Source: Persicobacter psychrovividus (GTDB lineage Bacteria; Bacteroidota; Bacteroidia; Cytophagales; Cyclobacteriaceae). From it: DNA of 64,000 nt. The notes under the pieces were generated by a model that saw nothing but the letters and a program-made list of their open reading frames with translations, did no database searches and was not told where the DNA came from. The translations under genes were made by a program, and so were the position numbers. Below, in pieces: positions 1 through 64,000 of the stretch (position 1 is the stretch's first letter; every line of letters starts with the position of its first letter). The stretch is from NCBI RefSeq assembly GCF_036492425.1, contig NZ_AP025292.1, positions 1 through 64,000 of the forward strand, written 5' to 3'.

Positions 1-60
1 ATTTTTTAGCTTTTCATTAATTTCTTACGTTAAAAAAAAAAGCTGATAATGTAGGATAAT

Positions 61-3000
61 ATGACCAATGACAACCGTAATGAGCTAAATAACAAGCTCA
101 AACAATTTAAAAGAAGATACTACCTGAACCAATTATTAAAAGGAGGGATCTTCTCATTTGCCATCATTGCCACAGCCTTCCTATTACTGAACACTGTGGA
201 ATTCGCCAGCCGATTCGGCAGCGGAATCCGCGCAGTATTTTTTTACAGTTTCATTCTATTACTGATCGGTAATTTCGCCTACTTTATTCTCAAGCCACTA
301 TTACAATTATTGGGAATACTCCAACCGATATCTGATGAAGAAGCCGCCCAAAAAATTGGGAGTTCACTTCCTACCATCGGAGATCGACTGCTCAACCTGG
401 TACAGCTTAAAAAAAATGCTTCCACAGAAGATGGCCTCATCCACGCCTCCATCAATCAGAAAGCTACACAGCTGGATCCATACAATTTTACAGAAGCAGA
501 GCCTGTCAAGAAAAATAAAAAATACCTCAAATACATTTATATCCCCTCATTGCTTATCGTGCTTATCCTCTTGTTCGTGCCTTCCTTTTTTGTGGAAAGC
601 ACCAAGCGAATTGTACAGTACGACAAATCCTTCAAGCCAAAAGCTCAATTTCAATTCAACATTCAAAATAAAAAGCTGATCGCCTTCAGGAACGAAGACT
701 TCAATGTACAGCTTGCATTGCAAGGAGAGGCTATTCCTGCACAGGTTTACTTGAAAAATGCCGAACGACGTATCAAACTGAAGCAAAAATCTGCAGACAG
801 TTTTGAATATACCTTCCCTAAAATTCAGCAGGATCAAGACTTTCAGTTTGAAGCTGCAGGTTTTTTTTCCGAAACCTACCATATAAAAGTGGTCCCTCGC
901 CCACAGATCAAAAACTTTGAAGTGACCTTAAAGTACCCCAAATACCTTGGCCGAACAACCGATAAAATGGCCAATACAGGGAATTTTGAGGTTCCCGAAG
1001 GAACGGAAGTGTCGTGGAAATTCATGGCGCCTGATGCAGAGGAGTTTCTTGTCCATTTCAAAAATGAAGACAGCACCTATGCGCTTGCTTCAAAAAACGA
1101 TGCCTTTAATCTTCAGAAAAAGGTGATGAACTCTGATCAATATGAAATTGACCTGAATAACCAGTATGGTAAAAATATCGACCCTGTGGTTTATCAGGTA
1201 AGCGTTGTTAAAGACGAATACCCAAAAATTCAGCTTGAGCAATTTCAGGATACGGTCTTGTTCAACTATATTATTCTCGGCGGAAACATCAGTGACGACC
1301 ACGGGCTACGCGCACTTAGCCTGAAGTACAGAACCAACCCCAAGGGGAAGTTCAGGACGCACCGCTTTAAAATCGACCGACAAAAAACACAGCAGGGTTT
1401 TTACCTCAATTGGCCTTTAGATACCCTCGAACTGGCCTCTGACCAGAAGGTTGAATACTTTCTTCAGGTAACTGACAACGACCAGATCAACGGACCAAAA
1501 TCATCGAAAACAGGTATTTACAGCTTTAATGTCCCCGACAAACAAGCCCTGAAAGAAAAAGTCGCGGAAGGCAATAAAGCCAATGAAAAAAATATTGATA
1601 AAAACCTTGAGCAAGCCAAATCTGTCCGTAATGAACTCAAGGATTTGGAACAGAAACTAAAATCTAAAAAGACCCTCAGTTGGCAGGATAAGCAACAAAT
1701 TGATGACCTGATCAAAAAAAGACAGGAACTTAATGATGGTCTTCAGGAATTGCAGAAAAAGCATCAGGAAGAAATGGCTCGGCGCGAACGGTTCGAAGAG
1801 CAGAAGAATAAATCCATTAAAGAAAAGGTGGAAAAATTGCAAGAGCTGATGAATGAGCTTCTTGATGATGAAACCAAAAAACTTTATGAAGAACTGCAAG
1901 AACTGATGAAAGAGCAGTCGCAGGATATGGATCAGGTGCAGGACAAGCTAAAAGAGATTGACCAAAAAGAACAGAACCTTGAGGAGGAACTGGAAAGAAC
2001 AATGGAGCTGTTCAAAAGAATGAAGTTTGACCTCGAGGCCGATCAGCTTACCAAACAAATCGAAGAACTGGAAGATAAGCAGGCAAAACTGAATGAAAAA
2101 ACAGACGAAGCCCCAAAAAGTGAACTCGAAGAGCTGAAAAAAGAACAGCAAAAACTCAATAAGGATTTTGAGGACATCAAAAAAGAGATGTCCGAATTAC
2201 AAAAAACCAATAACGACCTGAAAGCACCGAACTCAATGCCTGACCTTTCGAAGGAGGAACAAAAAGTTGAACAGGGGCAAGAGCAGTTCGATCAGGCTGC
2301 CGAACAAAAGAAAAAGAAAAAAGCCAAGCAGGCTCAAGAACAGATCAGCCAAAACCTTCAGCAAATGAAGCAAAAAATGCAGCAGATGCAGCAGAGTGCT
2401 GAAATGGAAATGGTGCAGGAAAATATGGAAAACCTGCGGCATATCTTGAATAACCTCATTAACCTCTCTTTTGAACAGGAGGCCACCATGAAGGAATTCC
2501 GGCAAACAAGGCAAAGTGATCCTCGTTTTCTCGATTTAAGTCAGCAACAGTTGAAAATACAGGCTGACTCGAAAATCGTTCAGGATTCACTGAAAGCACT
2601 TGCTCAGCGTGTTTTTCAAATTTCTTCCTTCGTAACACGAGAACTCAATGAGATGAATAGCCATCTTAACCGCTCTTCTTCGTATATTAAGGAACGCAAA
2701 AAAGGAAATGCGCTCAGCGAACAGCAATTTGCCATGACTTCAATGAATAACCTGGCTTTACTGCTCGATGATGTGCTCTCACAAATGCAACAGCAAATGG
2801 CAGAAATGAAAGGTAACTCTGGTGGGAAGCCTCAAAATAAGCCAATGCCAAGCCCGAGTATGAGCGAATTACAGCAACAACTCAATGAAAAAATCAATCA
2901 ATTAAAAAAGAGTGGCAAATCGGGAAGGCAATTGTCTGAAGAAGTTGCTAAATTAGCTCAAGAACAAGAGCAAATTCGTCGTGCTTTGCAGGAAGCGGAA

Positions 3001-3369
3001 AAAGAAGCCGAAGGTAAAAATGGCAAAGGCGGCAAAGATTTGCAAAAAGCCATTGAAGAAATGGAAAAGACTGAACTCGATTTGGTAAACAAACAGCTCA
3101 GTGATCAAATGATGAACCGTCAAAAGGACATCATGACCAGACTCCTGGAGTCTGAAAAAGCTGATCGGGAAGACCAACTGGATGAGAAAAGGGAAGCGGA
3201 GACGGCAAAGAACTATCAACAGGAAGTGCCTGAAGCAATCGAAGAATATATTCGACAAAAACAAAAAGAGCTCGAGCGGTTCAAAACTATTCCGCTAAAA
3301 CTCAACCCTTATTATAAAAAAGAGGTCAATCAATATTTCAAAAGATTAGAAAACAACAATATCCGGTGA
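61..3369 (+). CDS. DUF4175-family membrane-anchored coiled-coil protein
   Basis: This 1102-residue protein begins with a short basic N-terminus and two hydrophobic segments (about residues 30-47 and 57-80). A third hydrophobic helix follows near residues 157-178. After that comes a beta-rich region (about 190-500) and then some 600 residues of Glu/Lys/Gln-rich heptad-like sequence that should form long coiled coils. This layout matches the DUF4175 family of Bacteroidota, whose biochemical role is not known. The stop overlaps the start region of the downstream ATPase gene, so the two are probably co-transcribed. I infer an inner-membrane protein with a large extracytoplasmic coiled-coil part. 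The start is the first ATG after the window edge; nothing upstream is visible to test it further. Confidence 0.8.
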   Translation: MTNDNRNELNNKLKQFKRRYYLNQLLKGGIFSFAIIATAFLLLNTVEFASRFGSGIRAVFFYSFILLLIGNFAYFILKPLLQLLGILQPISDEEAAQKIGSSLPTIGDRLLNLVQLKKNASTEDGLIHASINQKATQLDPYNFTEAEPVKKNKKYLKYIYIPSLLIVLILLFVPSFFVESTKRIVQYDKSFKPKAQFQFNIQNKKLIAFRNEDFNVQLALQGEAIPAQVYLKNAERRIKLKQKSADSFEYTFPKIQQDQDFQFEAAGFFSETYHIKVVPRPQIKNFEVTLKYPKYLGRTTDKMANTGNFEVPEGTEVSWKFMAPDAEEFLVHFKNEDSTYALASKNDAFNLQKKVMNSDQYEIDLNNQYGKNIDPVVYQVSVVKDEYPKIQLEQFQDTVLFNYIILGGNISDDHGLRALSLKYRTNPKGKFRTHRFKIDRQKTQQGFYLNWPLDTLELASDQKVEYFLQVTDNDQINGPKSSKTGIYSFNVPDKQALKEKVAEGNKANEKNIDKNLEQAKSVRNELKDLEQKLKSKKTLSWQDKQQIDDLIKKRQELNDGLQELQKKHQEEMARRERFEEQKNKSIKEKVEKLQELMNELLDDETKKLYEELQELMKEQSQDMDQVQDKLKEIDQKEQNLEEELERTMELFKRMKFDLEADQLTKQIEELEDKQAKLNEKTDEAPKSELEELKKEQQKLNKDFEDIKKEMSELQKTNNDLKAPNSMPDLSKEEQKVEQGQEQFDQAAEQKKKKKAKQAQEQISQNLQQMKQKMQQMQQSAEMEMVQENMENLRHILNNLINLSFEQEATMKEFRQTRQSDPRFLDLSQQQLKIQADSKIVQDSLKALAQRVFQISSFVTRELNEMNSHLNRSSSYIKERKKGNALSEQQFAMTSMNNLALLLDDVLSQMQQQMAEMKGNSGGKPQNKPMPSPSMSELQQQLNEKINQLKKSGKSGRQLSEEVAKLAQEQEQIRRALQEAEKEAEGKNGKGGKDLQKAIEEMEKTELDLVNKQLSDQMMNRQKDIMTRLLESEKADREDQLDEKREAETAKNYQQEVPEAIEEYIRQKQKELERFKTIPLKLNPYYKKEVNQYFKRLENNNIR

Positions 3370-3374
3370 TAACA

Positions 3375-3776
3375 ATGGAGTCAATCAAAATTGAAATTCC
3401 GTCATTGAGTGAAAATATCCGTATCGTCGAAAGCTTTATCGACAATACCAAAGAAAAATACCAACTCAACGATGACATTTATGGCAATATCATGATTGCG
3501 ATAACTGAGTCTGTGAACAATGCCATCCAACATGGCAACAAATTTGATAAAGATAAAAACGTAACCCTTACGGTGCACCACAATGAGGAGGCAGTAAAAT
3601 TTACGGTCGAAGACGAGGGAATCGGCTTTGACTTTAATAACTTGCCCGATCCTACGGCACCCGAGAATATCGATCAGCCACATGGGCGTGGAATCTTCCT
3701 GATTAAACACCTTTGTGATGAAGTCGAATTTAAAAATGAGGGCCGTATTTTAGAGTTATCATTTTATTTAAATTAA
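3375..3776 (+). CDS. RsbW/SpoIIAB-like ATP-binding protein (HATPase_c_2)
   Basis: A small GHKL ATPase of about 133 residues. The N-box is visible as ESVNNAIQHGN, the G1 box as VEDEGIGFDF and the G2 box as HGRGIFLIKHL. Standalone domains of this kind include anti-sigma factor kinases (RsbW, SpoIIAB), which phosphorylate an anti-sigma-antagonist on serine. No antagonist or sigma factor lies next to it, so the partner is unknown. An in-frame GTG at 3366 overlaps the previous stop, but the ATG at 3375 is the more likely start. Its stop TAA overlaps the ybeY ATG (TAATG), which points to translational coupling. Confidence 0.8.
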   Translation: MESIKIEIPSLSENIRIVESFIDNTKEKYQLNDDIYGNIMIAITESVNNAIQHGNKFDKDKNVTLTVHHNEEAVKFTVEDEGIGFDFNNLPDPTAPENIDQPHGRGIFLIKHLCDEVEFKNEGRILELSFYLN

Positions 3777-4213
3777 TGGAAGACCAAATTAATTTTTTCA
3801 CAGAGGAAGTAGATTTCAATACAGAACAGATCAACAACACCAAAGCGTGGGTTAATCAAGTCATTGAAAATGAAGGGTTTGAGCTTGAAGAAATCAATTT
3901 TATCTTTTGTAGTGACGAATACCTGCATAAAATAAATGTGGAGTATTTGGATCACGACACCTATACCGATGTTATCACTTTTGATAACAGCGATACGGCC
4001 GGATTTATTGAAAGTGATATCTTTATCAGTATTGAGAGAATCATCGAGAATGCCAAAACCCATGAGCAGTCTTTTGATCATGAGGTCAAAAGGGTTATTA
4101 TTCATGGGGTTTTGCACTTGCTTGGCTACAAAGACAAATCTGAGCAGGAAGCTTCCCTGATGAGAACAAAAGAAAATGAAGCAATTGCGCTTTTTGAAAA
4201 ATCTTTTGCTTAA
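3776..4213 (+). CDS. ybeY: Endoribonuclease YbeY (rRNA maturation factor)
   Basis: This 145-residue protein carries the UPF0054/YbeY metal motif as HGVLHLLGYKD near residues 105-115. The paired histidines bind zinc; the last His of the usual H-G-x-L-H-L-x-G-Y-D-H motif is replaced by KD, a form common in Bacteroidota. YbeY is a single-strand-specific endoribonuclease involved in 16S rRNA 3' end maturation and ribosome quality control. The region around EYLDHDTYTDVITFD also fits the family. It overlaps the ATPase gene upstream by one base and is followed by a pair of parS-like palindromes before mnmG. Confidence 0.93.
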   Translation: MEDQINFFTEEVDFNTEQINNTKAWVNQVIENEGFELEEINFIFCSDEYLHKINVEYLDHDTYTDVITFDNSDTAGFIESDIFISIERIIENAKTHEQSFDHEVKRVIIHGVLHLLGYKDKSEQEASLMRTKENEAIALFEKSFA

Positions 4214-4240
4214 ATTTGCGCAAGCATTTGAATATCAAAA

Positions 4241-4294
4241 TGTTCCACGTGAAACACTTCACCTTTAACAGGTAAGCACGTTTCACGTGGAACA
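4241..4294. promoter_or_regulatory. Inverted pair of parS-like ParB sites upstream of mnmG
   Basis: TGTTCCACGTGAAACA at 4241-4256 matches the ParB/Spo0J site consensus TGTTNCACGTGAAACA exactly. CGTTTCACGTGGAACA at 4279-4294 is the same motif on the other strand with one outer mismatch. The two lie 22 bp apart in the ybeY-mnmG gap, 4.6-5 kb from the proposed oriC, which is where parS sites normally cluster. As a pair they could also fold into a long hairpin, but no T-run follows, so a terminator role is unlikely. No parA or parB is in the window. Confidence 0.75.
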
Positions 4295-4347
4295 TTTACT
4301 TTTAATACTGTTTTACACGCCAAGAAAATAAGACAAAGGGAAAGCCT

Positions 4348-6213
4348 ATGTTTACAGAATATGATGTGATCGTTGTCGGAGCTGGCCATGCAGGCTGTGA
4401 AGCTGCTGCTGCCGCTGCCAATATGGGTATGCAAACACTATTGGTAACGATGAATATGAATACGATCGCACAGATGTCATGTAACCCTGCTGTGGGTGGG
4501 GTCGCAAAAGGTCAGATCGTAAGGGAAATTGATGCCCTTGGAGGACAAATGGGAATCATTACCGATAAATCGATGATTCAGTTTAGAATGCTGAACCGAT
4601 CGAAAGGACCTGCCATGTGGAGCCCGAGAGCCCAAAGCGACCGAATGAAGTTTGCTGAAGAATGGCGTATGCGCCTGGAACAAACAGAAAATCTTGACTT
4701 CTGGCAAGAGATGGTAACGGGCTTAATCATTGAAAAAGGGGAGGCCAAAGGCGTAATCACCAGTCTGGGATTGAAAATCCGTTCCAAAACTGTTGTTCTT
4801 ACAAACGGGACGTTCCTTAATGGTACCATTCATATTGGAGAAAAACAGTTTGGTGGTGGACGCGCAGGAGAAGGTGCAGCAAAGGGAATTACAGAACAAC
4901 TCGTTGACCTTGGAATGGAAGCTGGCCGAATGAAAACGGGCACACCTCCACGTGTTGATGGCCGAAGCCTTAACTGGGAGGCCATGAGCGAACAACCTGG
5001 CGACGAGCAGCCTTACAAATTTTCTTTCAGCGATGAAACAAGCACACTCAAGGAGCAAAGAAGCTGTTACATCACTTACACCAACCCTGAGGTGCATGAA
5101 ACATTGAAAGAAGGATTCGACCGTTCACCAATGTTCAATGGTAGAATCCAGGGACTTGGTCCACGTTATTGCCCATCGATTGAAGACAAAATCAACCGAT
5201 TTGCTGAACGCGATCGTCATCAGATTTTTGTTGAGCCAGAAGGATGGAATACTTGTGAAATCTATGTAAATGGTTTTTCCTCATCGCTTCCTGAAGATAT
5301 TCAGATGAAGGCTTTGCGAAAAATTGAAGGATTTGAGCAGGTGAAAATGTTCCGTCCAGGCTATGCGATTGAGTATGATTTCTTCCCACCGACACAACTT
5401 CAGATGTCATTGGAAACCCGCACAGTCAAAAATTTATATTTTGCAGGCCAAATTAATGGTACCACAGGATATGAAGAAGCTGGCGCACAGGGACTGATGG
5501 CTGGTATCAATGCCGCTTTGCGCGTAAAAGAGGAAAATCCACTGATCCTGAAACGTTCTGATGCCTATATTGGCGTTCTGATTGATGATTTGGTAAACAA
5601 AGGGACTGATGAGCCTTATCGCATGTTTACTTCACGTGCTGAATATCGAATCTTGTTACGTCAGGATAATGCTGATCTCCGCCTTACAGAGCAGGGACAC
5701 AAGATTGGATTGGCAAGTCAGGAGCGTTTCGATAATATGATCAAGCGCAAAGAAAACGTAGATCAGCTGATTGAAACCTTGAGGGTGTCCAAATTTAAGC
5801 CTAAACAGGCAAACCCTCAGCTTGAAACCATGAATTCGGCACAGATCAAAGAATCGCAGTCGGCTTACCGTTTACTGAAGCGTCCCGAGCTTTCCATGCA
5901 ACAGGTCGGTGTAATCACGCCTGAGTTCGAGCAGCAAATGTCCCAGTATGATCCTTTGGCAAAAGAGCAGGCAGAAATACTGATCAAGTACGATACTTAC
6001 ATCGAGAAGGAGCAGAAGATGGCGGAGAAGATGGATAACCTTGAAAACCTTTACATCAAGGACAGCATTGATTTTGCTGAAATAAAGGCACTGTCCTCTG
6101 AGGCAAGGGAAAAACTGACAAGGTTACGTCCAACTACATTAGGGCAAGCATCAAGAATTTCTGGTGTATCACCTGCTGATATTTCGGTATTAATGATTTA
6201 CCTTGGCAAGTAG
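4348..6213 (+). CDS. mnmG: tRNA uridine-5-carboxymethylaminomethyl modification enzyme MnmG (GidA)
   Basis: This 621-residue FAD protein has the full-length MnmG layout. The dinucleotide-binding motif VVGAGHAGCEAA is at residues 8-19. NPAVGGVAKGQIVREIDALG follows, then FGGGRAGEGAAKGI, the MKTGTPPR signature and a second FAD contact near GYEEAGAQGLMAG. With MnmE it installs the cmnm5 group on U34 of certain tRNAs, using methylene-tetrahydrofolate and FAD. In many bacteria gidA sits beside the replication origin; here it lies about 3 kb from the DnaA-box region and has parS-like sites on both sides. Confidence 0.97.
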   Translation: MFTEYDVIVVGAGHAGCEAAAAAANMGMQTLLVTMNMNTIAQMSCNPAVGGVAKGQIVREIDALGGQMGIITDKSMIQFRMLNRSKGPAMWSPRAQSDRMKFAEEWRMRLEQTENLDFWQEMVTGLIIEKGEAKGVITSLGLKIRSKTVVLTNGTFLNGTIHIGEKQFGGGRAGEGAAKGITEQLVDLGMEAGRMKTGTPPRVDGRSLNWEAMSEQPGDEQPYKFSFSDETSTLKEQRSCYITYTNPEVHETLKEGFDRSPMFNGRIQGLGPRYCPSIEDKINRFAERDRHQIFVEPEGWNTCEIYVNGFSSSLPEDIQMKALRKIEGFEQVKMFRPGYAIEYDFFPPTQLQMSLETRTVKNLYFAGQINGTTGYEEAGAQGLMAGINAALRVKEENPLILKRSDAYIGVLIDDLVNKGTDEPYRMFTSRAEYRILLRQDNADLRLTEQGHKIGLASQERFDNMIKRKENVDQLIETLRVSKFKPKQANPQLETMNSAQIKESQSAYRLLKRPELSMQQVGVITPEFEQQMSQYDPLAKEQAEILIKYDTYIEKEQKMAEKMDNLENLYIKDSIDFAEIKALSSEAREKLTRLRPTTLGQASRISGVSPADISVLMIYLGK

Positions 6214-6220
6214 GAACAAG

Positions 6221-6236
6221 TGTTCCACATGAAACA
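6221..6236. promoter_or_regulatory. parS-like site between mnmG and methyltransferase
   Basis: TGTTCCACATGAAACA differs from the consensus TGTTNCACGTGAAACA only by an A for G in the central CACGTG. It lies in the 44-bp gap after mnmG, within 3 kb of the proposed origin. Confidence 0.6.
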
Positions 6237-6257
6237 CCTTTTTCGGTCTACTGGTTT

Positions 6258-7136
6258 ATGTTAAAAGAATTTAAAGATTGCCCTGTTTGTCAGGGCAATC
6301 ATTTTACGCATTTTTTAAATTGTACGGATCACACCACCACTCAGGAGCAGTTCAATATTGTTACCTGTGATGATTGTGGTTTCAAATTTACCAATCCATA
6401 TCCTGCGAATTTAGGGGCATATTATAAAGATGAAAGTTATATTTCGCACACCAACAAGGCGCAAAATTTAACGCAACGGATTTACAAAATTGCCCGAAAA
6501 TATACGCTTGGTCAAAAGGAAAAAATGGTATCAGGGCTCTCTGATGGCCGAAAAATTCTTGATTTTGGTTGTGGTACAGGTCATTTCCTGAACAAGTGTG
6601 CTGAAAGTGGCTGGCAGGTTCAAGGCCTGGAGCCAAGTGATCAGGCACGGAGTCAGCATGGTCTACTTTTGCAGGGAAAAATTGTCAATAGTATCGACCT
6701 GCTAAGCGATGAAAAAGTGGATATCATCACCTTGTGGCACGTGCTTGAACATATTGAAGCACTCAATGAAACCCTTGACAAGCTTCGCCAAAAACTTTGT
6801 TCCACGGGAAAATTACTCCTCGCAGTACCCAATGCGGCCAGTCTGGATGCCAAAATTTACCAGGAGCACTGGGCGGCTTATGATCTGCCGAGACACCTCT
6901 ATCATTTTGAGCCCCAAACGATGGCTTTGCTGGCTAAAAAACATGGCTTTAAAATCAGCGCGCAGAAACCCATGAAATTGGATTCCTTTTATGTAAGTTT
7001 ACTGAGTGAGGAATATAAGACAGGCAAACAAAACTACCTGCCAGCCTTCATGGCGGGGCTAAAATCAAATTTGGCTGCGCGAAAAGACAATAATTACAGT
7101 AGTTTAATCTACATTTTGGAACATGAAAGTAAATAA
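6258..7136 (+). CDS. Class I SAM-dependent methyltransferase with N-terminal zinc ribbon
   Basis: A 292-residue protein. Cys8, Cys11, Cys37 and Cys40 form a CxxC...CxxC zinc-ribbon-like start. SAM-binding motif I reads ILDFGCGTGHFL near residues 100-111. TLWHVLEHIE, further on, is typical of the Methyltransf_23 group. The substrate cannot be told from sequence; relatives with this Cys-rich N-terminus methylate sugars, quinone-like compounds or other small molecules. Its last 14 bases overlap the start of the lipoprotein gene, so the two are likely co-transcribed. Confidence 0.8.
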   Translation: MLKEFKDCPVCQGNHFTHFLNCTDHTTTQEQFNIVTCDDCGFKFTNPYPANLGAYYKDESYISHTNKAQNLTQRIYKIARKYTLGQKEKMVSGLSDGRKILDFGCGTGHFLNKCAESGWQVQGLEPSDQARSQHGLLLQGKIVNSIDLLSDEKVDIITLWHVLEHIEALNETLDKLRQKLCSTGKLLLAVPNAASLDAKIYQEHWAAYDLPRHLYHFEPQTMALLAKKHGFKISAQKPMKLDSFYVSLLSEEYKTGKQNYLPAFMAGLKSNLAARKDNNYSSLIYILEHESK

Positions 7137-8844
7137 ATTAGCGAACCTCTTACTGGCATCGGGGATTTCTGCCCTATTTGTAACCTCCTGTGCGAATGTC
7201 AGACAACCCGCTGGTGGTCCTCGGGATACTATTCCGCCGACCCTGGTAAATTCGGTGCCTCAGGTAGGCTCTGTAAATTACAGGGGGAAAAAGTTCGTGC
7301 TTACTTTTGATGAGTACACGCAGGCTAAAAACCTGAAAACCAAGCTACTCATTACGCCTCAAACAGATGTGCGTTATCAGTTCCGCACCAAAAAGAAATC
7401 CCTGATCATTGAATTCGAGGAACCTCTGAAGGAAAATACCACCTATACTTTCAACTTCCAGGATGCCATTCAGGATATCAATGAGAATAATCCGTGGAAA
7501 AATGCCGTATTTGCATTCAGTACCGGGGATTATATCGACAGCCTGAAAATCAATGGAACGGTACGCGATGTACTCACTGGAGCACCTGTAAAGGAGGCGA
7601 CAGTCGCTTTGTTTGACATCAAAGATACCTTGGACATTTACACTGGAAAGCCAGAATATTTTGCCAAAACAGATGAAGAAGGCCATTACAATCTGAGTCA
7701 TATCCGTCACGGTAAGTTTAAAGCTTACGCTTATCTGGACGAAAATAACAACCTGATCAACGAGCCCAAAAGTGAGCCCGCAGGCTTGTATCCCGATACA
7801 CTCAGCCTTGATACCGACCGCGACAGCCTTCATTTCAACTTAATTCTTGCGGATGCACAGCCATTCAAAATGAATTCTGCCAAAGAAAATGGAAAGTACT
7901 TTGATGTGCTGTTCAATAAGTATGTGAAAAGTTATCAGTTGTCATTTAAAAATGACGATCAGCTGATGCTGTCTACTTTCAGTCCTGAGCATAATGGTGT
8001 TCGCTTTTTTAATGCGACACAAATCCCAGAGAATGACAGTATTCCAACGCAGATTATTGCCACAGATACAGTAGGAAATAAGGTAGTAGAAAATTTCCAC
8101 GTGAAATTTGCGGATGGGACAAAGCGTAAATATGCTGTACTTGAACAAGAAGTTCAGAAATATGCCAACGACAACCCCATTCAGGATACTTTAATTGAGA
8201 AAATTCAGTTTTCAAAACCAATACGAGTTGTACATCCTGACTCTATGATGGTGATTTACGATTCCTTGAACTTTATTCGCCTCGATATCGATAAAGACTT
8301 AAGCTGGAATAAACGCTTTGATGAAGTAACCATCAAAAAAGCCATAAAGCTGGACTCAATTTTCCTTCCTCCTGCAGATACGCTGTTTCTTGACAGCCTG
8401 AAAGCGGATAGTATTTATATTCAACAGCCTGAAGCACGAACTTTTACAGATATGAAGCTTCATATTCCACATGGAGCTTTTATCAGCATTGAAAGTGATA
8501 CTGCCCAGGCGATTGATGAGAAGTTTACCCTGGCGAATAAGGAAAATCTCGGAAGTATCGAAGGAACAATTACGACAGACTATAAAAATTATCAAATTCA
8601 GCTGGTTACTGCTGATTTTAAAGTTGTAAAAACAACAACGGCTGATAAAAATGGCCATTATAGCTTTTATAATTTGAAGCCAGCCACTTACAAAATTCGA
8701 GTTTTAATCGATGAAAATGGCAATGGGCAGTGGGATATTGGTAATATCCTTAAAAATGAAGCCCCAGAACCTGTATTTTTCTTTCAGGATGAGGTAGCAA
8801 TACGCGCCAACTGGGAATTAACCAACATTGATTTCAAAATGTAA
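7123..8844 (+). CDS. Ig-like (Big_5) surface lipoprotein
   Basis: This 573-residue protein has a signal peptide ending in a lipobox-like FVTSC, so Cys23 is probably lipidated. The PAGGPRDTIPPTLV stretch just after it is the usual entry to a Big_5 (SbsA-type Ig-like) domain in Bacteroidota. Further beta-rich repeats follow, including a carboxypeptidase-regulatory-like segment (TDEEGHYNLSHIRHGKFKAY) and a second near the C-terminus (TADKNGHYSFYNLKPATYKI). I infer an envelope-exposed lipoprotein of unknown function. It is the last gene of the run that reads toward the origin, and two strong terminators follow it. Confidence 0.78.
   Translation: MKVNKLANLLLASGISALFVTSCANVRQPAGGPRDTIPPTLVNSVPQVGSVNYRGKKFVLTFDEYTQAKNLKTKLLITPQTDVRYQFRTKKKSLIIEFEEPLKENTTYTFNFQDAIQDINENNPWKNAVFAFSTGDYIDSLKINGTVRDVLTGAPVKEATVALFDIKDTLDIYTGKPEYFAKTDEEGHYNLSHIRHGKFKAYAYLDENNNLINEPKSEPAGLYPDTLSLDTDRDSLHFNLILADAQPFKMNSAKENGKYFDVLFNKYVKSYQLSFKNDDQLMLSTFSPEHNGVRFFNATQIPENDSIPTQIIATDTVGNKVVENFHVKFADGTKRKYAVLEQEVQKYANDNPIQDTLIEKIQFSKPIRVVHPDSMMVIYDSLNFIRLDIDKDLSWNKRFDEVTIKKAIKLDSIFLPPADTLFLDSLKADSIYIQQPEARTFTDMKLHIPHGAFISIESDTAQAIDEKFTLANKENLGSIEGTITTDYKNYQIQLVTADFKVVKTTTADKNGHYSFYNLKPATYKIRVLIDENGNGQWDIGNILKNEAPEPVFFFQDEVAIRANWELTNIDFKM
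8094..8106. promoter_or_regulatory. Weak parS-like core inside the lipoprotein gene
   Basis: TTTCCACGTGAAA is an interrupted palindrome sharing the CCACGTGAAA core of the parS-like sites. It is inside coding sequence and lacks the outer TG and CA bases, so it may be chance. Confidence 0.25.
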
Positions 8845-8862
8845 TCCCTCGATTAATCATTC

Positions 8863-8901
8863 AAAAATCGCCGACTCCTTAATGGAGTCGGCGATTTTTT
8901 T
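8863..8901 (+). terminator. Rho-independent terminator after the Ig-like lipoprotein gene
   Basis: A perfect stem AAAAATCGCCGACTCC (8863-8878) pairs with GGAGTCGGCGATTTTT across a five-base loop and runs into eight T residues. It is the first of two terminators facing the origin. Confidence 0.92.
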
Positions 8902-8910
8902 TGCCCTCTT

Positions 8911-8924
8911 TTTCACGTGGAAAA
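8911..8924. promoter_or_regulatory. Weak parS-like site between tandem terminators
   Basis: TTTCACGTGGAAAA carries the TTTCACGTGGAA core of the parS-like motif but lacks the outer TG and CA bases. Its place between the two terminators and beside oriC makes it worth noting. Confidence 0.35.
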
Positions 8925-8926
8925 TT

Positions 8927-8965
8927 AAAAAGGCCGTCAATTTCATGATTGACGGCCTTTTTTTT
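8927..8965 (+). terminator. Second tandem terminator facing oriC
   Basis: AAAAAGGCCGTCAAT pairs with ATTGACGGCCTTTTT over a short loop and ends in eight T residues. It lies 25 bp behind the first terminator with no gene between them, so it looks like a back-up stop that keeps transcripts out of the origin. The arms are symmetrical, so it could also act on transcripts from the right. Confidence 0.9.
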
Positions 8966-9510
8966 GCTCGCGAAACTCCTTTTTCCACAATGCTTTTTTC
9001 ACCATTCTGAAAATCCGTTTCAAAATTTATTTCTGAACCGCCTTACCCACATTAATCGGTCGTTTTGCTGCTTTTTTTGTCGATTTTTCACGTACAAATT
9101 ATTACCGGAGGATAACCCTGTGGATAACCGTTGAAAAGTCCGGAATAAGTCCGATTTTCACTAAAAGTTATCCCCACTTACCCACACTTATCTTGGGCGT
9201 TTCCCGAAATTCCAAATCCACGTTCATAAGTTCGATTTATACACCCCGAAATCCCCCATTTTATCCACTTGTGGACAGTGTGGAAAAAAGTTATCCACAA
9301 AATAATTGTTTTCGCGAAATTCAATGTTAATTAGCTTAAAAACAAGTAATTTCATGTGGATAATGGCTGTGGATAAGTCCCCATATCGGTTTACTGATCG
9401 TGCAAAAATCGCTGATTTTTAAATAATCAGTAACTTATCCACTAATCCACACCGTAATAAATACAATAACTCTTTTTAAAAAGAATATATATAAACTAAT
9501 ACTATCTATC
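8966..9510. other. Probable chromosomal replication origin (oriC)
   Basis: A gene-free stretch with exact DnaA boxes at 9119-9127 (-), 9291-9299 (+), 9355-9363 (-) and 9368-9376 (-). One-mismatch boxes are at 9168-9176, 9178-9186, 9261-9269, 9279-9287, 9435-9443 and 9443-9451. About one exact 9-mer would be expected by chance in 128 kb of strand. The right end (9452-9510) is strongly AT-rich and contains the palindrome TCTTTTTAAAAAGA (9471-9484), a good candidate for the unwinding element. The + strand is C-rich to the left and mildly G-rich to the right in the lines I counted, as expected of an origin. dnaA is not adjacent, which is common in Bacteroidota. Confidence 0.88.
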
Positions 9511-11343
9511 ATGTGGAAAACATCCCTCGCTTTTAAGATTCTTGGATTTACTGCTTTTTTAAGTTTTGGAATTCTTTCAAGTCAAGCACAAGATTTTCAA
9601 AAAGTGAGTATTGCTGAAGAATACTTAGGAAGGGGAGAAATTGAGAAGGCTGAGGATATTTATGAAAAATTGGCGCGAAACAATGAAAACCTTCCGCTGA
9701 TTCATAAACCCTATCTCGATTTGCTGTTCAGCACTAAAAATTTCAAGCAGGCAGAAAAGTACCTCAACAGGGCGATCAAGAAAAATCCAGAAGATATGAT
9801 TTACCAGGTCGATCGGGGACGGCTGTACGAATCGCAAGGGGAGATGAGCCAGGCGGAAAAATATTTCAATAATTTGATTGACGATCAGGCTAAGGACTTG
9901 AACAACCTACGGAACCTGGCGCAGGAGTTTTACAGAGCGCAGGAATTTGACTGGGCTGAGCTTACTTTTTTGAAAGGTCGCAAGGTGGCCAAGAATGAGG
10001 GGTTATTTGCTCATGAGCTGGCAAATATCTATCGCATGACCAACCAAAAAGACAAGATGGTCAATGAGTACGTTCAGATGGCCGTTAGGAACCCCAAGAA
10101 TCGATCCTACGTCAAAAATGTACTCCAGTCAGCTTTAACCGACGAAGAGGACCTGGAGGCTTTTGAAAGCTACCTGATCGACAGGATACAAAAAGACGGC
10201 AAGGAAGCCTTCTATCCCGAGATGCTCATTTGGGCAAACATGCAACAGCGGAATTTTTACGGCGCCTTCGTTCAGGCGCGCAGCTTGGATAAGCGAAGCA
10301 AGAGCAATGGCGACTACCTGATGAATGTGGCACAGATGGCGTTGCGCCATCAGGATTATGAACATGCCGTCATGGCCTACGATTACGTCATTGAGCATTA
10401 TCAGAAAAGCCCGAATTATTTCCTGGCCCGCAATGCAATTATCAAGGCAAGGGAGGAACAAGTGAAAAATACCTATCCTGTAGAGATGAATTCTATTGAT
10501 GAGCTCATCAGTAGCTATGAGAAGCTCATCACGGAGGTTCCGACCTCGCAGACAACCTTGGAGGCCAAAAAGAATAAGGCGATGTTACACGCGCTCTACA
10601 AGGGCGAATACGACATCGCGATTAATTTGCTGGAATCTGTGGTTGGGCAACAAAAGGTTTCAAAACAACTGAAGCTGGAGTGCAAGATCGCCCTTGGTGA
10701 TATTTATCTTTTGAAAGATGAACCCTGGGAATCTCGATTGCTGTATGCACAGGCAGAAAAGGAGGGGAGGGAAACCCCGATTGGTTATGATGCGAAGTTG
10801 CGCAGCGCCAAATTATCCTATTACACGGGGGACTTTAAGCTTGCCGCTGCCCATCTCGATGTACTGAAACTCGCTACGACAAGGGAAATTGCCAACGATG
10901 CCATGTCGTTGAGCTTACTGATCAAAGACAACACCGCACTGGACAGTACCGAAACGGCCATGAAAACCTATGCGGCAATTGATCTGTTGCTGTTTCAGCA
11001 CAAAAACGACCAAGCGCTCGCGGGGCTGAAAAAAATGCTCACCGATTTTCGGGGGCACAGTTTACAGGATGAAATTCATTACCTGATGGCTGAAGTTTAC
11101 AAAAAGCAGGGAAGCTTTCCGTTGGCACTGGAGCATCTGCAGAAGGTGATCGACCTGAACCCTGCCGATATTAAGGCTGATGACGCCATGTTTGAAAAGG
11201 CCAAAATCTATGAAATTTATCTGAAGGAAAAACAGGCGGCAATGGAAACCTACGAGCTGCTAATGAAAAATTACCCTGGAAGTATTCATGTCGATGAATC
11301 CCGAAAGCGGTTTAGAGCCCTTCGGGGGGATTTTCCGAATTAA
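9511..11343 (+). CDS. Exported tetratricopeptide-repeat protein
   Basis: This 610-residue protein has a signal peptide with a likely cleavage after SSQAQ near residue 27. It then consists mostly of helical TPR units, such as AEEYLGRGEIEKAEDIYEKL near the start and SFPLALEHLQKVIDLNPADI near residue 540. TPR arrays are protein-binding scaffolds; no catalytic domain is visible. It is the first gene to the right of oriC and reads away from it. I infer a periplasmic scaffold, perhaps in envelope assembly, but the partner is unknown. Confidence 0.8.
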   Translation: MWKTSLAFKILGFTAFLSFGILSSQAQDFQKVSIAEEYLGRGEIEKAEDIYEKLARNNENLPLIHKPYLDLLFSTKNFKQAEKYLNRAIKKNPEDMIYQVDRGRLYESQGEMSQAEKYFNNLIDDQAKDLNNLRNLAQEFYRAQEFDWAELTFLKGRKVAKNEGLFAHELANIYRMTNQKDKMVNEYVQMAVRNPKNRSYVKNVLQSALTDEEDLEAFESYLIDRIQKDGKEAFYPEMLIWANMQQRNFYGAFVQARSLDKRSKSNGDYLMNVAQMALRHQDYEHAVMAYDYVIEHYQKSPNYFLARNAIIKAREEQVKNTYPVEMNSIDELISSYEKLITEVPTSQTTLEAKKNKAMLHALYKGEYDIAINLLESVVGQQKVSKQLKLECKIALGDIYLLKDEPWESRLLYAQAEKEGRETPIGYDAKLRSAKLSYYTGDFKLAAAHLDVLKLATTREIANDAMSLSLLIKDNTALDSTETAMKTYAAIDLLLFQHKNDQALAGLKKMLTDFRGHSLQDEIHYLMAEVYKKQGSFPLALEHLQKVIDLNPADIKADDAMFEKAKIYEIYLKEKQAAMETYELLMKNYPGSIHVDESRKRFRALRGDFPN

Positions 11344-11359
11344 CCGAAAGAATAAATGT

Positions 11360-11390
11360 AAAGGAAGGAATAATATTTCTTCCTTTTTTG
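11360..11390 (+). terminator. Terminator after the TPR gene
   Basis: AAAGGAAGGAAT pairs with ATTTCTTCCTTT with one G-T pair and runs into T residues. Confidence 0.75.
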
Positions 11391-11424
11391 TTCTTTTGTT
11401 GTGTAAATTGAAATATTACAAATC

Positions 11425-12012
11425 ATGAACCTCCCAACAGACTATATCGACCAGCTGATCGCCAAACGCAGATCCATCTATCCCGACCAATACACTGGTG
11501 AAGTGATTGACGATGGAGTTATTGAACAGCTTCTTGAAAATGCCCGTTGGGCACCTACGCACAAACTGACGCAGCCTTGGGCATTTACCGTATTCACTGG
11601 TGCTGGCCTGCAACAGCTGGCTGATTTTCAGTCCACACTTTACAAAAAAGTAGCAGAGGAGCAGGGGACTTTCAAGGAAGAAAAATTTCAGAAATTGGCC
11701 AATAAACCATTGAAATCCTCCCATATCATTGCGATTGGAATGCGCAGAGATCCCAAGCAATTAGTGCCTGAAGTTGAGGAAGTCGCTGCGGTGGCTATGG
11801 CCGTTCAGAACATGTACCTTTCCGCTACCGCCTATGGCATCGGCTGTTATTGGGGATCGGGGGGCGTAACTTATTTTCCTGAGGCCAAGGCATTTTTTGA
11901 TCTTGGAGAGGAAGATCAGCTCTTAGGATTTTTATATTTAGGAGTACCAGAAAAATGGCCCCTAAAACATAAAAGAGCACCATTGTCTGAAAAAGTTCGT
12001 TGGGTTCGTTAA
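11425..12012 (+). CDS. Nitroreductase-family FMN oxidoreductase
   Basis: A 195-residue protein of the nitroreductase fold. The start IDQLIAKRRSIYPDQYTG and the following LLENARWAPTHKLTQPWAF are the usual FMN-phosphate and flavin-contacting segments. AVAMAVQNMYLSATAYGIGC is the dimer-forming helix. Members use NAD(P)H to reduce nitro groups, quinones or flavins; the physiological substrate is rarely known. It sits alone between two terminator or promoter regions. Confidence 0.88.
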   Translation: MNLPTDYIDQLIAKRRSIYPDQYTGEVIDDGVIEQLLENARWAPTHKLTQPWAFTVFTGAGLQQLADFQSTLYKKVAEEQGTFKEEKFQKLANKPLKSSHIIAIGMRRDPKQLVPEVEEVAAVAMAVQNMYLSATAYGIGCYWGSGGVTYFPEAKAFFDLGEEDQLLGFLYLGVPEKWPLKHKRAPLSEKVRWVR

Positions 12013-12060
12013 TATTTATATTGCTAAGAACATCGCTTAAATTTGCTAATGCAAGCCTAT

Positions 12061-15000
12061 ATGCATCGACTGTTAATATTATTTTTTATTGCCTTCATTT
12101 CCTGCTTTTCGAGCAGCTATGCACAACGTATGAAGCCTGCGGAACATATGGATTCGCTGAATATTCGTGTGCTTGAAGTTATGAAAGCAGGCAAGTCTGA
12201 CCGTTTTTTATCAACAGGTCAGCAATTTGATTCCCTTTGGACAGGTGGAAGCCTGTCATCAAGTCAGAAAGATAGAATCTATAAATTGTACAGTAAAATG
12301 GTGGAGAAGCAGTGGCGCGCGAAACCCTTCCTGTACGAGGTTACTTCCACCCTGACATCGGCCCGATACGTTACTGGTCTTTCTGTTGTGCAGTACGATG
12401 CACTACTCGATCAGCTTGAAAAAGGGATCGTCGAATTATCTCCCAAGGATTTTATTATGATGACCGAGGCGCTGCATACCTTTATGGCAAATCAGGCGCT
12501 TAATTATACCAATTTCTTTAAACTGATAGGGGAAGATGCACAATTTTCGCTAAAGTATGAGAGCGTTGCGGCTTATGTACCAACAGAGGAAAGCAGTGAA
12601 GAAGAACAGCAAAGCAGCGATGATGACTGGAATACTGAACCTGCGGATGATACAGAAAACGATAGTTCGGAGCAGGAAAGTGACGATAATTGGGGAAGCT
12701 GGGACTGGGGCGACAGCACGGACGATAGTACCACCGACGACAGCAGTACCGATGACGACGGAGGCTGGAGTTCCGCCGATGATGTTGCCGACAATTGGGG
12801 CGACAATGTAATTGTGGAGGATGAGAATAAAATGACGCTCGAGGAGCGGATCGATAGCTTTATTCAGGATGATGCTCCTGCGATCGAAGGTCCTTATATT
12901 CATTTTGATCGGGTAAACCTGGTATTTCAGACGCCTTTTGATTCCGTTGTGGTGATGGATGTTCAAGGGGATTTTTTATTGAAAGAGGGTATTTTTGTCG
13001 CCTATTCAGGAAAAATGGATTGGTCGTCTACGGGCGGATGGGAAGAAAACAGCCCTTACTGTACATTTACAAAATTTCACTTCAATGTTAGGCAACCCAA
13101 GTTTGGTGTAGAAAAAGCAACACTTTACTACCCAGAAAAACTTCGCCAGCCCACCCTCGGTGTATTTGATTTTAAGAGTGTTCGCAAGAAGAAAAATGCG
13201 GTTCCCTCCTATCCAAGATTTACTTCCTACGGAAGCGACATTGAACTTAAAACTTTCATAGATAATAATTTCAGCTATCAGGGAGGTTTCTCCCTTTGGG
13301 GATTGCGATCGTCTTCCAATTCTATATTTGGTGGCGGAAGTGAAGTCAAGTATGCAGGTACAGGCAACCGCTCGTTCAGGATCGCTTCAGGTTTGGTAGA
13401 ATATACCGACTCGGCATTCCATGTTAATAATGGTGCACTGACGATAAAATATGGGCGAGATTCTCTCTTTCACCCAGAGATGGAAATTGATTACCGTCAG
13501 GCAGATACTACCCTTCACGCCCTCAAGCGAAAAGGCGTAAACGAAATGGCCCCCTTTCAGGTCACCTTTTTTGATATGGACATTAAGGCAGATTACCTGC
13601 GCTGGAAGCTGAATCAGGATTCTCTTGACATTTCTATCTTTCAGGCCAGAGATCACCGTCCCGCTTTTTTTGAGTCGAGAGATTATTTCAATAAGAAAAA
13701 TTATCAGTCCCTGACCTCCATTTATGGCTTTCATCCACTGAATGCCCTGAACTATTATAGTCAAAAGATACGGTCGAAATCTTTCGGGATGTACGATTTT
13801 GCTGAATCGATCAAAAAAGACCCCAAGATTGTACAGCAGGCGATGTTTAAGGCACGTGAGGGTGGTTTTATTGACTACGACCCAGAAACGACCATCATTA
13901 CGGTAAAGGATAAAACCAATCATTACAACGCCTCCTTCCGTCACAAAAAAGATTATGATGACCTGACGATACCTTCGCGAACCAATAGTGCTCCGAATGC
14001 GACTTTGCACCTCGATGAGAAAAAGATGACTGTACGCGGGATCAATAAGTTTTATATCAGTGAAAAGCTCGATGTGTATATTCAGCCTGAATCTGAGCAG
14101 ATAGATTTGATTGGTAAGCGGGACTTTACCTTTAACGGTCACCTGTTTTCAGGAAATTTTGAGTTCATCGGAACGGATTTCGTTTTTCGCTACGACAGCT
14201 TTTTGATTCAGCTTAATAAAATTGACTCCATCAGGTTCTATTTGCCTGACTCCGTAAGTGGTGAGCGCAGGCAGGTAGACAACTCCCTGGTATCAGCAGA
14301 AGAGCAACTCACGGCCAGTCTAAACTCCAATATGGGCGCGACCAACGGAACACTTTATATCAACAACCCAAAAAATAAGTCGGGAATCAGGCAGTATCCA
14401 AGTTATCCTCGATTCGATGCAGAACGCGGTGCGGTGGTGTATTTTGATAACCACAGTTACCTTGATAAGGCCTATGACCGTCAGGTTTATTTTATCATCC
14501 CTCCTTTCTCCATTGATAGTCTGGCAGGTGGCGATCCTTCCGCTATTGGTTTTCAGGGGCGCTTTGTTAGTGGGGGAATTTTCCCTGACTTTGAAGAGAA
14601 ATTGTCGATTATGCCAGATAATTCCCTGGGCTTTGTACATAAAGTCCCTGAGGAAGGATATGCGCTTTATGATACCGACGGCATTATTTATGATGAAGTA
14701 AGACTCGATAAACAAGGGCTACAAGGAAAGGGGCACTTTGAGTTGCTTTCCAGTAAAACCTTTGCCACAAAATACACCATGTATCAGGATTCCATGCGGG
14801 CATCATCAAGTCATTCAACCATTGAGGCGGGAGGTTTTGCAGGGATCAGCTACCCTGCCGTAGATGGCGAAGGCTTGGAACTGTTGTGGTTGCCACGCGA
14901 GGACAGCCTGTTTCTGCAAACTACGGAAACACCGATCAAAATTTATGAGGAAGGTGATTTGACAGGGGCGACAGTACTTACGCACAGTGGATTGCGGGGT

Positions 15001-17268
15001 AAAGGAAATTTTGATATTCGGGGTTCAGAAACCGCCTCCGACAAGTTCAGGTATGAGGAACTGAAGTGGCAAGCTGAAGAAGCACAGTTTAATATTAACT
15101 CGGAAGATTCCACCAAGGCGACCCTTTATGGCGATAATGTTTCTGTGGATTTCAACCTCGAAGAAAACCTGGCAAAGGTATCTCCAGAGGTCGAGGGTGA
15201 TGCCGCAATTTCATTCCCTTATGCGATGACCAAGACCTCGATTACGGAAGCGAATTGGGATTTGGATAAGGACATCATTACGATGAACAAGCCTAAAGAG
15301 GTTGATATCAAGGACTCCTACTTCTACTCCACCCGACCCGATATGGACAGTCTGGTGTTTTCAGCAGAAGGTGCCTCTTATGATATTGCACGACAGGAAA
15401 TGGAGGTGACAGGTATTCCGTACATTACAGTGGCCGATGCCCTGATTAGTCCAGACTCCAGCAGAATTACCATTCAGCCGAATTTTGTTTTACCACAGCT
15501 GACCAATGCGAGCCTGGTTATTGATACCCTCAATGGCTACCATAACCTGATCGACGGAAACATCAATATCCTTTCGCGTAAAGCATTTGAGGGCGATGCC
15601 TCCTACCGCTTTGTAAATGCGGTGCAGGATACTTTCAATATTAAATTTAATCAGTTTGAATTATTGCCTGACCGTAAAAAGCAACTTCATACAGAGTCCA
15701 ATGGTGAAATTCATGAGGAAGATAACCTGCTGATTTCTCCAGGAATGTACTTTAAAGGTACCGCAACCATGTACGCAACCAGTAAACCACTTTTGCTGAA
15801 TGGTTTTGTCAAACTCGATTTGAAAAATATCCCTGATTACGATACCTGGATTGTGTACGAAAGTAATGATGAAGAACAGCAGGAAATCATTTTCGATTTT
15901 GCTTCAGCAATCACCGAAGAAGGCGATCCTCTGACTGCAGGAATTCACTTTGAAGATGGTACCAATCAGCTTTACACCACCTTTATTTTTGAAAAGCACC
16001 AAATGTCGGATCAGGATTTCTTCGTTCCCAATGGCCTGCTTTCTTATGATCGGGAGAAAGGCCACTACATTGTGGAGGATACCATGAAAACACGTGGGCA
16101 TTCTTTTGCAGGTAAGTTCTATACCTATAACGAGGAAACTTCAGACATTACCTTTGAGGGGAAAGTGGATCTGATGAATAACCTGAACCCGAAGGTCTTT
16201 AAATTCAGGCTGAATGCTTCTGCAATTGGTTCTGGAAACCTGAACAACAATACGGTTAAGTTCAATGGTTTCACAACCATAGAAACCATCCTTCCGAGTG
16301 CTTCCCTGACCTCCATGGCCAATACCATTAACTTGGCAGCAGAGGATAAAGGATTAGCCAAAGCCAACGATGACCTGACGCAACTATTCTATAAGGTCAG
16401 TGAAATTATTGGGGATCGGGCAACGAAGAATTACGAAACCATGCTATCGACAGATTATGCTCCTTTGGTAAAGATGTCGAGAAAATTGCAGCGGGGAATT
16501 GTACTTTCAAACTTCGACATGGAGTGGTCGCAGGATCAGACGGCCTGGTACTCGGTTGGAAATATCGGTATCTCCAATATTTTGGGTATTGATATCAACG
16601 CCAAAACCGAAGGCTATCTGGAGGTGAAGAAAACCGTTGATGGCGATATTGTCAATCTCTTCCTGAGTGCAGGGCAAGAAGCCTGGTATTATCTGAATTA
16701 CAATTATTCGGAAAATCGCTTCTCCACCTACTCTGCCGACCCTGTTTACAACGAGGCGGTGATCAAGAAGAGTAATGTTGACAAAGCGAAAATGGGAGAG
16801 TTTATTATGGCGATTTCTGATAAGGAGGAAGTGATGAACTATGTCAATAGATTCCGACTGATTTATCTTGATATTGAAGAGGAGTTTGTGATCTCAGAAC
16901 CATCGCTCACCGAAGACTCAGGAGATCCGTTCTTTGATGCGGGTAGCCTTGAAGAAGATGAAAATACGGAAAATATTATCTTCAGCGACGATGATGAAAG
17001 CCTGTATGATGATGCCGTGGAGGAAGACGAAAATGAAAGTAATGCCCCTGTGAGTGAGTCTGTAGAGCAAGATGAGGTTACTGAAGACGATGGCTTCGGA
17101 GAGGAAGAACTGAAAAACGAGGAGGCGCAAAAGCCCAAGAAGGAAAAGAAAGGGCGCAAACGGAAAGGGAAAAAGAAAAAAGAGGAAGAAGTCGTAAAAC
17201 CTGAACCTCAGCAGGAACAGCAGGACGATGAAGACAGCCTTTATGATGATGAAGATGATGGCTTTTAG
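12061..17268 (+). CDS. Very large exported protein of unknown function
   Basis: About 1735 residues from this start. An N-terminal signal peptide ends near SSSYAQ. A helical part is followed by an acidic Ser/Asp/Trp-rich low-complexity linker (about residues 175-265). Over 1300 residues of repetitive beta-rich sequence come next, without recognised motifs. The tail is strongly acidic, then Lys-rich (KKEKKGRKRKGKKKKEEE), then acidic again. I do not recognise a named family. The beta-rich body with many short strands could resemble OstA/LptA-like jellyroll proteins, but that is a guess. ATG 12049 and TTG 12043 lie in frame upstream. I prefer 12061 because a TAAATTTG -7-like element ends at 12045 and the signal peptide begins here. 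Confidence 0.7.
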   Translation: MHRLLILFFIAFISCFSSSYAQRMKPAEHMDSLNIRVLEVMKAGKSDRFLSTGQQFDSLWTGGSLSSSQKDRIYKLYSKMVEKQWRAKPFLYEVTSTLTSARYVTGLSVVQYDALLDQLEKGIVELSPKDFIMMTEALHTFMANQALNYTNFFKLIGEDAQFSLKYESVAAYVPTEESSEEEQQSSDDDWNTEPADDTENDSSEQESDDNWGSWDWGDSTDDSTTDDSSTDDDGGWSSADDVADNWGDNVIVEDENKMTLEERIDSFIQDDAPAIEGPYIHFDRVNLVFQTPFDSVVVMDVQGDFLLKEGIFVAYSGKMDWSSTGGWEENSPYCTFTKFHFNVRQPKFGVEKATLYYPEKLRQPTLGVFDFKSVRKKKNAVPSYPRFTSYGSDIELKTFIDNNFSYQGGFSLWGLRSSSNSIFGGGSEVKYAGTGNRSFRIASGLVEYTDSAFHVNNGALTIKYGRDSLFHPEMEIDYRQADTTLHALKRKGVNEMAPFQVTFFDMDIKADYLRWKLNQDSLDISIFQARDHRPAFFESRDYFNKKNYQSLTSIYGFHPLNALNYYSQKIRSKSFGMYDFAESIKKDPKIVQQAMFKAREGGFIDYDPETTIITVKDKTNHYNASFRHKKDYDDLTIPSRTNSAPNATLHLDEKKMTVRGINKFYISEKLDVYIQPESEQIDLIGKRDFTFNGHLFSGNFEFIGTDFVFRYDSFLIQLNKIDSIRFYLPDSVSGERRQVDNSLVSAEEQLTASLNSNMGATNGTLYINNPKNKSGIRQYPSYPRFDAERGAVVYFDNHSYLDKAYDRQVYFIIPPFSIDSLAGGDPSAIGFQGRFVSGGIFPDFEEKLSIMPDNSLGFVHKVPEEGYALYDTDGIIYDEVRLDKQGLQGKGHFELLSSKTFATKYTMYQDSMRASSSHSTIEAGGFAGISYPAVDGEGLELLWLPREDSLFLQTTETPIKIYEEGDLTGATVLTHSGLRGKGNFDIRGSETASDKFRYEELKWQAEEAQFNINSEDSTKATLYGDNVSVDFNLEENLAKVSPEVEGDAAISFPYAMTKTSITEANWDLDKDIITMNKPKEVDIKDSYFYSTRPDMDSLVFSAEGASYDIARQEMEVTGIPYITVADALISPDSSRITIQPNFVLPQLTNASLVIDTLNGYHNLIDGNINILSRKAFEGDASYRFVNAVQDTFNIKFNQFELLPDRKKQLHTESNGEIHEEDNLLISPGMYFKGTATMYATSKPLLLNGFVKLDLKNIPDYDTWIVYESNDEEQQEIIFDFASAITEEGDPLTAGIHFEDGTNQLYTTFIFEKHQMSDQDFFVPNGLLSYDREKGHYIVEDTMKTRGHSFAGKFYTYNEETSDITFEGKVDLMNNLNPKVFKFRLNASAIGSGNLNNNTVKFNGFTTIETILPSASLTSMANTINLAAEDKGLAKANDDLTQLFYKVSEIIGDRATKNYETMLSTDYAPLVKMSRKLQRGIVLSNFDMEWSQDQTAWYSVGNIGISNILGIDINAKTEGYLEVKKTVDGDIVNLFLSAGQEAWYYLNYNYSENRFSTYSADPVYNEAVIKKSNVDKAKMGEFIMAISDKEEVMNYVNRFRLIYLDIEEEFVISEPSLTEDSGDPFFDAGSLEEDENTENIIFSDDDESLYDDAVEEDENESNAPVSESVEQDEVTEDDGFGEEELKNEEAQKPKKEKKGRKRKGKKKKEEEVVKPEPQQEQQDDEDSLYDDEDDGF

Positions 17269-17308
17269 TGCTGAATTTATGTGACATTGCAAGGATTTTT
17301 CCTTGACA

Positions 17309-17337
17309 TTGTGCTTCTTTGTTAGGATATAAATTTG
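17309..17337 (+). promoter_or_regulatory. Bacteroidota-type promoter for mgsA
   Basis: TTG at 17309-17311 and TAAATTTG at 17330-17337 are separated by 18 bp, matching the -33 TTG / -7 TAnnTTTG pattern of the Bacteroidota primary sigma factor. The ATG is 12 bp downstream. Confidence 0.65.
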
Positions 17338-17349
17338 ATTTAATTTTTT

Positions 17350-17796
17350 ATGGCAACATTAGGTAAGTATAAAAATATCGCCTTGGTGGCGCATGACAAT
17401 CGCAAGAAAGCGATGATGGATTGGGCTAAAAAGCATAAAGAAAAATTGGGTAAGCATAATATCTTTGCTACTGGAACAACAGGAAAACTGCTCGAAGAGA
17501 CGCTCGATATTAAAGTCAACCGATTCTTCAGCGGACCTTTAGGCGGTGACCAGCAGATTGGTGCTAAGATTGCTGAAGGAGAAATAGATTTTTTGATTTT
17601 CTTCTGGGATCCATTGGAGCAACAGCCTCACGATCCAGACATCAAAGCTTTATTGCGTATTGCAGTGGTATATAATATTCCTGTTGCAAGTAATATTGCT
17701 TCTGCGGATTTCTTATTGAGCTCTCCGTATTTTGAGTCGGAATATGCCGCTGATGCCGTTGATTTTGATGAGTACCTGAACCGTACGATTGAATAG
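17350..17796 (+). CDS. mgsA: Methylglyoxal synthase
   Basis: This 148-residue protein matches MgsA over its length. It starts with IALVAHDNRKKAMMDWA, has the phosphate-binding FATGTTGKLL near residues 40-49, and carries the signature SGPLGGDQQIGAKIAEGEID. FFWDPLEQQPHDPDIKALLR includes the catalytic Asp region. It converts dihydroxyacetone phosphate to methylglyoxal and phosphate, a bypass used under phosphate limitation or sugar-phosphate stress. The gene is monocistronic: it has its own promoter and a terminator. Confidence 0.96.
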   Translation: MATLGKYKNIALVAHDNRKKAMMDWAKKHKEKLGKHNIFATGTTGKLLEETLDIKVNRFFSGPLGGDQQIGAKIAEGEIDFLIFFWDPLEQQPHDPDIKALLRIAVVYNIPVASNIASADFLLSSPYFESEYAADAVDFDEYLNRTIE

Positions 17797-17891
17797 ATAA
17801 AAAATGATGACGCAAGTGGAATCATACACCTGCCAAGTCAACAATACACTCTCTTTGTGATTTTATAAGTAAATTATTAAAATTATACCAT

Positions 17892-17927
17892 AAATAAAGC
17901 CTCAGTTTTCGCTGAGGCTTTATTTTT
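17892..17927 (+). terminator. Terminator after mgsA
   Basis: AAATAAAGCCTCAG pairs with CTGAGGCTTTATTT over a six-base loop and ends in T residues. The first DnaA box overlaps the T-run. Confidence 0.88.
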
Positions 17928-18004
17928 ATCCACAGTGTGGATAACTACTGTGGATAAGTCGGTGTCATTTGTTGAAAACGTTATTTGCAAGCAAATTACC
18001 CACA
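17926..18004. repeat. Second DnaA-box group (three exact boxes)
   Basis: Exact boxes lie at 17926-17934 (+), 17936-17944 (-) and 17949-17957 (-), and a one-mismatch TTACCCACA at 17996-18004. The first two face each other with one base between. Three exact 9-mers within 32 bp is far above chance. The site is about 8.6 kb from oriC. Possible roles, all inference, are a DnaA titration or reactivation site, or a second part of a split origin. Confidence 0.85.
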
Positions 18005-18110
18005 AAATAGCGCTGAGAATTCATGATTTTTATCAGTCTGAGATAAGCTATAACGGGCTGTTTTTGAGGAATTAAGCCTGTTTACAGCTATTACTTCCCC
18101 TACTGATAGT

Positions 18111-18290
18111 TCAATTTTCTTTATTTTTCTTTTTGGCGTAATAATCAACCAAATACGCCACACCGATCACCCCTGCAGCACAGAAGGTCAGCAGCACTTT
18201 ATGTTGCTCAAAACGCAATGAGGCATAAAACATGATCATCGCACCGATCACCAAAATCCACGCTAATTTATGTAACCACCCACTATTCAT
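18111..18290 (-). CDS. Small two-helix membrane protein (59 residues)
   Basis: An ATG at 18290 opens a 59-residue frame ending at 18111. Two hydrophobic helices are clear: about residues 9-25 (LAWILVIGAMIMFYASL) and 32-48 (VLLTFCAAGVIGVAYLV). A Lys-rich tail YYAKKKNKEN follows, which by the positive-inside rule puts the C-terminus in the cytoplasm. The composition is that of a real membrane protein, but no family is recognised. It is convergent with mgsA and divergent from the SNF2 gene. Confidence 0.65.
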   Translation of the reverse strand: MNSGWLHKLAWILVIGAMIMFYASLRFEQHKVLLTFCAAGVIGVAYLVDYYAKKKNKEN

Positions 18291-18442
18291 ATATCATTAT
18301 TTTTTTTAACCGCTAAAGGAGAATATTTTAATTAATGCAAATATTCAAAATATGGATTGAATCCACACGCTTACAAAGTAGTTTTCATTTCATTAGTTGA
18401 GAAATTCCCTTATTTTGCGTATTCACGAATAAATTATTTTTG

Positions 18443-21334
18443 ATGAAAGTAGCCATTGATCAGCCGTTTAAGCTCATCTATTCCCTATTTGAACATGAAT
18501 ACCTCGGGTACCTTTTTGAGTCTTTTGTGGTGCAAGTAGACCATAAAAACCAGCTGACCCTGAGTTATCAAAATATATCCTCACAAAATGCCCCTGAGTT
18601 TGCCAAGGGACTTGATCGCCGTGACTATGAATTGATAGACATTATTGATTCTATGCAACAGGACGCCATCATGCGAAGGTATTCTAAAAAGCATACAAGC
18701 CTGAGCGATTTTTTTGTAAAGCAGTACAAAGAGGACAAAGGGGGAATCAAGGAACAGATTGATCTCTACCTGGAAAAGCAACGTGCCCTGCTCCTGAGTA
18801 AGCTGGTCGGTAAGCCAATTTATGAAATGGGCAAAGACGGCTACCCCGCTGATGGAGAATTGCATTGGGCGCCCGAAAAAGCCACCTTACGCTTTCATTT
18901 CTATCAGAATTTTGGACACATCCGCTATTTCCCTATTGTGTATTGCGAAGGGGATCAGGTACAGTTCAAGCAAAACAACTCCTTTTTGCTCTGCGATGAC
19001 CCAGCCTGGCTGGTGGCCAATAAAACAGTATATCACTTCAAACTTCCTGTTGATGGCCGTAAGCTGAAACCATTCCTGAATAAGCACTACATCAAGATTG
19101 ATGATGCCATCAAGGGGAATTATTTCAGAAAGTTCGTTAAGCCGATGGTGGCGACCTTCAATGTAAAATCAGATGTTTTTCAGGTTTTTACGGAAGAGAA
19201 AAGTCCGAAGCCATTGCTGCGTTACCATGAAATTGTACCTGAATCTACAGAAAGCAAAGCCGAGGCGATGATCTCGTTGAAGCTTGATTTTGCTTACGGT
19301 GACTATATTTTCGATGGCGGAGAGTTTCACCCTTTTGGGGTGGAAATGCAGGAAGCACAAGGGCAGTTTACTTTCTTCAGAATTAAAAGAAATTTAGCAC
19401 AGGAGAATAATTTTAAAAAACAGCTTCGGGAACTTTCTGGAGAAGAGCATACCGAATGGGTAGCGCCTCTGGCGGAAGGAATGGCGTGGCTGAACAACAA
19501 CCACAGCTATTTGGAAGACAAACAGTTTGTATTCCTTCAGGAAGCGCAGGAAAATGGCCGCAGCTTCTTTGTTGGAGAATCCAAATTTGAGCTGGAGATC
19601 AATGAAAACATTGACTGGTTTGATATCAATGCCAATATCTATTTTGGGAAGTATAAAATCAGCATTAAGGAGCTTCGCCATGCCATGCGCAAAGATGGGA
19701 TGATCAACCTGCCCAATGGCGAACTGGCTTTGGTGCCTACTGAATGGTACACCAAATATGCAGACCTTGTCGGATTTCTCGAAGAGCACCCTGATGATCA
19801 AGAAGGCTTCATACTGAAGAAGCATCACCTGACCCTCGTTGAAGCTCTCGAAGAAGAACATTCGGCCAAGGTGGCTATGGATGAAAAGCTGCAGCGACTT
19901 AAAGACTTTGATAAAATTGAAAATTATTCCCTGCCCGAGGGCTTTAAGGGAGAGCTTAGGCCATACCAGCATGCAGGTTACAACTGGATGCGCTTTTTAG
20001 CGCAATACAACTTCGGTGGTTGCCTTGCAGATGATATGGGGCTTGGGAAGACCGTTCAGACTTTGGCTCTGTTACAAGCCAATAAAGAGGGTGCCAGCCA
20101 AGGGACTTCCCTACTTGCCATGCCTACTTCCCTGATTTATAACTGGGAAATTGAAGCTAAGAAGTTTACCCCAGACCTGAAGGTTTTCATTTATACAGGA
20201 ACAAATCGGGATAAGGATGTCGCAAAGTTCAGTCAGTACGATTTAATCCTGACCTCCTATGGAATTGTCCGTCTTGATATTGATTTGCTGTCGAAATTCT
20301 ATTTCAACTATGTGATTCTCGATGAATCGCAGGCCATTAAGAATCCAGGCTCGAACATCACCCAAGCTGTTCAGCAATTGAATTCCAAGCATCGCCTGAT
20401 CCTGACGGGAACACCGCTGGAAAATAGTACAATGGATTTATGGTCGCAGATGTCCTTTGTAAATCCTGGCTTGCTGGGCGGGCAGACGTTCTTCAAAAAC
20501 GAATACCTTAACCCTATTGAGAAGAAGAAGGATGAGGCCAAGACGCTCAAGCTGAACAGTCTTATTAAGCCTTTTATTCTCCGCCGACATAAATCGCAGG
20601 TGGCTAAAGAATTGCCAGAGAAAATTGTGAATGTGAAGTTCTCGACCATGTCGCCTGAGCAAAAGAAATGCTATGATCAGGTGAAGAGTTATTACCGTGA
20701 CCTGATCATGGGACAGATAGAAATGGAGGGCATCAAGAAATCTCACTTTACCCTTTTGCAGGGCTTGTCGAAGCTACGGCAAATTGCCAATCACCCTGCG
20801 CTGGTGGAACCCAACTTTTCTGGGGAATCGGGGAAAATGAACGATATGATGACCACTTTGGAGAATGGTATTTCTGAAGGACACAAAATTTTGATTTTCA
20901 GCCAGTATGTGAAGCACCTGAGCCTGGTGAAAAATCAGCTCGAAGCCAAAAATATTGATTACGCTTACCTGGATGGTACCACGAAGGATCGCCAAAAGGC
21001 GGTAGATCATTTTCAGCAAAATGAGGAGATACAGGTATTCCTGATTTCTCTGAAGGCAGGAGGTGTAGGCCTGAACCTGACCAAGGCAGATTATGTGTTT
21101 ATCCTTGACCCCTGGTGGAACCCTGCAATTGAACAGCAGGCCGTTGACAGGGCGCACCGTATTGGGCAAAAGAATAAGGTCTTTACCTACAAATTTATTG
21201 GTAAAGGAACGGTGGAGGAAAAGATTTTGGCACTTCAGCAGAATAAAAAACAGCTTGCAGATGCTTTAATCACCACGGAGGAACACTTTGTGAAAGAACT
21301 GACGCCCCATGATATTGAATCGTTGCTGAGTTAA
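18443..21334 (+). CDS. SNF2-family DEAD/DEAH-type helicase
   Basis: A 963-residue protein with a long N-terminal region (about 1-500) lacking recognised domains, then a SNF2 ATPase core. Motif I is LADDMGLGKTVQTLALLQ, motif II is DESQ in ILDESQAIKNP, motif III is LTGTPLEN. The C-terminal lobe has ISLKAGGVGLNLTKADYVF and the motif VI region QQAVDRAHRIGQ. Such proteins are ATP-driven double-stranded-DNA translocases; bacterial members (RapA/HepA-like) act on transcription or repair complexes, but the role here is not known. The ATG at 18443 is chosen over an upstream in-frame TTG at 18440. Confidence 0.9.
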   Translation: MKVAIDQPFKLIYSLFEHEYLGYLFESFVVQVDHKNQLTLSYQNISSQNAPEFAKGLDRRDYELIDIIDSMQQDAIMRRYSKKHTSLSDFFVKQYKEDKGGIKEQIDLYLEKQRALLLSKLVGKPIYEMGKDGYPADGELHWAPEKATLRFHFYQNFGHIRYFPIVYCEGDQVQFKQNNSFLLCDDPAWLVANKTVYHFKLPVDGRKLKPFLNKHYIKIDDAIKGNYFRKFVKPMVATFNVKSDVFQVFTEEKSPKPLLRYHEIVPESTESKAEAMISLKLDFAYGDYIFDGGEFHPFGVEMQEAQGQFTFFRIKRNLAQENNFKKQLRELSGEEHTEWVAPLAEGMAWLNNNHSYLEDKQFVFLQEAQENGRSFFVGESKFELEINENIDWFDINANIYFGKYKISIKELRHAMRKDGMINLPNGELALVPTEWYTKYADLVGFLEEHPDDQEGFILKKHHLTLVEALEEEHSAKVAMDEKLQRLKDFDKIENYSLPEGFKGELRPYQHAGYNWMRFLAQYNFGGCLADDMGLGKTVQTLALLQANKEGASQGTSLLAMPTSLIYNWEIEAKKFTPDLKVFIYTGTNRDKDVAKFSQYDLILTSYGIVRLDIDLLSKFYFNYVILDESQAIKNPGSNITQAVQQLNSKHRLILTGTPLENSTMDLWSQMSFVNPGLLGGQTFFKNEYLNPIEKKKDEAKTLKLNSLIKPFILRRHKSQVAKELPEKIVNVKFSTMSPEQKKCYDQVKSYYRDLIMGQIEMEGIKKSHFTLLQGLSKLRQIANHPALVEPNFSGESGKMNDMMTTLENGISEGHKILIFSQYVKHLSLVKNQLEAKNIDYAYLDGTTKDRQKAVDHFQQNEEIQVFLISLKAGGVGLNLTKADYVFILDPWWNPAIEQQAVDRAHRIGQKNKVFTYKFIGKGTVEEKILALQQNKKQLADALITTEEHFVKELTPHDIESLLS

Positions 21335-21364
21335 TTTTTCGGCGGTTTACGGCTCATCAGAGCT

Positions 21365-21406
21365 AAAAAAAAGGCTTAACCCGAAGTACAGGTTAAGCCT
21401 TTTTTG
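21365..21406 (+). terminator. Terminator after the SNF2 gene
   Basis: AAGGCTTAACC pairs with GGTTAAGCCTT around a nine-base loop. A-run and T-run flank it, so it could work in both directions. Confidence 0.88.
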
Positions 21407-21420
21407 TGCTTTATTTTTGC

Positions 21421-21577
21421 GGGTGTTTAGCAACTCGAGATCCTACTGCAAATTCAGATTTTTGGAATTGATTTTGAATTATTGATCACCAATAGCGATG
21501 CTATTTTTCAGAATATTCCTTCACACTGCTAAAGTGCTCCAAATTTTCGTTTCGAATTTAAGCTTTAAACACGCACT
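21421..21577 (-). repeat. Dispersed intergenic repeat, copy A
   Basis: About 157 bp that matches, in reverse complement, the stretch at 54373-54528. Shared blocks include CCTACTGCAA, GGAATTGATTTTGAATTATT and AGCGATGCTATT. Both ends carry TTTA(AA)CAC-type bases: GGTGTTTAG at the left and TTTAAACACGC at the right. It lies between two convergent genes. Confidence 0.7.
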
Positions 21578-21580
21578 TAA

Positions 21581-22402
21581 TTAGTAACATTCTTTCTCAT
21601 TCGGGAAATCACGTCCTTTTACATCTTCAATATAACTGCCTACCGCATCAGTGATGATCTCGTGAAGGTTTGCATATTTACGTAAGAAACGAGGGGCAAA
21701 ATCATTGTTAATGCCGAGCATATCGTGCATCACCAATACTTGTCCGTCAACATCCTGCCCAGCACCAATACCAATTACAGGGATAGAAACCGCCTCAGCA
21801 ACACGCTTGGCAAGTTCTGCAGGGATTTTCTCTAAAACCATAGCAAAACAACCCAGCTCTTCGAGTAATTTGGCGTCTTCAATCAGCTTGTTCGCTTCTT
21901 CCTCTTGCTTGGCACGCACGGCATAGGTACCATATTTATAAATCGATTGTGGCATTAGTCCTAAATGCCCCATTACAGGAACACCAGCACTCAGAATACG
22001 CTCAATAGAATTTTTGATTTCAGCACCACCTTCCATCTTGACAGCATGCCCACCAGTTTCTTTCATAATGCGAATGGCAGAATCCAGCGCTTTATGGGAA
22101 TCTCCCTGGTAAGAACCAAAAGGAATATCCACCACAACCAAGGCTGTTTCTACGGCTTTCACCACTGAGCTTGCATGGTAGATCATGTGATCGAGCGTGA
22201 TCGGCAAAGTTGTTTCGTTACCTGCCATTACATTGGAGGCAGAATCCCCTACCAGAATGATGTCAATACCAGCACCATCAATAATTTTTGCCATAGAGTA
22301 ATCGTAGGCAGTAAGCATAGAGATCTTCTCTCCTTTTTGCTTTAATTTAAGTAAGCTGTGTGTCGTTACTTTTTTCTTGACTTCTTTTTTATGAACCGAC
22401 AT
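21581..22402 (-). CDS. panB: 3-methyl-2-oxobutanoate hydroxymethyltransferase
   Basis: This 273-residue protein matches PanB along its length. [20 protein letters not shown] leads into the metal-binding [19 protein letters not shown]. The [10 protein letters not shown] segment and [20 protein letters not shown] are also typical. It transfers a hydroxymethyl group from methylene-tetrahydrofolate to 2-oxoisovalerate to make ketopantoate, the first step of pantothenate and coenzyme A synthesis. It begins about 50 bp after the histidine kinase gene on the same strand. panC and panD are not in the window. Confidence 0.96.
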
Positions 22403-22455
22403 TGTCGTTATCCTTTAGTTGCCCCGATCCTGTAATGGATCAGGATTAAATGAAC

Positions 22456-23586
22456 CTATTTTATCTGGGGAGCCAAATTAAGCAATTCATTAGGTAATTC
22501 CACCGTTATCGTTGTTCCTTCTCCAACGGCAGACTGAACGTTAATGGTACCCTCCAACTTTTCAATTACATGTTTTACGGTATAAAGCCCCAGGCCTGAG
22601 CCACTGCGTTCATTCACTCGGACAAACATCTCGAATATTGATTCGTGCTTGTCTTCAGGAATGCCGATACCGTTATCTTTGACGATCAGCGTAAATTGCT
22701 GAGCCGTGCAACGAACCGCTATCGAAACAATCGGTGCATCCTTTTGCGGGTCTTTAAATTTGATTGCGTTGGAAATGAGGTTGTTGATGATAATCCTTAC
22801 ACGCGCCATGTCTGAAAAGAACGGCACCGCTTGGCGAATATCAGTCTTAAAAAATAATCCTTGGTCTTTGTATTCTGTGTAGAAGTGCTCGATGGCATTG
22901 TTGATCTCCACCATTGTATTGATCGACTGTATTGGATCGTTAATATTACGATTCCTCGACAGGCTCAACATTTCGGTGACAATCACATCCAGACGATCCA
23001 CACTGTCCTCGATCAGATCGAGGCATTTATTACGTTCCTTTGGATCAGAATCTAACTTCAAGATTTGTACCAATCCTAAGATAGACCGCAAAGGAGATCT
23101 TAAATCATGAGAAGAATGATAAACAAAGTTGTCAAGTTCTTGATTTACCCGCTGTAATTCCGCCAGATTTTCCTGTTGCTGGGAAATATCCCGAAGGATG
23201 ACATTAAACACATCGCTTGATGCTGACGGCACAGCCGTTAGGTTTACCCATACGAGTTGCCCATTGGAGGGGCGAACCAACTGAATTTCCCTTTGAGAAA
23301 CAGGCAGGTTTTTATGCAGAAGTTGCTTAACGTCCTTGATGTCGTCGGTATTTGCAAAAAAGCTGAACAGGTTGCCTTCATCATAGGGCTCGGTGCCTAC
23401 AATGTTACTGAACACATCGGTGTATCTGATGATGTTTCCTGTACTGAGCCTGCAGGTTACTCTTGCCAAATCAGCTTCTTTGAGTAACAGACTTCTTTTC
23501 GCCTTAATAGAAATCACAGGTTCATCATTACCCTCCGAGGGTTCAGAGTTTGTTCCAGAAGATAACTTTAAATTAGAATAAGGCAT
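22456..23586 (-). CDS. PAS-domain sensor histidine kinase
   Basis: About 376 residues with no clear membrane segments, so probably cytoplasmic. An N-terminal PAS-like sensor (about 45-150) ends in VFNVILRDISQQQENLAEL. The H-box is SSHDLRSPLRSI, the N-box NNLISNAIKF, G1 is DNGIGIPED and G2 is GSGLGLYTVK. It should autophosphorylate on the H-box His. No response regulator lies nearby, so it is an orphan here. I choose the start at MPYSNLKL (23586); an in-frame start at 23616 adds ten residues. Cotranscription with panB is possible from the spacing but has no known logic. Confidence 0.88.
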   Translation of the reverse strand: MPYSNLKLSSGTNSEPSEGNDEPVISIKAKRSLLLKEADLARVTCRLSTGNIIRYTDVFSNIVGTEPYDEGNLFSFFANTDDIKDVKQLLHKNLPVSQREIQLVRPSNGQLVWVNLTAVPSASSDVFNVILRDISQQQENLAELQRVNQELDNFVYHSSHDLRSPLRSILGLVQILKLDSDPKERNKCLDLIEDSVDRLDVIVTEMLSLSRNRNINDPIQSINTMVEINNAIEHFYTEYKDQGLFFKTDIRQAVPFFSDMARVRIIINNLISNAIKFKDPQKDAPIVSIAVRCTAQQFTLIVKDNGIGIPEDKHESIFEMFVRVNERSGSGLGLYTVKHVIEKLEGTINVQSAVGEGTTITVELPNELLNLAPQIK

Positions 23587-23659
23587 AAATAAAAATAAGT
23601 AGCAATGGCGAACCAAGTGGGCACAACTTGTATATCACGTTAAGATACAAAAAATTTAT

Positions 23660-24163
23660 CTAAAATAAATAGACCGATTCTTTGTCTTTCGTTAAATCTA
23701 CCTCAATATGTTCAGAAAGTACCGTCGATAACTCATATCCTGAAAAATTTACCGCTACAGGATAAACCGTATGGCTTCTATTGACCAGTACGGCGGTTTG
23801 TAGTTTTTTCAATGGGACTGTCATAAAAGGCTGAAGTGCATAAAAGAAAGTCTTTCCCGTATTCATAACATCATCCACTATGATAATTGTTTTATCAGTC
23901 AGGGAATCTGCGGCTTTGTCGAGGGTGATTTCCTTCATCAGGTTTTTCTTATCGACATTAATCTTGATCAGCTCTACAGGGATGTCAGTGATGTTTTTCA
24001 GCTCTGCCCGTAACATTTCAGCAAAAGCATATCCGTCCTGAGGGATTCCCGCAAGGTAGATCGCCTCTTCGAGGTAGTTTTGTTCGTAAATTTCAAAAGC
24101 GATCCGTTTGATTTTTTGAAGGACTTGTTGACGATCCAGGATTTTGTTCTTTGCAGTAGCCAT
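23660..24163 (-). CDS. PyrR-like phosphoribosyltransferase
   Basis: A 167-residue type I phosphoribosyltransferase. The PRPP-binding signature IIIVDDVMNTGKTF is at about residues 92-105, and a LAGIPQDGYAFAEML segment lies near residue 40. It resembles the PyrR/uracil phosphoribosyltransferase group, which can regulate pyrimidine genes, but purine-type family members look similar. No pyrimidine genes are adjacent, so I leave the substrate open. Confidence 0.75.
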   Translation of the reverse strand: MATAKNKILDRQQVLQKIKRIAFEIYEQNYLEEAIYLAGIPQDGYAFAEMLRAELKNITDIPVELIKINVDKKNLMKEITLDKAADSLTDKTIIIVDDVMNTGKTFFYALQPFMTVPLKKLQTAVLVNRSHTVYPVAVNFSGYELSTVLSEHIEVDLTKDKESVYLF

Positions 24164-24351
24164 GATCTTTTGAGTATATGAATTTAACGATTGGTTTTAT
24201 GATAGGTGCTCCCGCAACTTTCGGGGGAAATTGGGCAATATTTGCCCTTCAAATATAAGCAACAAAGGGCTATAAAATAAAAAATCAGAAATCTACTCTT
24301 GAAAAATTCAATTGTAAATTTCTGATTGATTTATTGGTGTCAGTTCCTTGA

Positions 24352-24825
24352 TCAAGGAATTGGCATCACTTTACTGTCTTTTAAGCTTGACAATACGACC
24401 ATTGACTGCATATTGTCCACCTCTGGAATCGCCGAGATTCTGTCGAGCATCAATGACTGATAAGAAGCGATATCTTTGGTGATTACCTTAAGGAGGAACT
24501 CTCCTGAACCAGTAATCAGATGGCATTCTACAACCTCACAGATCTCATTAATATGTTCCATGAACTTATTATAGGTCTCTTTATTGTGACCTTTGAGATT
24601 AATAATCAGGAATGTCGCCACTCCCAGGCCGATTTTTTCAGTATCCAGCTTGGCGTGATAACTCTTGATAATTCCAGATTGCTCAAGTTTTTTTACGCGT
24701 TCCAAGGTCGGCGCAGGCGATAAACCAATTTCTTTCGAAAGTTGAGCATTGGTGATTTTGGCACTTTTTTGCAAGATTTCTAAAATCTTACGATCGATAT
24801 TATCAAATTTTTGTTGATAGGCCAT
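24352..24825 (-). CDS. Lrp/AsnC-family transcription regulator
   Basis: This 157-residue protein begins with an AsnC-type helix-turn-helix (DRKILEILQKSAKITNAQL then KEIGLSPAPTLERVKKLEQSG). It ends in the RAM ligand-binding domain, seen in VVECHLITGSGEFLLKVI. Lrp/AsnC regulators form octamers and respond to amino acids or other small metabolites. It is transcribed alone; the 114-bp upstream gap is AT-rich and may hold its own operators. Confidence 0.92.
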   Translation of the reverse strand: MAYQQKFDNIDRKILEILQKSAKITNAQLSKEIGLSPAPTLERVKKLEQSGIIKSYHAKLDTEKIGLGVATFLIINLKGHNKETYNKFMEHINEICEVVECHLITGSGEFLLKVITKDIASYQSLMLDRISAIPEVDNMQSMVVLSSLKDSKVMPIP

Positions 24826-24939
24826 AATCAGTGATGATATAATTATTTTGACGAATGATCATTTATTTACTTGGTAAATTTAGCAAATAAAATTTCGCAA
24901 ATACACTATTATATATTTTTTTATTTGGAATGGATGAAA

Positions 24940-25740
24940 TTAGAATAAATCCAAAGTAATCCCAATCTCATAAGGATTTCCAGTATCAATAGCGCCAGAA
25001 GGGGTTAAATCGCCATTGCTTCTGAGTTTATTGGATTGGAAGATATCACTCAAACCATAGTAGAATGAAACGTTGAACCAAGAGTAACCAATGCTTGAGG
25101 TTAGCCCGTAGCGCCAGTCATTCAGGAAGAAATCTTCTTTGGCTTTATAGATTTTTTTGTCGCCATCAATTTTGAGGGTCTGCTTGGAATTTCCTCCGCC
25201 CAAGCGGTAGCCTACTTTTCCCCCAGCGGCAAAACGGAAACCACGGTTGCCGTCAGCTCCTTTGGAAGTATATCGGAACTCTAAAGGTAAATCAAGGTAA
25301 GTTACCGTTAGTTTCGATTTTTTGATCTGCGACATGTTTGCGAATGGAAAATCAGTCGCATTGTCAGAAATAACGGTTACCTGCTCTCCTGTATTTGATC
25401 GGTCAGTAGTGATTCCTACCTGATCCTGAAAAGCCCAGTTGTTGATACTGATTCCGAGTCCAGCATTGAAAGAGATTTTCTCTGTCAATGGCATTGGGTA
25501 CATATAGTAGGTATTGAAAAATTTCGATTGCCACCAATTAAGACGGAAGGCGTTGTCGCCTCCAGCGGTATTATTGAAACCAAATTGTACCAAAAAAGAA
25601 CCTGGTAGGTTTGGGCGAGGTGTTTTTTGGGTAACATTAATATTGTTTGTTACTGCTTGGTTAGCATCTGTATTGTCTTGCGCCATGGCCTGAACTGAAA
25701 GGAACAAGGTAGCAAGGAGTAATATCCAGTTTTTTTTCAT
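24940..25740 (-). CDS. Outer-membrane beta-barrel protein
   Basis: About 266 residues. A signal peptide (KKNWILLLATLFLSVQAMAQ) is followed by alternating polar and hydrophobic beta-strands, ending in the aromatic GITLDLF typical of barrel C-termini. I infer a porin-like barrel; no ligand can be named. A -7-like element TATCTTTG on the minus strand (25772-25765) lies 25 bp before the start. An ATG six bases upstream (25746) is an alternative start. Confidence 0.78.
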   Translation of the reverse strand: MKKNWILLLATLFLSVQAMAQDNTDANQAVTNNINVTQKTPRPNLPGSFLVQFGFNNTAGGDNAFRLNWWQSKFFNTYYMYPMPLTEKISFNAGLGISINNWAFQDQVGITTDRSNTGEQVTVISDNATDFPFANMSQIKKSKLTVTYLDLPLEFRYTSKGADGNRGFRFAAGGKVGYRLGGGNSKQTLKIDGDKKIYKAKEDFFLNDWRYGLTSSIGYSWFNVSFYYGLSDIFQSNKLRSNGDLTPSGAIDTGNPYEIGITLDLF

Positions 25741-25805
25741 GATCAATTATTGATTACATCTAAGCAAAGATAGTCTTTTATCTTTTTTGGCTTCTTTAAA
25801 AAGTG

Positions 25806-27212
25806 TTAATTTTTTATCCAAATTTGGTTTGCGGTCGCGTGATATTGATTTCTAAGATACGGTAACTGAGCCAGGAGCTTCGGCATCGCATTTTTTTGAT
25901 CAATAATGACTTGCGGAGGCTGTTGCCCAAAGCCGAGCAATAGCCGTTGTTGCGCCATGACGGTCGGCTTGTTCAGGTCATATTCTAAATCTTTCCAGCG
26001 AACATAGGGCATCACTGCTGTGGCGCCCAGGTACGGAGTCATGTCGTTACCCATCACCCAAACTGTTTTTCCCGAGTAAACGTTTTGCGTATCTGCTTTC
26101 AGCACATAATCTACACTCTCTCTTTCCAAATCGGGCAATATTCCTTTGGGGATCCCAAAATGAATTAAAATGGAACTGACCACAAAGGTGAACATGATCA
26201 ATTCAGCAAACCATTTTTTATTGACTTTCAGCAAAAAGAAAGGGACATAAAAACTGAGCCACGGAATCAAGATCAGGAAAATATATGGCTGCTTGGGGCT
26301 GTACAAAAAGGTTACGATTGTGGAGACGACAAGCAAGCTGGTGATCATGATGGTTACGAGCGTCTGGCGGTTATTGAAGTGCCAGTGCGTTAATGCCCGA
26401 AATTGCCCTAACAGCGACAGGGCGGCCAACACCCCAAAGAAAGGCAACAGCTTGAACCACTCCAGGAAGTTACTCAGATGTGGCGTAAGGTCCCGCAGGT
26501 TGGCGGCCACAAAAAAGTGGAAGAAATTCTCGCCAGCATCATGCCAGTAATAATATACCGCAACAATACCGATCGGCAATAGTAAACCATACATAATTAC
26601 CGCGTATCTTCGCACAATGGTACTGGAGAACATCACCATCATCAGGAAAATACCGAAAGTCAGGAAGAAGTAGATTGGCCAGAACAGGCAGGCGATCCCC
26701 ATGGTGATTCCCATCCTGATCACGATTTCATCATTTCGTTGCCTGGAGGTTACGTGCTCAATACACAAATGGAGCATCAGCAGGATGAAGGTCATCCCCA
26801 TCAGTTGAGGGGAAAGCACCCCAAGATCGAAGAAGGCAAGCCCACCGAAAATGTAGATAAAAGCTGGCAGGTAATTATGCTCATCGTAGATTTTAAACCG
26901 ATTGAGGATGTTATTGAAAAAGGTGGCCTGAAACAAAGTCAGTAAGATGGCAAACAGCCGAGGTAAAAAGACACTTTTACCTGTAAGGGAACTGAAGAAC
27001 CAATATACTCCTGCAGAAAAAGGACCGATATGGCTGAAAATTTCACCATAAAGTAATTTGCCCTGACTCATCTGATCACCAATTACAAACCATTGGAGTT
27101 CATCGTGCGTCAGGCTGTGTCCGCCTAAAAGAAAGGGCATTCTCACTGCAATCAGAACGATTGCAATAATTAAAAGACGAAAAGGATCGTTGATTCTAAA
27201 AAACCTTAGCAA
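25806..27212 (-). CDS. Multi-pass membrane protein, glycosyltransferase-39-like
   Basis: A 468-residue protein with about ten hydrophobic helices. Early residues HSLTHDELQWFVIGDQMSQG carry an acidic DE pair in the first extracytoplasmic loop, the usual place of the catalytic Asp in PMT/ArnT-type (GT-C) transferases. I infer a lipid-linked sugar transferase-like fold; the substrate is unknown. The start is TTG at 27212: an in-frame TAG lies three codons upstream, and the next ATG would cut into the first helix. Confidence 0.65.
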   Translation of the reverse strand: MLRFFRINDPFRLLIIAIVLIAVRMPFLLGGHSLTHDELQWFVIGDQMSQGKLLYGEIFSHIGPFSAGVYWFFSSLTGKSVFLPRLFAILLTLFQATFFNNILNRFKIYDEHNYLPAFIYIFGGLAFFDLGVLSPQLMGMTFILLMLHLCIEHVTSRQRNDEIVIRMGITMGIACLFWPIYFFLTFGIFLMMVMFSSTIVRRYAVIMYGLLLPIGIVAVYYYWHDAGENFFHFFVAANLRDLTPHLSNFLEWFKLLPFFGVLAALSLLGQFRALTHWHFNNRQTLVTIMITSLLVVSTIVTFLYSPKQPYIFLILIPWLSFYVPFFLLKVNKKWFAELIMFTFVVSSILIHFGIPKGILPDLERESVDYVLKADTQNVYSGKTVWVMGNDMTPYLGATAVMPYVRWKDLEYDLNKPTVMAQQRLLLGFGQQPPQVIIDQKNAMPKLLAQLPYLRNQYHATANQIWIKN

Positions 27213-27371
27213 AGAATTCTACTTTTTAAGTTAATTTTGTGAAATATAAATTTGGGAGCTCATTTTCAGGTGGCTACCCTACACAAAAGTAGTATTCTTT
27301 TTGACCAATAGTAAAGGCAAAGAATGCTTTTGTGTTAAAAACAGAATCAGAAAATAAATCATTAATATTAT

Positions 27372-27791
27372 ATGGAAAGTAAAAGACAACAGAAATTCTC
27401 GAAAATGATCCAACGGGAGTTGAGTGATATCTTCCAAAAAGACATGCGTCACCATTTTGGCAACTCATTCATTACTGTTACGGATGTAGAGATGAGTCCT
27501 GATTTGAGCTTCGCAAAAATCTACCTGAGCTTCATGATGGTGGAAGATAAAAAAGGAAAGCTGGCAGAAATTACAGACCTCAAGAGTGAAATTCGTAAGC
27601 ACCTGGGCATGCGTATCGGGAAAATCGTTCGTATTATTCCATCGTTGGCTTTCTTCCTTGATGAAAGTCTGGACCATGCTGACCGCATCAATCAGTTGTT
27701 GAATAGTATTGAGATTCCTGAAGATGAAAGTGATGATCGCTACAAATTGGGCGATTATGATTTCGATAAACTGGAAGAGGACGACGACTGA
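27372..27791 (+). CDS. rbfA: 30S ribosome-binding factor RbfA
   Basis: This 139-residue protein has the KH-like RbfA fold. It starts with RQQKFSKMIQRELSDIFQK, and has ITVTDVEMSPDLSFAKIYLS in the middle and RIGKIVRIIPSLAFFLDESL near the end. RbfA binds immature 30S subunits and helps 16S rRNA 5' end maturation and cold adaptation. An acidic tail (EDESDDRYKLGDYDFDKLEE) follows the conserved part. It precedes the LolC/E-like permease gene, with a terminator between. Confidence 0.95.
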   Translation: MESKRQQKFSKMIQRELSDIFQKDMRHHFGNSFITVTDVEMSPDLSFAKIYLSFMMVEDKKGKLAEITDLKSEIRKHLGMRIGKIVRIIPSLAFFLDESLDHADRINQLLNSIEIPEDESDDRYKLGDYDFDKLEEDDD

Positions 27792-27815
27792 TCAGCCGTT
27801 GTTGAACAATAAAAT

Positions 27816-27850
27816 AAACCACGGGGTCGGGAGATTTCGTGGTTTTTTGT
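27816..27850 (+). terminator. Terminator after rbfA
   Basis: AAACCACG pairs with CGTGGTTT across a 14-base loop and continues into T residues. Confidence 0.65.
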
Positions 27851-27963
27851 GCTTTTTTTTGAATGATGGACCGCGGAGTTACTTTTGCCGAAAATCATTC
27901 CTACCTTGGTAAAAGAATACATACACCTTTTGGTGGGCGCAACGCCCTTATAACATTTCACCA

Positions 27964-29190
27964 ATGAACACCTCCTTTTTTATTGCAAGCCGATACTTCA
28001 AATCCAAGAAGAAAAACAGCTTCATCAGTATGATTTCCATGTTCTCCATGTTCGAGGTTGCGGTGGTAACGATGGCACTGGTTATCGTGCTGTCGGTTTA
28101 CAATGGCATGTCAGAGATGATCAAAGATCTCTATAATACTTTTGATCCTGAATTGAAGGTGGTGCCTGCACACGGAAAATCTTTTGAGCTGGATTCCCTG
28201 ACCATGCAGCAAATTCATGCGCTTCAGGGGGTGTCGGTTGTTACAGAGGTGATCGAGGATAATGCGTTTGTCCGTTATCGGAATGCGCAGGTGGTGGTAA
28301 CGATGAAGGGTGTGAGTGATAATTATGTCGATCAGCACCGACTGGATTCTATGGTCGTTGAGGGGAGTTTCAAGCTGCAGGACGGTCATAAAAATTATGC
28401 TGTTATTGGTCGGGGGGTACGTAACGTCCTTTCGTTATCGCTGAAGAATGACTTCTACCCTTTGCAGTTTTTCTATCCTAAACGTGGGAAAGTCAATTCC
28501 ATTGATCCTACAAAATTGACCAACCGACTCATTATTGCCCCTGCGGGAGTGTTTGCGATTGAGCGGAAGTTCGATTACAACTATGTGTTCGTTCCACTGA
28601 ATTTTGCCGCCAACTTGCTCGAATACGGTAAACGACGAACGGCTCTGGAGATTCAGGTGGTTCCTAAAAGGGCAGTGCCCGATGTAGAACAAGCATTGAA
28701 GAAACTTTTGGGGAAAGATTTTATTGTACAAAATCAGGATGAGCAACATGCCGAAATGATCCGTGTGCTGAAGCTGGAGAAGTTCTTTGTGTTTCTGGCT
28801 TTCGCCTTCATTATTGCGGTGGCCTCTTTCACCATTCTTTTTACCCTTTCCATGTTGGCCATAGAAAAGAAAAAAGATATTGCCGTTTTATACACCCTCG
28901 GTGCTACGCGCGATGAGATCAAGAAGATATTTCTGTTTGAAGGGATGCTGATTGCCGTTACGGGAGCCGTGATAGGTCTTGTACTTGGATATGGGATTCT
29001 TTATATGCAAGAAACTTACGGACTTATAAAAATGGGGATGCAAACGGCGATTTTCGATGCTTACCCTGTAAAAATCATCTGGTCAGACTTTTTCATGGTT
29101 GCCTCTTCCCTGATCGGAATTACCGTACTGGCCTCCTATCGCCCTGCGGTGATGGCGACCAAATATGACGATAACCGACTGTTACAATAA
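27964..29190 (+). CDS. LolC/LolE-type ABC transporter permease
   Basis: A 408-residue protein with one N-terminal membrane helix (about 27-47), a large extracytoplasmic domain and three C-terminal helices. This is the FtsX-fold permease layout. VLYTLGATRDEIKKIFLFEG between helices is the typical cytoplasmic coupling segment. Relatives work with the LolD ATPase to release lipoproteins from the inner membrane. No ATPase gene is adjacent. The 3' end overlaps the convergent SRPBCC gene by 9 bp. Confidence 0.88.
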   Translation: MNTSFFIASRYFKSKKKNSFISMISMFSMFEVAVVTMALVIVLSVYNGMSEMIKDLYNTFDPELKVVPAHGKSFELDSLTMQQIHALQGVSVVTEVIEDNAFVRYRNAQVVVTMKGVSDNYVDQHRLDSMVVEGSFKLQDGHKNYAVIGRGVRNVLSLSLKNDFYPLQFFYPKRGKVNSIDPTKLTNRLIIAPAGVFAIERKFDYNYVFVPLNFAANLLEYGKRRTALEIQVVPKRAVPDVEQALKKLLGKDFIVQNQDEQHAEMIRVLKLEKFFVFLAFAFIIAVASFTILFTLSMLAIEKKKDIAVLYTLGATRDEIKKIFLFEGMLIAVTGAVIGLVLGYGILYMQETYGLIKMGMQTAIFDAYPVKIIWSDFFMVASSLIGITVLASYRPAVMATKYDDNRLLQ

Positions 29191-29649
29191 TGGGTTGATC
29201 CGCTGATACAGGTGGTGAAAGTATTGTTGATAGCCTTTTTTACGGGCGTAAAACTGCCCATACAATAACGGGTAACACAGTACATCGAAAAGGCGGTTGC
29301 CACAGCTGTAATTGAAATCATCCGTGATGAGTGTGTGTTCGCTATCTTGTGCCTCAACAATATGGCGATGCTCCCAGGTGCTTAAAAAAAAGGGTAACTT
29401 TCGCCCCTTGTCCTTAAAATAATAGAGGAAATCTCCTTCGCGCACTTCGGTAATTTCACTTACCCACTGCTCCTTGAAAGCAAAAAAATCAAGTTCAACG
29501 GCCACCTTTCCACCAACCTTATTGCCATCATATTGATGGACGGTAAGTTTCGGGAAAGCTGGACTCAATGCCCGAAATAGCTCCTCGCCAAAATTATTCC
29601 TCACAATATCCAATGGCGCACCTACTTTTGTTGAAATCTTTATTCGCAT
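29182..29649 (-). CDS. SRPBCC-superfamily (START-like) protein
   Basis: A 155-residue protein with the helix-grip pattern. An N-terminal strand and helix (RIKISTKVGAPLDIVRNNF) are followed by strands such as GGKVAVELDFFAFKEQWVSE, and a final amphipathic C-terminal helix. These small domains bind hydrophobic ligands or coenzymes in a cleft; none can be named here. The gene is convergent with the permease gene and overlaps its stop. Confidence 0.75.
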   Translation of the reverse strand: MRIKISTKVGAPLDIVRNNFGEELFRALSPAFPKLTVHQYDGNKVGGKVAVELDFFAFKEQWVSEITEVREGDFLYYFKDKGRKLPFFLSTWEHRHIVEAQDSEHTLITDDFNYSCGNRLFDVLCYPLLYGQFYARKKGYQQYFHHLYQRINPLL

Positions 29650-29675
29650 GCTATCACTATTTTGAGCATAAAAAA

Positions 29676-29698
29676 AGCCACATCTGATTGATGTGGCT
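29676..29698 (-). terminator. Terminator after the 163-residue barrel gene
   Basis: On the minus strand AGCCACATC pairs with GATGTGGCT over a five-base loop and runs into seven T residues. Confidence 0.85.
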
Positions 29699-29725
29699 AA
29701 CGGTATTTTTAATCGCTTGGTTCTT

Positions 29726-30217
29726 TTAGAACGAGAAACCGATACCTACTTCGCCGTAGTTTTTTACTGGATCGTATTTTGCAATTGCCGCAATAAAAGC
29801 AACGTGAGCAGTTAGCCCGAGATCAAGACCAAATTCGGTATCTCTTGTAAAGTTCTCTGAGGCATTTTCAATATTTGGCTGGCTGTAACCATTCAAACCA
29901 ACGATCGGCGCAACAGAAACCAATGGTAACTTGATCAGCTTATAAGCAACACCAACATTCCAGTTGTGTGCTTTGCCATCTTCAAACATGGCGTTTTCAT
30001 GTTTTACAGAACCCGTACTGTAACCCGCATTAATCCCCCACTTTGTTGTTGGAATGAACACATTCACTTCAGCACCAAAAGTGTTGAATGATTTGTCAGC
30101 ACCCTGATTAGAGAACTGATCAAAACCATAAACAAAGAAACCCTGTACAATCTGAGCTTTGGCAGGTACAACAGCCATGCCCAATAGGAATAAGGAAGCA
30201 AATAGAAATTTTTTCAT
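29726..30217 (-). CDS. Small outer-membrane beta-barrel protein
   Basis: A 163-residue protein with a signal peptide (KKFLFASLFLLGMAVVPAKA). Strands follow, and the C-terminus is VGIGFSF, ending in Phe as barrel proteins do. At this size an eight-strand barrel of the OmpA/OmpW kind is likely. Its function is not known. The upstream 290-bp gap is AT-rich and includes a near-palindrome around 30296-30319 but no clear promoter. Confidence 0.75.
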   Translation of the reverse strand: MKKFLFASLFLLGMAVVPAKAQIVQGFFVYGFDQFSNQGADKSFNTFGAEVNVFIPTTKWGINAGYSTGSVKHENAMFEDGKAHNWNVGVAYKLIKLPLVSVAPIVGLNGYSQPNIENASENFTRDTEFGLDLGLTAHVAFIAAIAKYDPVKNYGEVGIGFSF

Positions 30218-30507
30218 AATGAGTGGTTTTGTAATATTCGACTAATGAATATTGATTTAATCGTGTTGTTAATGATTCAATCTTTTAAATCAGCATTTTC
30301 ATTTTAAAATAATGAAAAATTAAGGGCAAATATCTGAAAACGAATGAATTTTGCAATATTATTTAGCCGGAAAATGAAGGGTGGTTTTGTGGTTGTTTCA
30401 ATGGTTTTTTCGCTAACTATTCTTAATAATCCTCTTGAATTCCCATCGGATTGCTTAATTTTCCTTTTTGTTTTTTCCTTGAAATTTAGTCCCGCACGGT
30501 TTTTATA

Positions 30508-31701
30508 ATGTCACTCAAGCATAGCAGATTCTTCACTTGTCTTTTCTTTCTTCTACTATTTACCCTTCCCCAAATCGCTTTTTCCCAAAACAGCCACGAG
30601 TTTGTTAAGGCAAAGGTGCTGAAAGGTGAAGGTGTATTTGCATTGCTGAGGAGGTATCAGTTGGTGGACTTCAGTCAGAATATAGATTATTTCTACGGCC
30701 TCAATCAGCTCGGTCCCAACAAACACCTGCAGGAGGGGGTGGCGTATTCGTTGCCCATGTATCTTGTGAAATACAATGGCAAGAGTATTCGCTCGACCCT
30801 GGGGATTGACAGCTGGGCAATAGCGCAGGACATTGCGGATTATAATGATGCCATGGTCAAGGGGAAGCTGAAAGCAAAAGATTTCAGAAAAGACCTGAAC
30901 CTCTGGGTACCTTACCACATGACACAGGACCCTGTGCTGGCTTCTGCAAAATCGCAACTGGAAGAGCAGGAAACCATTTTTCCGATTTTTGGAGATGATT
31001 ATGCCAAAATAGAAATGAAGGATGAAGCCCTGAAAGGTTGTGTCTATTATATCGTTAGTGGGCATGGAGGCCCCGACCCCGGAGCGATCGGTAAATACGG
31101 CAAGTATAAATTGTATGAGGATGAATATGCCTATGATGTTTCCTTGCGACTTGCCAGAAACCTGATAGCACGAGGCGCCAAAGCGTATGTGATTATTCGC
31201 GACAAAGAAGATGGCATTCGTGATGAGGCCATTCTGGAACCCAGTCATCGGGAGGTTTGCTGGGAAGATCAGGAGATTCCTTTGAATCAGCTCGACCGCC
31301 TGAAGCAACGGGCCGATGTGGTGAACTCTTTATATAAATACAATAAAGCCAAAGGCTATAAATATCAGCGGGCAGTGATGATTCATATCGACAGTCGGAA
31401 GAAGTCCAAGCGCATCGATATGTTTTTTTACTATCAGGACCATAACGAGGAATCGAAGCTTTTTGCAAGTTCACTGTATAAGACGATCAAGGCCAAATAC
31501 AAAAAGAAAAGAAGCGGACGCGGATACGAGGGCTCACTCGGTACAAGAGATTTGTATATGCTGAGAAACCTCGAGGTACCTTCCGCCTTTCTTGAGTTGG
31601 GGAATATTTCCAACCCATTCGATCAGCGCAGAATCGTAGAACCTGATAATCGGCAGGCTGTGGCCAACTGGCTCACTTCAGGCATGCTCAAAAAAGAATA
31701 A
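30508..31701 (+). CDS. N-acetylmuramoyl-L-alanine amidase (Amidase_3)
   Basis: A 397-residue exported protein. After the signal peptide (to about residue 27) come roughly 150 residues including a LysM-like segment (VKAKVLKGEGVFALLRRYQL). The catalytic domain follows. Zinc ligands can be placed at SGHGGPDPGAIG (His), in EDEYAYDVSLRLA (Glu) and in MIHIDSRKK (His); the catalytic Glu is in FLELGNISN. It cleaves the amide bond between MurNAc and the stem peptide. I infer a role in cell separation or wall turnover. Confidence 0.9.
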   Translation: MSLKHSRFFTCLFFLLLFTLPQIAFSQNSHEFVKAKVLKGEGVFALLRRYQLVDFSQNIDYFYGLNQLGPNKHLQEGVAYSLPMYLVKYNGKSIRSTLGIDSWAIAQDIADYNDAMVKGKLKAKDFRKDLNLWVPYHMTQDPVLASAKSQLEEQETIFPIFGDDYAKIEMKDEALKGCVYYIVSGHGGPDPGAIGKYGKYKLYEDEYAYDVSLRLARNLIARGAKAYVIIRDKEDGIRDEAILEPSHREVCWEDQEIPLNQLDRLKQRADVVNSLYKYNKAKGYKYQRAVMIHIDSRKKSKRIDMFFYYQDHNEESKLFASSLYKTIKAKYKKKRSGRGYEGSLGTRDLYMLRNLEVPSAFLELGNISNPFDQRRIVEPDNRQAVANWLTSGMLKKE

Positions 31702-31710
31702 TATCAGCCC

Positions 31711-32190
31711 ATGAAAAAGAAGTTCATCGTTTACTACCCATCGCCATTGGGGGTACTGAAAATAATATCAGACGGAAAAGGCATTACGGCACTGACCATC
31801 GTGGAGGAAGCCAAGACCAATTTGATGCACCCTATTTTGCATGAGGCAGTACAGCAACTTGCGCAATATTTTCAGGGCAAGCGGAAACAGTTCCGTCTGC
31901 CACTGCAGCCTGAGGGTACGCCCTTTCAGCAGAAAGTATGGGCGGCCTTGCAGGAAGTACCCCACGGGACAGTCATCAGTTATAAAGCCCTTGCATTGAA
32001 ACTCGGGGACGAAAAACTGGTGCGTGCGGTGGCAAATGCCAATGCGCGCAATCCTGTTGCGATATTAATTCCTTGCCACAGGGTGATTGGGAGCGGTGGT
32101 CAGCTTACGGGTTATGCCTGGGGGCTGGAGAAAAAAGCAGTGCTTTTGCAGCTTGAAAAAGGGATCAGGCAGGGAGCCTTACCCCTCTGA
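31711..32190 (+). CDS. ogt: Methylated-DNA-protein-cysteine methyltransferase
   Basis: A 159-residue suicide repair protein. The active-site motif IPCHRVIGSGG has the acceptor Cys, and YAWGLEKKAVLLQLE is the conserved C-terminal stretch. The helix-turn-helix segment reads VPHGTVISYKALALKLGD. It removes alkyl groups from O6-alkylguanine or O4-alkylthymine. The short N-terminal domain is of the Ogt kind rather than Ada. It starts 9 bp behind the amidase gene, so the two may be one transcript. Confidence 0.94.
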   Translation: MKKKFIVYYPSPLGVLKIISDGKGITALTIVEEAKTNLMHPILHEAVQQLAQYFQGKRKQFRLPLQPEGTPFQQKVWAALQEVPHGTVISYKALALKLGDEKLVRAVANANARNPVAILIPCHRVIGSGGQLTGYAWGLEKKAVLLQLEKGIRQGALPL

Positions 32191-32235
32191 TGATGTAATA
32201 AAATCAGAAAAAAGGTGATCCCCTTTATTAAAAAG

Positions 32236-32277
32236 AAAGGCCACGACTTCATATATTACATGAGGTCGTGGCCTTTT
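32236..32277. terminator. Bidirectional terminator between ogt and the MazG-like gene
   Basis: AAAGGCCACGACTTCAT (32236-32252) pairs with ATGAGGTCGTGGCCTTT (32260-32276), with a T-run on one side and A-rich sequence on the other. It serves two convergent genes. Confidence 0.88.
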
Positions 32278-32289
32278 TGTATAGGGGTT

Positions 32290-32676
32290 TTATTCTTGCT
32301 CAAGAATTGGCTGTAAATCGGGCGGACTGTAACGCTCGGATTTTATCACTTTGCCATCGGCTCTGCGAATGGGTAGCCCTTGCTCATCGAGCTTACTCAT
32401 ATTTGATCGGTGCACTTCATCAAAAAGTGCTTCAAACTTATCCTGCATTCCATATTCCAGTACCGTTCCGAGCAGCAGGTATTGAATATCGACCAGGGCA
32501 TCAGCCACCTCGGTGAGGTCTTTATTGGCAACGGCTTCTTTAAGTTCGTCAAGCTCTTCCTGCAATAGTCGGTTGCGAAGTGCCTGTGTGTTTTTATCAG
32601 GAAATTGAGGGGTGTTTTGAATGCCCACTTCAAAAGTTTCGTGGAACTCACGAACCTGCTCCATTTGTTTTTTCAT
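32290..32676 (-). CDS. MazG-like nucleoside triphosphate pyrophosphohydrolase
   Basis: A 128-residue all-alpha NTP-PPase. The metal-binding pattern is visible as LLQEELDELKEAV and, about 20 residues on, EVADALVDIQYLLLG, giving the E-x2-E...E-x2-D ligands. Members hydrolyse noncanonical nucleoside triphosphates; this short form resembles phage and Bacteroidota MazG-related proteins. The start follows the pseudouridine synthase gene by 24 bp on the same strand, so co-transcription is likely. Confidence 0.82.
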   Translation of the reverse strand: MKKQMEQVREFHETFEVGIQNTPQFPDKNTQALRNRLLQEELDELKEAVANKDLTEVADALVDIQYLLLGTVLEYGMQDKFEALFDEVHRSNMSKLDEQGLPIRRADGKVIKSERYSPPDLQPILEQE

Positions 32677-32700
32677 GGTATGATGTTGTCAGTAGGTGAT

Positions 32701-33486
32701 TTAATCGTCTTTGCGGTCATCGCGCAACCGTCGGAAGTTCAGGTGACGAACGGGCTTTTCTTTGGGCTGCTCCTCCTTATTCTTGGGGCGCGCACTATGG
32801 CGTTTACCAACTTTTTTAATGCCGCTTTTTGATTTCTTCTCCAGAGGTCTGAAAGATTTCTCGCTTCGCTCTGCACGGGCTTTGGGTACAAATGTTCGGC
32901 CATTGAAAAGGGCTTCATAAATGTCTTTTTCTGTCATGGATTTCACTTGCCCGATGCGCATTCCCTCAATATCCAATCGTTCGATTTTTGCACGAACCAA
33001 TCGAAGACAAGGAAAACCGACTGAAGCAACCATCTTTCGGACTTGTCGGTTTTTTCCTTCGGTAATGGTCAGGCTAATCCACGAAGTAGGAATATTTTTT
33101 CGTTCCCTGATCGGTGGGTTTCGGGCTTCCAAAACGGGTTCAGGGATTTTCTTGGCCCAGGCAGGAGCCGTGAAGTGCTTCTTTTTTTCGACGGAAATCT
33201 CTACTCCCGAAGCGAGCTTTTCTAGTGCCTCAGCAGTAATCTCCCCTTCTACCTGTACCCAGTATTCTTTTTTATGCTTGAATTTGGGGTGTAGCAACTG
33301 GTGGTTGATGTTCTTATCATTGGTTAAAATCAGTAGTCCCTCACTGTCTTTATCCAACCTCCCGACAGGGTAAACCTCCTTCGGGAACGGATGAAGATCA
33401 GCCAGCGTATCTCCTTCTCCCCTAAACTGCGTTAGCGTATTGAAGGGCTTATAAACCAAATAATAATATAATTTCTCGTCCATCAT
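32701..33486 (-). CDS. RsuA/RluE-family rRNA pseudouridine synthase
   Basis: About 261 residues. The core begins YYLVYKPFNTLTQF, and the catalytic Asp lies in VGRLDKDSEGLLILTND. LTITEGKNRQVRKMVASVG is the third conserved motif. There is no N-terminal S4 domain, as in RluE. A basic tail of about 65 residues (rich in Lys/Arg) follows the core and may help bind rRNA. The exact target uridine cannot be set from sequence. The start is ATG-ATG at 33486/33483; the upstream extension to 33501 is unlikely. Confidence 0.9.
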   Translation of the reverse strand: MMDEKLYYYLVYKPFNTLTQFRGEGDTLADLHPFPKEVYPVGRLDKDSEGLLILTNDKNINHQLLHPKFKHKKEYWVQVEGEITAEALEKLASGVEISVEKKKHFTAPAWAKKIPEPVLEARNPPIRERKNIPTSWISLTITEGKNRQVRKMVASVGFPCLRLVRAKIERLDIEGMRIGQVKSMTEKDIYEALFNGRTFVPKARAERSEKSFRPLEKKSKSGIKKVGKRHSARPKNKEEQPKEKPVRHLNFRRLRDDRKDD

Positions 33487-33716
33487 ACGACAAAGATACA
33501 ACGAAATTGGTTAAGAATTGAAGCCTTTCAGAAACACCAGGCAGCAAGGCTGACCACTGCCCTTCATTATCTAAAAGAATTTGGCAGTACCCTTTCCATA
33601 CCGAGGCGACCGCCAAAGCTGAAAATGAGCTGTCGCCGAGCGGCAAAACAGATGGAGCAATGGCCATTTTATATTATATTAACAGTAAACCCACTGACCT
33701 TTAAACGTTATATGCT

Positions 33717-34751
33717 ATGCGAATCAAAATAGGGAATTTCAATCTTTTTAACCTTGTAAAACCAAACGTCCATTACTACGGCAGCAGGAAATATTCCCAT
33801 ACCGACTATGGGAAAAAGTGTGAATGGATCGGGCATCAGCTCGATAAAATGCGCTCTTCGATTGTTGCCTTTCAGGAGGTGTTTCATCATGAAGCATTGA
33901 AAGACGCCCTCTCCAAAAGTGAATTCATGAAAGACGCCTATTATGTTACGGCCTCCTGCGATGGGCAACGTCCAACAGTTGGGATTGCCTCCCGCTACCC
34001 TATTTTGGAGTCTGAAGTGATTTGTGATTTCCCTGCTCCACTAACTATCGATGGCAATCAAATGCCTTTCACCTCCTTCAGTCGGGCTGTCTTGCGGGTG
34101 GAAATACTGGTGGAAACCATCCCGATGACTTTTTATGTTACCCACCTGAAATCCAAAAGACCTTTAATGGAAGACAGGGAAGATCCTCATGATCCAATCG
34201 ACAGGGCGAAAGGCAAAGCCCGTGCACTGTTAATCCGTTCGCTGGAATCGGTAGCTTTGCGTGAAATTCTGGTCAAGCGTATGCGTGGAAACCATTCCTC
34301 TCCTGTTGTTGTGGTGGGCGATCTTAACGATTCGGCGCTTGCTGTTACCAACGACATCATGAGTGGAACCCCGCCTCACCGACGGTTTCCTTTTGAGGTC
34401 AAATCAAAAATATGGGATGTCCTGCTTTATGCGGTCAAAGATATTCAGGCAAGGCAAAGCACTCAGGACGTCTATTACACCTATATCCACAATGGTTATT
34501 ATGGTGCCCTGGATCACCTGTTGGTCTCTCAGGAATTGCACCCCAAAAATCCGCACCGACTTGGGGCTGTGGAATACGTCAAAACATTTACCGACCATCT
34601 GGTGGATCAAACCCTTTCGAATGATAAAATTCCAGTATGGATGTCTGATCATGGGCAGGTGATTTGCTCCATCAAGCTATACACACCCGATAAAGCCAAG
34701 CGTGAAAAACACGTGAAACGTGAAGATAAAACCGATGATCCTCAGTTTTAA
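33717..34751 (+). CDS. Endonuclease/exonuclease/phosphatase-family hydrolase
   Basis: A 344-residue EEP-fold protein. IGNFNLFNLV carries the first Asn, AFQEVF the metal-binding Glu, and VVVVGDLNDSALA the Asp-x-Asn pair. The final motif is SDHGQVICS, with the catalytic Asp-His. The fold serves Mg-dependent phosphodiesterases acting on DNA, RNA or inositol phosphates; the target here is unknown. No signal peptide is seen. It ends in a Lys/Asp-rich tail and is followed by two parS-like sites. Confidence 0.82.
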   Translation: MRIKIGNFNLFNLVKPNVHYYGSRKYSHTDYGKKCEWIGHQLDKMRSSIVAFQEVFHHEALKDALSKSEFMKDAYYVTASCDGQRPTVGIASRYPILESEVICDFPAPLTIDGNQMPFTSFSRAVLRVEILVETIPMTFYVTHLKSKRPLMEDREDPHDPIDRAKGKARALLIRSLESVALREILVKRMRGNHSSPVVVVGDLNDSALAVTNDIMSGTPPHRRFPFEVKSKIWDVLLYAVKDIQARQSTQDVYYTYIHNGYYGALDHLLVSQELHPKNPHRLGAVEYVKTFTDHLVDQTLSNDKIPVWMSDHGQVICSIKLYTPDKAKREKHVKREDKTDDPQF

Positions 34752-34785
34752 TCTTTTAATTAATTGTTATTCTGTGATTTATAGA

Positions 34786-34801
34786 TGTTCCACGTGAAAC
34801 G
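34786..34801. promoter_or_regulatory. parS-like site in the EEP-DUF4421 gap
   Basis: TGTTCCACGTGAAACG matches the parS consensus except for the last base. It is 44 bp from a second site. Confidence 0.65.
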
Positions 34802-34844
34802 TTGTCTGATGGTGTGATGAAAATTAAAGGAATTTTCACATCAG

Positions 34845-34860
34845 TGTTCCACGTGGAACG
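34845..34860. promoter_or_regulatory. parS-like site beside the DUF4421 gene
   Basis: TGTTCCACGTGGAACG contains the perfect 14-bp palindrome GTTCCACGTGGAAC. Between it and the previous site lies an imperfect hairpin (34815-34843) that might act as a terminator for the convergent genes. Confidence 0.6.
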
Positions 34861-34864
34861 TTTG

Positions 34865-36007
34865 CTAATCCATTCCTATGGCATGAAAGAACTTCCCTTT
34901 CAGTTGCCAGTTGAACCGCTTCCCCACCACGAAACGAAATGAGCCGTTAATATTGTTCAGGCCTGCGGTATCATAAAATACAGCATTCCACTGAAGGGCA
35001 GAATGCAACCCAAAGAAATAGGACGCCTTATTGTAGCCGATCGAAAAACGCCCCACTCCCGCAAGCCCAAACCGGTATTCGTCAATGGTTGGCTCATCCT
35101 CAATATAGGTGAGTTTGGTGTAGTTGTAAGAAATACCCGGCATCATGGTCAGGCTTATATAGAAGTTCTTCTTCAGCACATAGGTATAGCCATAACCGCC
35201 CATGAGTCCGATGCCGAAAGTAACGGATTTCTGAAAGTTCATCTCTGGAAAATCAATGGTCGTCCCCCCAAGAATGCCGTCGCCATCGTTGTAAATGGAG
35301 TTGGCAAAATAACTGATTCCCGCCATCCAGGAGCCCGCACTTTTGAGTTGCCGCTGCGTTTGAATATAACTTGCCCGATAGGAAAATTGCTTCCAGTTGA
35401 AGATATAGGACAGGTTCCCCGTGAAAGAATTGGTGGTGAGGTTGGGATAGGCAAGCCGAAAATTTTCACCGTTATGCCCTCCGATAATGTTGGGCAGCTT
35501 CCAGCCGAAATGATTAATATAATACCCTTTGTAGCGTTGAAGCCTGAATTCCCCAACGAGCTTAACATCATAAACATTGACCTGAATATCAAACATGGAG
35601 GTGTTGATTTCATTCTCGTTGTTCATCACGCGGTCAATGGACGGAACACTGAAAGAGGTATTCACCCCAAGCCAGTTATGATTGAAGCCAAAGCCGAGGT
35701 TAAGGTGCGGAGTGGGTTCATATAATAAAGACTGATCGCTTTCACGGTCATGGTTAAAGACCAGAAACTGATTGAACTTATTTTCCATCAGGAAGCGGAA
35801 CGTCCAGGCTTTGGAGTAATCGGTAATAAAGCTGGAGTCATAATAGGACCACTTTACGGCGTTATGAATGCCGAGCAAGCGCTGAATGAAGTTACGGTCA
35901 TCGACGGTTTCTTTTGTAGGGTGCGGAGCAGCATTCAATGTTACCTGGGCGAAGGCCGACTGAAAGCTCATCAGCAATAATAAAAGGACGAGGAAGTATT
36001 TTCTCAA
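34865..36007 (-). CDS. DUF4421-family outer-membrane protein
   Basis: A 380-residue protein with a signal peptide ending near SAFAQ. It then has many aromatic-rich beta-strands, for example YYINHFGWKLPNIIGGHNG. It matches the DUF4421 family of Bacteroidota, for which no activity is known. Its start is read from a 373-bp gap shared divergently with uvrA. I infer an outer-membrane barrel. Confidence 0.75.
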   Translation of the reverse strand: MRKYFLVLLLLLMSFQSAFAQVTLNAAPHPTKETVDDRNFIQRLLGIHNAVKWSYYDSSFITDYSKAWTFRFLMENKFNQFLVFNHDRESDQSLLYEPTPHLNLGFGFNHNWLGVNTSFSVPSIDRVMNNENEINTSMFDIQVNVYDVKLVGEFRLQRYKGYYINHFGWKLPNIIGGHNGENFRLAYPNLTTNSFTGNLSYIFNWKQFSYRASYIQTQRQLKSAGSWMAGISYFANSIYNDGDGILGGTTIDFPEMNFQKSVTFGIGLMGGYGYTYVLKKNFYISLTMMPGISYNYTKLTYIEDEPTIDEYRFGLAGVGRFSIGYNKASYFFGLHSALQWNAVFYDTAGLNNINGSFRFVVGKRFNWQLKGKFFHAIGMD

Positions 36008-36198
36008 TGTACTGAATTGGTTTTGGGTTCAAGGTCAGAAAATTTTGGCCTTATATCATATTGCAAGTTGTTAAAATATGTTAGAAGAAACTTTATGCCT
36101 GTAAAGATTATTTCATTCTATGGAGTTATACGCTTAAAGGAAAGTGCTGTTGATGATTGATGCCGTGGCCGCACTTTTTTTGTGGGGACCCATGGCCG

Positions 36199-36214
36199 TG
36201 TTCCACGTGGAAAC
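36199..36214. promoter_or_regulatory. parS-like site upstream of uvrA
   Basis: TGTTCCACGTGGAAAC has the perfect 12-bp core TTCCACGTGGAA and a left half equal to the consensus. The right half is shifted by an extra A. Confidence 0.5.
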
Positions 36215-36347
36215 ACAAGGGGCCTTTTGTCTGCTGAAAAAAGACCGTCAATCCCCTTTTTCTTCACCGCAATTTCAGGAGGTTTTGATGATTGGCGACA
36301 CTAAAAATTGTTGTCCATAAATAAAATCCTCCTTTAGTTTTCATCTA

Positions 36348-36375
36348 TTGTAATGGTCAAAAATCATTATCTTTG
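36348..36375 (+). promoter_or_regulatory. Bacteroidota-type promoter for uvrA
   Basis: TTG at 36348-36350 and TATCTTTG at 36368-36375 are separated by 17 bp. The uvrA ATG begins 6 bases after the -7 element, so the transcript would start at or very near the ATG and may be leaderless. Confidence 0.65.
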
Positions 36376-36380
36376 ATTCT

Positions 36381-39203
36381 ATGAGTAAAAAGAAAGAAAG
36401 CCAAAATATAGACTTTGAACAACTCGACCCTAAATCGCACATCGTGATTAAAGGCGCCCGAGTGAATAACTTGAAAAATCTAAGTGTTGCCATTCCTCGC
36501 AACAAGATGATCGTGGTAACGGGGCTGTCGGGGTCAGGGAAAAGTTCTTTGGCTTTTGATACCCTTTTTGCCGAAGGGCAACGCATGTATGTAGAAAGCC
36601 TGAGTTCTTACGCACGTCAGTTTTTGGGCAGAATGGAGAAACCTGAGGTGGATTATATTCGTGGTGTTGCTCCTGCTATCGCTATTGAGCAGAAAGTGAA
36701 CACCCGAAACCCAAGATCTACTGTCGGGACCTCTACGGAAATTTATGATTACCTGAAGCTCCTCTTTGCCCGTATCGGGGTAACCTATTCGCCTGTCAGT
36801 AATGAAGTCGTTACGAAAGATGCGGTGGAAGATGTTGTGGATCAAATTCTGAAAAACGAAGTAGGCACACGGCTGATGGTGCTGGCACCGATGCTCAAGC
36901 ATGAAGAGCGTTCTATTGAAGATGAACTGCAATTGCTGTTGTCAAAAGGCTTCACCAGGGTACGCTGGAAAGGTGATGTGGCTTTTATTGAAGACCTGTT
37001 ACCCAACGTCAAGAAGGTGAAAAAGCATACCGATGTTCAGGTACTGATCGACCGTATTGCCATTCCTGAAACGGTGGAAGATGAACTGCAATTCCGCATA
37101 GCGGATTCCGTACAGACGGCCTACTTCGAAGGGGCAGGCACCTGTCTGCTTTCCTACACCGATGGGCGCGAGGAGTCTTTTTCAGATCGTTTTGAACGCG
37201 ATGGAATACTGTTTGAAGAACCTTCAGCCAACCTTTTCACCTTCAATAACCCTTATGGTGCCTGTCGCCGTTGCGAAGGTTTTGGCTCCGTTTTGGGGGT
37301 AGATCCCGATTTGGTGATCCCGAATAAAGAGTTGTCGATTTTTGAAGATGCTATTGCGCCCTGGCGTTCAGAGACCATGAAAAAGTGGAAAGATGCCTTG
37401 GTCAGTTCTGCAATGGATTTTGACTTTCCAATTCATCGCCCATACGAAGATTTGGACCCTGCGCATCAGGAATTACTATGGACAGGCAACAAACACTTTA
37501 AAGGGCTCAATAAGTTCTTTGATTTCTTGCAGTCCAAAACTCACAAAATTCAGTACCGCGTAATGCTTTCCCGTTACCGTGGGCGCACCAGCTGCCCAGA
37601 TTGTCGTGGTACCCGATTGCGTAAGGATGCCAGCTATGTGAAAATTAATGGCAAATCAATTACTGATGTGGTGCTACTGCCTATTTCAGCGTCGAGTGAA
37701 TTCTTTAATAACCTTCAGCTGACAGATTACGAAATGAGCATCGCAAAGCGTATTCTGAAAGAAGTAACAAACCGACTGGAATACCTCCAACAGGTTGGGC
37801 TCGGTTACCTTACACTGAACAGGCTTACCTCTACCCTTTCGGGGGGGGAGTTTCAGCGGATAAAACTGGCCACATCACTCGGAAGTGCGCTGGTAGGCTC
37901 GATGTACATTCTCGATGAACCAAGTATTGGCCTGCACCCCCGTGATACCCAGCGCCTGATTGGTGTACTGGAGTCTTTGCGTGATATGGGCAATACGGTA
38001 ATTGTGGTGGAACATGAGGAGGAAGTGATGCGTTCCGCAGACCAGATTATTGATATTGGACCCGATGCTGGTTCGCATGGTGGCGAGCTGATGTATCAGG
38101 GAAGCTTAAAGGAAATGAATAATGCTGACACCCATACGGCAAGGTACCTGAGTGGTAAAATTGAGGTGCCATTACCCGAATTCCGCAGACCGTGGACACG
38201 TTCAGTAAAGGTGCGGGGGGCGCAGGAAAACAACCTGCAGAATATAGATGTGGAATTCCCTTTGGGGGTACTGACGACCGTAACGGGGGTGTCGGGCTCA
38301 GGAAAATCCACTTTGATTAAAAAGATCCTCTACCCTGCCCTTGGTAAAAGGCTCGGAACGGTGAATGAAGAAACGGGAAAAATGAAGTCTATTGGTGGTG
38401 ATGTGGAAGCCATAACCCGCCTCGAATTTGTAGACCAAAACCCGATCGGGAAATCTTCGCGTTCCAATCCCGTAACTTATGTAAAGGCTTATGATGCGAT
38501 CCGAAGCCTGTTTTCTGTTCAGCCGTTAGCGAAGCAGAGAGCTTACAAGCCCGCACACTTTTCTTTTAATGTAGAGGGCGGACGATGTGAAACCTGTCAG
38601 GGGGAAGGTACCCAAAAAATTGAAATGCAATTTATGGCGGATTTGCACCTGACTTGTGAAAGCTGCAAAGGGCAACGATTCAAGCAGGAAATTCTGGAGG
38701 TTATTTATAATGATAAAAATATTGCTGATATTCTGGACATGACCGTGGAGGATTCGATGACCTTTTTCGAGGATCAGAAGCCTATCCTCAACAAACTTCG
38801 TCCACTTTACGATGTTGGCCTCGGTTATATTCGTTTGGGGCAATCGTCAAGCTCCCTTTCTGGTGGCGAAGCCCAACGGGTAAAATTGGCCTACTTCCTC
38901 GGCCATGGTAAATCAAAAAGTCATGAACATACCTTGTTTATTTTTGATGAACCAACCACCGGTTTGCATTTCCATGACATTAACCGACTCATGAAGGCGA
39001 TCAACGCTTTGGTGGATCAGGGGAATTCAGCCATTATTATTGAGCACAATATGGAGGTGATCAAATGTGCTGACTGGATTATTGACCTCGGGCCCGAAGG
39101 AGGTGCTGGTGGAGGGCAAGTCGTTTTTGCTGGAACACCTGAGGAAATGGTCAAAATAAATGATGGTTATACTGCGCCGTACTTAAGGGAGAAACTCAAA
39201 TAG
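36381..39203 (+). CDS. uvrA: Excinuclease ABC subunit A
   Basis: A full-length 940-residue UvrA. Walker A motifs are GLSGSGKSS (near residue 50) and GVSGSGKST (near residue 636). ABC signatures are LSGGEFQRIKLA and LSGGEAQRVKLA. Zinc-finger cysteine pairs can be seen at CRRCEGFG, CPDCRGTRL, CETCQGEG and CESCKGQR. It is the damage-sensing ATPase of nucleotide excision repair, working with UvrB and UvrC. The gene is monocistronic, with its own promoter and a terminator. Confidence 0.98.
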   Translation: MSKKKESQNIDFEQLDPKSHIVIKGARVNNLKNLSVAIPRNKMIVVTGLSGSGKSSLAFDTLFAEGQRMYVESLSSYARQFLGRMEKPEVDYIRGVAPAIAIEQKVNTRNPRSTVGTSTEIYDYLKLLFARIGVTYSPVSNEVVTKDAVEDVVDQILKNEVGTRLMVLAPMLKHEERSIEDELQLLLSKGFTRVRWKGDVAFIEDLLPNVKKVKKHTDVQVLIDRIAIPETVEDELQFRIADSVQTAYFEGAGTCLLSYTDGREESFSDRFERDGILFEEPSANLFTFNNPYGACRRCEGFGSVLGVDPDLVIPNKELSIFEDAIAPWRSETMKKWKDALVSSAMDFDFPIHRPYEDLDPAHQELLWTGNKHFKGLNKFFDFLQSKTHKIQYRVMLSRYRGRTSCPDCRGTRLRKDASYVKINGKSITDVVLLPISASSEFFNNLQLTDYEMSIAKRILKEVTNRLEYLQQVGLGYLTLNRLTSTLSGGEFQRIKLATSLGSALVGSMYILDEPSIGLHPRDTQRLIGVLESLRDMGNTVIVVEHEEEVMRSADQIIDIGPDAGSHGGELMYQGSLKEMNNADTHTARYLSGKIEVPLPEFRRPWTRSVKVRGAQENNLQNIDVEFPLGVLTTVTGVSGSGKSTLIKKILYPALGKRLGTVNEETGKMKSIGGDVEAITRLEFVDQNPIGKSSRSNPVTYVKAYDAIRSLFSVQPLAKQRAYKPAHFSFNVEGGRCETCQGEGTQKIEMQFMADLHLTCESCKGQRFKQEILEVIYNDKNIADILDMTVEDSMTFFEDQKPILNKLRPLYDVGLGYIRLGQSSSSLSGGEAQRVKLAYFLGHGKSKSHEHTLFIFDEPTTGLHFHDINRLMKAINALVDQGNSAIIIEHNMEVIKCADWIIDLGPEGGAGGGQVVFAGTPEEMVKINDGYTAPYLREKLK

Positions 39204-39240
39204 GGGCGTCTATTTAACATATTAATTGATAATTAGCAGC

Positions 39241-39280
39241 AAAAACAGCGATAGGATGATCTTATCGCTGTTTTTGTTTT
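39241..39280 (+). terminator. Terminator after uvrA
   Basis: AAAAACAGCGATA pairs with TATCGCTGTTTTT over a nine-base loop and continues in T residues. Confidence 0.88.
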
Positions 39281-39511
39281 TTACACTGAAAAATAATGCT
39301 TGTGAAAAATACGCTGAAACGATACTTTTTAGCGCCGAAAGTCAAATTTTAAACACTTTAAGCAGGGCTATTCAAATTTTTTCAGACATTTGCTTACCTT
39401 TCAGCATCGATTGATCGGGCAAGATAAAAAATACAGAAGACCTCAAAAGTGACTGTTTTGACCATGCTCGCCCAGGTCAGCTTTTAACAACATCAATTTA
39501 CTCTACCCTTT
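39281..39511. other. Gap upstream of the Omp85-like gene
   Basis: About 230 bp remain after the uvrA terminator (the whole uvrA-to-barrel gap is 308 bp). A 62-codon frame crosses it but looks like noise. I see no clear promoter. Confidence 0.4.
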
Positions 39512-40708
39512 ATGCGATTGCTCAAAATCGTCCTTCCGCTATTGATCATGCTATCCTTTGGTGCAATACACGGATTCGCCCAAGAAGCAAACCCTTCCGA
39601 TAGTCTAACGCATCAGCAATCGGAAAAACCTGAAAAAAATCTCAAGTTCAGTATTCTCGGAGGCCCAGGCTATACGCCCGACTTTGGCCCTTTGATTGGC
39701 GGAAGTATGTTGTTCACGTTCAAAACAAATCCTGACGACAGCCTGATTAATCGTTCGAATGTTCCTGTGGCTTTTGCCTGGCTCATCAACGGCGGATTCA
39801 ATACGGTAATCCGTCCACAGCTGTTTTTCAATCAGGACCGCTTCCGTATTTTTGGTTCTTTTGTATTGAAGAACAATGTAGAGAATTATTATGGGGTTGG
39901 TTACGAAAACAACAAATCCCAGGTGCGTTCAGATTCTACCACGGCTTATGCTTCCGTAGCGCTGAACTTCAACCCGGTGTTTTTATTCCGTTGGCAGGAA
40001 AGTGACTTCTTTATTGGTCCGCAGATTGATATTTCGAAAACCAACATTACCGATCCTGCAAATGACCTTTGGCAGTCAGATTCGCTATATATTGCACAGG
40101 GAGGAACGGAAGCAGGGGCTGAATTTACCAATGTGGGACTCGGCTTTCAGGTGAGTTATGATACCCGTGATTTCCCTGCCAATGCCACCAAAGGCCTTTA
40201 TTTTACCGCTTCAGCCCTGTTCTACGAACGTTTCTACGGAAGTGATTACCGCTTTCAGTCCTATCAGTTTGAGTACCGCCAATACAAAGCATTACCTTTT
40301 CTCGGAGAGCGGAGGAACCTCGCCTGGACAGTGGCCAATACTACCGTAAGTGGTGATGTGCCATGGACGAGCATGGCAATGCTGGGCTCTCCTTTTGATC
40401 TTCGGGGCTATTATTTGGGGCAGTTTCGTGATCAGTCCACATCTTACGCCATTCTTGAATACCGCCACATGTTCAATTTCAATAAAGACCGATGGGCGGG
40501 CCGATTCTTCTCTAAATTTGGTTTTGCCACCTGGGGAGGGATGGGAGCTGTTGGTCCAACCCCCTTCGATGTTGAAGGATGGTTGCCGAATTTTGGCGCA
40601 GGACTTCGGATTGAGGTTCAGCCACGAATGAATTTCCGAATGGATATTGGGCGAGACCCGATTAATAAGCAGAACTTACTTTACTTCAACATGACTGAGG
40701 CTTTTTAG
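39512..40708 (+). CDS. Omp85/BamA-type outer-membrane barrel without POTRA domains
   Basis: A 398-residue protein with a signal peptide ending near GFAQ. The rest is beta-strands, and the L6-loop signature of the Omp85 superfamily is visible as DLRGYYLGQFRD near residue 298. The C-terminus is NMTEAF, ending in Phe. At this length it has the 16-strand barrel (bacterial surface antigen domain) but no room for POTRA repeats. The client or substrate is unknown. Confidence 0.8.
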   Translation: MRLLKIVLPLLIMLSFGAIHGFAQEANPSDSLTHQQSEKPEKNLKFSILGGPGYTPDFGPLIGGSMLFTFKTNPDDSLINRSNVPVAFAWLINGGFNTVIRPQLFFNQDRFRIFGSFVLKNNVENYYGVGYENNKSQVRSDSTTAYASVALNFNPVFLFRWQESDFFIGPQIDISKTNITDPANDLWQSDSLYIAQGGTEAGAEFTNVGLGFQVSYDTRDFPANATKGLYFTASALFYERFYGSDYRFQSYQFEYRQYKALPFLGERRNLAWTVANTTVSGDVPWTSMAMLGSPFDLRGYYLGQFRDQSTSYAILEYRHMFNFNKDRWAGRFFSKFGFATWGGMGAVGPTPFDVEGWLPNFGAGLRIEVQPRMNFRMDIGRDPINKQNLLYFNMTEAF

Positions 40709-40725
40709 CCGAGGGGGTTTGGCCA

Positions 40726-40760
40726 GTGAGGAATTAAAGGCCTTTTATTCCTCACCGATC
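40726..40760 (+). terminator. Hairpin after the Omp85-like gene
   Basis: GTGAGGAAT pairs with ATTCCTCAC, with a further inner TAAAGG/CCTTTT match. No proper T-run follows, so it is a weaker terminator candidate. Confidence 0.5.
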
Positions 40761-40790
40761 AATTATTTTACCCCCCGCTGCTGGCCATTG

Positions 40791-40924
40791 GCGTGTATTT
40801 GAAATTTGCGTATTGCAGAAGCGGTAAAGGCTTATTTCAGGTGAAAAGCATTACTACTATTGATAAACAACTCAAAACCAATTCCGGTAATCTGAATTGA
40901 TATTAAGAATTGAAACACACGCTT
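40791..40924 (+). repeat. Dispersed intergenic repeat, copy C (diverged)
   Basis: About 134 bp resembling 54373-54528 on the same strand. Shared blocks are ATTGC(A/T)GAA, a run near GATAAACAACTCAAAACCAA against AAAATAATTCAAAATCAA, then TCCGGTAATCTGAA against TCCAATATTCTGAA, and a final (A)AACAC(A/G)CGCT. It is the most diverged of the three copies. Confidence 0.5.
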
Positions 40925-41381
40925 AGTAAATCTCTTTGATGGAAAATTGCTTACCATTGATCTGATATTGTTCACCGGCTTGTTTTCCGATCAGTTGCTG
41001 ACCAAGTGGTGAGGCTGGGGAAATGGCGAAAAATACCTGCCCGTCGAGCATTAATTTTCCCGCACTGATACTCATGTAAAACTGACCAGCGGTGGTAATC
41101 ACCAAGCTTCCTAACTCGGCAATAGCCATCGGTTTGTCAGCAATAATCATATCCAGCGCCTGTCGGAGTTTTCCTGCCTCGCTAAGTTGTGTCAGTGCTT
41201 TTTCCTTCTCGATCTGTGCCATTGCGCGGGCGGTTTCATACTTATCACCTGCACTACTTTTGGTTTCGTTATTTGAAGCCTCCTGTGCAGATTGTATGTC
41301 TGCCTTGGACCGTTCTATGCGATCATTCACATAGGCTTCACACTTGTGGTATAAGGCGATTTTTGTATTGATCATCGTCAA
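40923..41381 (-). CDS. GreA/GreB-like transcript-cleavage-factor-family protein
   Basis: A 152-residue protein with an N-terminal helical region (KCEAYVNDRIERSKADIQSA, then SAGDKYETARAMAQIEKEKAL) resembling a Gre coiled coil. A C-terminal FKBP-like part ends SPASPLGQQLIGKQAGEQY. The C-terminal pattern is that of GreA/GreB. Whether it binds RNA polymerase is unknown. Some databases carry 3-oxoacyl-ACP synthase names for such proteins; the sequence does not support that. An alternative start lies at 41375. Confidence 0.72.
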   Translation of the reverse strand: MTMINTKIALYHKCEAYVNDRIERSKADIQSAQEASNNETKSSAGDKYETARAMAQIEKEKALTQLSEAGKLRQALDMIIADKPMAIAELGSLVITTAGQFYMSISAGKLMLDGQVFFAISPASPLGQQLIGKQAGEQYQINGKQFSIKEIY

Positions 41382-41435
41382 TGGTTATATTTTTTATCAA
41401 TTTAAAAGCATACGGAAATGGGGTGTTATGGGCGA

Positions 41436-41852
41436 TTAAAAACGATACCCAATTCCGAGTTGAACCCCAAGCCTGTCGGCGTTCATATAGTAATCGGTAC
41501 TGATTTCAGCAAGCCATCGGTTATCGAGGGATTTTTGAAATCCGCCCCCCAATGCCACATCAGCAGAAGACCAGAACAACCCTCGGGCACGGAAAAATAA
41601 GCCATCTGTCGGGTAGAGTCTAACGCCGAAAGTGGCCTGGCTTTTCTGTTCCCAGCTCTGAAATCCAGCCGTAAAAGTAGCGATTTTCGATAGCCCGAAC
41701 TGCCCCTCTACATTGAAAAGGAATTTTGCTGGCCGATTTAAAAAGGTCGCTCCCATGCCACCTACAAGATTGAAATTCTGATTTTGTGCTTTGGCGGGCA
41801 CGATGCTCAATAAGCCAAAAATAAACGGGAGAATAAAATAAAACTTCTTCAT
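41436..41852 (-). CDS. Small outer-membrane beta-barrel protein (138 residues)
   Basis: The signal peptide ends near VPAKAQ. The body has beta-strands such as IATFTAGFQSWEQKSQATFG, and the C-terminus LGVQLGIGYRF ends in Phe. It resembles the 163-residue protein at 29726 in size class, with a short eight-strand barrel likely. Its function is not known. Confidence 0.7.
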   Translation of the reverse strand: MKKFYFILPFIFGLLSIVPAKAQNQNFNLVGGMGATFLNRPAKFLFNVEGQFGLSKIATFTAGFQSWEQKSQATFGVRLYPTDGLFFRARGLFWSSADVALGGGFQKSLDNRWLAEISTDYYMNADRLGVQLGIGYRF

Positions 41853-41938
41853 TAATGGGGATATTTAAAGCGCCCAATAAACGAAGAAGTCTTAGCATTT
41901 ACCTTATTGATCTTTAATAAAAAATGATCTGAAAGGGT

Positions 41939-42733
41939 TTATTTGTACCAATAAGAGGCGATCAGTTGCTGAAGGTCGCCAACAATGCCTCCACCGGCAA
42001 TGAGTTGTTTGCCAAAAAGGAAATTATCCTGCCCGTCAAAGTCAATGACTTTTCCGCCGGCCTCCTGTACAATGATAATGCCTGCGGCCACATCCCAAGG
42101 CTTTAAGTTGTACTCGTAAAAGGCCTCAAAGCGTCCGCAAGCCACATACGCAAGGTCTATGGCTGCGCTGCCGAGCCTGCGCAAGCCGTGTGTGTTGTGC
42201 ATCAGGTGGTCGAGAATTTGCAGGTAGGCATCCATTTTATCGAATCGTTGATAAGGGAATCCTGTAGCGATCAGGCTGTCCTCGATGGTTTCCGCCTCAC
42301 TGACGTGAATAGGCTTCCCGTTGCGTGTTGCTCCCCCACCCTGGTGCGCCGAGAATAGTTCGTCGGTTTCGGGTGCATATATTACCCCGAGGATGGGTTG
42401 GTCACCTTTCAGTAAGCCGATACTGGTACAGTATAATGGCAGTTGGTGCAGGAAGTTTGTTGTCCCGTCCAGTGGGTCGATCACCCAGGTGTAAGTGGAT
42501 TTTCTCTGTTCGGTGGTGCCCTCTTCGGTAATAAATCCAGCTTCAGGGAACAATGCGGAAAGTTCCTTGACCAGCATTTTCTCTGTTTCTTTATCCACAT
42601 AAGAAACAAGGTCATTTCGTCCTTTTTTCTCGATGCGGTTTTTATCCATTTTCTGACATTCAGACTTCATGAATGCACCCGCTTTCTGGCTCAGGATTTC
42701 TACTTCCCTGCGTAAGGTTTGGAGGTCTTTCAT
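41939..42733 (-). CDS. Inositol monophosphatase-family phosphatase
   Basis: A 264-residue protein. The metal-binding motifs are ITEEGT, then WVIDPLDGTTNFLHQLP, and near the end PWDVAAGIIIVQEAGG. It hydrolyses phosphomonoesters such as inositol 1-phosphate or related substrates (SuhB/CysQ relatives). I choose the ATG at 42733; the frame extends 40 codons upstream, but that part has no family resemblance. One exact DnaA-box sequence falls at 42591-42599 inside it and is isolated, so I treat it as chance. Confidence 0.9.
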   Translation of the reverse strand: MKDLQTLRREVEILSQKAGAFMKSECQKMDKNRIEKKGRNDLVSYVDKETEKMLVKELSALFPEAGFITEEGTTEQRKSTYTWVIDPLDGTTNFLHQLPLYCTSIGLLKGDQPILGVIYAPETDELFSAHQGGGATRNGKPIHVSEAETIEDSLIATGFPYQRFDKMDAYLQILDHLMHNTHGLRRLGSAAIDLAYVACGRFEAFYEYNLKPWDVAAGIIIVQEAGGKVIDFDGQDNFLFGKQLIAGGGIVGDLQQLIASYWYK

Positions 42734-42880
42734 ACGATAATATTTTGAGGTTAGTATTTTAAGCGTGCACAACAAGCCGAAGAAACATGACCCTGGGATG
42801 GGGGGAAACCAGACGGATTTCCTGTGGCTGTTCACGTCTATTTTATCGGCCATTTTACTTTGGGAAGATAACAGCCTGTG

Positions 42881-42929
42881 GCCTCAAAAAAAAATAGAGA
42901 TGCTGATAACAACATCTCTATTTTGAGGC
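42881..42929 (-). terminator. Terminator after lnt
   Basis: On the minus strand AGCCTCAAAATAGAGATG pairs with CATCTCTATTTT...TGAGGC, ending in T residues. It overlaps the lnt stop. Confidence 0.75.
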
Positions 42930-44578
42930 TAAAGTTCTTCATCGATCAGCCCTTTGGTCTTACCTTTTACGAAGGCGCTTAAAAGGAAAAAGATCGCCAG
43001 CCATTGTGCCGTTCTTCCGATATAGTCGCCATTTTTGGTGTAGAAGGTTAATGCCTTGTTGGCATGAAGCTTTTCTTTGATTACTGCCTGTGTCCAGTAT
43101 TTGGTAGGCTGAGAAACATCTCCCCTTTGGTTAATAAAGGCTGAAGTTCCTGTATTGGCCGACCGCGCAACAGAACGACGGTTTTCAATTGCCCTGAGTC
43201 GGGCATAATCCAGGTGCTGTCGGTGCCCAGGAGTATCCTTCCACCAGCCATCATTGGTAATGATGGTAATGAAGTTGGCGCCATTTCGCACATAGGAGGC
43301 CATGAAATCGCCGTAAATGGACTCGTAGCAGATGGATGGCGCAATACCGATACTGTCTTTACTGTAAAAGACGGTACGTTCTTTCTGTACCCCGTAATTG
43401 CCCGTTGTGCCTCCCATATTGAATACCGTTTGGGTCAGGAAGTCGAACAGCCAGGGATAAGGCGTGGCCTCCACACCAGGCACCAATTTGGATTTATGGT
43501 AAAAGGACTCCTTCATCTGGTCGCTGACAAACAGGCCAGCGTTATACACATCGTAATAGCCGACATCTTTACGGAAGCGTGCAGTTACGGTCGGTTTCTC
43601 CTTGGCTTGCTCATAGCGGACGTAGGTGGTCAGGCCGGTGAGTAAGTTTAAATCAGGGTGTGACTTTTTGAACTGGAAGATGCGTCGGCCTTCCGAATAA
43701 TTATTGAAATCCTTTTGAAGGAAAAGCTTGTCAAGCGCACTTTCAGGCCACAATAAAAAGGCGGTGCTGTCGGTAATTTTTTCTTCTGATAAAGTGATGA
43801 ACCTGTTGAGTTGTTCAGCGAAAGGAATGAAATGTTCCGTATTGGCGAACTTCTCGGTGTAGGGGTCAATATTAGGTTGCATCACCACAAATTCTACCTC
43901 TTCGCCTTGTTCAGTGTAGGTGTTGTACATCCAATAGGAAATCCCGACAGGCAGGCCAATACCGAACAGCGTCAGGTAGCTTAAAGATAACCACCGAAAA
44001 ATGCCTTTATAAATAGCATCGAACTGAAAAAGGATTTGATAAAATGCTATGTTAAGCAAGAGGATCCAAAGCGTCCCCCCTCCTACTCCTGTTACTGAGT
44101 ACCATTGTATCCATTTGTAATAATCGGCGAAGCCATTTCCGAGGTTGAGCCACGGCCAGGAAAGTCCCCAATTTAAGTGGATATTCTCGAAGGTGAGCCA
44201 GAAGATGACAAACGACAGGTAGCTGAAAAATGCAGGCATGCGTTTGCGGACGAAGTGATAGCCCATCAAAGGGAGGGTCATCAGCAATGAGTTGGTCAGC
44301 AACATGGCACCTGCGCCAACGGCTGTGGCGTAGCCTACCCACCAGGTGGTGGTGATGTTCCAAAGTAAGACGGTCAGGTATGCCCAGCCGAAAAATTTCC
44401 GACCGACTTTTTCTACTTTTCGGTCGATCAGGTTTTGGCGGATTGCAAAAACAGGAACGAAGATAAAAAACAGCAGGAAGGTCAGTGGCATATCAGGCCA
44501 AGCCAGCCAGAAAAACAAACCGCTTACTCCAGAAAGCAACAGCGGAAAAATTTTCTTGTATCGAAGTTGATTGTTCAT
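42929..44578 (-). CDS. lnt: Apolipoprotein N-acyltransferase
   Basis: A 549-residue protein with about eight N-terminal membrane helices and a C-terminal carbon-nitrogen hydrolase domain. The catalytic triad can be placed at LLWPESALD (Glu), KSKLVPGVEATPY (Lys) and PSICYESIYGDF (Cys). It adds the third acyl chain to the N-terminal Cys of lipoproteins in the inner membrane. The window contains at least three predicted lipoproteins that would be clients. The start at 44578 is chosen because the extra eight residues upstream are not helical. Confidence 0.92.
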   Translation of the reverse strand: MNNQLRYKKIFPLLLSGVSGLFFWLAWPDMPLTFLLFFIFVPVFAIRQNLIDRKVEKVGRKFFGWAYLTVLLWNITTTWWVGYATAVGAGAMLLTNSLLMTLPLMGYHFVRKRMPAFFSYLSFVIFWLTFENIHLNWGLSWPWLNLGNGFADYYKWIQWYSVTGVGGGTLWILLLNIAFYQILFQFDAIYKGIFRWLSLSYLTLFGIGLPVGISYWMYNTYTEQGEEVEFVVMQPNIDPYTEKFANTEHFIPFAEQLNRFITLSEEKITDSTAFLLWPESALDKLFLQKDFNNYSEGRRIFQFKKSHPDLNLLTGLTTYVRYEQAKEKPTVTARFRKDVGYYDVYNAGLFVSDQMKESFYHKSKLVPGVEATPYPWLFDFLTQTVFNMGGTTGNYGVQKERTVFYSKDSIGIAPSICYESIYGDFMASYVRNGANFITIITNDGWWKDTPGHRQHLDYARLRAIENRRSVARSANTGTSAFINQRGDVSQPTKYWTQAVIKEKLHANKALTFYTKNGDYIGRTAQWLAIFFLLSAFVKGKTKGLIDEEL

Positions 44579-44655
44579 GGTTATTGATGATTCGTTGGGC
44601 AATGTAAGGTTTGCCCAACGTTAAAAATAGGGTATGATCAGCAATGAAAAAGTGA

Positions 44656-45339
44656 TTACTTCTTCTTTCCTTCAATCACAATTACAATCTCCCCTTTTAC
44701 TTTTTCTTTGGCAGAAAAATGAGTGATGAGCTCTTTTAGTGTTCCGCGGGCATTTTCCTCATGGAGCTTCGTCAGCTCTCGGGAAACACTCGCGTTACGA
44801 TCTTCTCCCATAAACTCAGCAAGCTGTTGCAATGATTTCACCAGGCGGTGCGGAGATTCATATAAAACGATTGTGCGCTCTTCTTCAGCGAGTGCCATCA
44901 CTTTGGTTTGTCGTCCTTTTTTATGAGGAAGAAAACCTTCAAAAATAAATCGGTCATTAGGCAGCCCCGAATTTACCAGTGCTGGCACAAAGGCAGTCGC
45001 ACCAGGGAGGCATTCCACAGCAATACCCTGTTTGATACATTCCCTTACCAGCAAAAAACCGGGGTCAGAAATGGCAGGTGTTCCAGCATCGGAACATAGC
45101 GCAATATTTTGCCCTTCGCATATTTGCTGTGCCCAATACTCCACAATTTTGTGCTCGTTATGGATGTGGAAGCTTTTCAGTGGCTTGGAGATTTCGAAAT
45201 GTTTCAGCAGCCCGCCAGTGGTGCGGGTATCTTCTGCCAATACAAGGTCAACTTCTTTCAGAATACGGATGGCACGGAGGGTCATGTCCTCCAGATTACC
45301 AATCGGTGTAGGTATTAAATATAACTTTCCAGTTTCCAT
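44656..45339 (-). CDS. rsmI: 16S rRNA (cytidine1402-2'-O)-methyltransferase
   Basis: A 227-residue tetrapyrrole-methylase-fold protein. It begins YLIPTPIGNLEDMTLRAIRI, has AEDTRTTGGLLKHF, CSDAGTPAISDPGFLLV and CLPGATAFVPALVNSGLP, all standard RsmI signatures. It methylates the ribose of C1402 in 16S rRNA. The start is at 45339; an in-frame extension to 45372 has no family support. It lies 77 bp from lnt on the same strand. Confidence 0.96.
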   Translation of the reverse strand: METGKLYLIPTPIGNLEDMTLRAIRILKEVDLVLAEDTRTTGGLLKHFEISKPLKSFHIHNEHKIVEYWAQQICEGQNIALCSDAGTPAISDPGFLLVRECIKQGIAVECLPGATAFVPALVNSGLPNDRFIFEGFLPHKKGRQTKVMALAEEERTIVLYESPHRLVKSLQQLAEFMGEDRNASVSRELTKLHEENARGTLKELITHFSAKEKVKGEIVIVIEGKKK

Positions 45340-45498
45340 GGATGCTTTTAAAGATAAGGTGCCAGCAGGCACAAAATAATAGATAGTACGAAGGTAAGAA
45401 AGCCTATTTAATTGAACATCAGCGAATCAAAAAAAATGTCGTTTATGCCTGCAAGTGCGGTATTAGGCAAACAGTGCGTTTGCCCATATTTTGAGGGG

Positions 45499-45741
45499 TT
45501 ATTTTAAGAGGGCGTCAATGGCATTGGCCAGTCGGTGGTCTTTTTCAGTGACTTTATTGCCCGCATCGTGGCTTGTCAGCTCAATGGTTACCTCATTATA
45601 AACATTCGACCAGTTGGGGTGGTGTTCCTGTTTTTCGGCCAGCAAAGCCACCTTGCTCATAAAGCCAAAGGCATTTACAAAGTCCTCAAATTCGAAGGTA
45701 CGGGTTAATTTATCGTCTTTGTGCTTCCAGTTACTTTCCAT
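45499..45741 (-). CDS. phhB: 4a-hydroxytetrahydrobiopterin dehydratase
   Basis: An 80-residue PCD/DCoH-fold protein. The signature is [20 protein letters not shown] followed by TSHDAGN, with the catalytic His pair and Pro-Asn-Trp. It dehydrates pterin carbinolamine made by aromatic amino-acid hydroxylases. No hydroxylase gene is in the window, although the prephenate dehydratase at 54.5 kb belongs to the same phenylalanine metabolism. Confidence 0.92.
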
Positions 45742-45926
45742 TTTTTTGTGCGTTTTAGGGTGAAATAAATCGGTGATATGATTTAAAATATGATTTTTTT
45801 TTTGGTACTTTTAACATAAATTGTGCTTTTTAGTTTTAATAGTAAGGCCCTCTGAGTGAGGGATCGGATTGATTTGCGTACTTTTGCGCGAATAATAACC
45901 TGTTGAGAATAGAATAAAATAGATAT

Positions 45927-46178
45927 ATGAGTCCTTATTTCGAAAAAATTAAATCAATTCTTATTGGATTGAAGGTGCCAGAGGAAACGATCCACCTTGA
46001 TGCAGATTTGATTGACGACTTGGGGCTTTCATCCGTAGATGTTGTGGATTTGATTTTCAGTATAGAATCCGCCTACGACCTGAAAGTGCCTGAAGAAGAA
46101 ATTCACAATTTGTTAACGATCCGAGATATTGAAGAGTACATCAAAAATAATGTATCTCTTTATCACCGTGAGCATTAG
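45927..46178 (+). CDS. Acyl carrier protein
   Basis: An 83-residue helical protein. The phosphopantetheine site region DDLGLSSVDVVDLIFSIES corresponds to the usual DSL motif, with Ser37 as the likely attachment point; the residue before it is Ser rather than Asp. No fatty-acid or polyketide genes lie beside it, so it may be a dedicated or accessory ACP rather than AcpP. A -7-like TACTTTTG is at 45879-45886 without a good -33 element. Confidence 0.82.
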   Translation: MSPYFEKIKSILIGLKVPEETIHLDADLIDDLGLSSVDVVDLIFSIESAYDLKVPEEEIHNLLTIRDIEEYIKNNVSLYHREH

Positions 46179-46208
46179 TATATCATAACATATTAATTTG
46201 TTACCGAC

Positions 46209-46247
46209 AAAAAGCCTGACTATATCATGTATAGTCAGGCTTTTTTT
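46209..46247 (+). terminator. Terminator after the ACP gene
   Basis: AAAAGCCTGACTATA pairs with TATAGTCAGGCTTTT over a five-base loop and continues in T residues. Confidence 0.92.
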
Positions 46248-46336
46248 ATGTCAGATCAGGGATGTTTTCGCTAAAATATAGTTATCTTCTGTAAGTCGCC
46301 CTTTGTATGGTTTAGGAGGTTTTTACTTCAGCAAAG

Positions 46337-47002
46337 ATGGTGTGGGGAACTATTAATTTTACGGCAATGCAAATCGATACCTTGTACGCTTTGGCATATC
46401 CTGTTTGGGAGATGTCGATTATCGCCCAATTATGGCTGACCGCCTCCATATTTGGGGGGTTATGGTTTTTATGGTTATTTGCCCGACTGAAACCGCACGC
46501 CTGGTGGGTGGCTATTGGTGCTTCCTGTTCTTACCTGCTTTTCAATATTGTACATGGTTTTATGGTGGAGGCACTTTGGGCCGTTTTGTATTTTTTTGCG
46601 TGCATTTATGGGCAATATAGATCGATGAAGTCCCAAAAGCTCTGCGATAAATGGACTTTTCAGGAACATTGTATCTTTTTGGGTACAGGCGGTTTGGTGC
46701 TCTTAGCCCTTGTAGCACATGCCGTTGCCCAAAACCTTTCCGCCACAGGCTACCTGTCGGCATTTATTTCCCTGGTGGTTGTGGTGGCACTCGTGATGTC
46801 TGCGAGGCGAGTTTTGGGGCACTGGGTTTATTGGGTGGTTATTGGTACGCTCGGCACTACCCTGCACGCCTTTTACGGAAACTATACGATAGTATTGCTG
46901 ATGGGCGCTTTGGCAGGGCTGAGTGTTTATGGGTATTTTCAATGGATGCAGGCCTGGAAACTTGAGCAGGGCGAGGAATTGTGGGCCCGAGATCAGCTGT
47001 AA
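46337..47002 (+). CDS. PnuC-like membrane protein
   Basis: A 221-residue protein with about seven helices. The segment WWVAIGASCSYLLFNIVHGF, the YFFACIYGQYRSM stretch, and a last part WVYWVVIGTLGTTLHAFYGN then YGYFQWMQAW follow the pattern of PnuC vitamin transporters (nicotinamide mononucleotide or riboside). The match is partial and I cannot see every conserved binding residue, so the substrate is not settled. An alternative ATG is at 46367. Confidence 0.6.
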   Translation: MVWGTINFTAMQIDTLYALAYPVWEMSIIAQLWLTASIFGGLWFLWLFARLKPHAWWVAIGASCSYLLFNIVHGFMVEALWAVLYFFACIYGQYRSMKSQKLCDKWTFQEHCIFLGTGGLVLLALVAHAVAQNLSATGYLSAFISLVVVVALVMSARRVLGHWVYWVVIGTLGTTLHAFYGNYTIVLLMGALAGLSVYGYFQWMQAWKLEQGEELWARDQL

Positions 47003-47012
47003 GTTCGGTCAT

Positions 47013-47047
47013 AAAAAAAGTAACGCCCGATGATCTGAGCGTTACTT
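47013..47047 (-). terminator. Terminator after the universal stress protein gene
   Basis: On the minus strand AAGTAACGC pairs with GCGTTACTT and runs into seven T residues. It lies 120 bp behind the gene stop. Confidence 0.7.
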
Positions 47048-47165
47048 CAGCGCATGCCTGAAACTTGCCGCCCACGCCAAACTTAGCCGTGAACTTTCAG
47101 CTTAAACATGCTCTTAATCAAAAAAACATATAGAAAATTTACAAAGGAAATACTGTTCTTCTGGA

Positions 47166-48026
47166 TTAACTATGCGCAAGCACATAGGTGTTAAATAGCA
47201 TTACAGGGCATTTAGATTCTTTCACCACCTTTTCGGCGACACTTGATTTGAAAATATTCAGAATTCCGTCGTGTGCGGAGGTCAGCATGGTGATCACATC
47301 AATGTTGAACCATTCGGCAGTGTCAATAATCGATTCAGAAATATTGGAACTGATCTCTTTATGCAAGATGTAATTGTCGAGGCGGTGCCTTCTTGCAAAA
47401 AGCTCAAGATTCAGATTGATCTCATCTAATGTGCGCTCCTTGCCCTGCGAGATGTACAAAACATGCAGTACGGCATTGAATTGTGTTGCAAAATTCTTGA
47501 TCTTCTCGATGGCCACTTCATCTTCGTTGACAAAATCGGTGGTCATCAATATATTATTGATTTTGAAATCAGTGCTCTCTCCCTCTTTGGTGGTAATCAC
47601 TGGGCAGCCAGAATGGCGGATGACATAATCCGCATGATTGCCGATCAGGTATTCCGACATGTCAAGCTCGCCACTCGTTCCCATAACAATCATGTCCACA
47701 TGATTATTTCGGAAGAAGTTGTCAATCCCATGTTCAAAGGAGTCTTCAACAATACGGGTTTGAATCATCACATCGTGAATTTCCAGCGTTGAAACCCACT
47801 CTCTCATTTGTCTTCGGGTATTGGTGTCAAGGCCTTCTTCTACACCCTCTACTTCTGCATCAATATAGTCATAGCCCAAAAGGTAGCCGCTTTGGGCACG
47901 GTGCAATTGGGAGCAGTTCAGAAAAGTGATTTGCCCTTCAGCTTCACGGGCTAATTTAAGCGCCAGTTTTGCGCCTTGTGTTGCAATGGAACTAAAGTCA
48001 GTCGGGACTAGGATATGTGGTGTCAT
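47166..48026 (-). CDS. Tandem universal stress protein
   Basis: A 286-residue protein with two UspA domains. The first starts PHILVPTDFSSIATQGAKLA and has an ATP-binding-like MIVMGTSGELDMSEYLIGNH (G-2x-G-type). The second starts NNILMTTDFVNEDEVAIEKI and lacks a clear G-2x-G-9x-G motif. Usp proteins bind ATP or act as stress-linked scaffolds. It is transcribed alone and divergently from thrA. Confidence 0.9.
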   Translation of the reverse strand: MTPHILVPTDFSSIATQGAKLALKLAREAEGQITFLNCSQLHRAQSGYLLGYDYIDAEVEGVEEGLDTNTRRQMREWVSTLEIHDVMIQTRIVEDSFEHGIDNFFRNNHVDMIVMGTSGELDMSEYLIGNHADYVIRHSGCPVITTKEGESTDFKINNILMTTDFVNEDEVAIEKIKNFATQFNAVLHVLYISQGKERTLDEINLNLELFARRHRLDNYILHKEISSNISESIIDTAEWFNIDVITMLTSAHDGILNIFKSSVAEKVVKESKCPVMLFNTYVLAHS

Positions 48027-48652
48027 GTTGTGTTTGATTATTGGGTATTAGAAATGACGAAAGGGTGCTGATTCCGTCTGCGATAAAATGCAAACCTCCG
48101 ATGAACTATATGATAATTTATGTATAATTTTACACTTAAATAATAATATAAGTTTCTTTGGTTCATGATTTTTACTACTCTCTCGCAGGACCGAAAGTTA
48201 CATGTATCCTCATTTTATTTTAACGTACAATTTAGCGTCTTTTTTACAAATTTGACCCATTAAATCGCTTGATAATTAATGAGTTGATACTCCTTTTGTC
48301 ATTATTATATCTAAAAAGTGTGCATTAGGTGATAAACATTACATTAAAATTAGGAGGAATTGAGGCCTTTTATTGATGATCAATTTGGTCATAGGATCAG
48401 TGACCGAATAAATAGGTTGAGTTGCAGTCTTTTACCCAATATTCTTTTGAAGGGGTGTGTGCAGAAGTGAAAATTTATAGGAAAAATGCCTTTTCAATGA
48501 ATTACTTCTATTTTGTTGTGTATATTGGTCGGGATATAATTTCAGGCTCTTTACTTGTCAATCTCTTATTTTCAATAAGCTTTTGTTGTATATAGTGTAT
48601 TCATTAGAGCCTTTTTTTGATAATTTTTTATTTTAAATAGCTTTTGGGATCT
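48027..48652. other. Long gene-free region upstream of thrA
   Basis: About 625 bp between divergent genes. It is AT-rich and ends in a promoter candidate. I see no threonine- or isoleucine-rich leader peptide, no attenuator hairpin followed by T residues, and no ORF. An isolated AGGAGGAATT at 48352 is followed only by a ten-codon frame. Confidence 0.5.
48616..48646 (+). promoter_or_regulatory. Promoter candidate for thrA
   Basis: TTTG at 48616-48619 and TAGCTTTTG at 48638-48646 (one T more than TAnnTTTG) are 18 bp apart. The ATG is 6 bases downstream, so the transcript could be almost leaderless. Confidence 0.5.
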
Positions 48653-51106
48653 ATGAAAGTCTTGAAGTTTGGAGGAACCTCCGTAGGATCGGCAGAAAGT
48701 TTGGCCCAAGTAGTGGGAATCTTGAAAGACAATCAGGAGAAAGGTACTCCTGTGGCAGTGGTAAACTCTGCCTTGTCGGGAATCACGAATTTATTGGTGG
48801 AAGCAGGGCAGTTGGCTTCTGCAGGTGATGAGCAGTACAAAACCGTACTGAGCACCATTGAACGTCGCCATATTCAGATGATTGAAGAAACGATGGCTAC
48901 GGCGACGCAGGCGCAGGTTCTTGAAAAAATTGGGGCTTATCTTCAGCAACTCAGAGATATCCTTCATGGGGTGTTTTTAATCCGTGAACTTTCCAAAAGA
49001 ACAGGCGATGTTGTGCTGAGCTTCGGCGAGCGCATGGCCAGTTACTTACTCAGTACTTATGCCAACCAGCACGGCTTGGCCACCGAGGTGCTTGATGCCC
49101 GAAAGATTATTGTAACTGATGCCAATTTTGGGAATGCCCGAGTGTTCTTCGATAAAACGAACAAGAACATTGTCAATCATTTTGCATCAAGCAGTAAAAT
49201 TCAGATCATCACGGGCTTTATCGCCGCTACGGAAGAGGGCGTAACCTCTACCCTTGGGCGCGGAGGTTCAGATTATACCGCGGCCATTTTTGGCTCAGCG
49301 CTTAATGCCGAAAAGATTGAAATCTGGACGGATGTTGACGGGGTAATGACCACCGACCCACGGCAGGTAAAAAAGACCTATTCCCTCGCTTCGCTTTCTT
49401 ATGCTGAAGCCATGGAAATGTCGCACTTCGGAGCCAAGGTGATTTACCCGCCGACCATCGCTCCTGCCATGATCAAAAATATTCCTATCAGTATTCGGAA
49501 CACTTTCAACCCCGAATTTGAAGGAACCCTGATTTCTTCACAATCCTCGAATTGGGATTTTGATGTCAAGGGGATCTCTTCCATCAGTGAGGTTTCTCTG
49601 GTCAACTTTCAGGGCAGTGGAATTATGGGGGTACCGAATGTGCCTTACCGCCTGTTCAATGCCCTTTCTGAAGCCGAAATCAATGTCATATTCATCACGC
49701 AGGCCTCTTCTGAACGGTCGATTTCTTTTGCCATCTCTCCTGAAGATGCACAGCGCACCAAACAGGTATTGGAGGCAGAATTCAGCCCTGAGTTGTCTTT
49801 GCACAAAGTAGATGCGATTGAGATTCGTCATGACCTCTCGGTCGTTGCCACCATCGGAGAGAACATGCGCCACCAGCCAGGGGTTGCTGCAAAACTTTTT
49901 GGGGCACTGGGCCGAAATGGTATCAATGTGGTGTCGATTGCACAGGGAACATCAGAGCTGAACATTTCCGTAGTCGTTGAGAAAAAAGACCTCGGCAAAA
50001 CACTGAACTGTCTGCATGATATTTATTTCCTTTCTGATGAAACCCGCCTGAATATCTTTATCGCGGGTGTGGGGCTGATTGGCTCTACCCTATTGGCGCA
50101 GATGAAGGCACAGTACGAAAACTTGCTCAAAGAGCACCTTAAAATAAACATTGTCGGGATTGCCAACAGTAAGCAATTCTATTTCGATTCTGAAGGCATT
50201 GACCTTGATAACTGGAAAGCATTACTGCTGGAAAAAGGAACCAAGGGAAATATCGACGGTTTTGTAGATCAGATGGTTGATTTGAACCTCTCCAACGCTG
50301 TATTTGTCGATAATACCTCAAGTCAGTTGGTGGTAGAGAACTATCAGCGGATTCTTAACAACTCGATCTCGATTACCACCCCGAACAAATTGGCAAGTTC
50401 GGGCGATTTCATGAAACTGCAGGAAATCAAGCAGACAGCCATGCGTCGTGGGGTGAAATTCTTCTATGAAACTTCCGTAGGGGCAGGCTTGCCTGTGATC
50501 ACGACTTTGAATGACTTGCTGAACTCTGGAGACAAAATTCAGCGGATTGAAGGCGTGCTCTCGGGGACCTTGTCTTATATTTTCAACTCCTTTAAGGTCG
50601 GAACCTCTTTCAGCGAAATTGTGAAGCAAGCGCAGGCCGCAGGTTTTACAGAGCCTGACCCTCGTGACGACCTCAACGGAATGGATGTTCGCCGTAAAAT
50701 TCTGATCCTGTCGCGTGAGGCGGGTTATCAGATGGACATTTCCGATGTAGCCATTGAGGGCATCCTGCCAGATTCCTGTATGCAGGCACCTACGGTGGAT
50801 GATTTCTTCACCGAGCTGGGCAAGCATGACCACCATTTTGAAAATATCCTGAAAGAGGCCGAAGCCGACGGTAAAGTGTTGCGCTTTATTGCCTGTATGG
50901 AAAAAGGGAAAGCCACCGTTTCTTTGAAGGCGGTAGGTCCTGAGCACCCATTCTTCAGCCTTTCAGGCAGCGATAATATTATCTCTTTCACGACCTCGCG
51001 CTATTTGGAGCGCCCATTGGTAGTCAAAGGACCTGGCGCTGGTGCAGAGGTAACCGCTGCAGGTGTATTTGCTGAAGTCATCCGAATCTTTAATCACTTG
51101 TCTTAA
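48653..51106 (+). CDS. thrA: Bifunctional aspartate kinase/homoserine dehydrogenase
   Basis: An 817-residue fusion. The kinase part starts KVLKFGGTSVGSAES and includes GRGGSDYTAAIFGSAL. Two ACT-type regulatory segments follow (about 310-460), where threonine usually inhibits. The dehydrogenase part has the Rossmann motif IAGVGLIGSTLLAQM near residue 465 and ends AGAEVTAAGVFAEVIRI. It catalyses the first and third steps of threonine synthesis. An in-frame TTG at 48644 belongs to the promoter element, so ATG 48653 is used. thrB and thrC follow. Confidence 0.96.
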   Translation: MKVLKFGGTSVGSAESLAQVVGILKDNQEKGTPVAVVNSALSGITNLLVEAGQLASAGDEQYKTVLSTIERRHIQMIEETMATATQAQVLEKIGAYLQQLRDILHGVFLIRELSKRTGDVVLSFGERMASYLLSTYANQHGLATEVLDARKIIVTDANFGNARVFFDKTNKNIVNHFASSSKIQIITGFIAATEEGVTSTLGRGGSDYTAAIFGSALNAEKIEIWTDVDGVMTTDPRQVKKTYSLASLSYAEAMEMSHFGAKVIYPPTIAPAMIKNIPISIRNTFNPEFEGTLISSQSSNWDFDVKGISSISEVSLVNFQGSGIMGVPNVPYRLFNALSEAEINVIFITQASSERSISFAISPEDAQRTKQVLEAEFSPELSLHKVDAIEIRHDLSVVATIGENMRHQPGVAAKLFGALGRNGINVVSIAQGTSELNISVVVEKKDLGKTLNCLHDIYFLSDETRLNIFIAGVGLIGSTLLAQMKAQYENLLKEHLKINIVGIANSKQFYFDSEGIDLDNWKALLLEKGTKGNIDGFVDQMVDLNLSNAVFVDNTSSQLVVENYQRILNNSISITTPNKLASSGDFMKLQEIKQTAMRRGVKFFYETSVGAGLPVITTLNDLLNSGDKIQRIEGVLSGTLSYIFNSFKVGTSFSEIVKQAQAAGFTEPDPRDDLNGMDVRRKILILSREAGYQMDISDVAIEGILPDSCMQAPTVDDFFTELGKHDHHFENILKEAEADGKVLRFIACMEKGKATVSLKAVGPEHPFFSLSGSDNIISFTTSRYLERPLVVKGPGAGAEVTAAGVFAEVIRIFNHLS

Positions 51107-51130
51107 ACGAACAAGAAATATTGAAAAGAG

Positions 51131-51160
51131 GAGGAAATTGAACAGTTTCCTCTTTTTTTT
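51131..51160 (+). terminator. Hairpin terminator between thrA and thrB
   Basis: GAGGAAATTG pairs with CAGTTTCCTC (one G-T pair) and is followed by nine T residues. It lies inside the thr cluster, so it may reduce thrB and thrC expression relative to thrA. Confidence 0.75.
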
Positions 51161-51244
51161 TGTCCAAAATCTTTTCGTCCTTTAAAGGGATGACGCCCAC
51201 CATTAAGGTGCTATCAATCAAACGCTACCAAACAAATATTACCT

Positions 51245-52201
51245 ATGGATAAACCAAACGCTATCACTGTATTTGCCCCCGCCACCGTGGCCAATGTTAC
51301 CTGTGGTTTTGATGTGATGGGATTTGCCATTGACGCTCCAGGAGATACCCTCGAGCTTAAACTGACGGATTCCAAAGAGGTCCGTATTGTTGAAATTACG
51401 GGTGATGAAGGCCGTTTGCCTTTAGAAACCGAACGCAATACAGCAGGTGTGGCTGTGCAAATGTACCTGGAGCATTTGGGCATCCGTCAGGGAGTTGATA
51501 TTCGCTTGCACAAACAGATGCCGCTCGGAAGTGGCTTAGGCTCCTCGGCCGCAAGTGCCGTGGGTGGTGTTTATGCAATAAATAAACTGATGGGCGAACC
51601 CCTGAAGGTGGAAGAGCTACTGCCTTTTGCACTCGAAGGCGAGCGTGCCGCTTGCGGATTTGCCCACGCCGACAATGCCGCAGCCTCTTTAATGGGGGGC
51701 TTCATTTTGGTCAGAAGTTACGCCCCGCTTGATGTGGTTCGTATTCCTGTTCCGGAAAACCTTTACATTACAGTAATTCACCCTGATGTGGAAGTACCCA
51801 CCAAACAGGCACGCCGACTGCTGAAGGAGCAGGTGCCTTTGCGTGATGCCGTTACCCAATGGGGGAATGTCGGTGGACTGATCGCCGGGCTGATGAGCAA
51901 CGATTATGGCCTCATTGGAAGATCAATGCAGGATGTGATCGTGGAGCCATTACGCTCTACATTGATTCCTGGTTTTGAACAGGTGCGTACAGCCGCTATG
52001 GCAGCAGGCGCCCTGGGCTTCGGGATCTCTGGTTCGGGACCCTCACAATTTACTTTTTCTGAAGGAAAAGCAACCGCAGATCAGGTAGCCGCCGCTATGG
52101 AAAAAGAAATTCAGGCACTGGGTTTTACCTATCAGGTATATGTGTCGAAAGTCAATGCGCAGGGGCCTGTTATTCTGCCTGAAGAAGTCCGCCTGACATA
52201 A
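51245..52201 (+). CDS. thrB: Homoserine kinase
   Basis: A 318-residue GHMP kinase. The ATP-binding motif PLGSGLGSSAASAVGG is at about residues 94-109, and the N-terminal VFAPATVANVTCGFDVMGFA is typical. The last conserved motif is GFGISGSGPSQFTF. It phosphorylates homoserine to O-phosphohomoserine for ThrC. It lies 138 bp behind thrA. Confidence 0.96.
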   Translation: MDKPNAITVFAPATVANVTCGFDVMGFAIDAPGDTLELKLTDSKEVRIVEITGDEGRLPLETERNTAGVAVQMYLEHLGIRQGVDIRLHKQMPLGSGLGSSAASAVGGVYAINKLMGEPLKVEELLPFALEGERAACGFAHADNAAASLMGGFILVRSYAPLDVVRIPVPENLYITVIHPDVEVPTKQARRLLKEQVPLRDAVTQWGNVGGLIAGLMSNDYGLIGRSMQDVIVEPLRSTLIPGFEQVRTAAMAAGALGFGISGSGPSQFTFSEGKATADQVAAAMEKEIQALGFTYQVYVSKVNAQGPVILPEEVRLT

Positions 52202-52258
52202 CAGCGGTACTTTTAACAGTCCTGCCCTCTTGTCCTCAACATTCAAAAATCATTCACC

Positions 52259-53551
52259 ATGAAACTTTACAGCACCAAAAATAACCAACATCAAGTCAAT
52301 TTTGAACAGGCACTTTTCAAGGGGCTTCCGCCAGACAATGGTTTATATATGCCTTCGGAAATTCCACAGCTGCCAGCAACATTCTTTGCGCAACTGCCAG
52401 AGCTGACCTTGCCTCAGATCGCATTTGAAGTCAGTAAGGCATTTCTTGCTGATGAAATCCCCGAGCAAGTACTCGAAGAAATTTGTAATGATGCGTTTAA
52501 TTTCGACGTGCCCGTGGTAAAGGTGGAGGAGCAGATTCATGCACTTGAGTTGTTCCATGGCCCTACTTATGCTTTCAAAGATTTTGGTGCCCGCTTCATG
52601 GCTCGGGCAATGGGTTATTTTCTGAAAAAAAGCGGCGAGCAAATCCACATTTTAGTGGCGACTTCGGGAGATACAGGAAGTGCGGTTGCTCATGGTTTTC
52701 TTGGTGTGGAAAATATCAAGGTCAGTATTTTATACCCAAGTGGTAAAGTGAGCCCATTGCAGGAAAAGCAGTTGACCACCGCTGGGCAGAATATTACTGC
52801 CCTGGAAGTGGAAGGTACTTTTGATGACTGCCAGCGCATGGTGAAGGCGGCTTTTTTGGATCAGGAATTATCGGAAAAATGTGGACTGAGCAGCGCGAAC
52901 TCCATCAATATCGCCCGCCTGATTCCACAATCTTTGTATTACTTCTGGGCATATGGTCAGTTGCAGAAAGAAGGCAAGCCATTGAATGTTTGTGTTCCTT
53001 CGGGTAACTTTGGAAACCTGACAGGCGGCTTGTTTGCGCAGAAAATGGGCTTGCCAATCAAGCATTTTATTGCTGCAACCAACCTGAATGATATTGTTCC
53101 GCAGTACCTGAAATCTGGGAATTATCAGCCTCGCCCTTCCATAGCAACAATATCAAATGCCATGGATGTGGGAGCGCCAAGTAATTTTCAGCGCATGGAA
53201 GCCCTGTTCAATAAAGACTGGAAGGCCATGACCTCCGCTGTGTCGGGCTATGCTTTTGATGATGACGCCACACGGCAGGCGATGGTCGAGGTGCTGAAGC
53301 ACCAAAAATACCAGCTCGATCCGCATGGGGCCGTAGGTTATCTGGCCCTGGCCGACTATCTGAGTGATCGACCAGATGAAATTGGTGTTTTCCTTGAAAC
53401 TGCCCACCCTGCTAAATTTCATGAGGTGGTTACCGCCACTGTGGGGAAACAGCCCGAAATTCCCACTCCTTTATTGCAAATATTGGACAAGGAAAAGCAC
53501 AGCCTGAAGATTCCTGCGGAAACGGAAGCCCTGAAGAAATACCTACAGTAA
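52259..53551 (+). CDS. thrC: Threonine synthase
   Basis: A 430-residue PLP enzyme. The Lys that binds PLP is in HGPTYAFKDFGARFMAR near residue 107. VATSGDTGSAVAHGF and CVPSGNFGNLTGG are further family motifs. It converts O-phosphohomoserine to threonine. It starts 57 bp behind thrB and completes the thrABC cluster. Confidence 0.96.
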   Translation: MKLYSTKNNQHQVNFEQALFKGLPPDNGLYMPSEIPQLPATFFAQLPELTLPQIAFEVSKAFLADEIPEQVLEEICNDAFNFDVPVVKVEEQIHALELFHGPTYAFKDFGARFMARAMGYFLKKSGEQIHILVATSGDTGSAVAHGFLGVENIKVSILYPSGKVSPLQEKQLTTAGQNITALEVEGTFDDCQRMVKAAFLDQELSEKCGLSSANSINIARLIPQSLYYFWAYGQLQKEGKPLNVCVPSGNFGNLTGGLFAQKMGLPIKHFIAATNLNDIVPQYLKSGNYQPRPSIATISNAMDVGAPSNFQRMEALFNKDWKAMTSAVSGYAFDDDATRQAMVEVLKHQKYQLDPHGAVGYLALADYLSDRPDEIGVFLETAHPAKFHEVVTATVGKQPEIPTPLLQILDKEKHSLKIPAETEALKKYLQ

Positions 53552-53652
53552 ATCCGAAAGCGGTTTATAATAATATTTTTGGTGAAAATACATACAAAAT
53601 AAAGGCGAAAACTTCGAACTACGATTGAATTATTCTATTATTGCTATCAACG

Positions 53653-54372
53653 ATGGAAAAATTCAGCATTTTTAAAGTTTTTGTTTTTCTTTGTTTGGCA
53701 GGAATTTGTTTTGCCTGTGAGCAAAATTCAACCCAAATCGTGGGAAAGCAAGCTGAATTGCTTCAGGAATTGCCCCCTTTTTGTAAATTATCAGTTGATG
53801 GAAATTTTGCCGTAGAACTGCAGCCTGCCAATGCCCCTTCTGCCCATTTTATAGGAGCACAGGAGGCCATTGATTCCCTGCAGATCGATTGGCGAGGAGA
53901 TTCCCTGCTGATTTATTTTCCGCCAACTTACCACCCTTTGTTTCCTGTGAAGGTGTGCCTGGACTATCAATCCATTAATGGTATTGTACTGAAAGGAAAA
54001 GCCAGTTTGGAGAGCCCCCAGCCATTGATCTTTCGTCAGCTTGCCGTTACCCTTACAGGTTGGGGAAGCCTGGATTTGGTCCTGGATGCCCTCAGGCTTT
54101 CCGTAGAAATGCAGGGGGCTGGAGATGTATTGCTGGAAGGTCGTGCCAGGCATTTCTCTGCAGAGATGAACGGTGCAGGAAGCTTGAAGGCAACAAAGCT
54201 GGAAGTGAACAACGGCAGGGTTAGCGTGAATGGTATTGGTGGGGCAATGCTGAGTGTGACAGACAGCCTGCAGGCAGAGGTGAATGGTATTGGTGGAATT
54301 TTGTGTAAACAAAGACCCAAAATGCTTCGGCGGAAAGTGCTCGGAGCAGGAAAAATAGAAATTAAGGAATAA
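53653..54372 (+). CDS. DUF2807 (GIN-domain) lipoprotein
   Basis: About 239 residues. The signal sequence ends in a lipobox-like LAGICFAC, suggesting a lipoprotein. The rest is a beta-helix-like repeat region (for example LSVEMQGAGDVLLEGRARHF, then FSAEMNGAGSLKATKLEVNN), the hallmark of head-GIN/DUF2807 proteins. Family members are envelope proteins of unknown role. An upstream in-frame ATG-like start at 53641 adds four residues. Confidence 0.78.
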   Translation: MEKFSIFKVFVFLCLAGICFACEQNSTQIVGKQAELLQELPPFCKLSVDGNFAVELQPANAPSAHFIGAQEAIDSLQIDWRGDSLLIYFPPTYHPLFPVKVCLDYQSINGIVLKGKASLESPQPLIFRQLAVTLTGWGSLDLVLDALRLSVEMQGAGDVLLEGRARHFSAEMNGAGSLKATKLEVNNGRVSVNGIGGAMLSVTDSLQAEVNGIGGILCKQRPKMLRRKVLGAGKIEIKE

Positions 54373-54528
54373 GAGGGTGTTTAAATTTGATGACGAAAAT
54401 TTAAAATATTGCTGAATTGATGAAAGGTTATTTTTGAGCGAATAGCATCGCTTTCATTGAAAAATAATTCAAAATCAATTCCAATATTCTGAACTTGCAG
54501 TAGGCAAGTTAATTTTTAAACACGCGCT
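54373..54528 (+). repeat. Dispersed intergenic repeat, copy B
   Basis: About 156 bp, bounded by GGTGTTTAAATTT and TTTTTAAACACGCGCT, so the ends are roughly inverted. It matches copy A (21421-21577) on the other strand and copy C (40791-40924) on the same strand. It lies directly upstream of pheA, so it could supply a promoter or leader. Confidence 0.7.
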
Positions 54529-54560
54529 AAAACGATTGAGAAAGATCGATAAATAAAGCA

Positions 54561-55631
54561 ATGGAAAATTTAGATGATTTACGAAAGAAAATAGACAACA
54601 TCGATGAAGAGATGTTAGCGCTGCTGAATAGCCGCATGGAGGTTGTGAAGCAAGTTGGGGAGCTTAAAGCAGCACAGAAAACGGTGATTTATCGCCCTGA
54701 ACGCGAAAAGTCTATCATTGATCGGCTGGCACGTAAAAGTACGGGTGCCTTTAACCGTGATGCTATTGAAGCAGTTTTTCATCAGATTTTTGCCATTAGC
54801 CGAAATCTTGAGCTGCCCGAGCGCATTGCTTTTCTTGGCCCACAAAATTCTTTTACCCACCAGGCGGCAGAAAGCCGTTTTGGAGCTCTTTCTGAGTACC
54901 TCGCCCTGAGTACTATCGGGAAAGTGTTTGAAGCGGTATCTACAGGAAAAGTACGTTTTGGGGTTGTACCTATTGAGAATAATCAGGAAGGTGTTGTTGC
55001 CGATACCATTGATCTGCTCGGCAAGCACGATTTAAATATAGTGGCTGAGGTGGCGATGCCAATTCATTTTGCTTTTGGGAGTCAGGCAAATTCTGTAAGG
55101 GAAATCAAACGGGTTTATTCTCGCGATATTGCCTTCCGTCAGTGTAAACATTTTTTGGAGGAGTACTTTCCAGAAAAAAGTGTGGAGCTGATTCCTGTGA
55201 ACTCGACCTCCAAGGCGGTGCGCATGGCTTCAGAAGACCCTAATGCCGCGGCACTTTGTTCGCATATCGCCGCCCGTGAGGGGAACCTGCCTATTCTTTA
55301 TGATAATGTGGAGGATTCTGAAGATAATTTCACCCGTTTCCTGATTTTGGGTAAAGACATTCTCAATAAGCAGAGCGGAAAAGACAAAACCACCATTTTG
55401 GCAAAAATTGGGCACAACCCTGGCGCCTTGGTGAACATGCTTCAGGAGTTCTATCAGGCAGGTATTAACCTGACCAAAATTGAAAGCCGTCCCGCCAAAG
55501 AAGGAAAGAATTTCAAATATTGGTTCTTTATTGATTTTGAAGGACATGCAGAAGACGAAGCCGTTAAAGCTGTGATGATGATCAACAGAGATAAGATCAA
55601 ATTCTTGGGCAGCTATGTCAAGATGTGCTAA
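54561..55631 (+). CDS. pheA: Fused chorismate mutase/prephenate dehydratase
   Basis: A 356-residue protein in three parts. An AroQ-type chorismate mutase (LDDLRKKIDNIDEEMLALLN) comes first. The prephenate dehydratase (IAFLGPQNSFTHQAAESRFG, then GVVPIENNQEGVVADTIDLL) follows. A C-terminal ACT domain (IGHNPGALVNMLQEFYQAGI with LTKIESRPAKE) is the usual Phe-sensing site. It makes phenylpyruvate from chorismate. Its terminator is the landing site of a group II intron. Confidence 0.95.
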   Translation: MENLDDLRKKIDNIDEEMLALLNSRMEVVKQVGELKAAQKTVIYRPEREKSIIDRLARKSTGAFNRDAIEAVFHQIFAISRNLELPERIAFLGPQNSFTHQAAESRFGALSEYLALSTIGKVFEAVSTGKVRFGVVPIENNQEGVVADTIDLLGKHDLNIVAEVAMPIHFAFGSQANSVREIKRVYSRDIAFRQCKHFLEEYFPEKSVELIPVNSTSKAVRMASEDPNAAALCSHIAAREGNLPILYDNVEDSEDNFTRFLILGKDILNKQSGKDKTTILAKIGHNPGALVNMLQEFYQAGINLTKIESRPAKEGKNFKYWFFIDFEGHAEDEAVKAVMMINRDKIKFLGSYVKMC

Positions 55632-55654
55632 TCAAAATACATAAAACATTACGG

Positions 55655-55687
55655 AAGGGACATTGTACGCAATGTCCTTTTTTTTAT
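55655..55687 (+). terminator. pheA terminator (group II intron target)
   Basis: GGACATTG pairs with CAATGTCC over a four-base loop, followed by eight T residues and AT. The intron begins at the next base, as is usual for group IIC introns. Confidence 0.88.
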
Positions 55688-57587
55688 GTGCGCCGTGCAT
55701 GGCGATTAACTAATCGGTGCAAGTCCGTAGTGGGGGTTAGTAGTGTCAACCACATAGCAGAAGGCAGGGGTGTTTACCGTGAGGTATAATCTGAAGGAAG
55801 CCGTATGCAAATCTCTGGCCTGAGGGACACGAACATCATGAGGCAGTATTGTTTGGATAAGCTTGCATAACAAAGTAAAGTCCGAAACTACTCGGAAGGC
55901 AATGCTGTAGATGGTGCAGGTAGATGGAGAGAAAGTTAATCGTCTTACCGCGGGAGATCTCGCAGGGGTGTCTACTAATAGTAAAGGGCACGTTCGAAAA
56001 AGGTTTACTGCGAGAAGTCAGCCGAAGTCATAGTAGTCGAGACCGATGGCGAAGGACTGAACTTTAATTAGGAATCATTATAGAAAGTTACCGAATGAAA
56101 GGTAGAAAGCAGAAAGTACGAAGAAACAGTAGCTTGTTCGGAAAAGCACCTGCAGAACAGGAGAAAGCCGATCGAGTGCCGACTTTTGTTTGGATAACTG
56201 AAGCGGATGATTTCACAGTTACACAGAGAAAGGAAGGATTGTTAGACAAAATCTTGTGTCCTTATAATTTGAACCGAGCTTATCAGCGAGTGGTCAAGAA
56301 CAAAGGGAGCCATGGAATTGATGGAATGAAGGTCGGCGCTTTGGCGTCATATCTGCAAATTCATGGAAGGGAAATTGTACAATCCATACGTCAAGGGAAC
56401 TACCGCCCGAACCCAGTCCGACGTGTAGAAATACCGAAGGACAATGGGAAGACACGCCCTTTGGGGATACCAACGGTAGTGGATCGTTGGGTACAACAGG
56501 CGATCAGCCAAGTTTTAGTTCCGATTTACGAAAAGGAATTTTCACCTCATAGCTATGGGTTTCGTCCTGGCCGCAGTCAGCACCAGGCACTACTTCAGAG
56601 TCAAGAGATCTTATCAGAAGGCTATCGCTATGCGGTGGACTTAGATATGGAGAAGTTCTTTGACACGGTAAATCATAGTTATCTTATCACTTTACTGTCA
56701 GAACAAATCAAGGAAGGATCGGTGATTTCACTCATTCACAAATATTTGAATGCAGGTGTTGTGATCGGTCATAAATTTGAAGCAAGCACCGACGGCGTAC
56801 CGCAGGGTGGACCATTGAGCCCATTATTGAGCAATGTAATGCTTAATGTGTTGGATCAAGAACTGACCAAGCGGGGACACCGATTCGTGCGCTATGCTGA
56901 TGATATGATTATCTTTAGTAAAGGTAGAAAAGGAGCGGAACGACTCAAAAGAACAGTTACCCGATTTATTGAAGGTAGGCTGTATTTGAGGGTGAACAAG
57001 GAGAAAACGCAGGTAGTACCAAGACGGCAAATCAAATTTTTGGGATACTCCTTCTACATGTGGAAGGGAAAAGCACGTTTTCGAGTTCAAGCCAAAAGTA
57101 TCAATCGGCTAAAGGATAAAATGCGTGCTATCACCAATAAAAGTAATGGTCTGGGCTATCAAAGGCGGAAAACCCTGCTATCTCAAACGATAAAAGGGTG
57201 GATCAATTACTACAAATTTGCCGAGATGAAAACCATCATGCAACGACTCGACGAGTGGTTACGCCGACGAATTCGGGCATTTACTTGGAAGAATTGGAAG
57301 CGGGTAAGAACACGGTTCAAGGAACTAAAGCGACTGGGTGCCGATACATCGAAAGCCTGGGAACACGCCAACACAAGAAAAGGACATTGGCGGATCGCAA
57401 AGAGCCCTGTATTACACAAAACCCTGACTGATGAAGTGCTTCGAGAACAAGGCTACGTCTCTCTAAAGACATACTATCTCTCTGTACACTGAATTAAGGA
57501 ACCGCCCTGTACGGATCCGTACGCAGGGTGGTGTGGGAGGTGCACTGGTGAAAGAGGAAATTCTCTTTCACCAGCCATCTACCCTAT
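55688..57587 (+). mobile_element. Group IIC intron
   Basis: An intron of about 1.9 kb. The 5' end begins GTGCGCC (family form GUGYG). The ribozyme body precedes the ORF for some 400 bp. Domain V is visible at 57501-57532 as ACCGCCCTG/CAGGGTGGT with the TACG/CGTA upper stem, GATC loop and CG bulge; it contains the CGC catalytic triad. A D6-like hairpin lies at 57545-57574 and the intron should end near 57587 (...CTACCCTAT). Insertion straight after a terminator hairpin and the lack of an endonuclease domain identify subgroup IIC. The 3' end could be off by a base or two. Confidence 0.9.
56095..57492 (+). CDS. ltrA: Group II intron reverse transcriptase/maturase
   Basis: A 465-residue protein with the RT domains and the active-site YADD at residues 267-270. 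Domain 2-4 motifs such as RPLGIPTVVDRWVQQA and SYGFRPGRSQHQA are clear, and GVPQGGPLSPLLSN precedes YADD. The maturase X domain (about 325-400, with GWINYYKFAE) follows. The C-terminal KGHWRIAKSPVLHKTLTDE and an absent HNH endonuclease are the class C form. It splices the intron and copies it into new sites. The frame looks intact. Confidence 0.95.
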   Translation: MKGRKQKVRRNSSLFGKAPAEQEKADRVPTFVWITEADDFTVTQRKEGLLDKILCPYNLNRAYQRVVKNKGSHGIDGMKVGALASYLQIHGREIVQSIRQGNYRPNPVRRVEIPKDNGKTRPLGIPTVVDRWVQQAISQVLVPIYEKEFSPHSYGFRPGRSQHQALLQSQEILSEGYRYAVDLDMEKFFDTVNHSYLITLLSEQIKEGSVISLIHKYLNAGVVIGHKFEASTDGVPQGGPLSPLLSNVMLNVLDQELTKRGHRFVRYADDMIIFSKGRKGAERLKRTVTRFIEGRLYLRVNKEKTQVVPRRQIKFLGYSFYMWKGKARFRVQAKSINRLKDKMRAITNKSNGLGYQRRKTLLSQTIKGWINYYKFAEMKTIMQRLDEWLRRRIRAFTWKNWKRVRTRFKELKRLGADTSKAWEHANTRKGHWRIAKSPVLHKTLTDEVLREQGYVSLKTYYLSVH

Positions 57588-57728
57588 TGATTTTAAATTA
57601 AAATATTGTGTTTTATATATGATGGGTTTTTTGTAGATTTTGAACATCTACTTTATTTACTGGTCGTAGATTTCCATCTATAAGCCAAAAAGATATTCAC
57701 TTTTCGACTCAACCAAAACAACCTAATC

Positions 57729-57908
57729 ATGAGTAAAATGAAAGCTTTTTTGAAACGTTATCGCTTTATCTTCGGAATTTTATTGGGGATGCTGATCTCT
57801 ACCGACATTGTTGCCTTTTCTCAGGCTGTAAAAGAAGGAAAAACGGTCGAGTATGTGATCAGTGATTTTATGGATGTGCTTGCGACTAAGGAAGAGGGTA
57901 ATTTTTAA
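57729..57908 (+). CDS. Small protein with one hydrophobic helix (59 residues)
   Basis: ATG at 57729 opens a 59-residue frame ending at 57908. Residues 11-30 (YRFIFGILLGMLISTDIVAF) are hydrophobic with a basic start (MSKMKAFLKRYRF), so it is a signal anchor or signal peptide. The rest is short and mostly polar. I recognise no family. It follows the intron 3' end by 140 bp and precedes a large palindrome. A chance frame is possible. Confidence 0.45.
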   Translation: MSKMKAFLKRYRFIFGILLGMLISTDIVAFSQAVKEGKTVEYVISDFMDVLATKEEGNF

Positions 57909-57932
57909 AGCAAAAAAATATTTTCATAACAT

Positions 57933-57960
57933 GTACGGACGTTGCATGCAACGTCCGTAC
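57933..57960. repeat. Perfect 28-bp palindrome
   Basis: Fourteen-base arms meet without a loop: GTACGGACGTTGCA and its exact complement. It lies between the 59-residue frame and the YecH-like gene stop. No T-run follows. It could be an operator or a cruciform-forming site; the role is unknown. Confidence 0.7.
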
Positions 57961-57990
57961 TGATATGATTATATCACTTATCGTGATAAA

Positions 57991-58254
57991 TTACGCCTGA
58001 AAATTCTCGTGGCCATTACAAATCGACATCGCTGTTACGATACGGATTTTGCCATCAATAAGCTCCACTTTGTTTTTTCCGATAATAAAATCCAAAGCAT
58101 CCTCTTTAGGGAAAGGTACGCCTGAACATGCCATAAACTGAACATCTGCGCCCCATTTTTCAGTGATCGCCTCCACCAATGATTCCGCAGTAAACTGACC
58201 GTCATTTTGTTGAACCATGAAAATTACTTCGTGTACGTGTTGAATATTGTTCAT
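57991..58254 (-). CDS. YecH-like (DUF2492) small protein
   Basis: About 87 residues. The N-terminal HVHEVIFMVQQN and TAESLVEAITEKWGADVQFM, with a Cys-containing ACSG and a late ICNGH, follow the YecH/DUF2492 pattern, where Cys and His residues are thought to bind metal. Its function is not established. It is divergent from a Crp/Fnr gene, with which it shares a short promoter region. The start is at 58254; a longer frame to 58335 overlaps the neighbour. Confidence 0.75.
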   Translation of the reverse strand: MNNIQHVHEVIFMVQQNDGQFTAESLVEAITEKWGADVQFMACSGVPFPKEDALDFIIGKNKVELIDGKIRIVTAMSICNGHENFQA

Positions 58255-58275
58255 AATCGTTATTTTATATCTTTG
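58247..58275 (+). promoter_or_regulatory. Bacteroidota-type promoter for the Crp/Fnr gene
   Basis: TTG at 58247-58249 and TATCTTTG at 58268-58275 are 18 bp apart. It overlaps the start of the divergent YecH-like gene. Confidence 0.6.
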
Positions 58276-58309
58276 CTGTAAAGATCCATAGACCAAAATT
58301 GTGAATGAT

Positions 58310-58918
58310 ATGACCGATGTCATAAGCCCGATCATCCCCGAGGAAATATTAAGAAAAAATGGTGCCCAAAAGATCCCCTTCTCAGCACGGGAACGGATTT
58401 TTACCGAAGGTGACGCCCCTGTTTTTTATTATCAGATCGCTCAAGGTGAGGCGCAGATGATTCACTATTCCACGGAAGGGAGAACCTTTGTTCAGGGGAT
58501 TTTCAAAGCCGGGGAAAGTTTTGGTGAGCCAGCAATTTTTGGCAATTTCCCCTATCCTTCTTCTGGGGAAATGCTTTCAGCAGGCAGTATTTGGCGCCTC
58601 AAGCGAACGGCATTTCTCGAGCTGTTATCTTCTTGCCCTGCCCTACACTTTAAATTTTCCGAAGTGCTTTCTAAGCGGCTACTATATAAATCGGTAATGC
58701 AAAGGGAAAGTACTGGTGACGTGGTTCACAGAATCGCCGAGCTTTTTAAATATATGGCCGAAGCACAACAGGCCGAGCGGCCATTTCTGATTTCACTGAC
58801 CCGCCAAGAGGTTGCAGATCGTCTTGGTTTGCGGGTGGAGACGGTCATCAGGGCCATAAAAAAAATGGAAAAAGAAGGGATTGTCTCCCTGATCAACAAA
58901 AAGATTTGGCTAAAATAA
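58310..58918 (+). CDS. Crp/Fnr-family transcription regulator
   Basis: A 202-residue protein with a cyclic-nucleotide-binding-like sensor (about 25-120; for example FTEGDAPVFYYQIAQGEAQM). A winged helix at the C-terminus has LTRQEVADRLGLRVETVIRA and the family ending KEGIVSLINKKIWLK. No Cys cluster for an iron-sulfur centre is seen, so it is not a classical Fnr. The effector is unknown. The start at 58310 is chosen over GTG 58301. Confidence 0.9.
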   Translation: MTDVISPIIPEEILRKNGAQKIPFSARERIFTEGDAPVFYYQIAQGEAQMIHYSTEGRTFVQGIFKAGESFGEPAIFGNFPYPSSGEMLSAGSIWRLKRTAFLELLSSCPALHFKFSEVLSKRLLYKSVMQRESTGDVVHRIAELFKYMAEAQQAERPFLISLTRQEVADRLGLRVETVIRAIKKMEKEGIVSLINKKIWLK

Positions 58919-59035
58919 AAAAAGGAAGAACCCTTGAGCGCTCTTCCTTTCCATAAAATCGTTATTTCTACTATTCGATTGTGATGTCGATGCAGCAAAA
59001 TTTAGACCAAATTATATTCGCCTTCGATTTTTATA

Positions 59036-59674
59036 TTAAAGTCCAATTTTTAGTCCTGTTTTTCCGCTTTCGGCTTTTAAAATCATGCCTGCCTCGCCTT
59101 TTTCAAGTCGGTATTTTATCGTGCGCATTCCACCTGTAGGCTTCGCGTTGGTGTCGCTGTCATTATAAATAGGGAACTCACGCACCAGCTGCCCACCCTC
59201 GATTACAAATCGATCGTGCCCCATATAACCTTGCTTTAAATCAGCGCTCAATTCGGGCATGTAAATGGGGCCAAATGATTTATTACTGTAGGAGGCATAG
59301 GCACGAACCTGCCCATAGGCACCACTCCCCTGGCTGTATTCAAAAAGATACAATTCCTTGTAGCCATCCTGGTCGAGGTCGGCCACATAGCCTTCCCGAA
59401 CAATCCCTTCAATGGCCTCTTCATAAGGCTCTTTCATATTTTCAAAGCCCTCAGGTGTAATCGTAATTTTGTTGCCTGTGGAAGTATTGGGAATATGAAC
59501 CACCATTTTCTGACCATCAAAATCAAAAGACTGATCAAAAGCGACACTTGTAGCGTCCTGACTGACCTCTTCAGTGGAGGCACTTTGTTTTTGCTCTTGT
59601 TTTTTAGACTCTGTACAGCTGAACAGTACAGTTGTCCCCATCATAGCAATAAGTATCGTTTTAAGGGTGTTCAT
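59036..59674 (-). CDS. PliI-like lysozyme-inhibitor lipoprotein
   Basis: A 212-residue protein with a lipobox-like TTVLFSC and a Gln/Ser-rich linker. The rest matches the PliI family: VADLDQDGYKELYLFEYSQG, then GSGAYGQVRAYASYSNK, and GYMGHDRFVIEGGQLVREFP followed by NDSDTNAKPTGG. PliI proteins block I-type (invertebrate) lysozyme. I infer an envelope lipoprotein protecting against host or predator lysozymes. Confidence 0.75.
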   Translation of the reverse strand: MNTLKTILIAMMGTTVLFSCTESKKQEQKQSASTEEVSQDATSVAFDQSFDFDGQKMVVHIPNTSTGNKITITPEGFENMKEPYEEAIEGIVREGYVADLDQDGYKELYLFEYSQGSGAYGQVRAYASYSNKSFGPIYMPELSADLKQGYMGHDRFVIEGGQLVREFPIYNDSDTNAKPTGGMRTIKYRLEKGEAGMILKAESGKTGLKIGL

Positions 59675-59876
59675 AACTTTCCGTTTGATTTTTACCTGAT
59701 TAAAGATGATCCAATATAATTTATTCCGGCTTACCTTTCTAATTTATCAATCGTGAAAAGTGCACCTTTTATAGGGCTTTTTATTCATCACCTGCCAAAC
59801 TTGTGCCCGTTTGGTACTCGAAAATCCAACTAATGATGGGGCAAGAGCAGGTCATTTATAATTTAGGGAACAAAAA

Positions 59877-59902
59877 AACACCTGAGGTTGTCTCAGGTGT
59901 TT
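59877..59902 (-). terminator. Terminator after ndk
   Basis: On the minus strand ACACCTGAG pairs with CTCAGGTGT over a five-base loop and runs into T residues. Confidence 0.85.
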
Positions 59903-59924
59903 GCCATGTTTTTTGTCTGCTTCC

Positions 59925-60395
59925 TTAGCGTGGAACAGTCACATCGAACTGAAGTTTCACTTCTCCAGATTCAGTGAAAATTTCTGAACGGGAAAAGAAA
60001 AACAGCGCTTCGTTTGCAGCATTTTCTACACTGTCAGAACCATGTACGGCATTTTTACTCACGGATTCTGCAAATAACTTGCGGATCGTTCCTGATTTCG
60101 CTTCTTCAGGATTTGTACTGCCAATCAATTCACGGTAGCTCTGAACAGCATTTTCTTTTTCAAGAACCGCCACAACAATAGGGCCCGAGGTCATGAACTC
60201 AACCAACGAGCGGAAGAATGGGCGCTCTTTATGAATCCCGTAGAAAACTTCCGCTTGAGCGGTCCTCAGCTTGATCATCTTCATAGCGGCGATGCGGAAA
60301 CCCGCGTCTGTAATTTTCGCCAAAATTGGGCCGATATACTCGTTATTGACCGCCCCAGGCTTGATCATCGTAAAGGTGAAATTTCCTGAATCCAT
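59925..60395 (-). CDS. ndk: Nucleoside diphosphate kinase
   Basis: A 156-residue protein with the family pattern: [17 protein letters not shown], then [14 protein letters not shown], and the active-site His in [13 protein letters not shown]. It passes phosphate from ATP to other NDPs through a phospho-His. The catalytic His is about residue 119. A longer C-terminal tail of about 20 residues ([15 protein letters not shown]) extends beyond the usual end. Confidence 0.96.
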
Positions 60396-60748
60396 AGTTT
60401 TTTTAGTTTGAGGTTGATGTTTGTTTATTGAAAATTCTAAAGTTTTTTTATAAATGCAAGAAAATCAGTTTAAAAAAGATTCGCCATTTTATGATAATGT
60501 TAAAGCGATTACTTTTTGCACCAAAAGGTACATTGCTGGTTTCCTTTATGCTCCCCGTGTTGTAATCTGTTGCATTATATAGTGTCGTCAATCTTCAATT
60601 GCTCGTTCACTACAGGTTTAAATGGCAGTTTATGAACAATTTAGTACATCTTGTTGAACTGAATAGTAATAGACAATATCGTTTTTTTTCAATAATAGTC
60701 GGCATGCCGAACATTTTTTTTGTATATTCAGTTAAGACCTAAACAGCT
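60396..60748. other. Divergent gap between ndk and marR
   Basis: About 350 bp, AT-rich. It includes the 12-bp palindrome TCGGCATGCCGA at 60699-60710, a candidate operator for the MarR protein. I find no ORF. Confidence 0.6.
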
Positions 60749-61222
60749 ATGAAGAAAGAAGAAACTGTCGATTACATTTTCAAGGCGAGTTGGCATGCGA
60801 TTTCCCGAATGTATAATCGTTACGCCTCCTCACAAGAGATTACCACATCGATCGGCTATGTGTTGTTGAATATCCACCCAACTGAAGGTACGCCTGCGAC
60901 CAAAATTGCACCATTAATGGGGCTCGAAAGTCGCAGTTTATCGCGGTTACTCAAGAATATGGAAGAACGGGAGCTGATATATCGCGAAAAAGCGAAGTAT
61001 GATCGGCGTTCAGTTTTAATCCATTTAACAGAAAAGGGCCGAAAAAAACGTGAAGTATCCATTGTTACTGTGCGGTCATTCAATGAGGCAGTTCGTAATG
61101 CGGTGGAAGATCAGGAACTGGAAGTGTTTTTCCGTGTTGCCTCGAAAGTTAACAGTGTTGTAGAACAAGCAAATAAAGAACAAATAAACTTGTTGGAGGA
61201 TTTCCCTCTAACGACCAAATAG
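60749..61222 (+). CDS. MarR-family transcription regulator
   Basis: A 157-residue winged-helix protein. The DNA-reading part is PATKIAPLMGLESRSLSRLL then KNMEERELIYREKAKYDRRS with the wing RSVLIHLTEKGRKK. It precedes the fatty-acid oxidation genes by 40 bp, so local control of beta-oxidation, with an acyl-CoA as likely effector, is an inference. Its own operator may be the palindrome 38 bp upstream of the start. Confidence 0.9.
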   Translation: MKKEETVDYIFKASWHAISRMYNRYASSQEITTSIGYVLLNIHPTEGTPATKIAPLMGLESRSLSRLLKNMEERELIYREKAKYDRRSVLIHLTEKGRKKREVSIVTVRSFNEAVRNAVEDQELEVFFRVASKVNSVVEQANKEQINLLEDFPLTTK

Positions 61223-61262
61223 GTGAATAATACCCAAAACAAATTAAATTTTTTACCACACC

Positions 61263-63662
61263 ATGAATCGATCTATTAAAAAAGCGGCTATCCTTGGCTC
61301 TGGAATTATGGGCTCAAGAATTGCCTGCCATTTGGCAAACATCGGCGTAGAAGTACTTTTGTTGGATATCTCTCCCAAAGAACTGACGCCCGAGGAGGAA
61401 AAGAAAGGTTTGAGCCTGGAGATGGCTGTTGTGAAAAACCGCATCGTTACCCAGATGTTCAACACAGCAGTAAAATCCAAGCCCGCCTCGCTTTATGATC
61501 CGGCTTTTGCGCAAAGAGTTACCCTGGGTAACTTCGATGATGATATGCCCAAAATTAAGGAGGTAGACTGGATTGTGGAAGTGGTGGTAGAAAATCTGGG
61601 CATCAAAAAGGTGGTGTTTGAGCAGGTGGAAAAATACCGTACGCCGGGAACTTTCATTACCTCAAATACCTCAGGAATTCCCATTCACCTGATGACCGAA
61701 GGCCGTTCGGAAGATTTCAAGAAGTATTTCTGCGGTACGCACTTTTTCAACCCGCCTCGCTATCTGAAGTTGCTCGAGGTTATTCCTACCCCTGATACCG
61801 ATCCGGAAGTGGTGGATTTCTTCATGCATTATGGAGACCGATACCTCGGTAAAACCACTGTACGCTGTAAAGATACTCCTGCATTTATCGCCAACCGTGT
61901 TGGTATTTATGCGATTTTGAAGGTCGTGGATTCCATGCAGAAGTTTGGGCTGAATATCGACCAGATTGATAAATTAACCGGTCCGGTGATTGGCCGTCCG
62001 AAGTCGGCAACCTTCCGTACTTCTGATGTCGTAGGGCTGGATACCCTTGTGAAGGTCTCCAACAACCTTTATGCTACTTTGGAGAATGATGAGTCAAGAG
62101 AGACCTTTAATCTGCCTCCGGTGATCAACACCATGATCGAAAAACAATGGCTGGGGGATAAAACCAAGCAAGGCTTCTACAAAAAGACCAAAGACGAGAA
62201 TGGCAACAAAGTGATCTTGACTTTGAACCTGGAAACGCTGGAGTATGAACCAAAGCAGAAGGCCTCTTTCCCTACTCTGGAAATGACCAAGCCTATTGAT
62301 GACGTGAAGGAACGTTTCAAGGTATTGCTTTCCGGTAAAGACAAAGCGGGTGAATTTTATCGTGATTCTTTCTATGGTTTGTTCCAATATGTGTCTAACC
62401 GTATTCCTGAAATCACCGATGAGCTTTACAAAATAGACGATGCGATCTGTGCTGGTTTTGGCTGGGAAGTAGGTCCATTCAAAACCTGGGAATTGGTGGG
62501 GGTGAAAAAGACCGTCGCCAAAATGGAAGAAGCAGGTTACAAGCCTGCCCAATGGGTTTATGAAATGCTGGAGGCCGGTCATGAAACCTTCTTTAAGGCT
62601 GAAGGCGGAACCACGACTTTCTATGACATTCCTTCCAAATCCTATAAAGGTGTTCCTGGTACGGAAGAGTACATCATACTGGACAATTTGCGGGAAAGCA
62701 ATGTGGTCTGGAAAAATTCAGGCACTACCCTTTTCGATATTGGCGATGGGGTATTGAACCTTGAGTTCCATACCAAAATGAATACCCTTGGTGGGGAAGT
62801 GATTGAAGGGATCAATAAGGCGATCAGTCTGGCAGAAGAAAAATACCGCGGTTTGGTGATTGCCAATAACGGGCAGAACTTCTCCGCAGGTGCCAACCTC
62901 GCTTTGGTATTTATGAATGCCATTGAACAGGAGTATGATGAGATTGACTTCATGATTGCGGCTTTCCAGAAGACCATGATGCGTGCCCGATATTCTTCGG
63001 TGCCTGTGGTGGTTGCTCCGCATGCCTTGACTTTAGGTGGAGGTTGTGAACTGACCCTGCATGCCGATCACGTTCAGATGGCCGGGGAAACCTACATTGG
63101 ATTGGTGGAAGTCGGTGTTGGGCTGATCCCTGCCGGGGGAGGAACCAAAGAACTGACCATGCGCGCGGCTGATCGTGCCATGAGTGGAGATGTAGAGCTC
63201 AATACTTTACAGGAAACCTTCATGAATATTGCGATGGCTAAAGTGGCCACTTCCGCCTATGAAGCCAAAAATATGGGCATTATTACGGCTAAAGACAGCA
63301 TTACCCTCAATAAAGATCGACAGATAGCCGATGCGAAGGCGGCTGTAATTCGCCTTGCGGATCAAGGATATACACAGGCTGCTGAGCGTACATTTAAGGT
63401 ACAGGGCCGGTCAGGTATGGCCATGTTCTATGCTGGGGTAAACGGTATGCGAATGGGGAATTATATCTCTGATCACGACGTGAAGATTGCCAAGAAAATT
63501 GCCAACGTGATGTGTGGTGGTGACCTCTCGGCACCAACAGTTGTTTCCGAACAGTATTTGCTTGACCTCGAAAGGGAAGCCTTCCTGTCGCTGACAGGCG
63601 AGAAAAAGACCCTTGAGCGTATTCAGGCAATTCTCAATGGTGGCAAACCATTACGCAACTAA
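61263..63662 (+). CDS. fadN: 3-hydroxyacyl-CoA dehydrogenase/enoyl-CoA hydratase
   Basis: A 799-residue fusion. The NAD-binding Rossmann start is AAILGSGIMGSRIACHLANI; HFFNPPRYLKLLEVIPTPDT contains the catalytic His. A second dehydrogenase helix region follows. The hydratase part lies at the C-terminus, with NNGQNFSAGANLALVF and LGGGCELTLHADHVQMAGE. The dehydrogenase-first order and the length match FadN-type proteins rather than FadB. It performs the hydration and second oxidation of beta-oxidation. A thiolase gene follows after 28 bp. Confidence 0.93.
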   Translation: MNRSIKKAAILGSGIMGSRIACHLANIGVEVLLLDISPKELTPEEEKKGLSLEMAVVKNRIVTQMFNTAVKSKPASLYDPAFAQRVTLGNFDDDMPKIKEVDWIVEVVVENLGIKKVVFEQVEKYRTPGTFITSNTSGIPIHLMTEGRSEDFKKYFCGTHFFNPPRYLKLLEVIPTPDTDPEVVDFFMHYGDRYLGKTTVRCKDTPAFIANRVGIYAILKVVDSMQKFGLNIDQIDKLTGPVIGRPKSATFRTSDVVGLDTLVKVSNNLYATLENDESRETFNLPPVINTMIEKQWLGDKTKQGFYKKTKDENGNKVILTLNLETLEYEPKQKASFPTLEMTKPIDDVKERFKVLLSGKDKAGEFYRDSFYGLFQYVSNRIPEITDELYKIDDAICAGFGWEVGPFKTWELVGVKKTVAKMEEAGYKPAQWVYEMLEAGHETFFKAEGGTTTFYDIPSKSYKGVPGTEEYIILDNLRESNVVWKNSGTTLFDIGDGVLNLEFHTKMNTLGGEVIEGINKAISLAEEKYRGLVIANNGQNFSAGANLALVFMNAIEQEYDEIDFMIAAFQKTMMRARYSSVPVVVAPHALTLGGGCELTLHADHVQMAGETYIGLVEVGVGLIPAGGGTKELTMRAADRAMSGDVELNTLQETFMNIAMAKVATSAYEAKNMGIITAKDSITLNKDRQIADAKAAVIRLADQGYTQAAERTFKVQGRSGMAMFYAGVNGMRMGNYISDHDVKIAKKIANVMCGGDLSAPTVVSEQYLLDLEREAFLSLTGEKKTLERIQAILNGGKPLRN

Positions 63663-63690
63663 TCCATTACCAAACGCAAAATTTAGAACC

Positions 63691-64000
63691 ATGAATGCAT
63701 ATATCGTTGCCGGCTATCGTTCGGCAGTAGGAAAAGCAAAAAAGGGCGGTTTTCGATTCACCCGCCCCGATGATATTGCTGCGGATGTGATTAAACATTT
63801 GGTCAGTAAAGTAGAAGGTCTTGATACCAAAAGAGTCGATGATTTGATTGTGGGCTGTGCCATTCCTGAAGCGGAACAAGGCATGCAAATGGGGCGGATG
63901 ATCTCCCTGTTGGCCTTGGGTATTGATGCCCCTGGCTTTATTGTGAACCGTTACTGCGGATCAGGCCTGGAGGCTATTGCCATTGCCAGTGCGAGAATTC
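63691..64000 (+). CDS. fadA: Acetyl-CoA acyltransferase (thiolase), partial
   Basis: The first 103 residues are visible; the window ends inside the gene. It begins AYIVAGYRSAVGKAKKGGF, and NRYCGSGLEAIAIASARI contains the nucleophilic Cys at residue 89. It should cleave 3-ketoacyl-CoA as the last step of beta-oxidation. It forms an operon with marR and fadN. Confidence 0.93.
   Translation, partial: MNAYIVAGYRSAVGKAKKGGFRFTRPDDIAADVIKHLVSKVEGLDTKRVDDLIVGCAIPEAEQGMQMGRMISLLALGIDAPGFIVNRYCGSGLEAIAIASARI

Follow-up and report, generated by a model that had tools for sequence, protein, structure and literature searches.

In the genome of the marine bacterium Persicobacter psychrovividus, an intergenic block of 53 bp (17926–17978 of the window, by which we mean the whole 64-kb stretch of DNA that was analysed) contains three exact DnaA boxes and a weak fourth one, arranged in a lattice that is kept unchanged in a second species of the genus. 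Judging from the sequence, we regard it as an even call whether this block serves, outside oriC, as a dedicated site of DnaA assembly that would modulate the timing of initiation, which is the interpretation that we favour.

The box group is located 8.5 kb from oriC, in the gap between two converging genes. The features on which the analysis rests are as follows.

9119–9520, no strand: oriC, the primary box cluster, with four exact and several one-mismatch boxes and a putative AT-rich unwinding region at 9455–9514; conserved in Persicobacter sp. CCB-QB2
17350–17796, forward strand: mgsA (MGS-like domain; PF02142, E 6e-21), the upstream neighbour
17892–17925, forward strand: mgsA terminator hairpin (15-bp stem, fold z −7.9), its T-run abutting box I; stem sequence replaced in CCB-QB2
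17926–17934, forward strand: DnaA box I, TTATCCACA, exact match; identical in CCB-QB2 and isolate 477
17936–17944, reverse strand: DnaA box II, TTATCCACA, exact match, opposing box I with 1 bp between them; identical in CCB-QB2 and isolate 477
17949–17957, reverse strand: DnaA box III, TTATCCACA, exact match, in the direction of box II and offset from it by 13 bp; identical in CCB-QB2 and isolate 477
17970–17978, reverse strand: weak DnaA box IV, TTTTCAACA (TGTTGAAAA on the forward strand), offset by 21 bp from box III in both species
18111–18290, reverse strand: gene for a 59-aa membrane protein, an open frame that forms the convergent neighbour between mgsA and the helicase gene; counterpart conserved in CCB-QB2 and visible in the genome G012 described below

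The gene order in the window is mnmG (4348), a gene for a Big_5 protein, oriC, a TPR protein gene, a nitroreductase gene, a 1741-aa ORF, mgsA, and an SNF2 helicase gene (18440). The sequence makes a convincing case for the assignment of oriC to about 9119–9520, and 9455–9514, beside its boxes, is less stable than any other 60-mer in the window. The dnaA gene is far from oriC, at C1:2655427.

Boxes I–III together occupy 32 bp with start-to-start spacings of 10 and 13 bp, and the complete lattice reads +, 10, −, 13, −, 21, weak −. A preliminary description of this DNA had reported three exact boxes in 32 bp, two of them opposed and one base apart, and both statements hold: the boxes start at 17926 (+), 17936 (−) and 17949 (−), and it is boxes I and II, exact matches, that face each other. 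It had also placed the boxes over the T-run of the mgsA terminator, and indeed box I begins one base after the end of the hairpin at 17925, although this hairpin was not listed by the consensus scan. Its estimate that about 0.5 exact 9-mers would be expected by chance in the window agrees with the 0.59 that we computed; eight are observed, a number reached by none of 100 shuffles. Four of these eight lie in oriC, three in the group near mgsA, and one is isolated at 42591. In the entire genome (6.1 Mb) there are 86 exact boxes, compared with 60 for the reversed control, and at this density only about 4e-6 triples within 32 bp are expected by chance. This confirms that the group is a real, non-chance cluster of exact DnaA boxes.

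With regard to a fourth element, the near-match TTACCCACA that had been described is present at 17996–18004; however, it is not conserved, reading TCACCCACA in a same-species isolate and being absent from CCB-QB2. As it differs within the species and is missing from the second one, this near-match is probably incidental, and we rejected it in favour of the weak box at 17970–17978. The sequence of the latter, TTTTCAACA, occurs only once in the 64-kb window, and a TTTTCAACA variant in the oriC of CCB-QB2 aligns with TTTTCCACA in the oriC of the window, which supports TGTTGAAAA as a DnaA box.

The same genome (C1) has other, looser groups, with two to four exact boxes each, at 427, 539, 2956 and 3066 kb, one of them near ATP synthase genes; the compact geometry was not found in any of these four. 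The box-group stretch itself is a single copy in the genome. A repeat or mobile element was rejected on the grounds of this single copy and of the lack of a plasmid match in PLSDB. We also rejected a promoter operator, given the position between convergent gene ends and promoter-like matches that do not exceed chance level; no promoter was placed near the box group.

Conservation within the genus could be assessed with two independent species, that of the window and CCB-QB2, as the uncultured isolate 477 (MgsA identical to that of the window; 91% identity in CCB-QB2) belongs to the same species as the window. Boxes I–III and their 10/13 spacing are unaltered in CCB-QB2, although the sequence around them has diverged: the terminator stem and the AT-rich leader differ, as does most of the sequence downstream. 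The gap between box III and TGTTGAAAA is 12 bp long in both species despite changes in seven of its 12 letters. Over the 53-bp block, none of the 36 box positions differs between the two species, as opposed to ten of the 17 spacer positions (Fisher p = 1e-6), and the distance from oriC to the box group is about the same as in the window. This sequence pattern, boxes kept beside mgsA within changed flanks, is the one that the preliminary description had named as a sign of function, and it supports the view that the block is a DnaA-box group maintained by selection. An RNA hairpin was rejected as the selected feature, because the 11-bp inverted repeat formed by boxes I and III is not maintained in CCB-QB2, where the 9-mers are kept.

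To determine how widely this arrangement occurs, we scanned genomes for exact boxes only, in the order +, −, − with gaps of 1–10 and 1–12, so that genera with degenerate clusters would be missed. Within the family, five of 391 genomes contain such a face-to-face triple (three Persicobacter, G031 and G012), compared with none for the mirror-orientation control (−, +, +). A phylum-wide sample of 395 genomes added a single triple, in G483, a member of another class; this one has 15/12 spacing, close to the 14/12 of DARS, and lies in an intergenic region that looks convergent, with two tandem boxes about 120 bp away. Of the genera sampled, G012 and G031 are the two whose MnmG is most similar to that of Persicobacter (74% each, the next being 72%), and they are among the closest by MgsA. 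The G031 triple has exactly the 10/13 spacing but is found at an unrelated site, flanked by sugar-kinase-like and TetR-like genes (assigned by reading the translations), at least about 28 kb from the oriC of this draft assembly of about 410 contigs. G031 has an enlarged group at C142:41690–41900, in which two palindromic box pairs are separated by 145 bp and accompanied by a third tandem box and by weak boxes; it contains more exact boxes than the G031 oriC. The G012 triple is looser (16/19), lies beside a galE-like gene and, if the contig is a closed circle, is about 650 kb from oriC.

The order mnmG, Big_5 protein, oriC, TPR protein, large ORF, mgsA (61–17796 in the window) is also found in G031, and G012 keeps the order oriC-TPR-mgsA-SNF2, with dnaA distant. 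At its mgsA-SNF2 locus, however, G012 has almost no intergenic space and no box, and at 28 mgsA loci of other family genera no exact boxes were found in the approximately 3.4 kb around mgsA. Loss of the boxes with gene order intact, proposed at the outset as evidence against a function, is thus seen between genera and not within Persicobacter. These sequence comparisons indicate that, in this clade, it is the architecture that is kept and not the address, which is conserved only within Persicobacter.

We considered several functions for such a lattice, of which assembly of DnaA outside oriC appears the best explanation. DnaA occupancy, the geometry of the oligomer, and the effect on initiation together with its sign are what we infer by analogy with known sites. 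Three to four DnaA molecules would fit on the three strong boxes and the weak one: two of them would pair head to head on boxes I and II, and from this pair DnaA would extend head to tail via box III and the weak box. In the DnaA of this organism, the residues that contact the box in E. coli (R399, D433, H434) are retained. As the site lies 8.5 kb from oriC, replication would double it almost at once (seconds to tens of seconds after firing), a timing that suits capture or inactivation; the likeliest net effect would be that DnaA is captured, or its nucleotide state altered, just after initiation, so that re-firing is restrained. There is precedent for restraint of initiation by clusters of DnaA boxes that lie outside oriC, namely the oriC-proximal clusters of B. 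subtilis and the cluster of S. coelicolor (PMC5742627, PMC5295017), and the Persicobacter group resembles these DnaA-binding clusters, as described in reviews, in having strong, apparently selected boxes outside oriC. On the other hand, for pure titration, three or four sites are few when the genome has 86 exact boxes, proximity to oriC holds only in Persicobacter and not for the G031 and G012 triples, only two independent species of the genus were compared, and the head-to-head topology is closer to the activating DARS than to datA.

This topology deserves closer comparison. At both DARS1 and DARS2 of E. coli MG1655, the sequences of which we read, the box order is +, −, − and the spacing 14/12; a head-to-head pair I/II with a tandem box III is a prominent feature of DARS, and the essential datA boxes all point in one direction (PMC5742627). 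Like datA, the Persicobacter group is a cluster of DnaA boxes that lies on the origin side of the chromosome but outside oriC; however, the datA boxes 2178 and 2245 of the E. coli stretch L132 are about 67 bp apart and unidirectional, whereas here box I faces box II in a compact group. With the DARS cores it shares three clustered intergenic boxes, of which box I is opposed to II and III, and a similar II–III spacing (13 versus 12 bp). Box topology thus supports a comparison with DARS over one with datA. Yet boxes I and II are spaced 10 rather than 14 bp apart, which places them in another helical phase, and the boxes are exact (those of E. coli are degenerate), lie 8.5 kb from oriC and are accompanied by a fourth, weak box. 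Because the spacing of 10/13 differs from 14/12, we do not claim membership in the DARS class.

A recharging function of the DARS type, in which ADP-DnaA would assemble head to head, shed its ADP and leave as apo-DnaA, which would then take up ATP and promote the next initiation, is conceivable by analogy but, in our estimate, rather unlikely. Besides the matching box order and II–III spacing, it can draw on the residues for DARS activity that this DnaA keeps (D269 and L290, the sensor-1 Asp and AID-2 Leu used at DARS), although these are likely to be conserved widely. Agreement in box order is also expected by chance for one of four orientation classes, no equivalent of the DARS flanking regulatory region was identified, reports of the DARS2 core are limited to E. 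coli relatives among the gammaproteobacteria (PMC4245941), and the dosage of an oriC-proximal site better fits an inhibitory one. A search of the genome for a second DnaA-like protein resembling Hda found none, so that inactivation of DnaA by the Hda route of E. coli may be absent; four equally scoring 243-aa ORFs for DnaA-like ATPases (C3:207642, 222319, 298307 and C11:22414) probably encode the helper ATPase of an IS21-type insertion sequence. That Persicobacter and its sister genera, in which Hda was not detected, possess a movable switch of the DnaA nucleotide state, rigidly head to head and an independent analogue of DARS, strikes us as doubtful, more so than recharging as such.

The preliminary description had also raised the possibility of a split origin with 8.5 kb looped out. 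In such an arrangement, DnaA bound at the group would meet DnaA at oriC, and the group would aid unwinding of oriC. Both clusters contain a tandem 13-bp pair of the same polarity, both are conserved in CCB-QB2 at about equal separation, and an unstable AT-rich 60-mer lies at 17840–17899; this stretch, however, is mostly missing in CCB-QB2. In that species, GC skew remains steadily negative over the second group; the break occurs at oriC and the minimum about 15 kb beyond it, from which we conclude that replication does not start at the second group. A bipartite oriC of the B. subtilis type likewise comprises two box groups in one chromosome region, but there the clusters flank dnaA and the second one lies at the skew switch, whereas here the groups are 8.5 kb apart, dnaA is elsewhere and there is no skew switch at the second group. 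Conservation of architecture without address argues against a split origin as well: in G031, oriC and the triple are separated by at least about 28 kb, and in G012, where the mgsA locus is boxless, they are also far apart. Taken with the CCB-QB2 skew, these positions make a split origin very unlikely.

We give equally little credence to a transcriptional device, in which a DnaA roadblock behind the mgsA terminator would sharpen termination between the convergent genes or couple termination to the cell cycle. In its favour, the genes on either side converge and box I abuts the T-run in both species even though the stem was replaced, so that coupling of DnaA binding to the terminator is possible from the sequence. 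Nevertheless, the terminator is already strong, a roadblock would need fewer boxes than the three or four spaced ones seen here, CCB-QB2 does not maintain the long RNA hairpin of boxes I and III, and the compact triples of G031 and G012 adjoin other genes. Least credible, and in our view highly improbable, is that the group is a functionless relic or chance assembly, such as an origin fragment copied beside mgsA. Although the location is not conserved outside the genus, as might suit a relic, selection is confined to the box positions, the same geometry recurs in G031, and no related sequence is found elsewhere in the genome or on plasmids.

Within the limited literature collection searched, we found no paper on DnaA boxes in Bacteroidota or on DARS or datA in Bacteroidetes. 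Detailed knowledge of how DnaA is controlled outside oriC is confined to E. coli, with an outline available for Bacillus and Streptomyces. The Persicobacter lineage is itself unusual, as its rRNA operons are carried on plasmids only (PMC10645730). The conserved, compact, single-copy candidate site described here offers a small target in Bacteroidota (53 bp, four boxes), at which titration, DARS-like recharging and split-origin models predict different outcomes. By analogy with the E. coli and Bacillus sites, the box group probably helps to control when replication starts; were it an independent analogue of DARS, site-encoded recycling of DnaA would not be peculiar to gammaproteobacteria.
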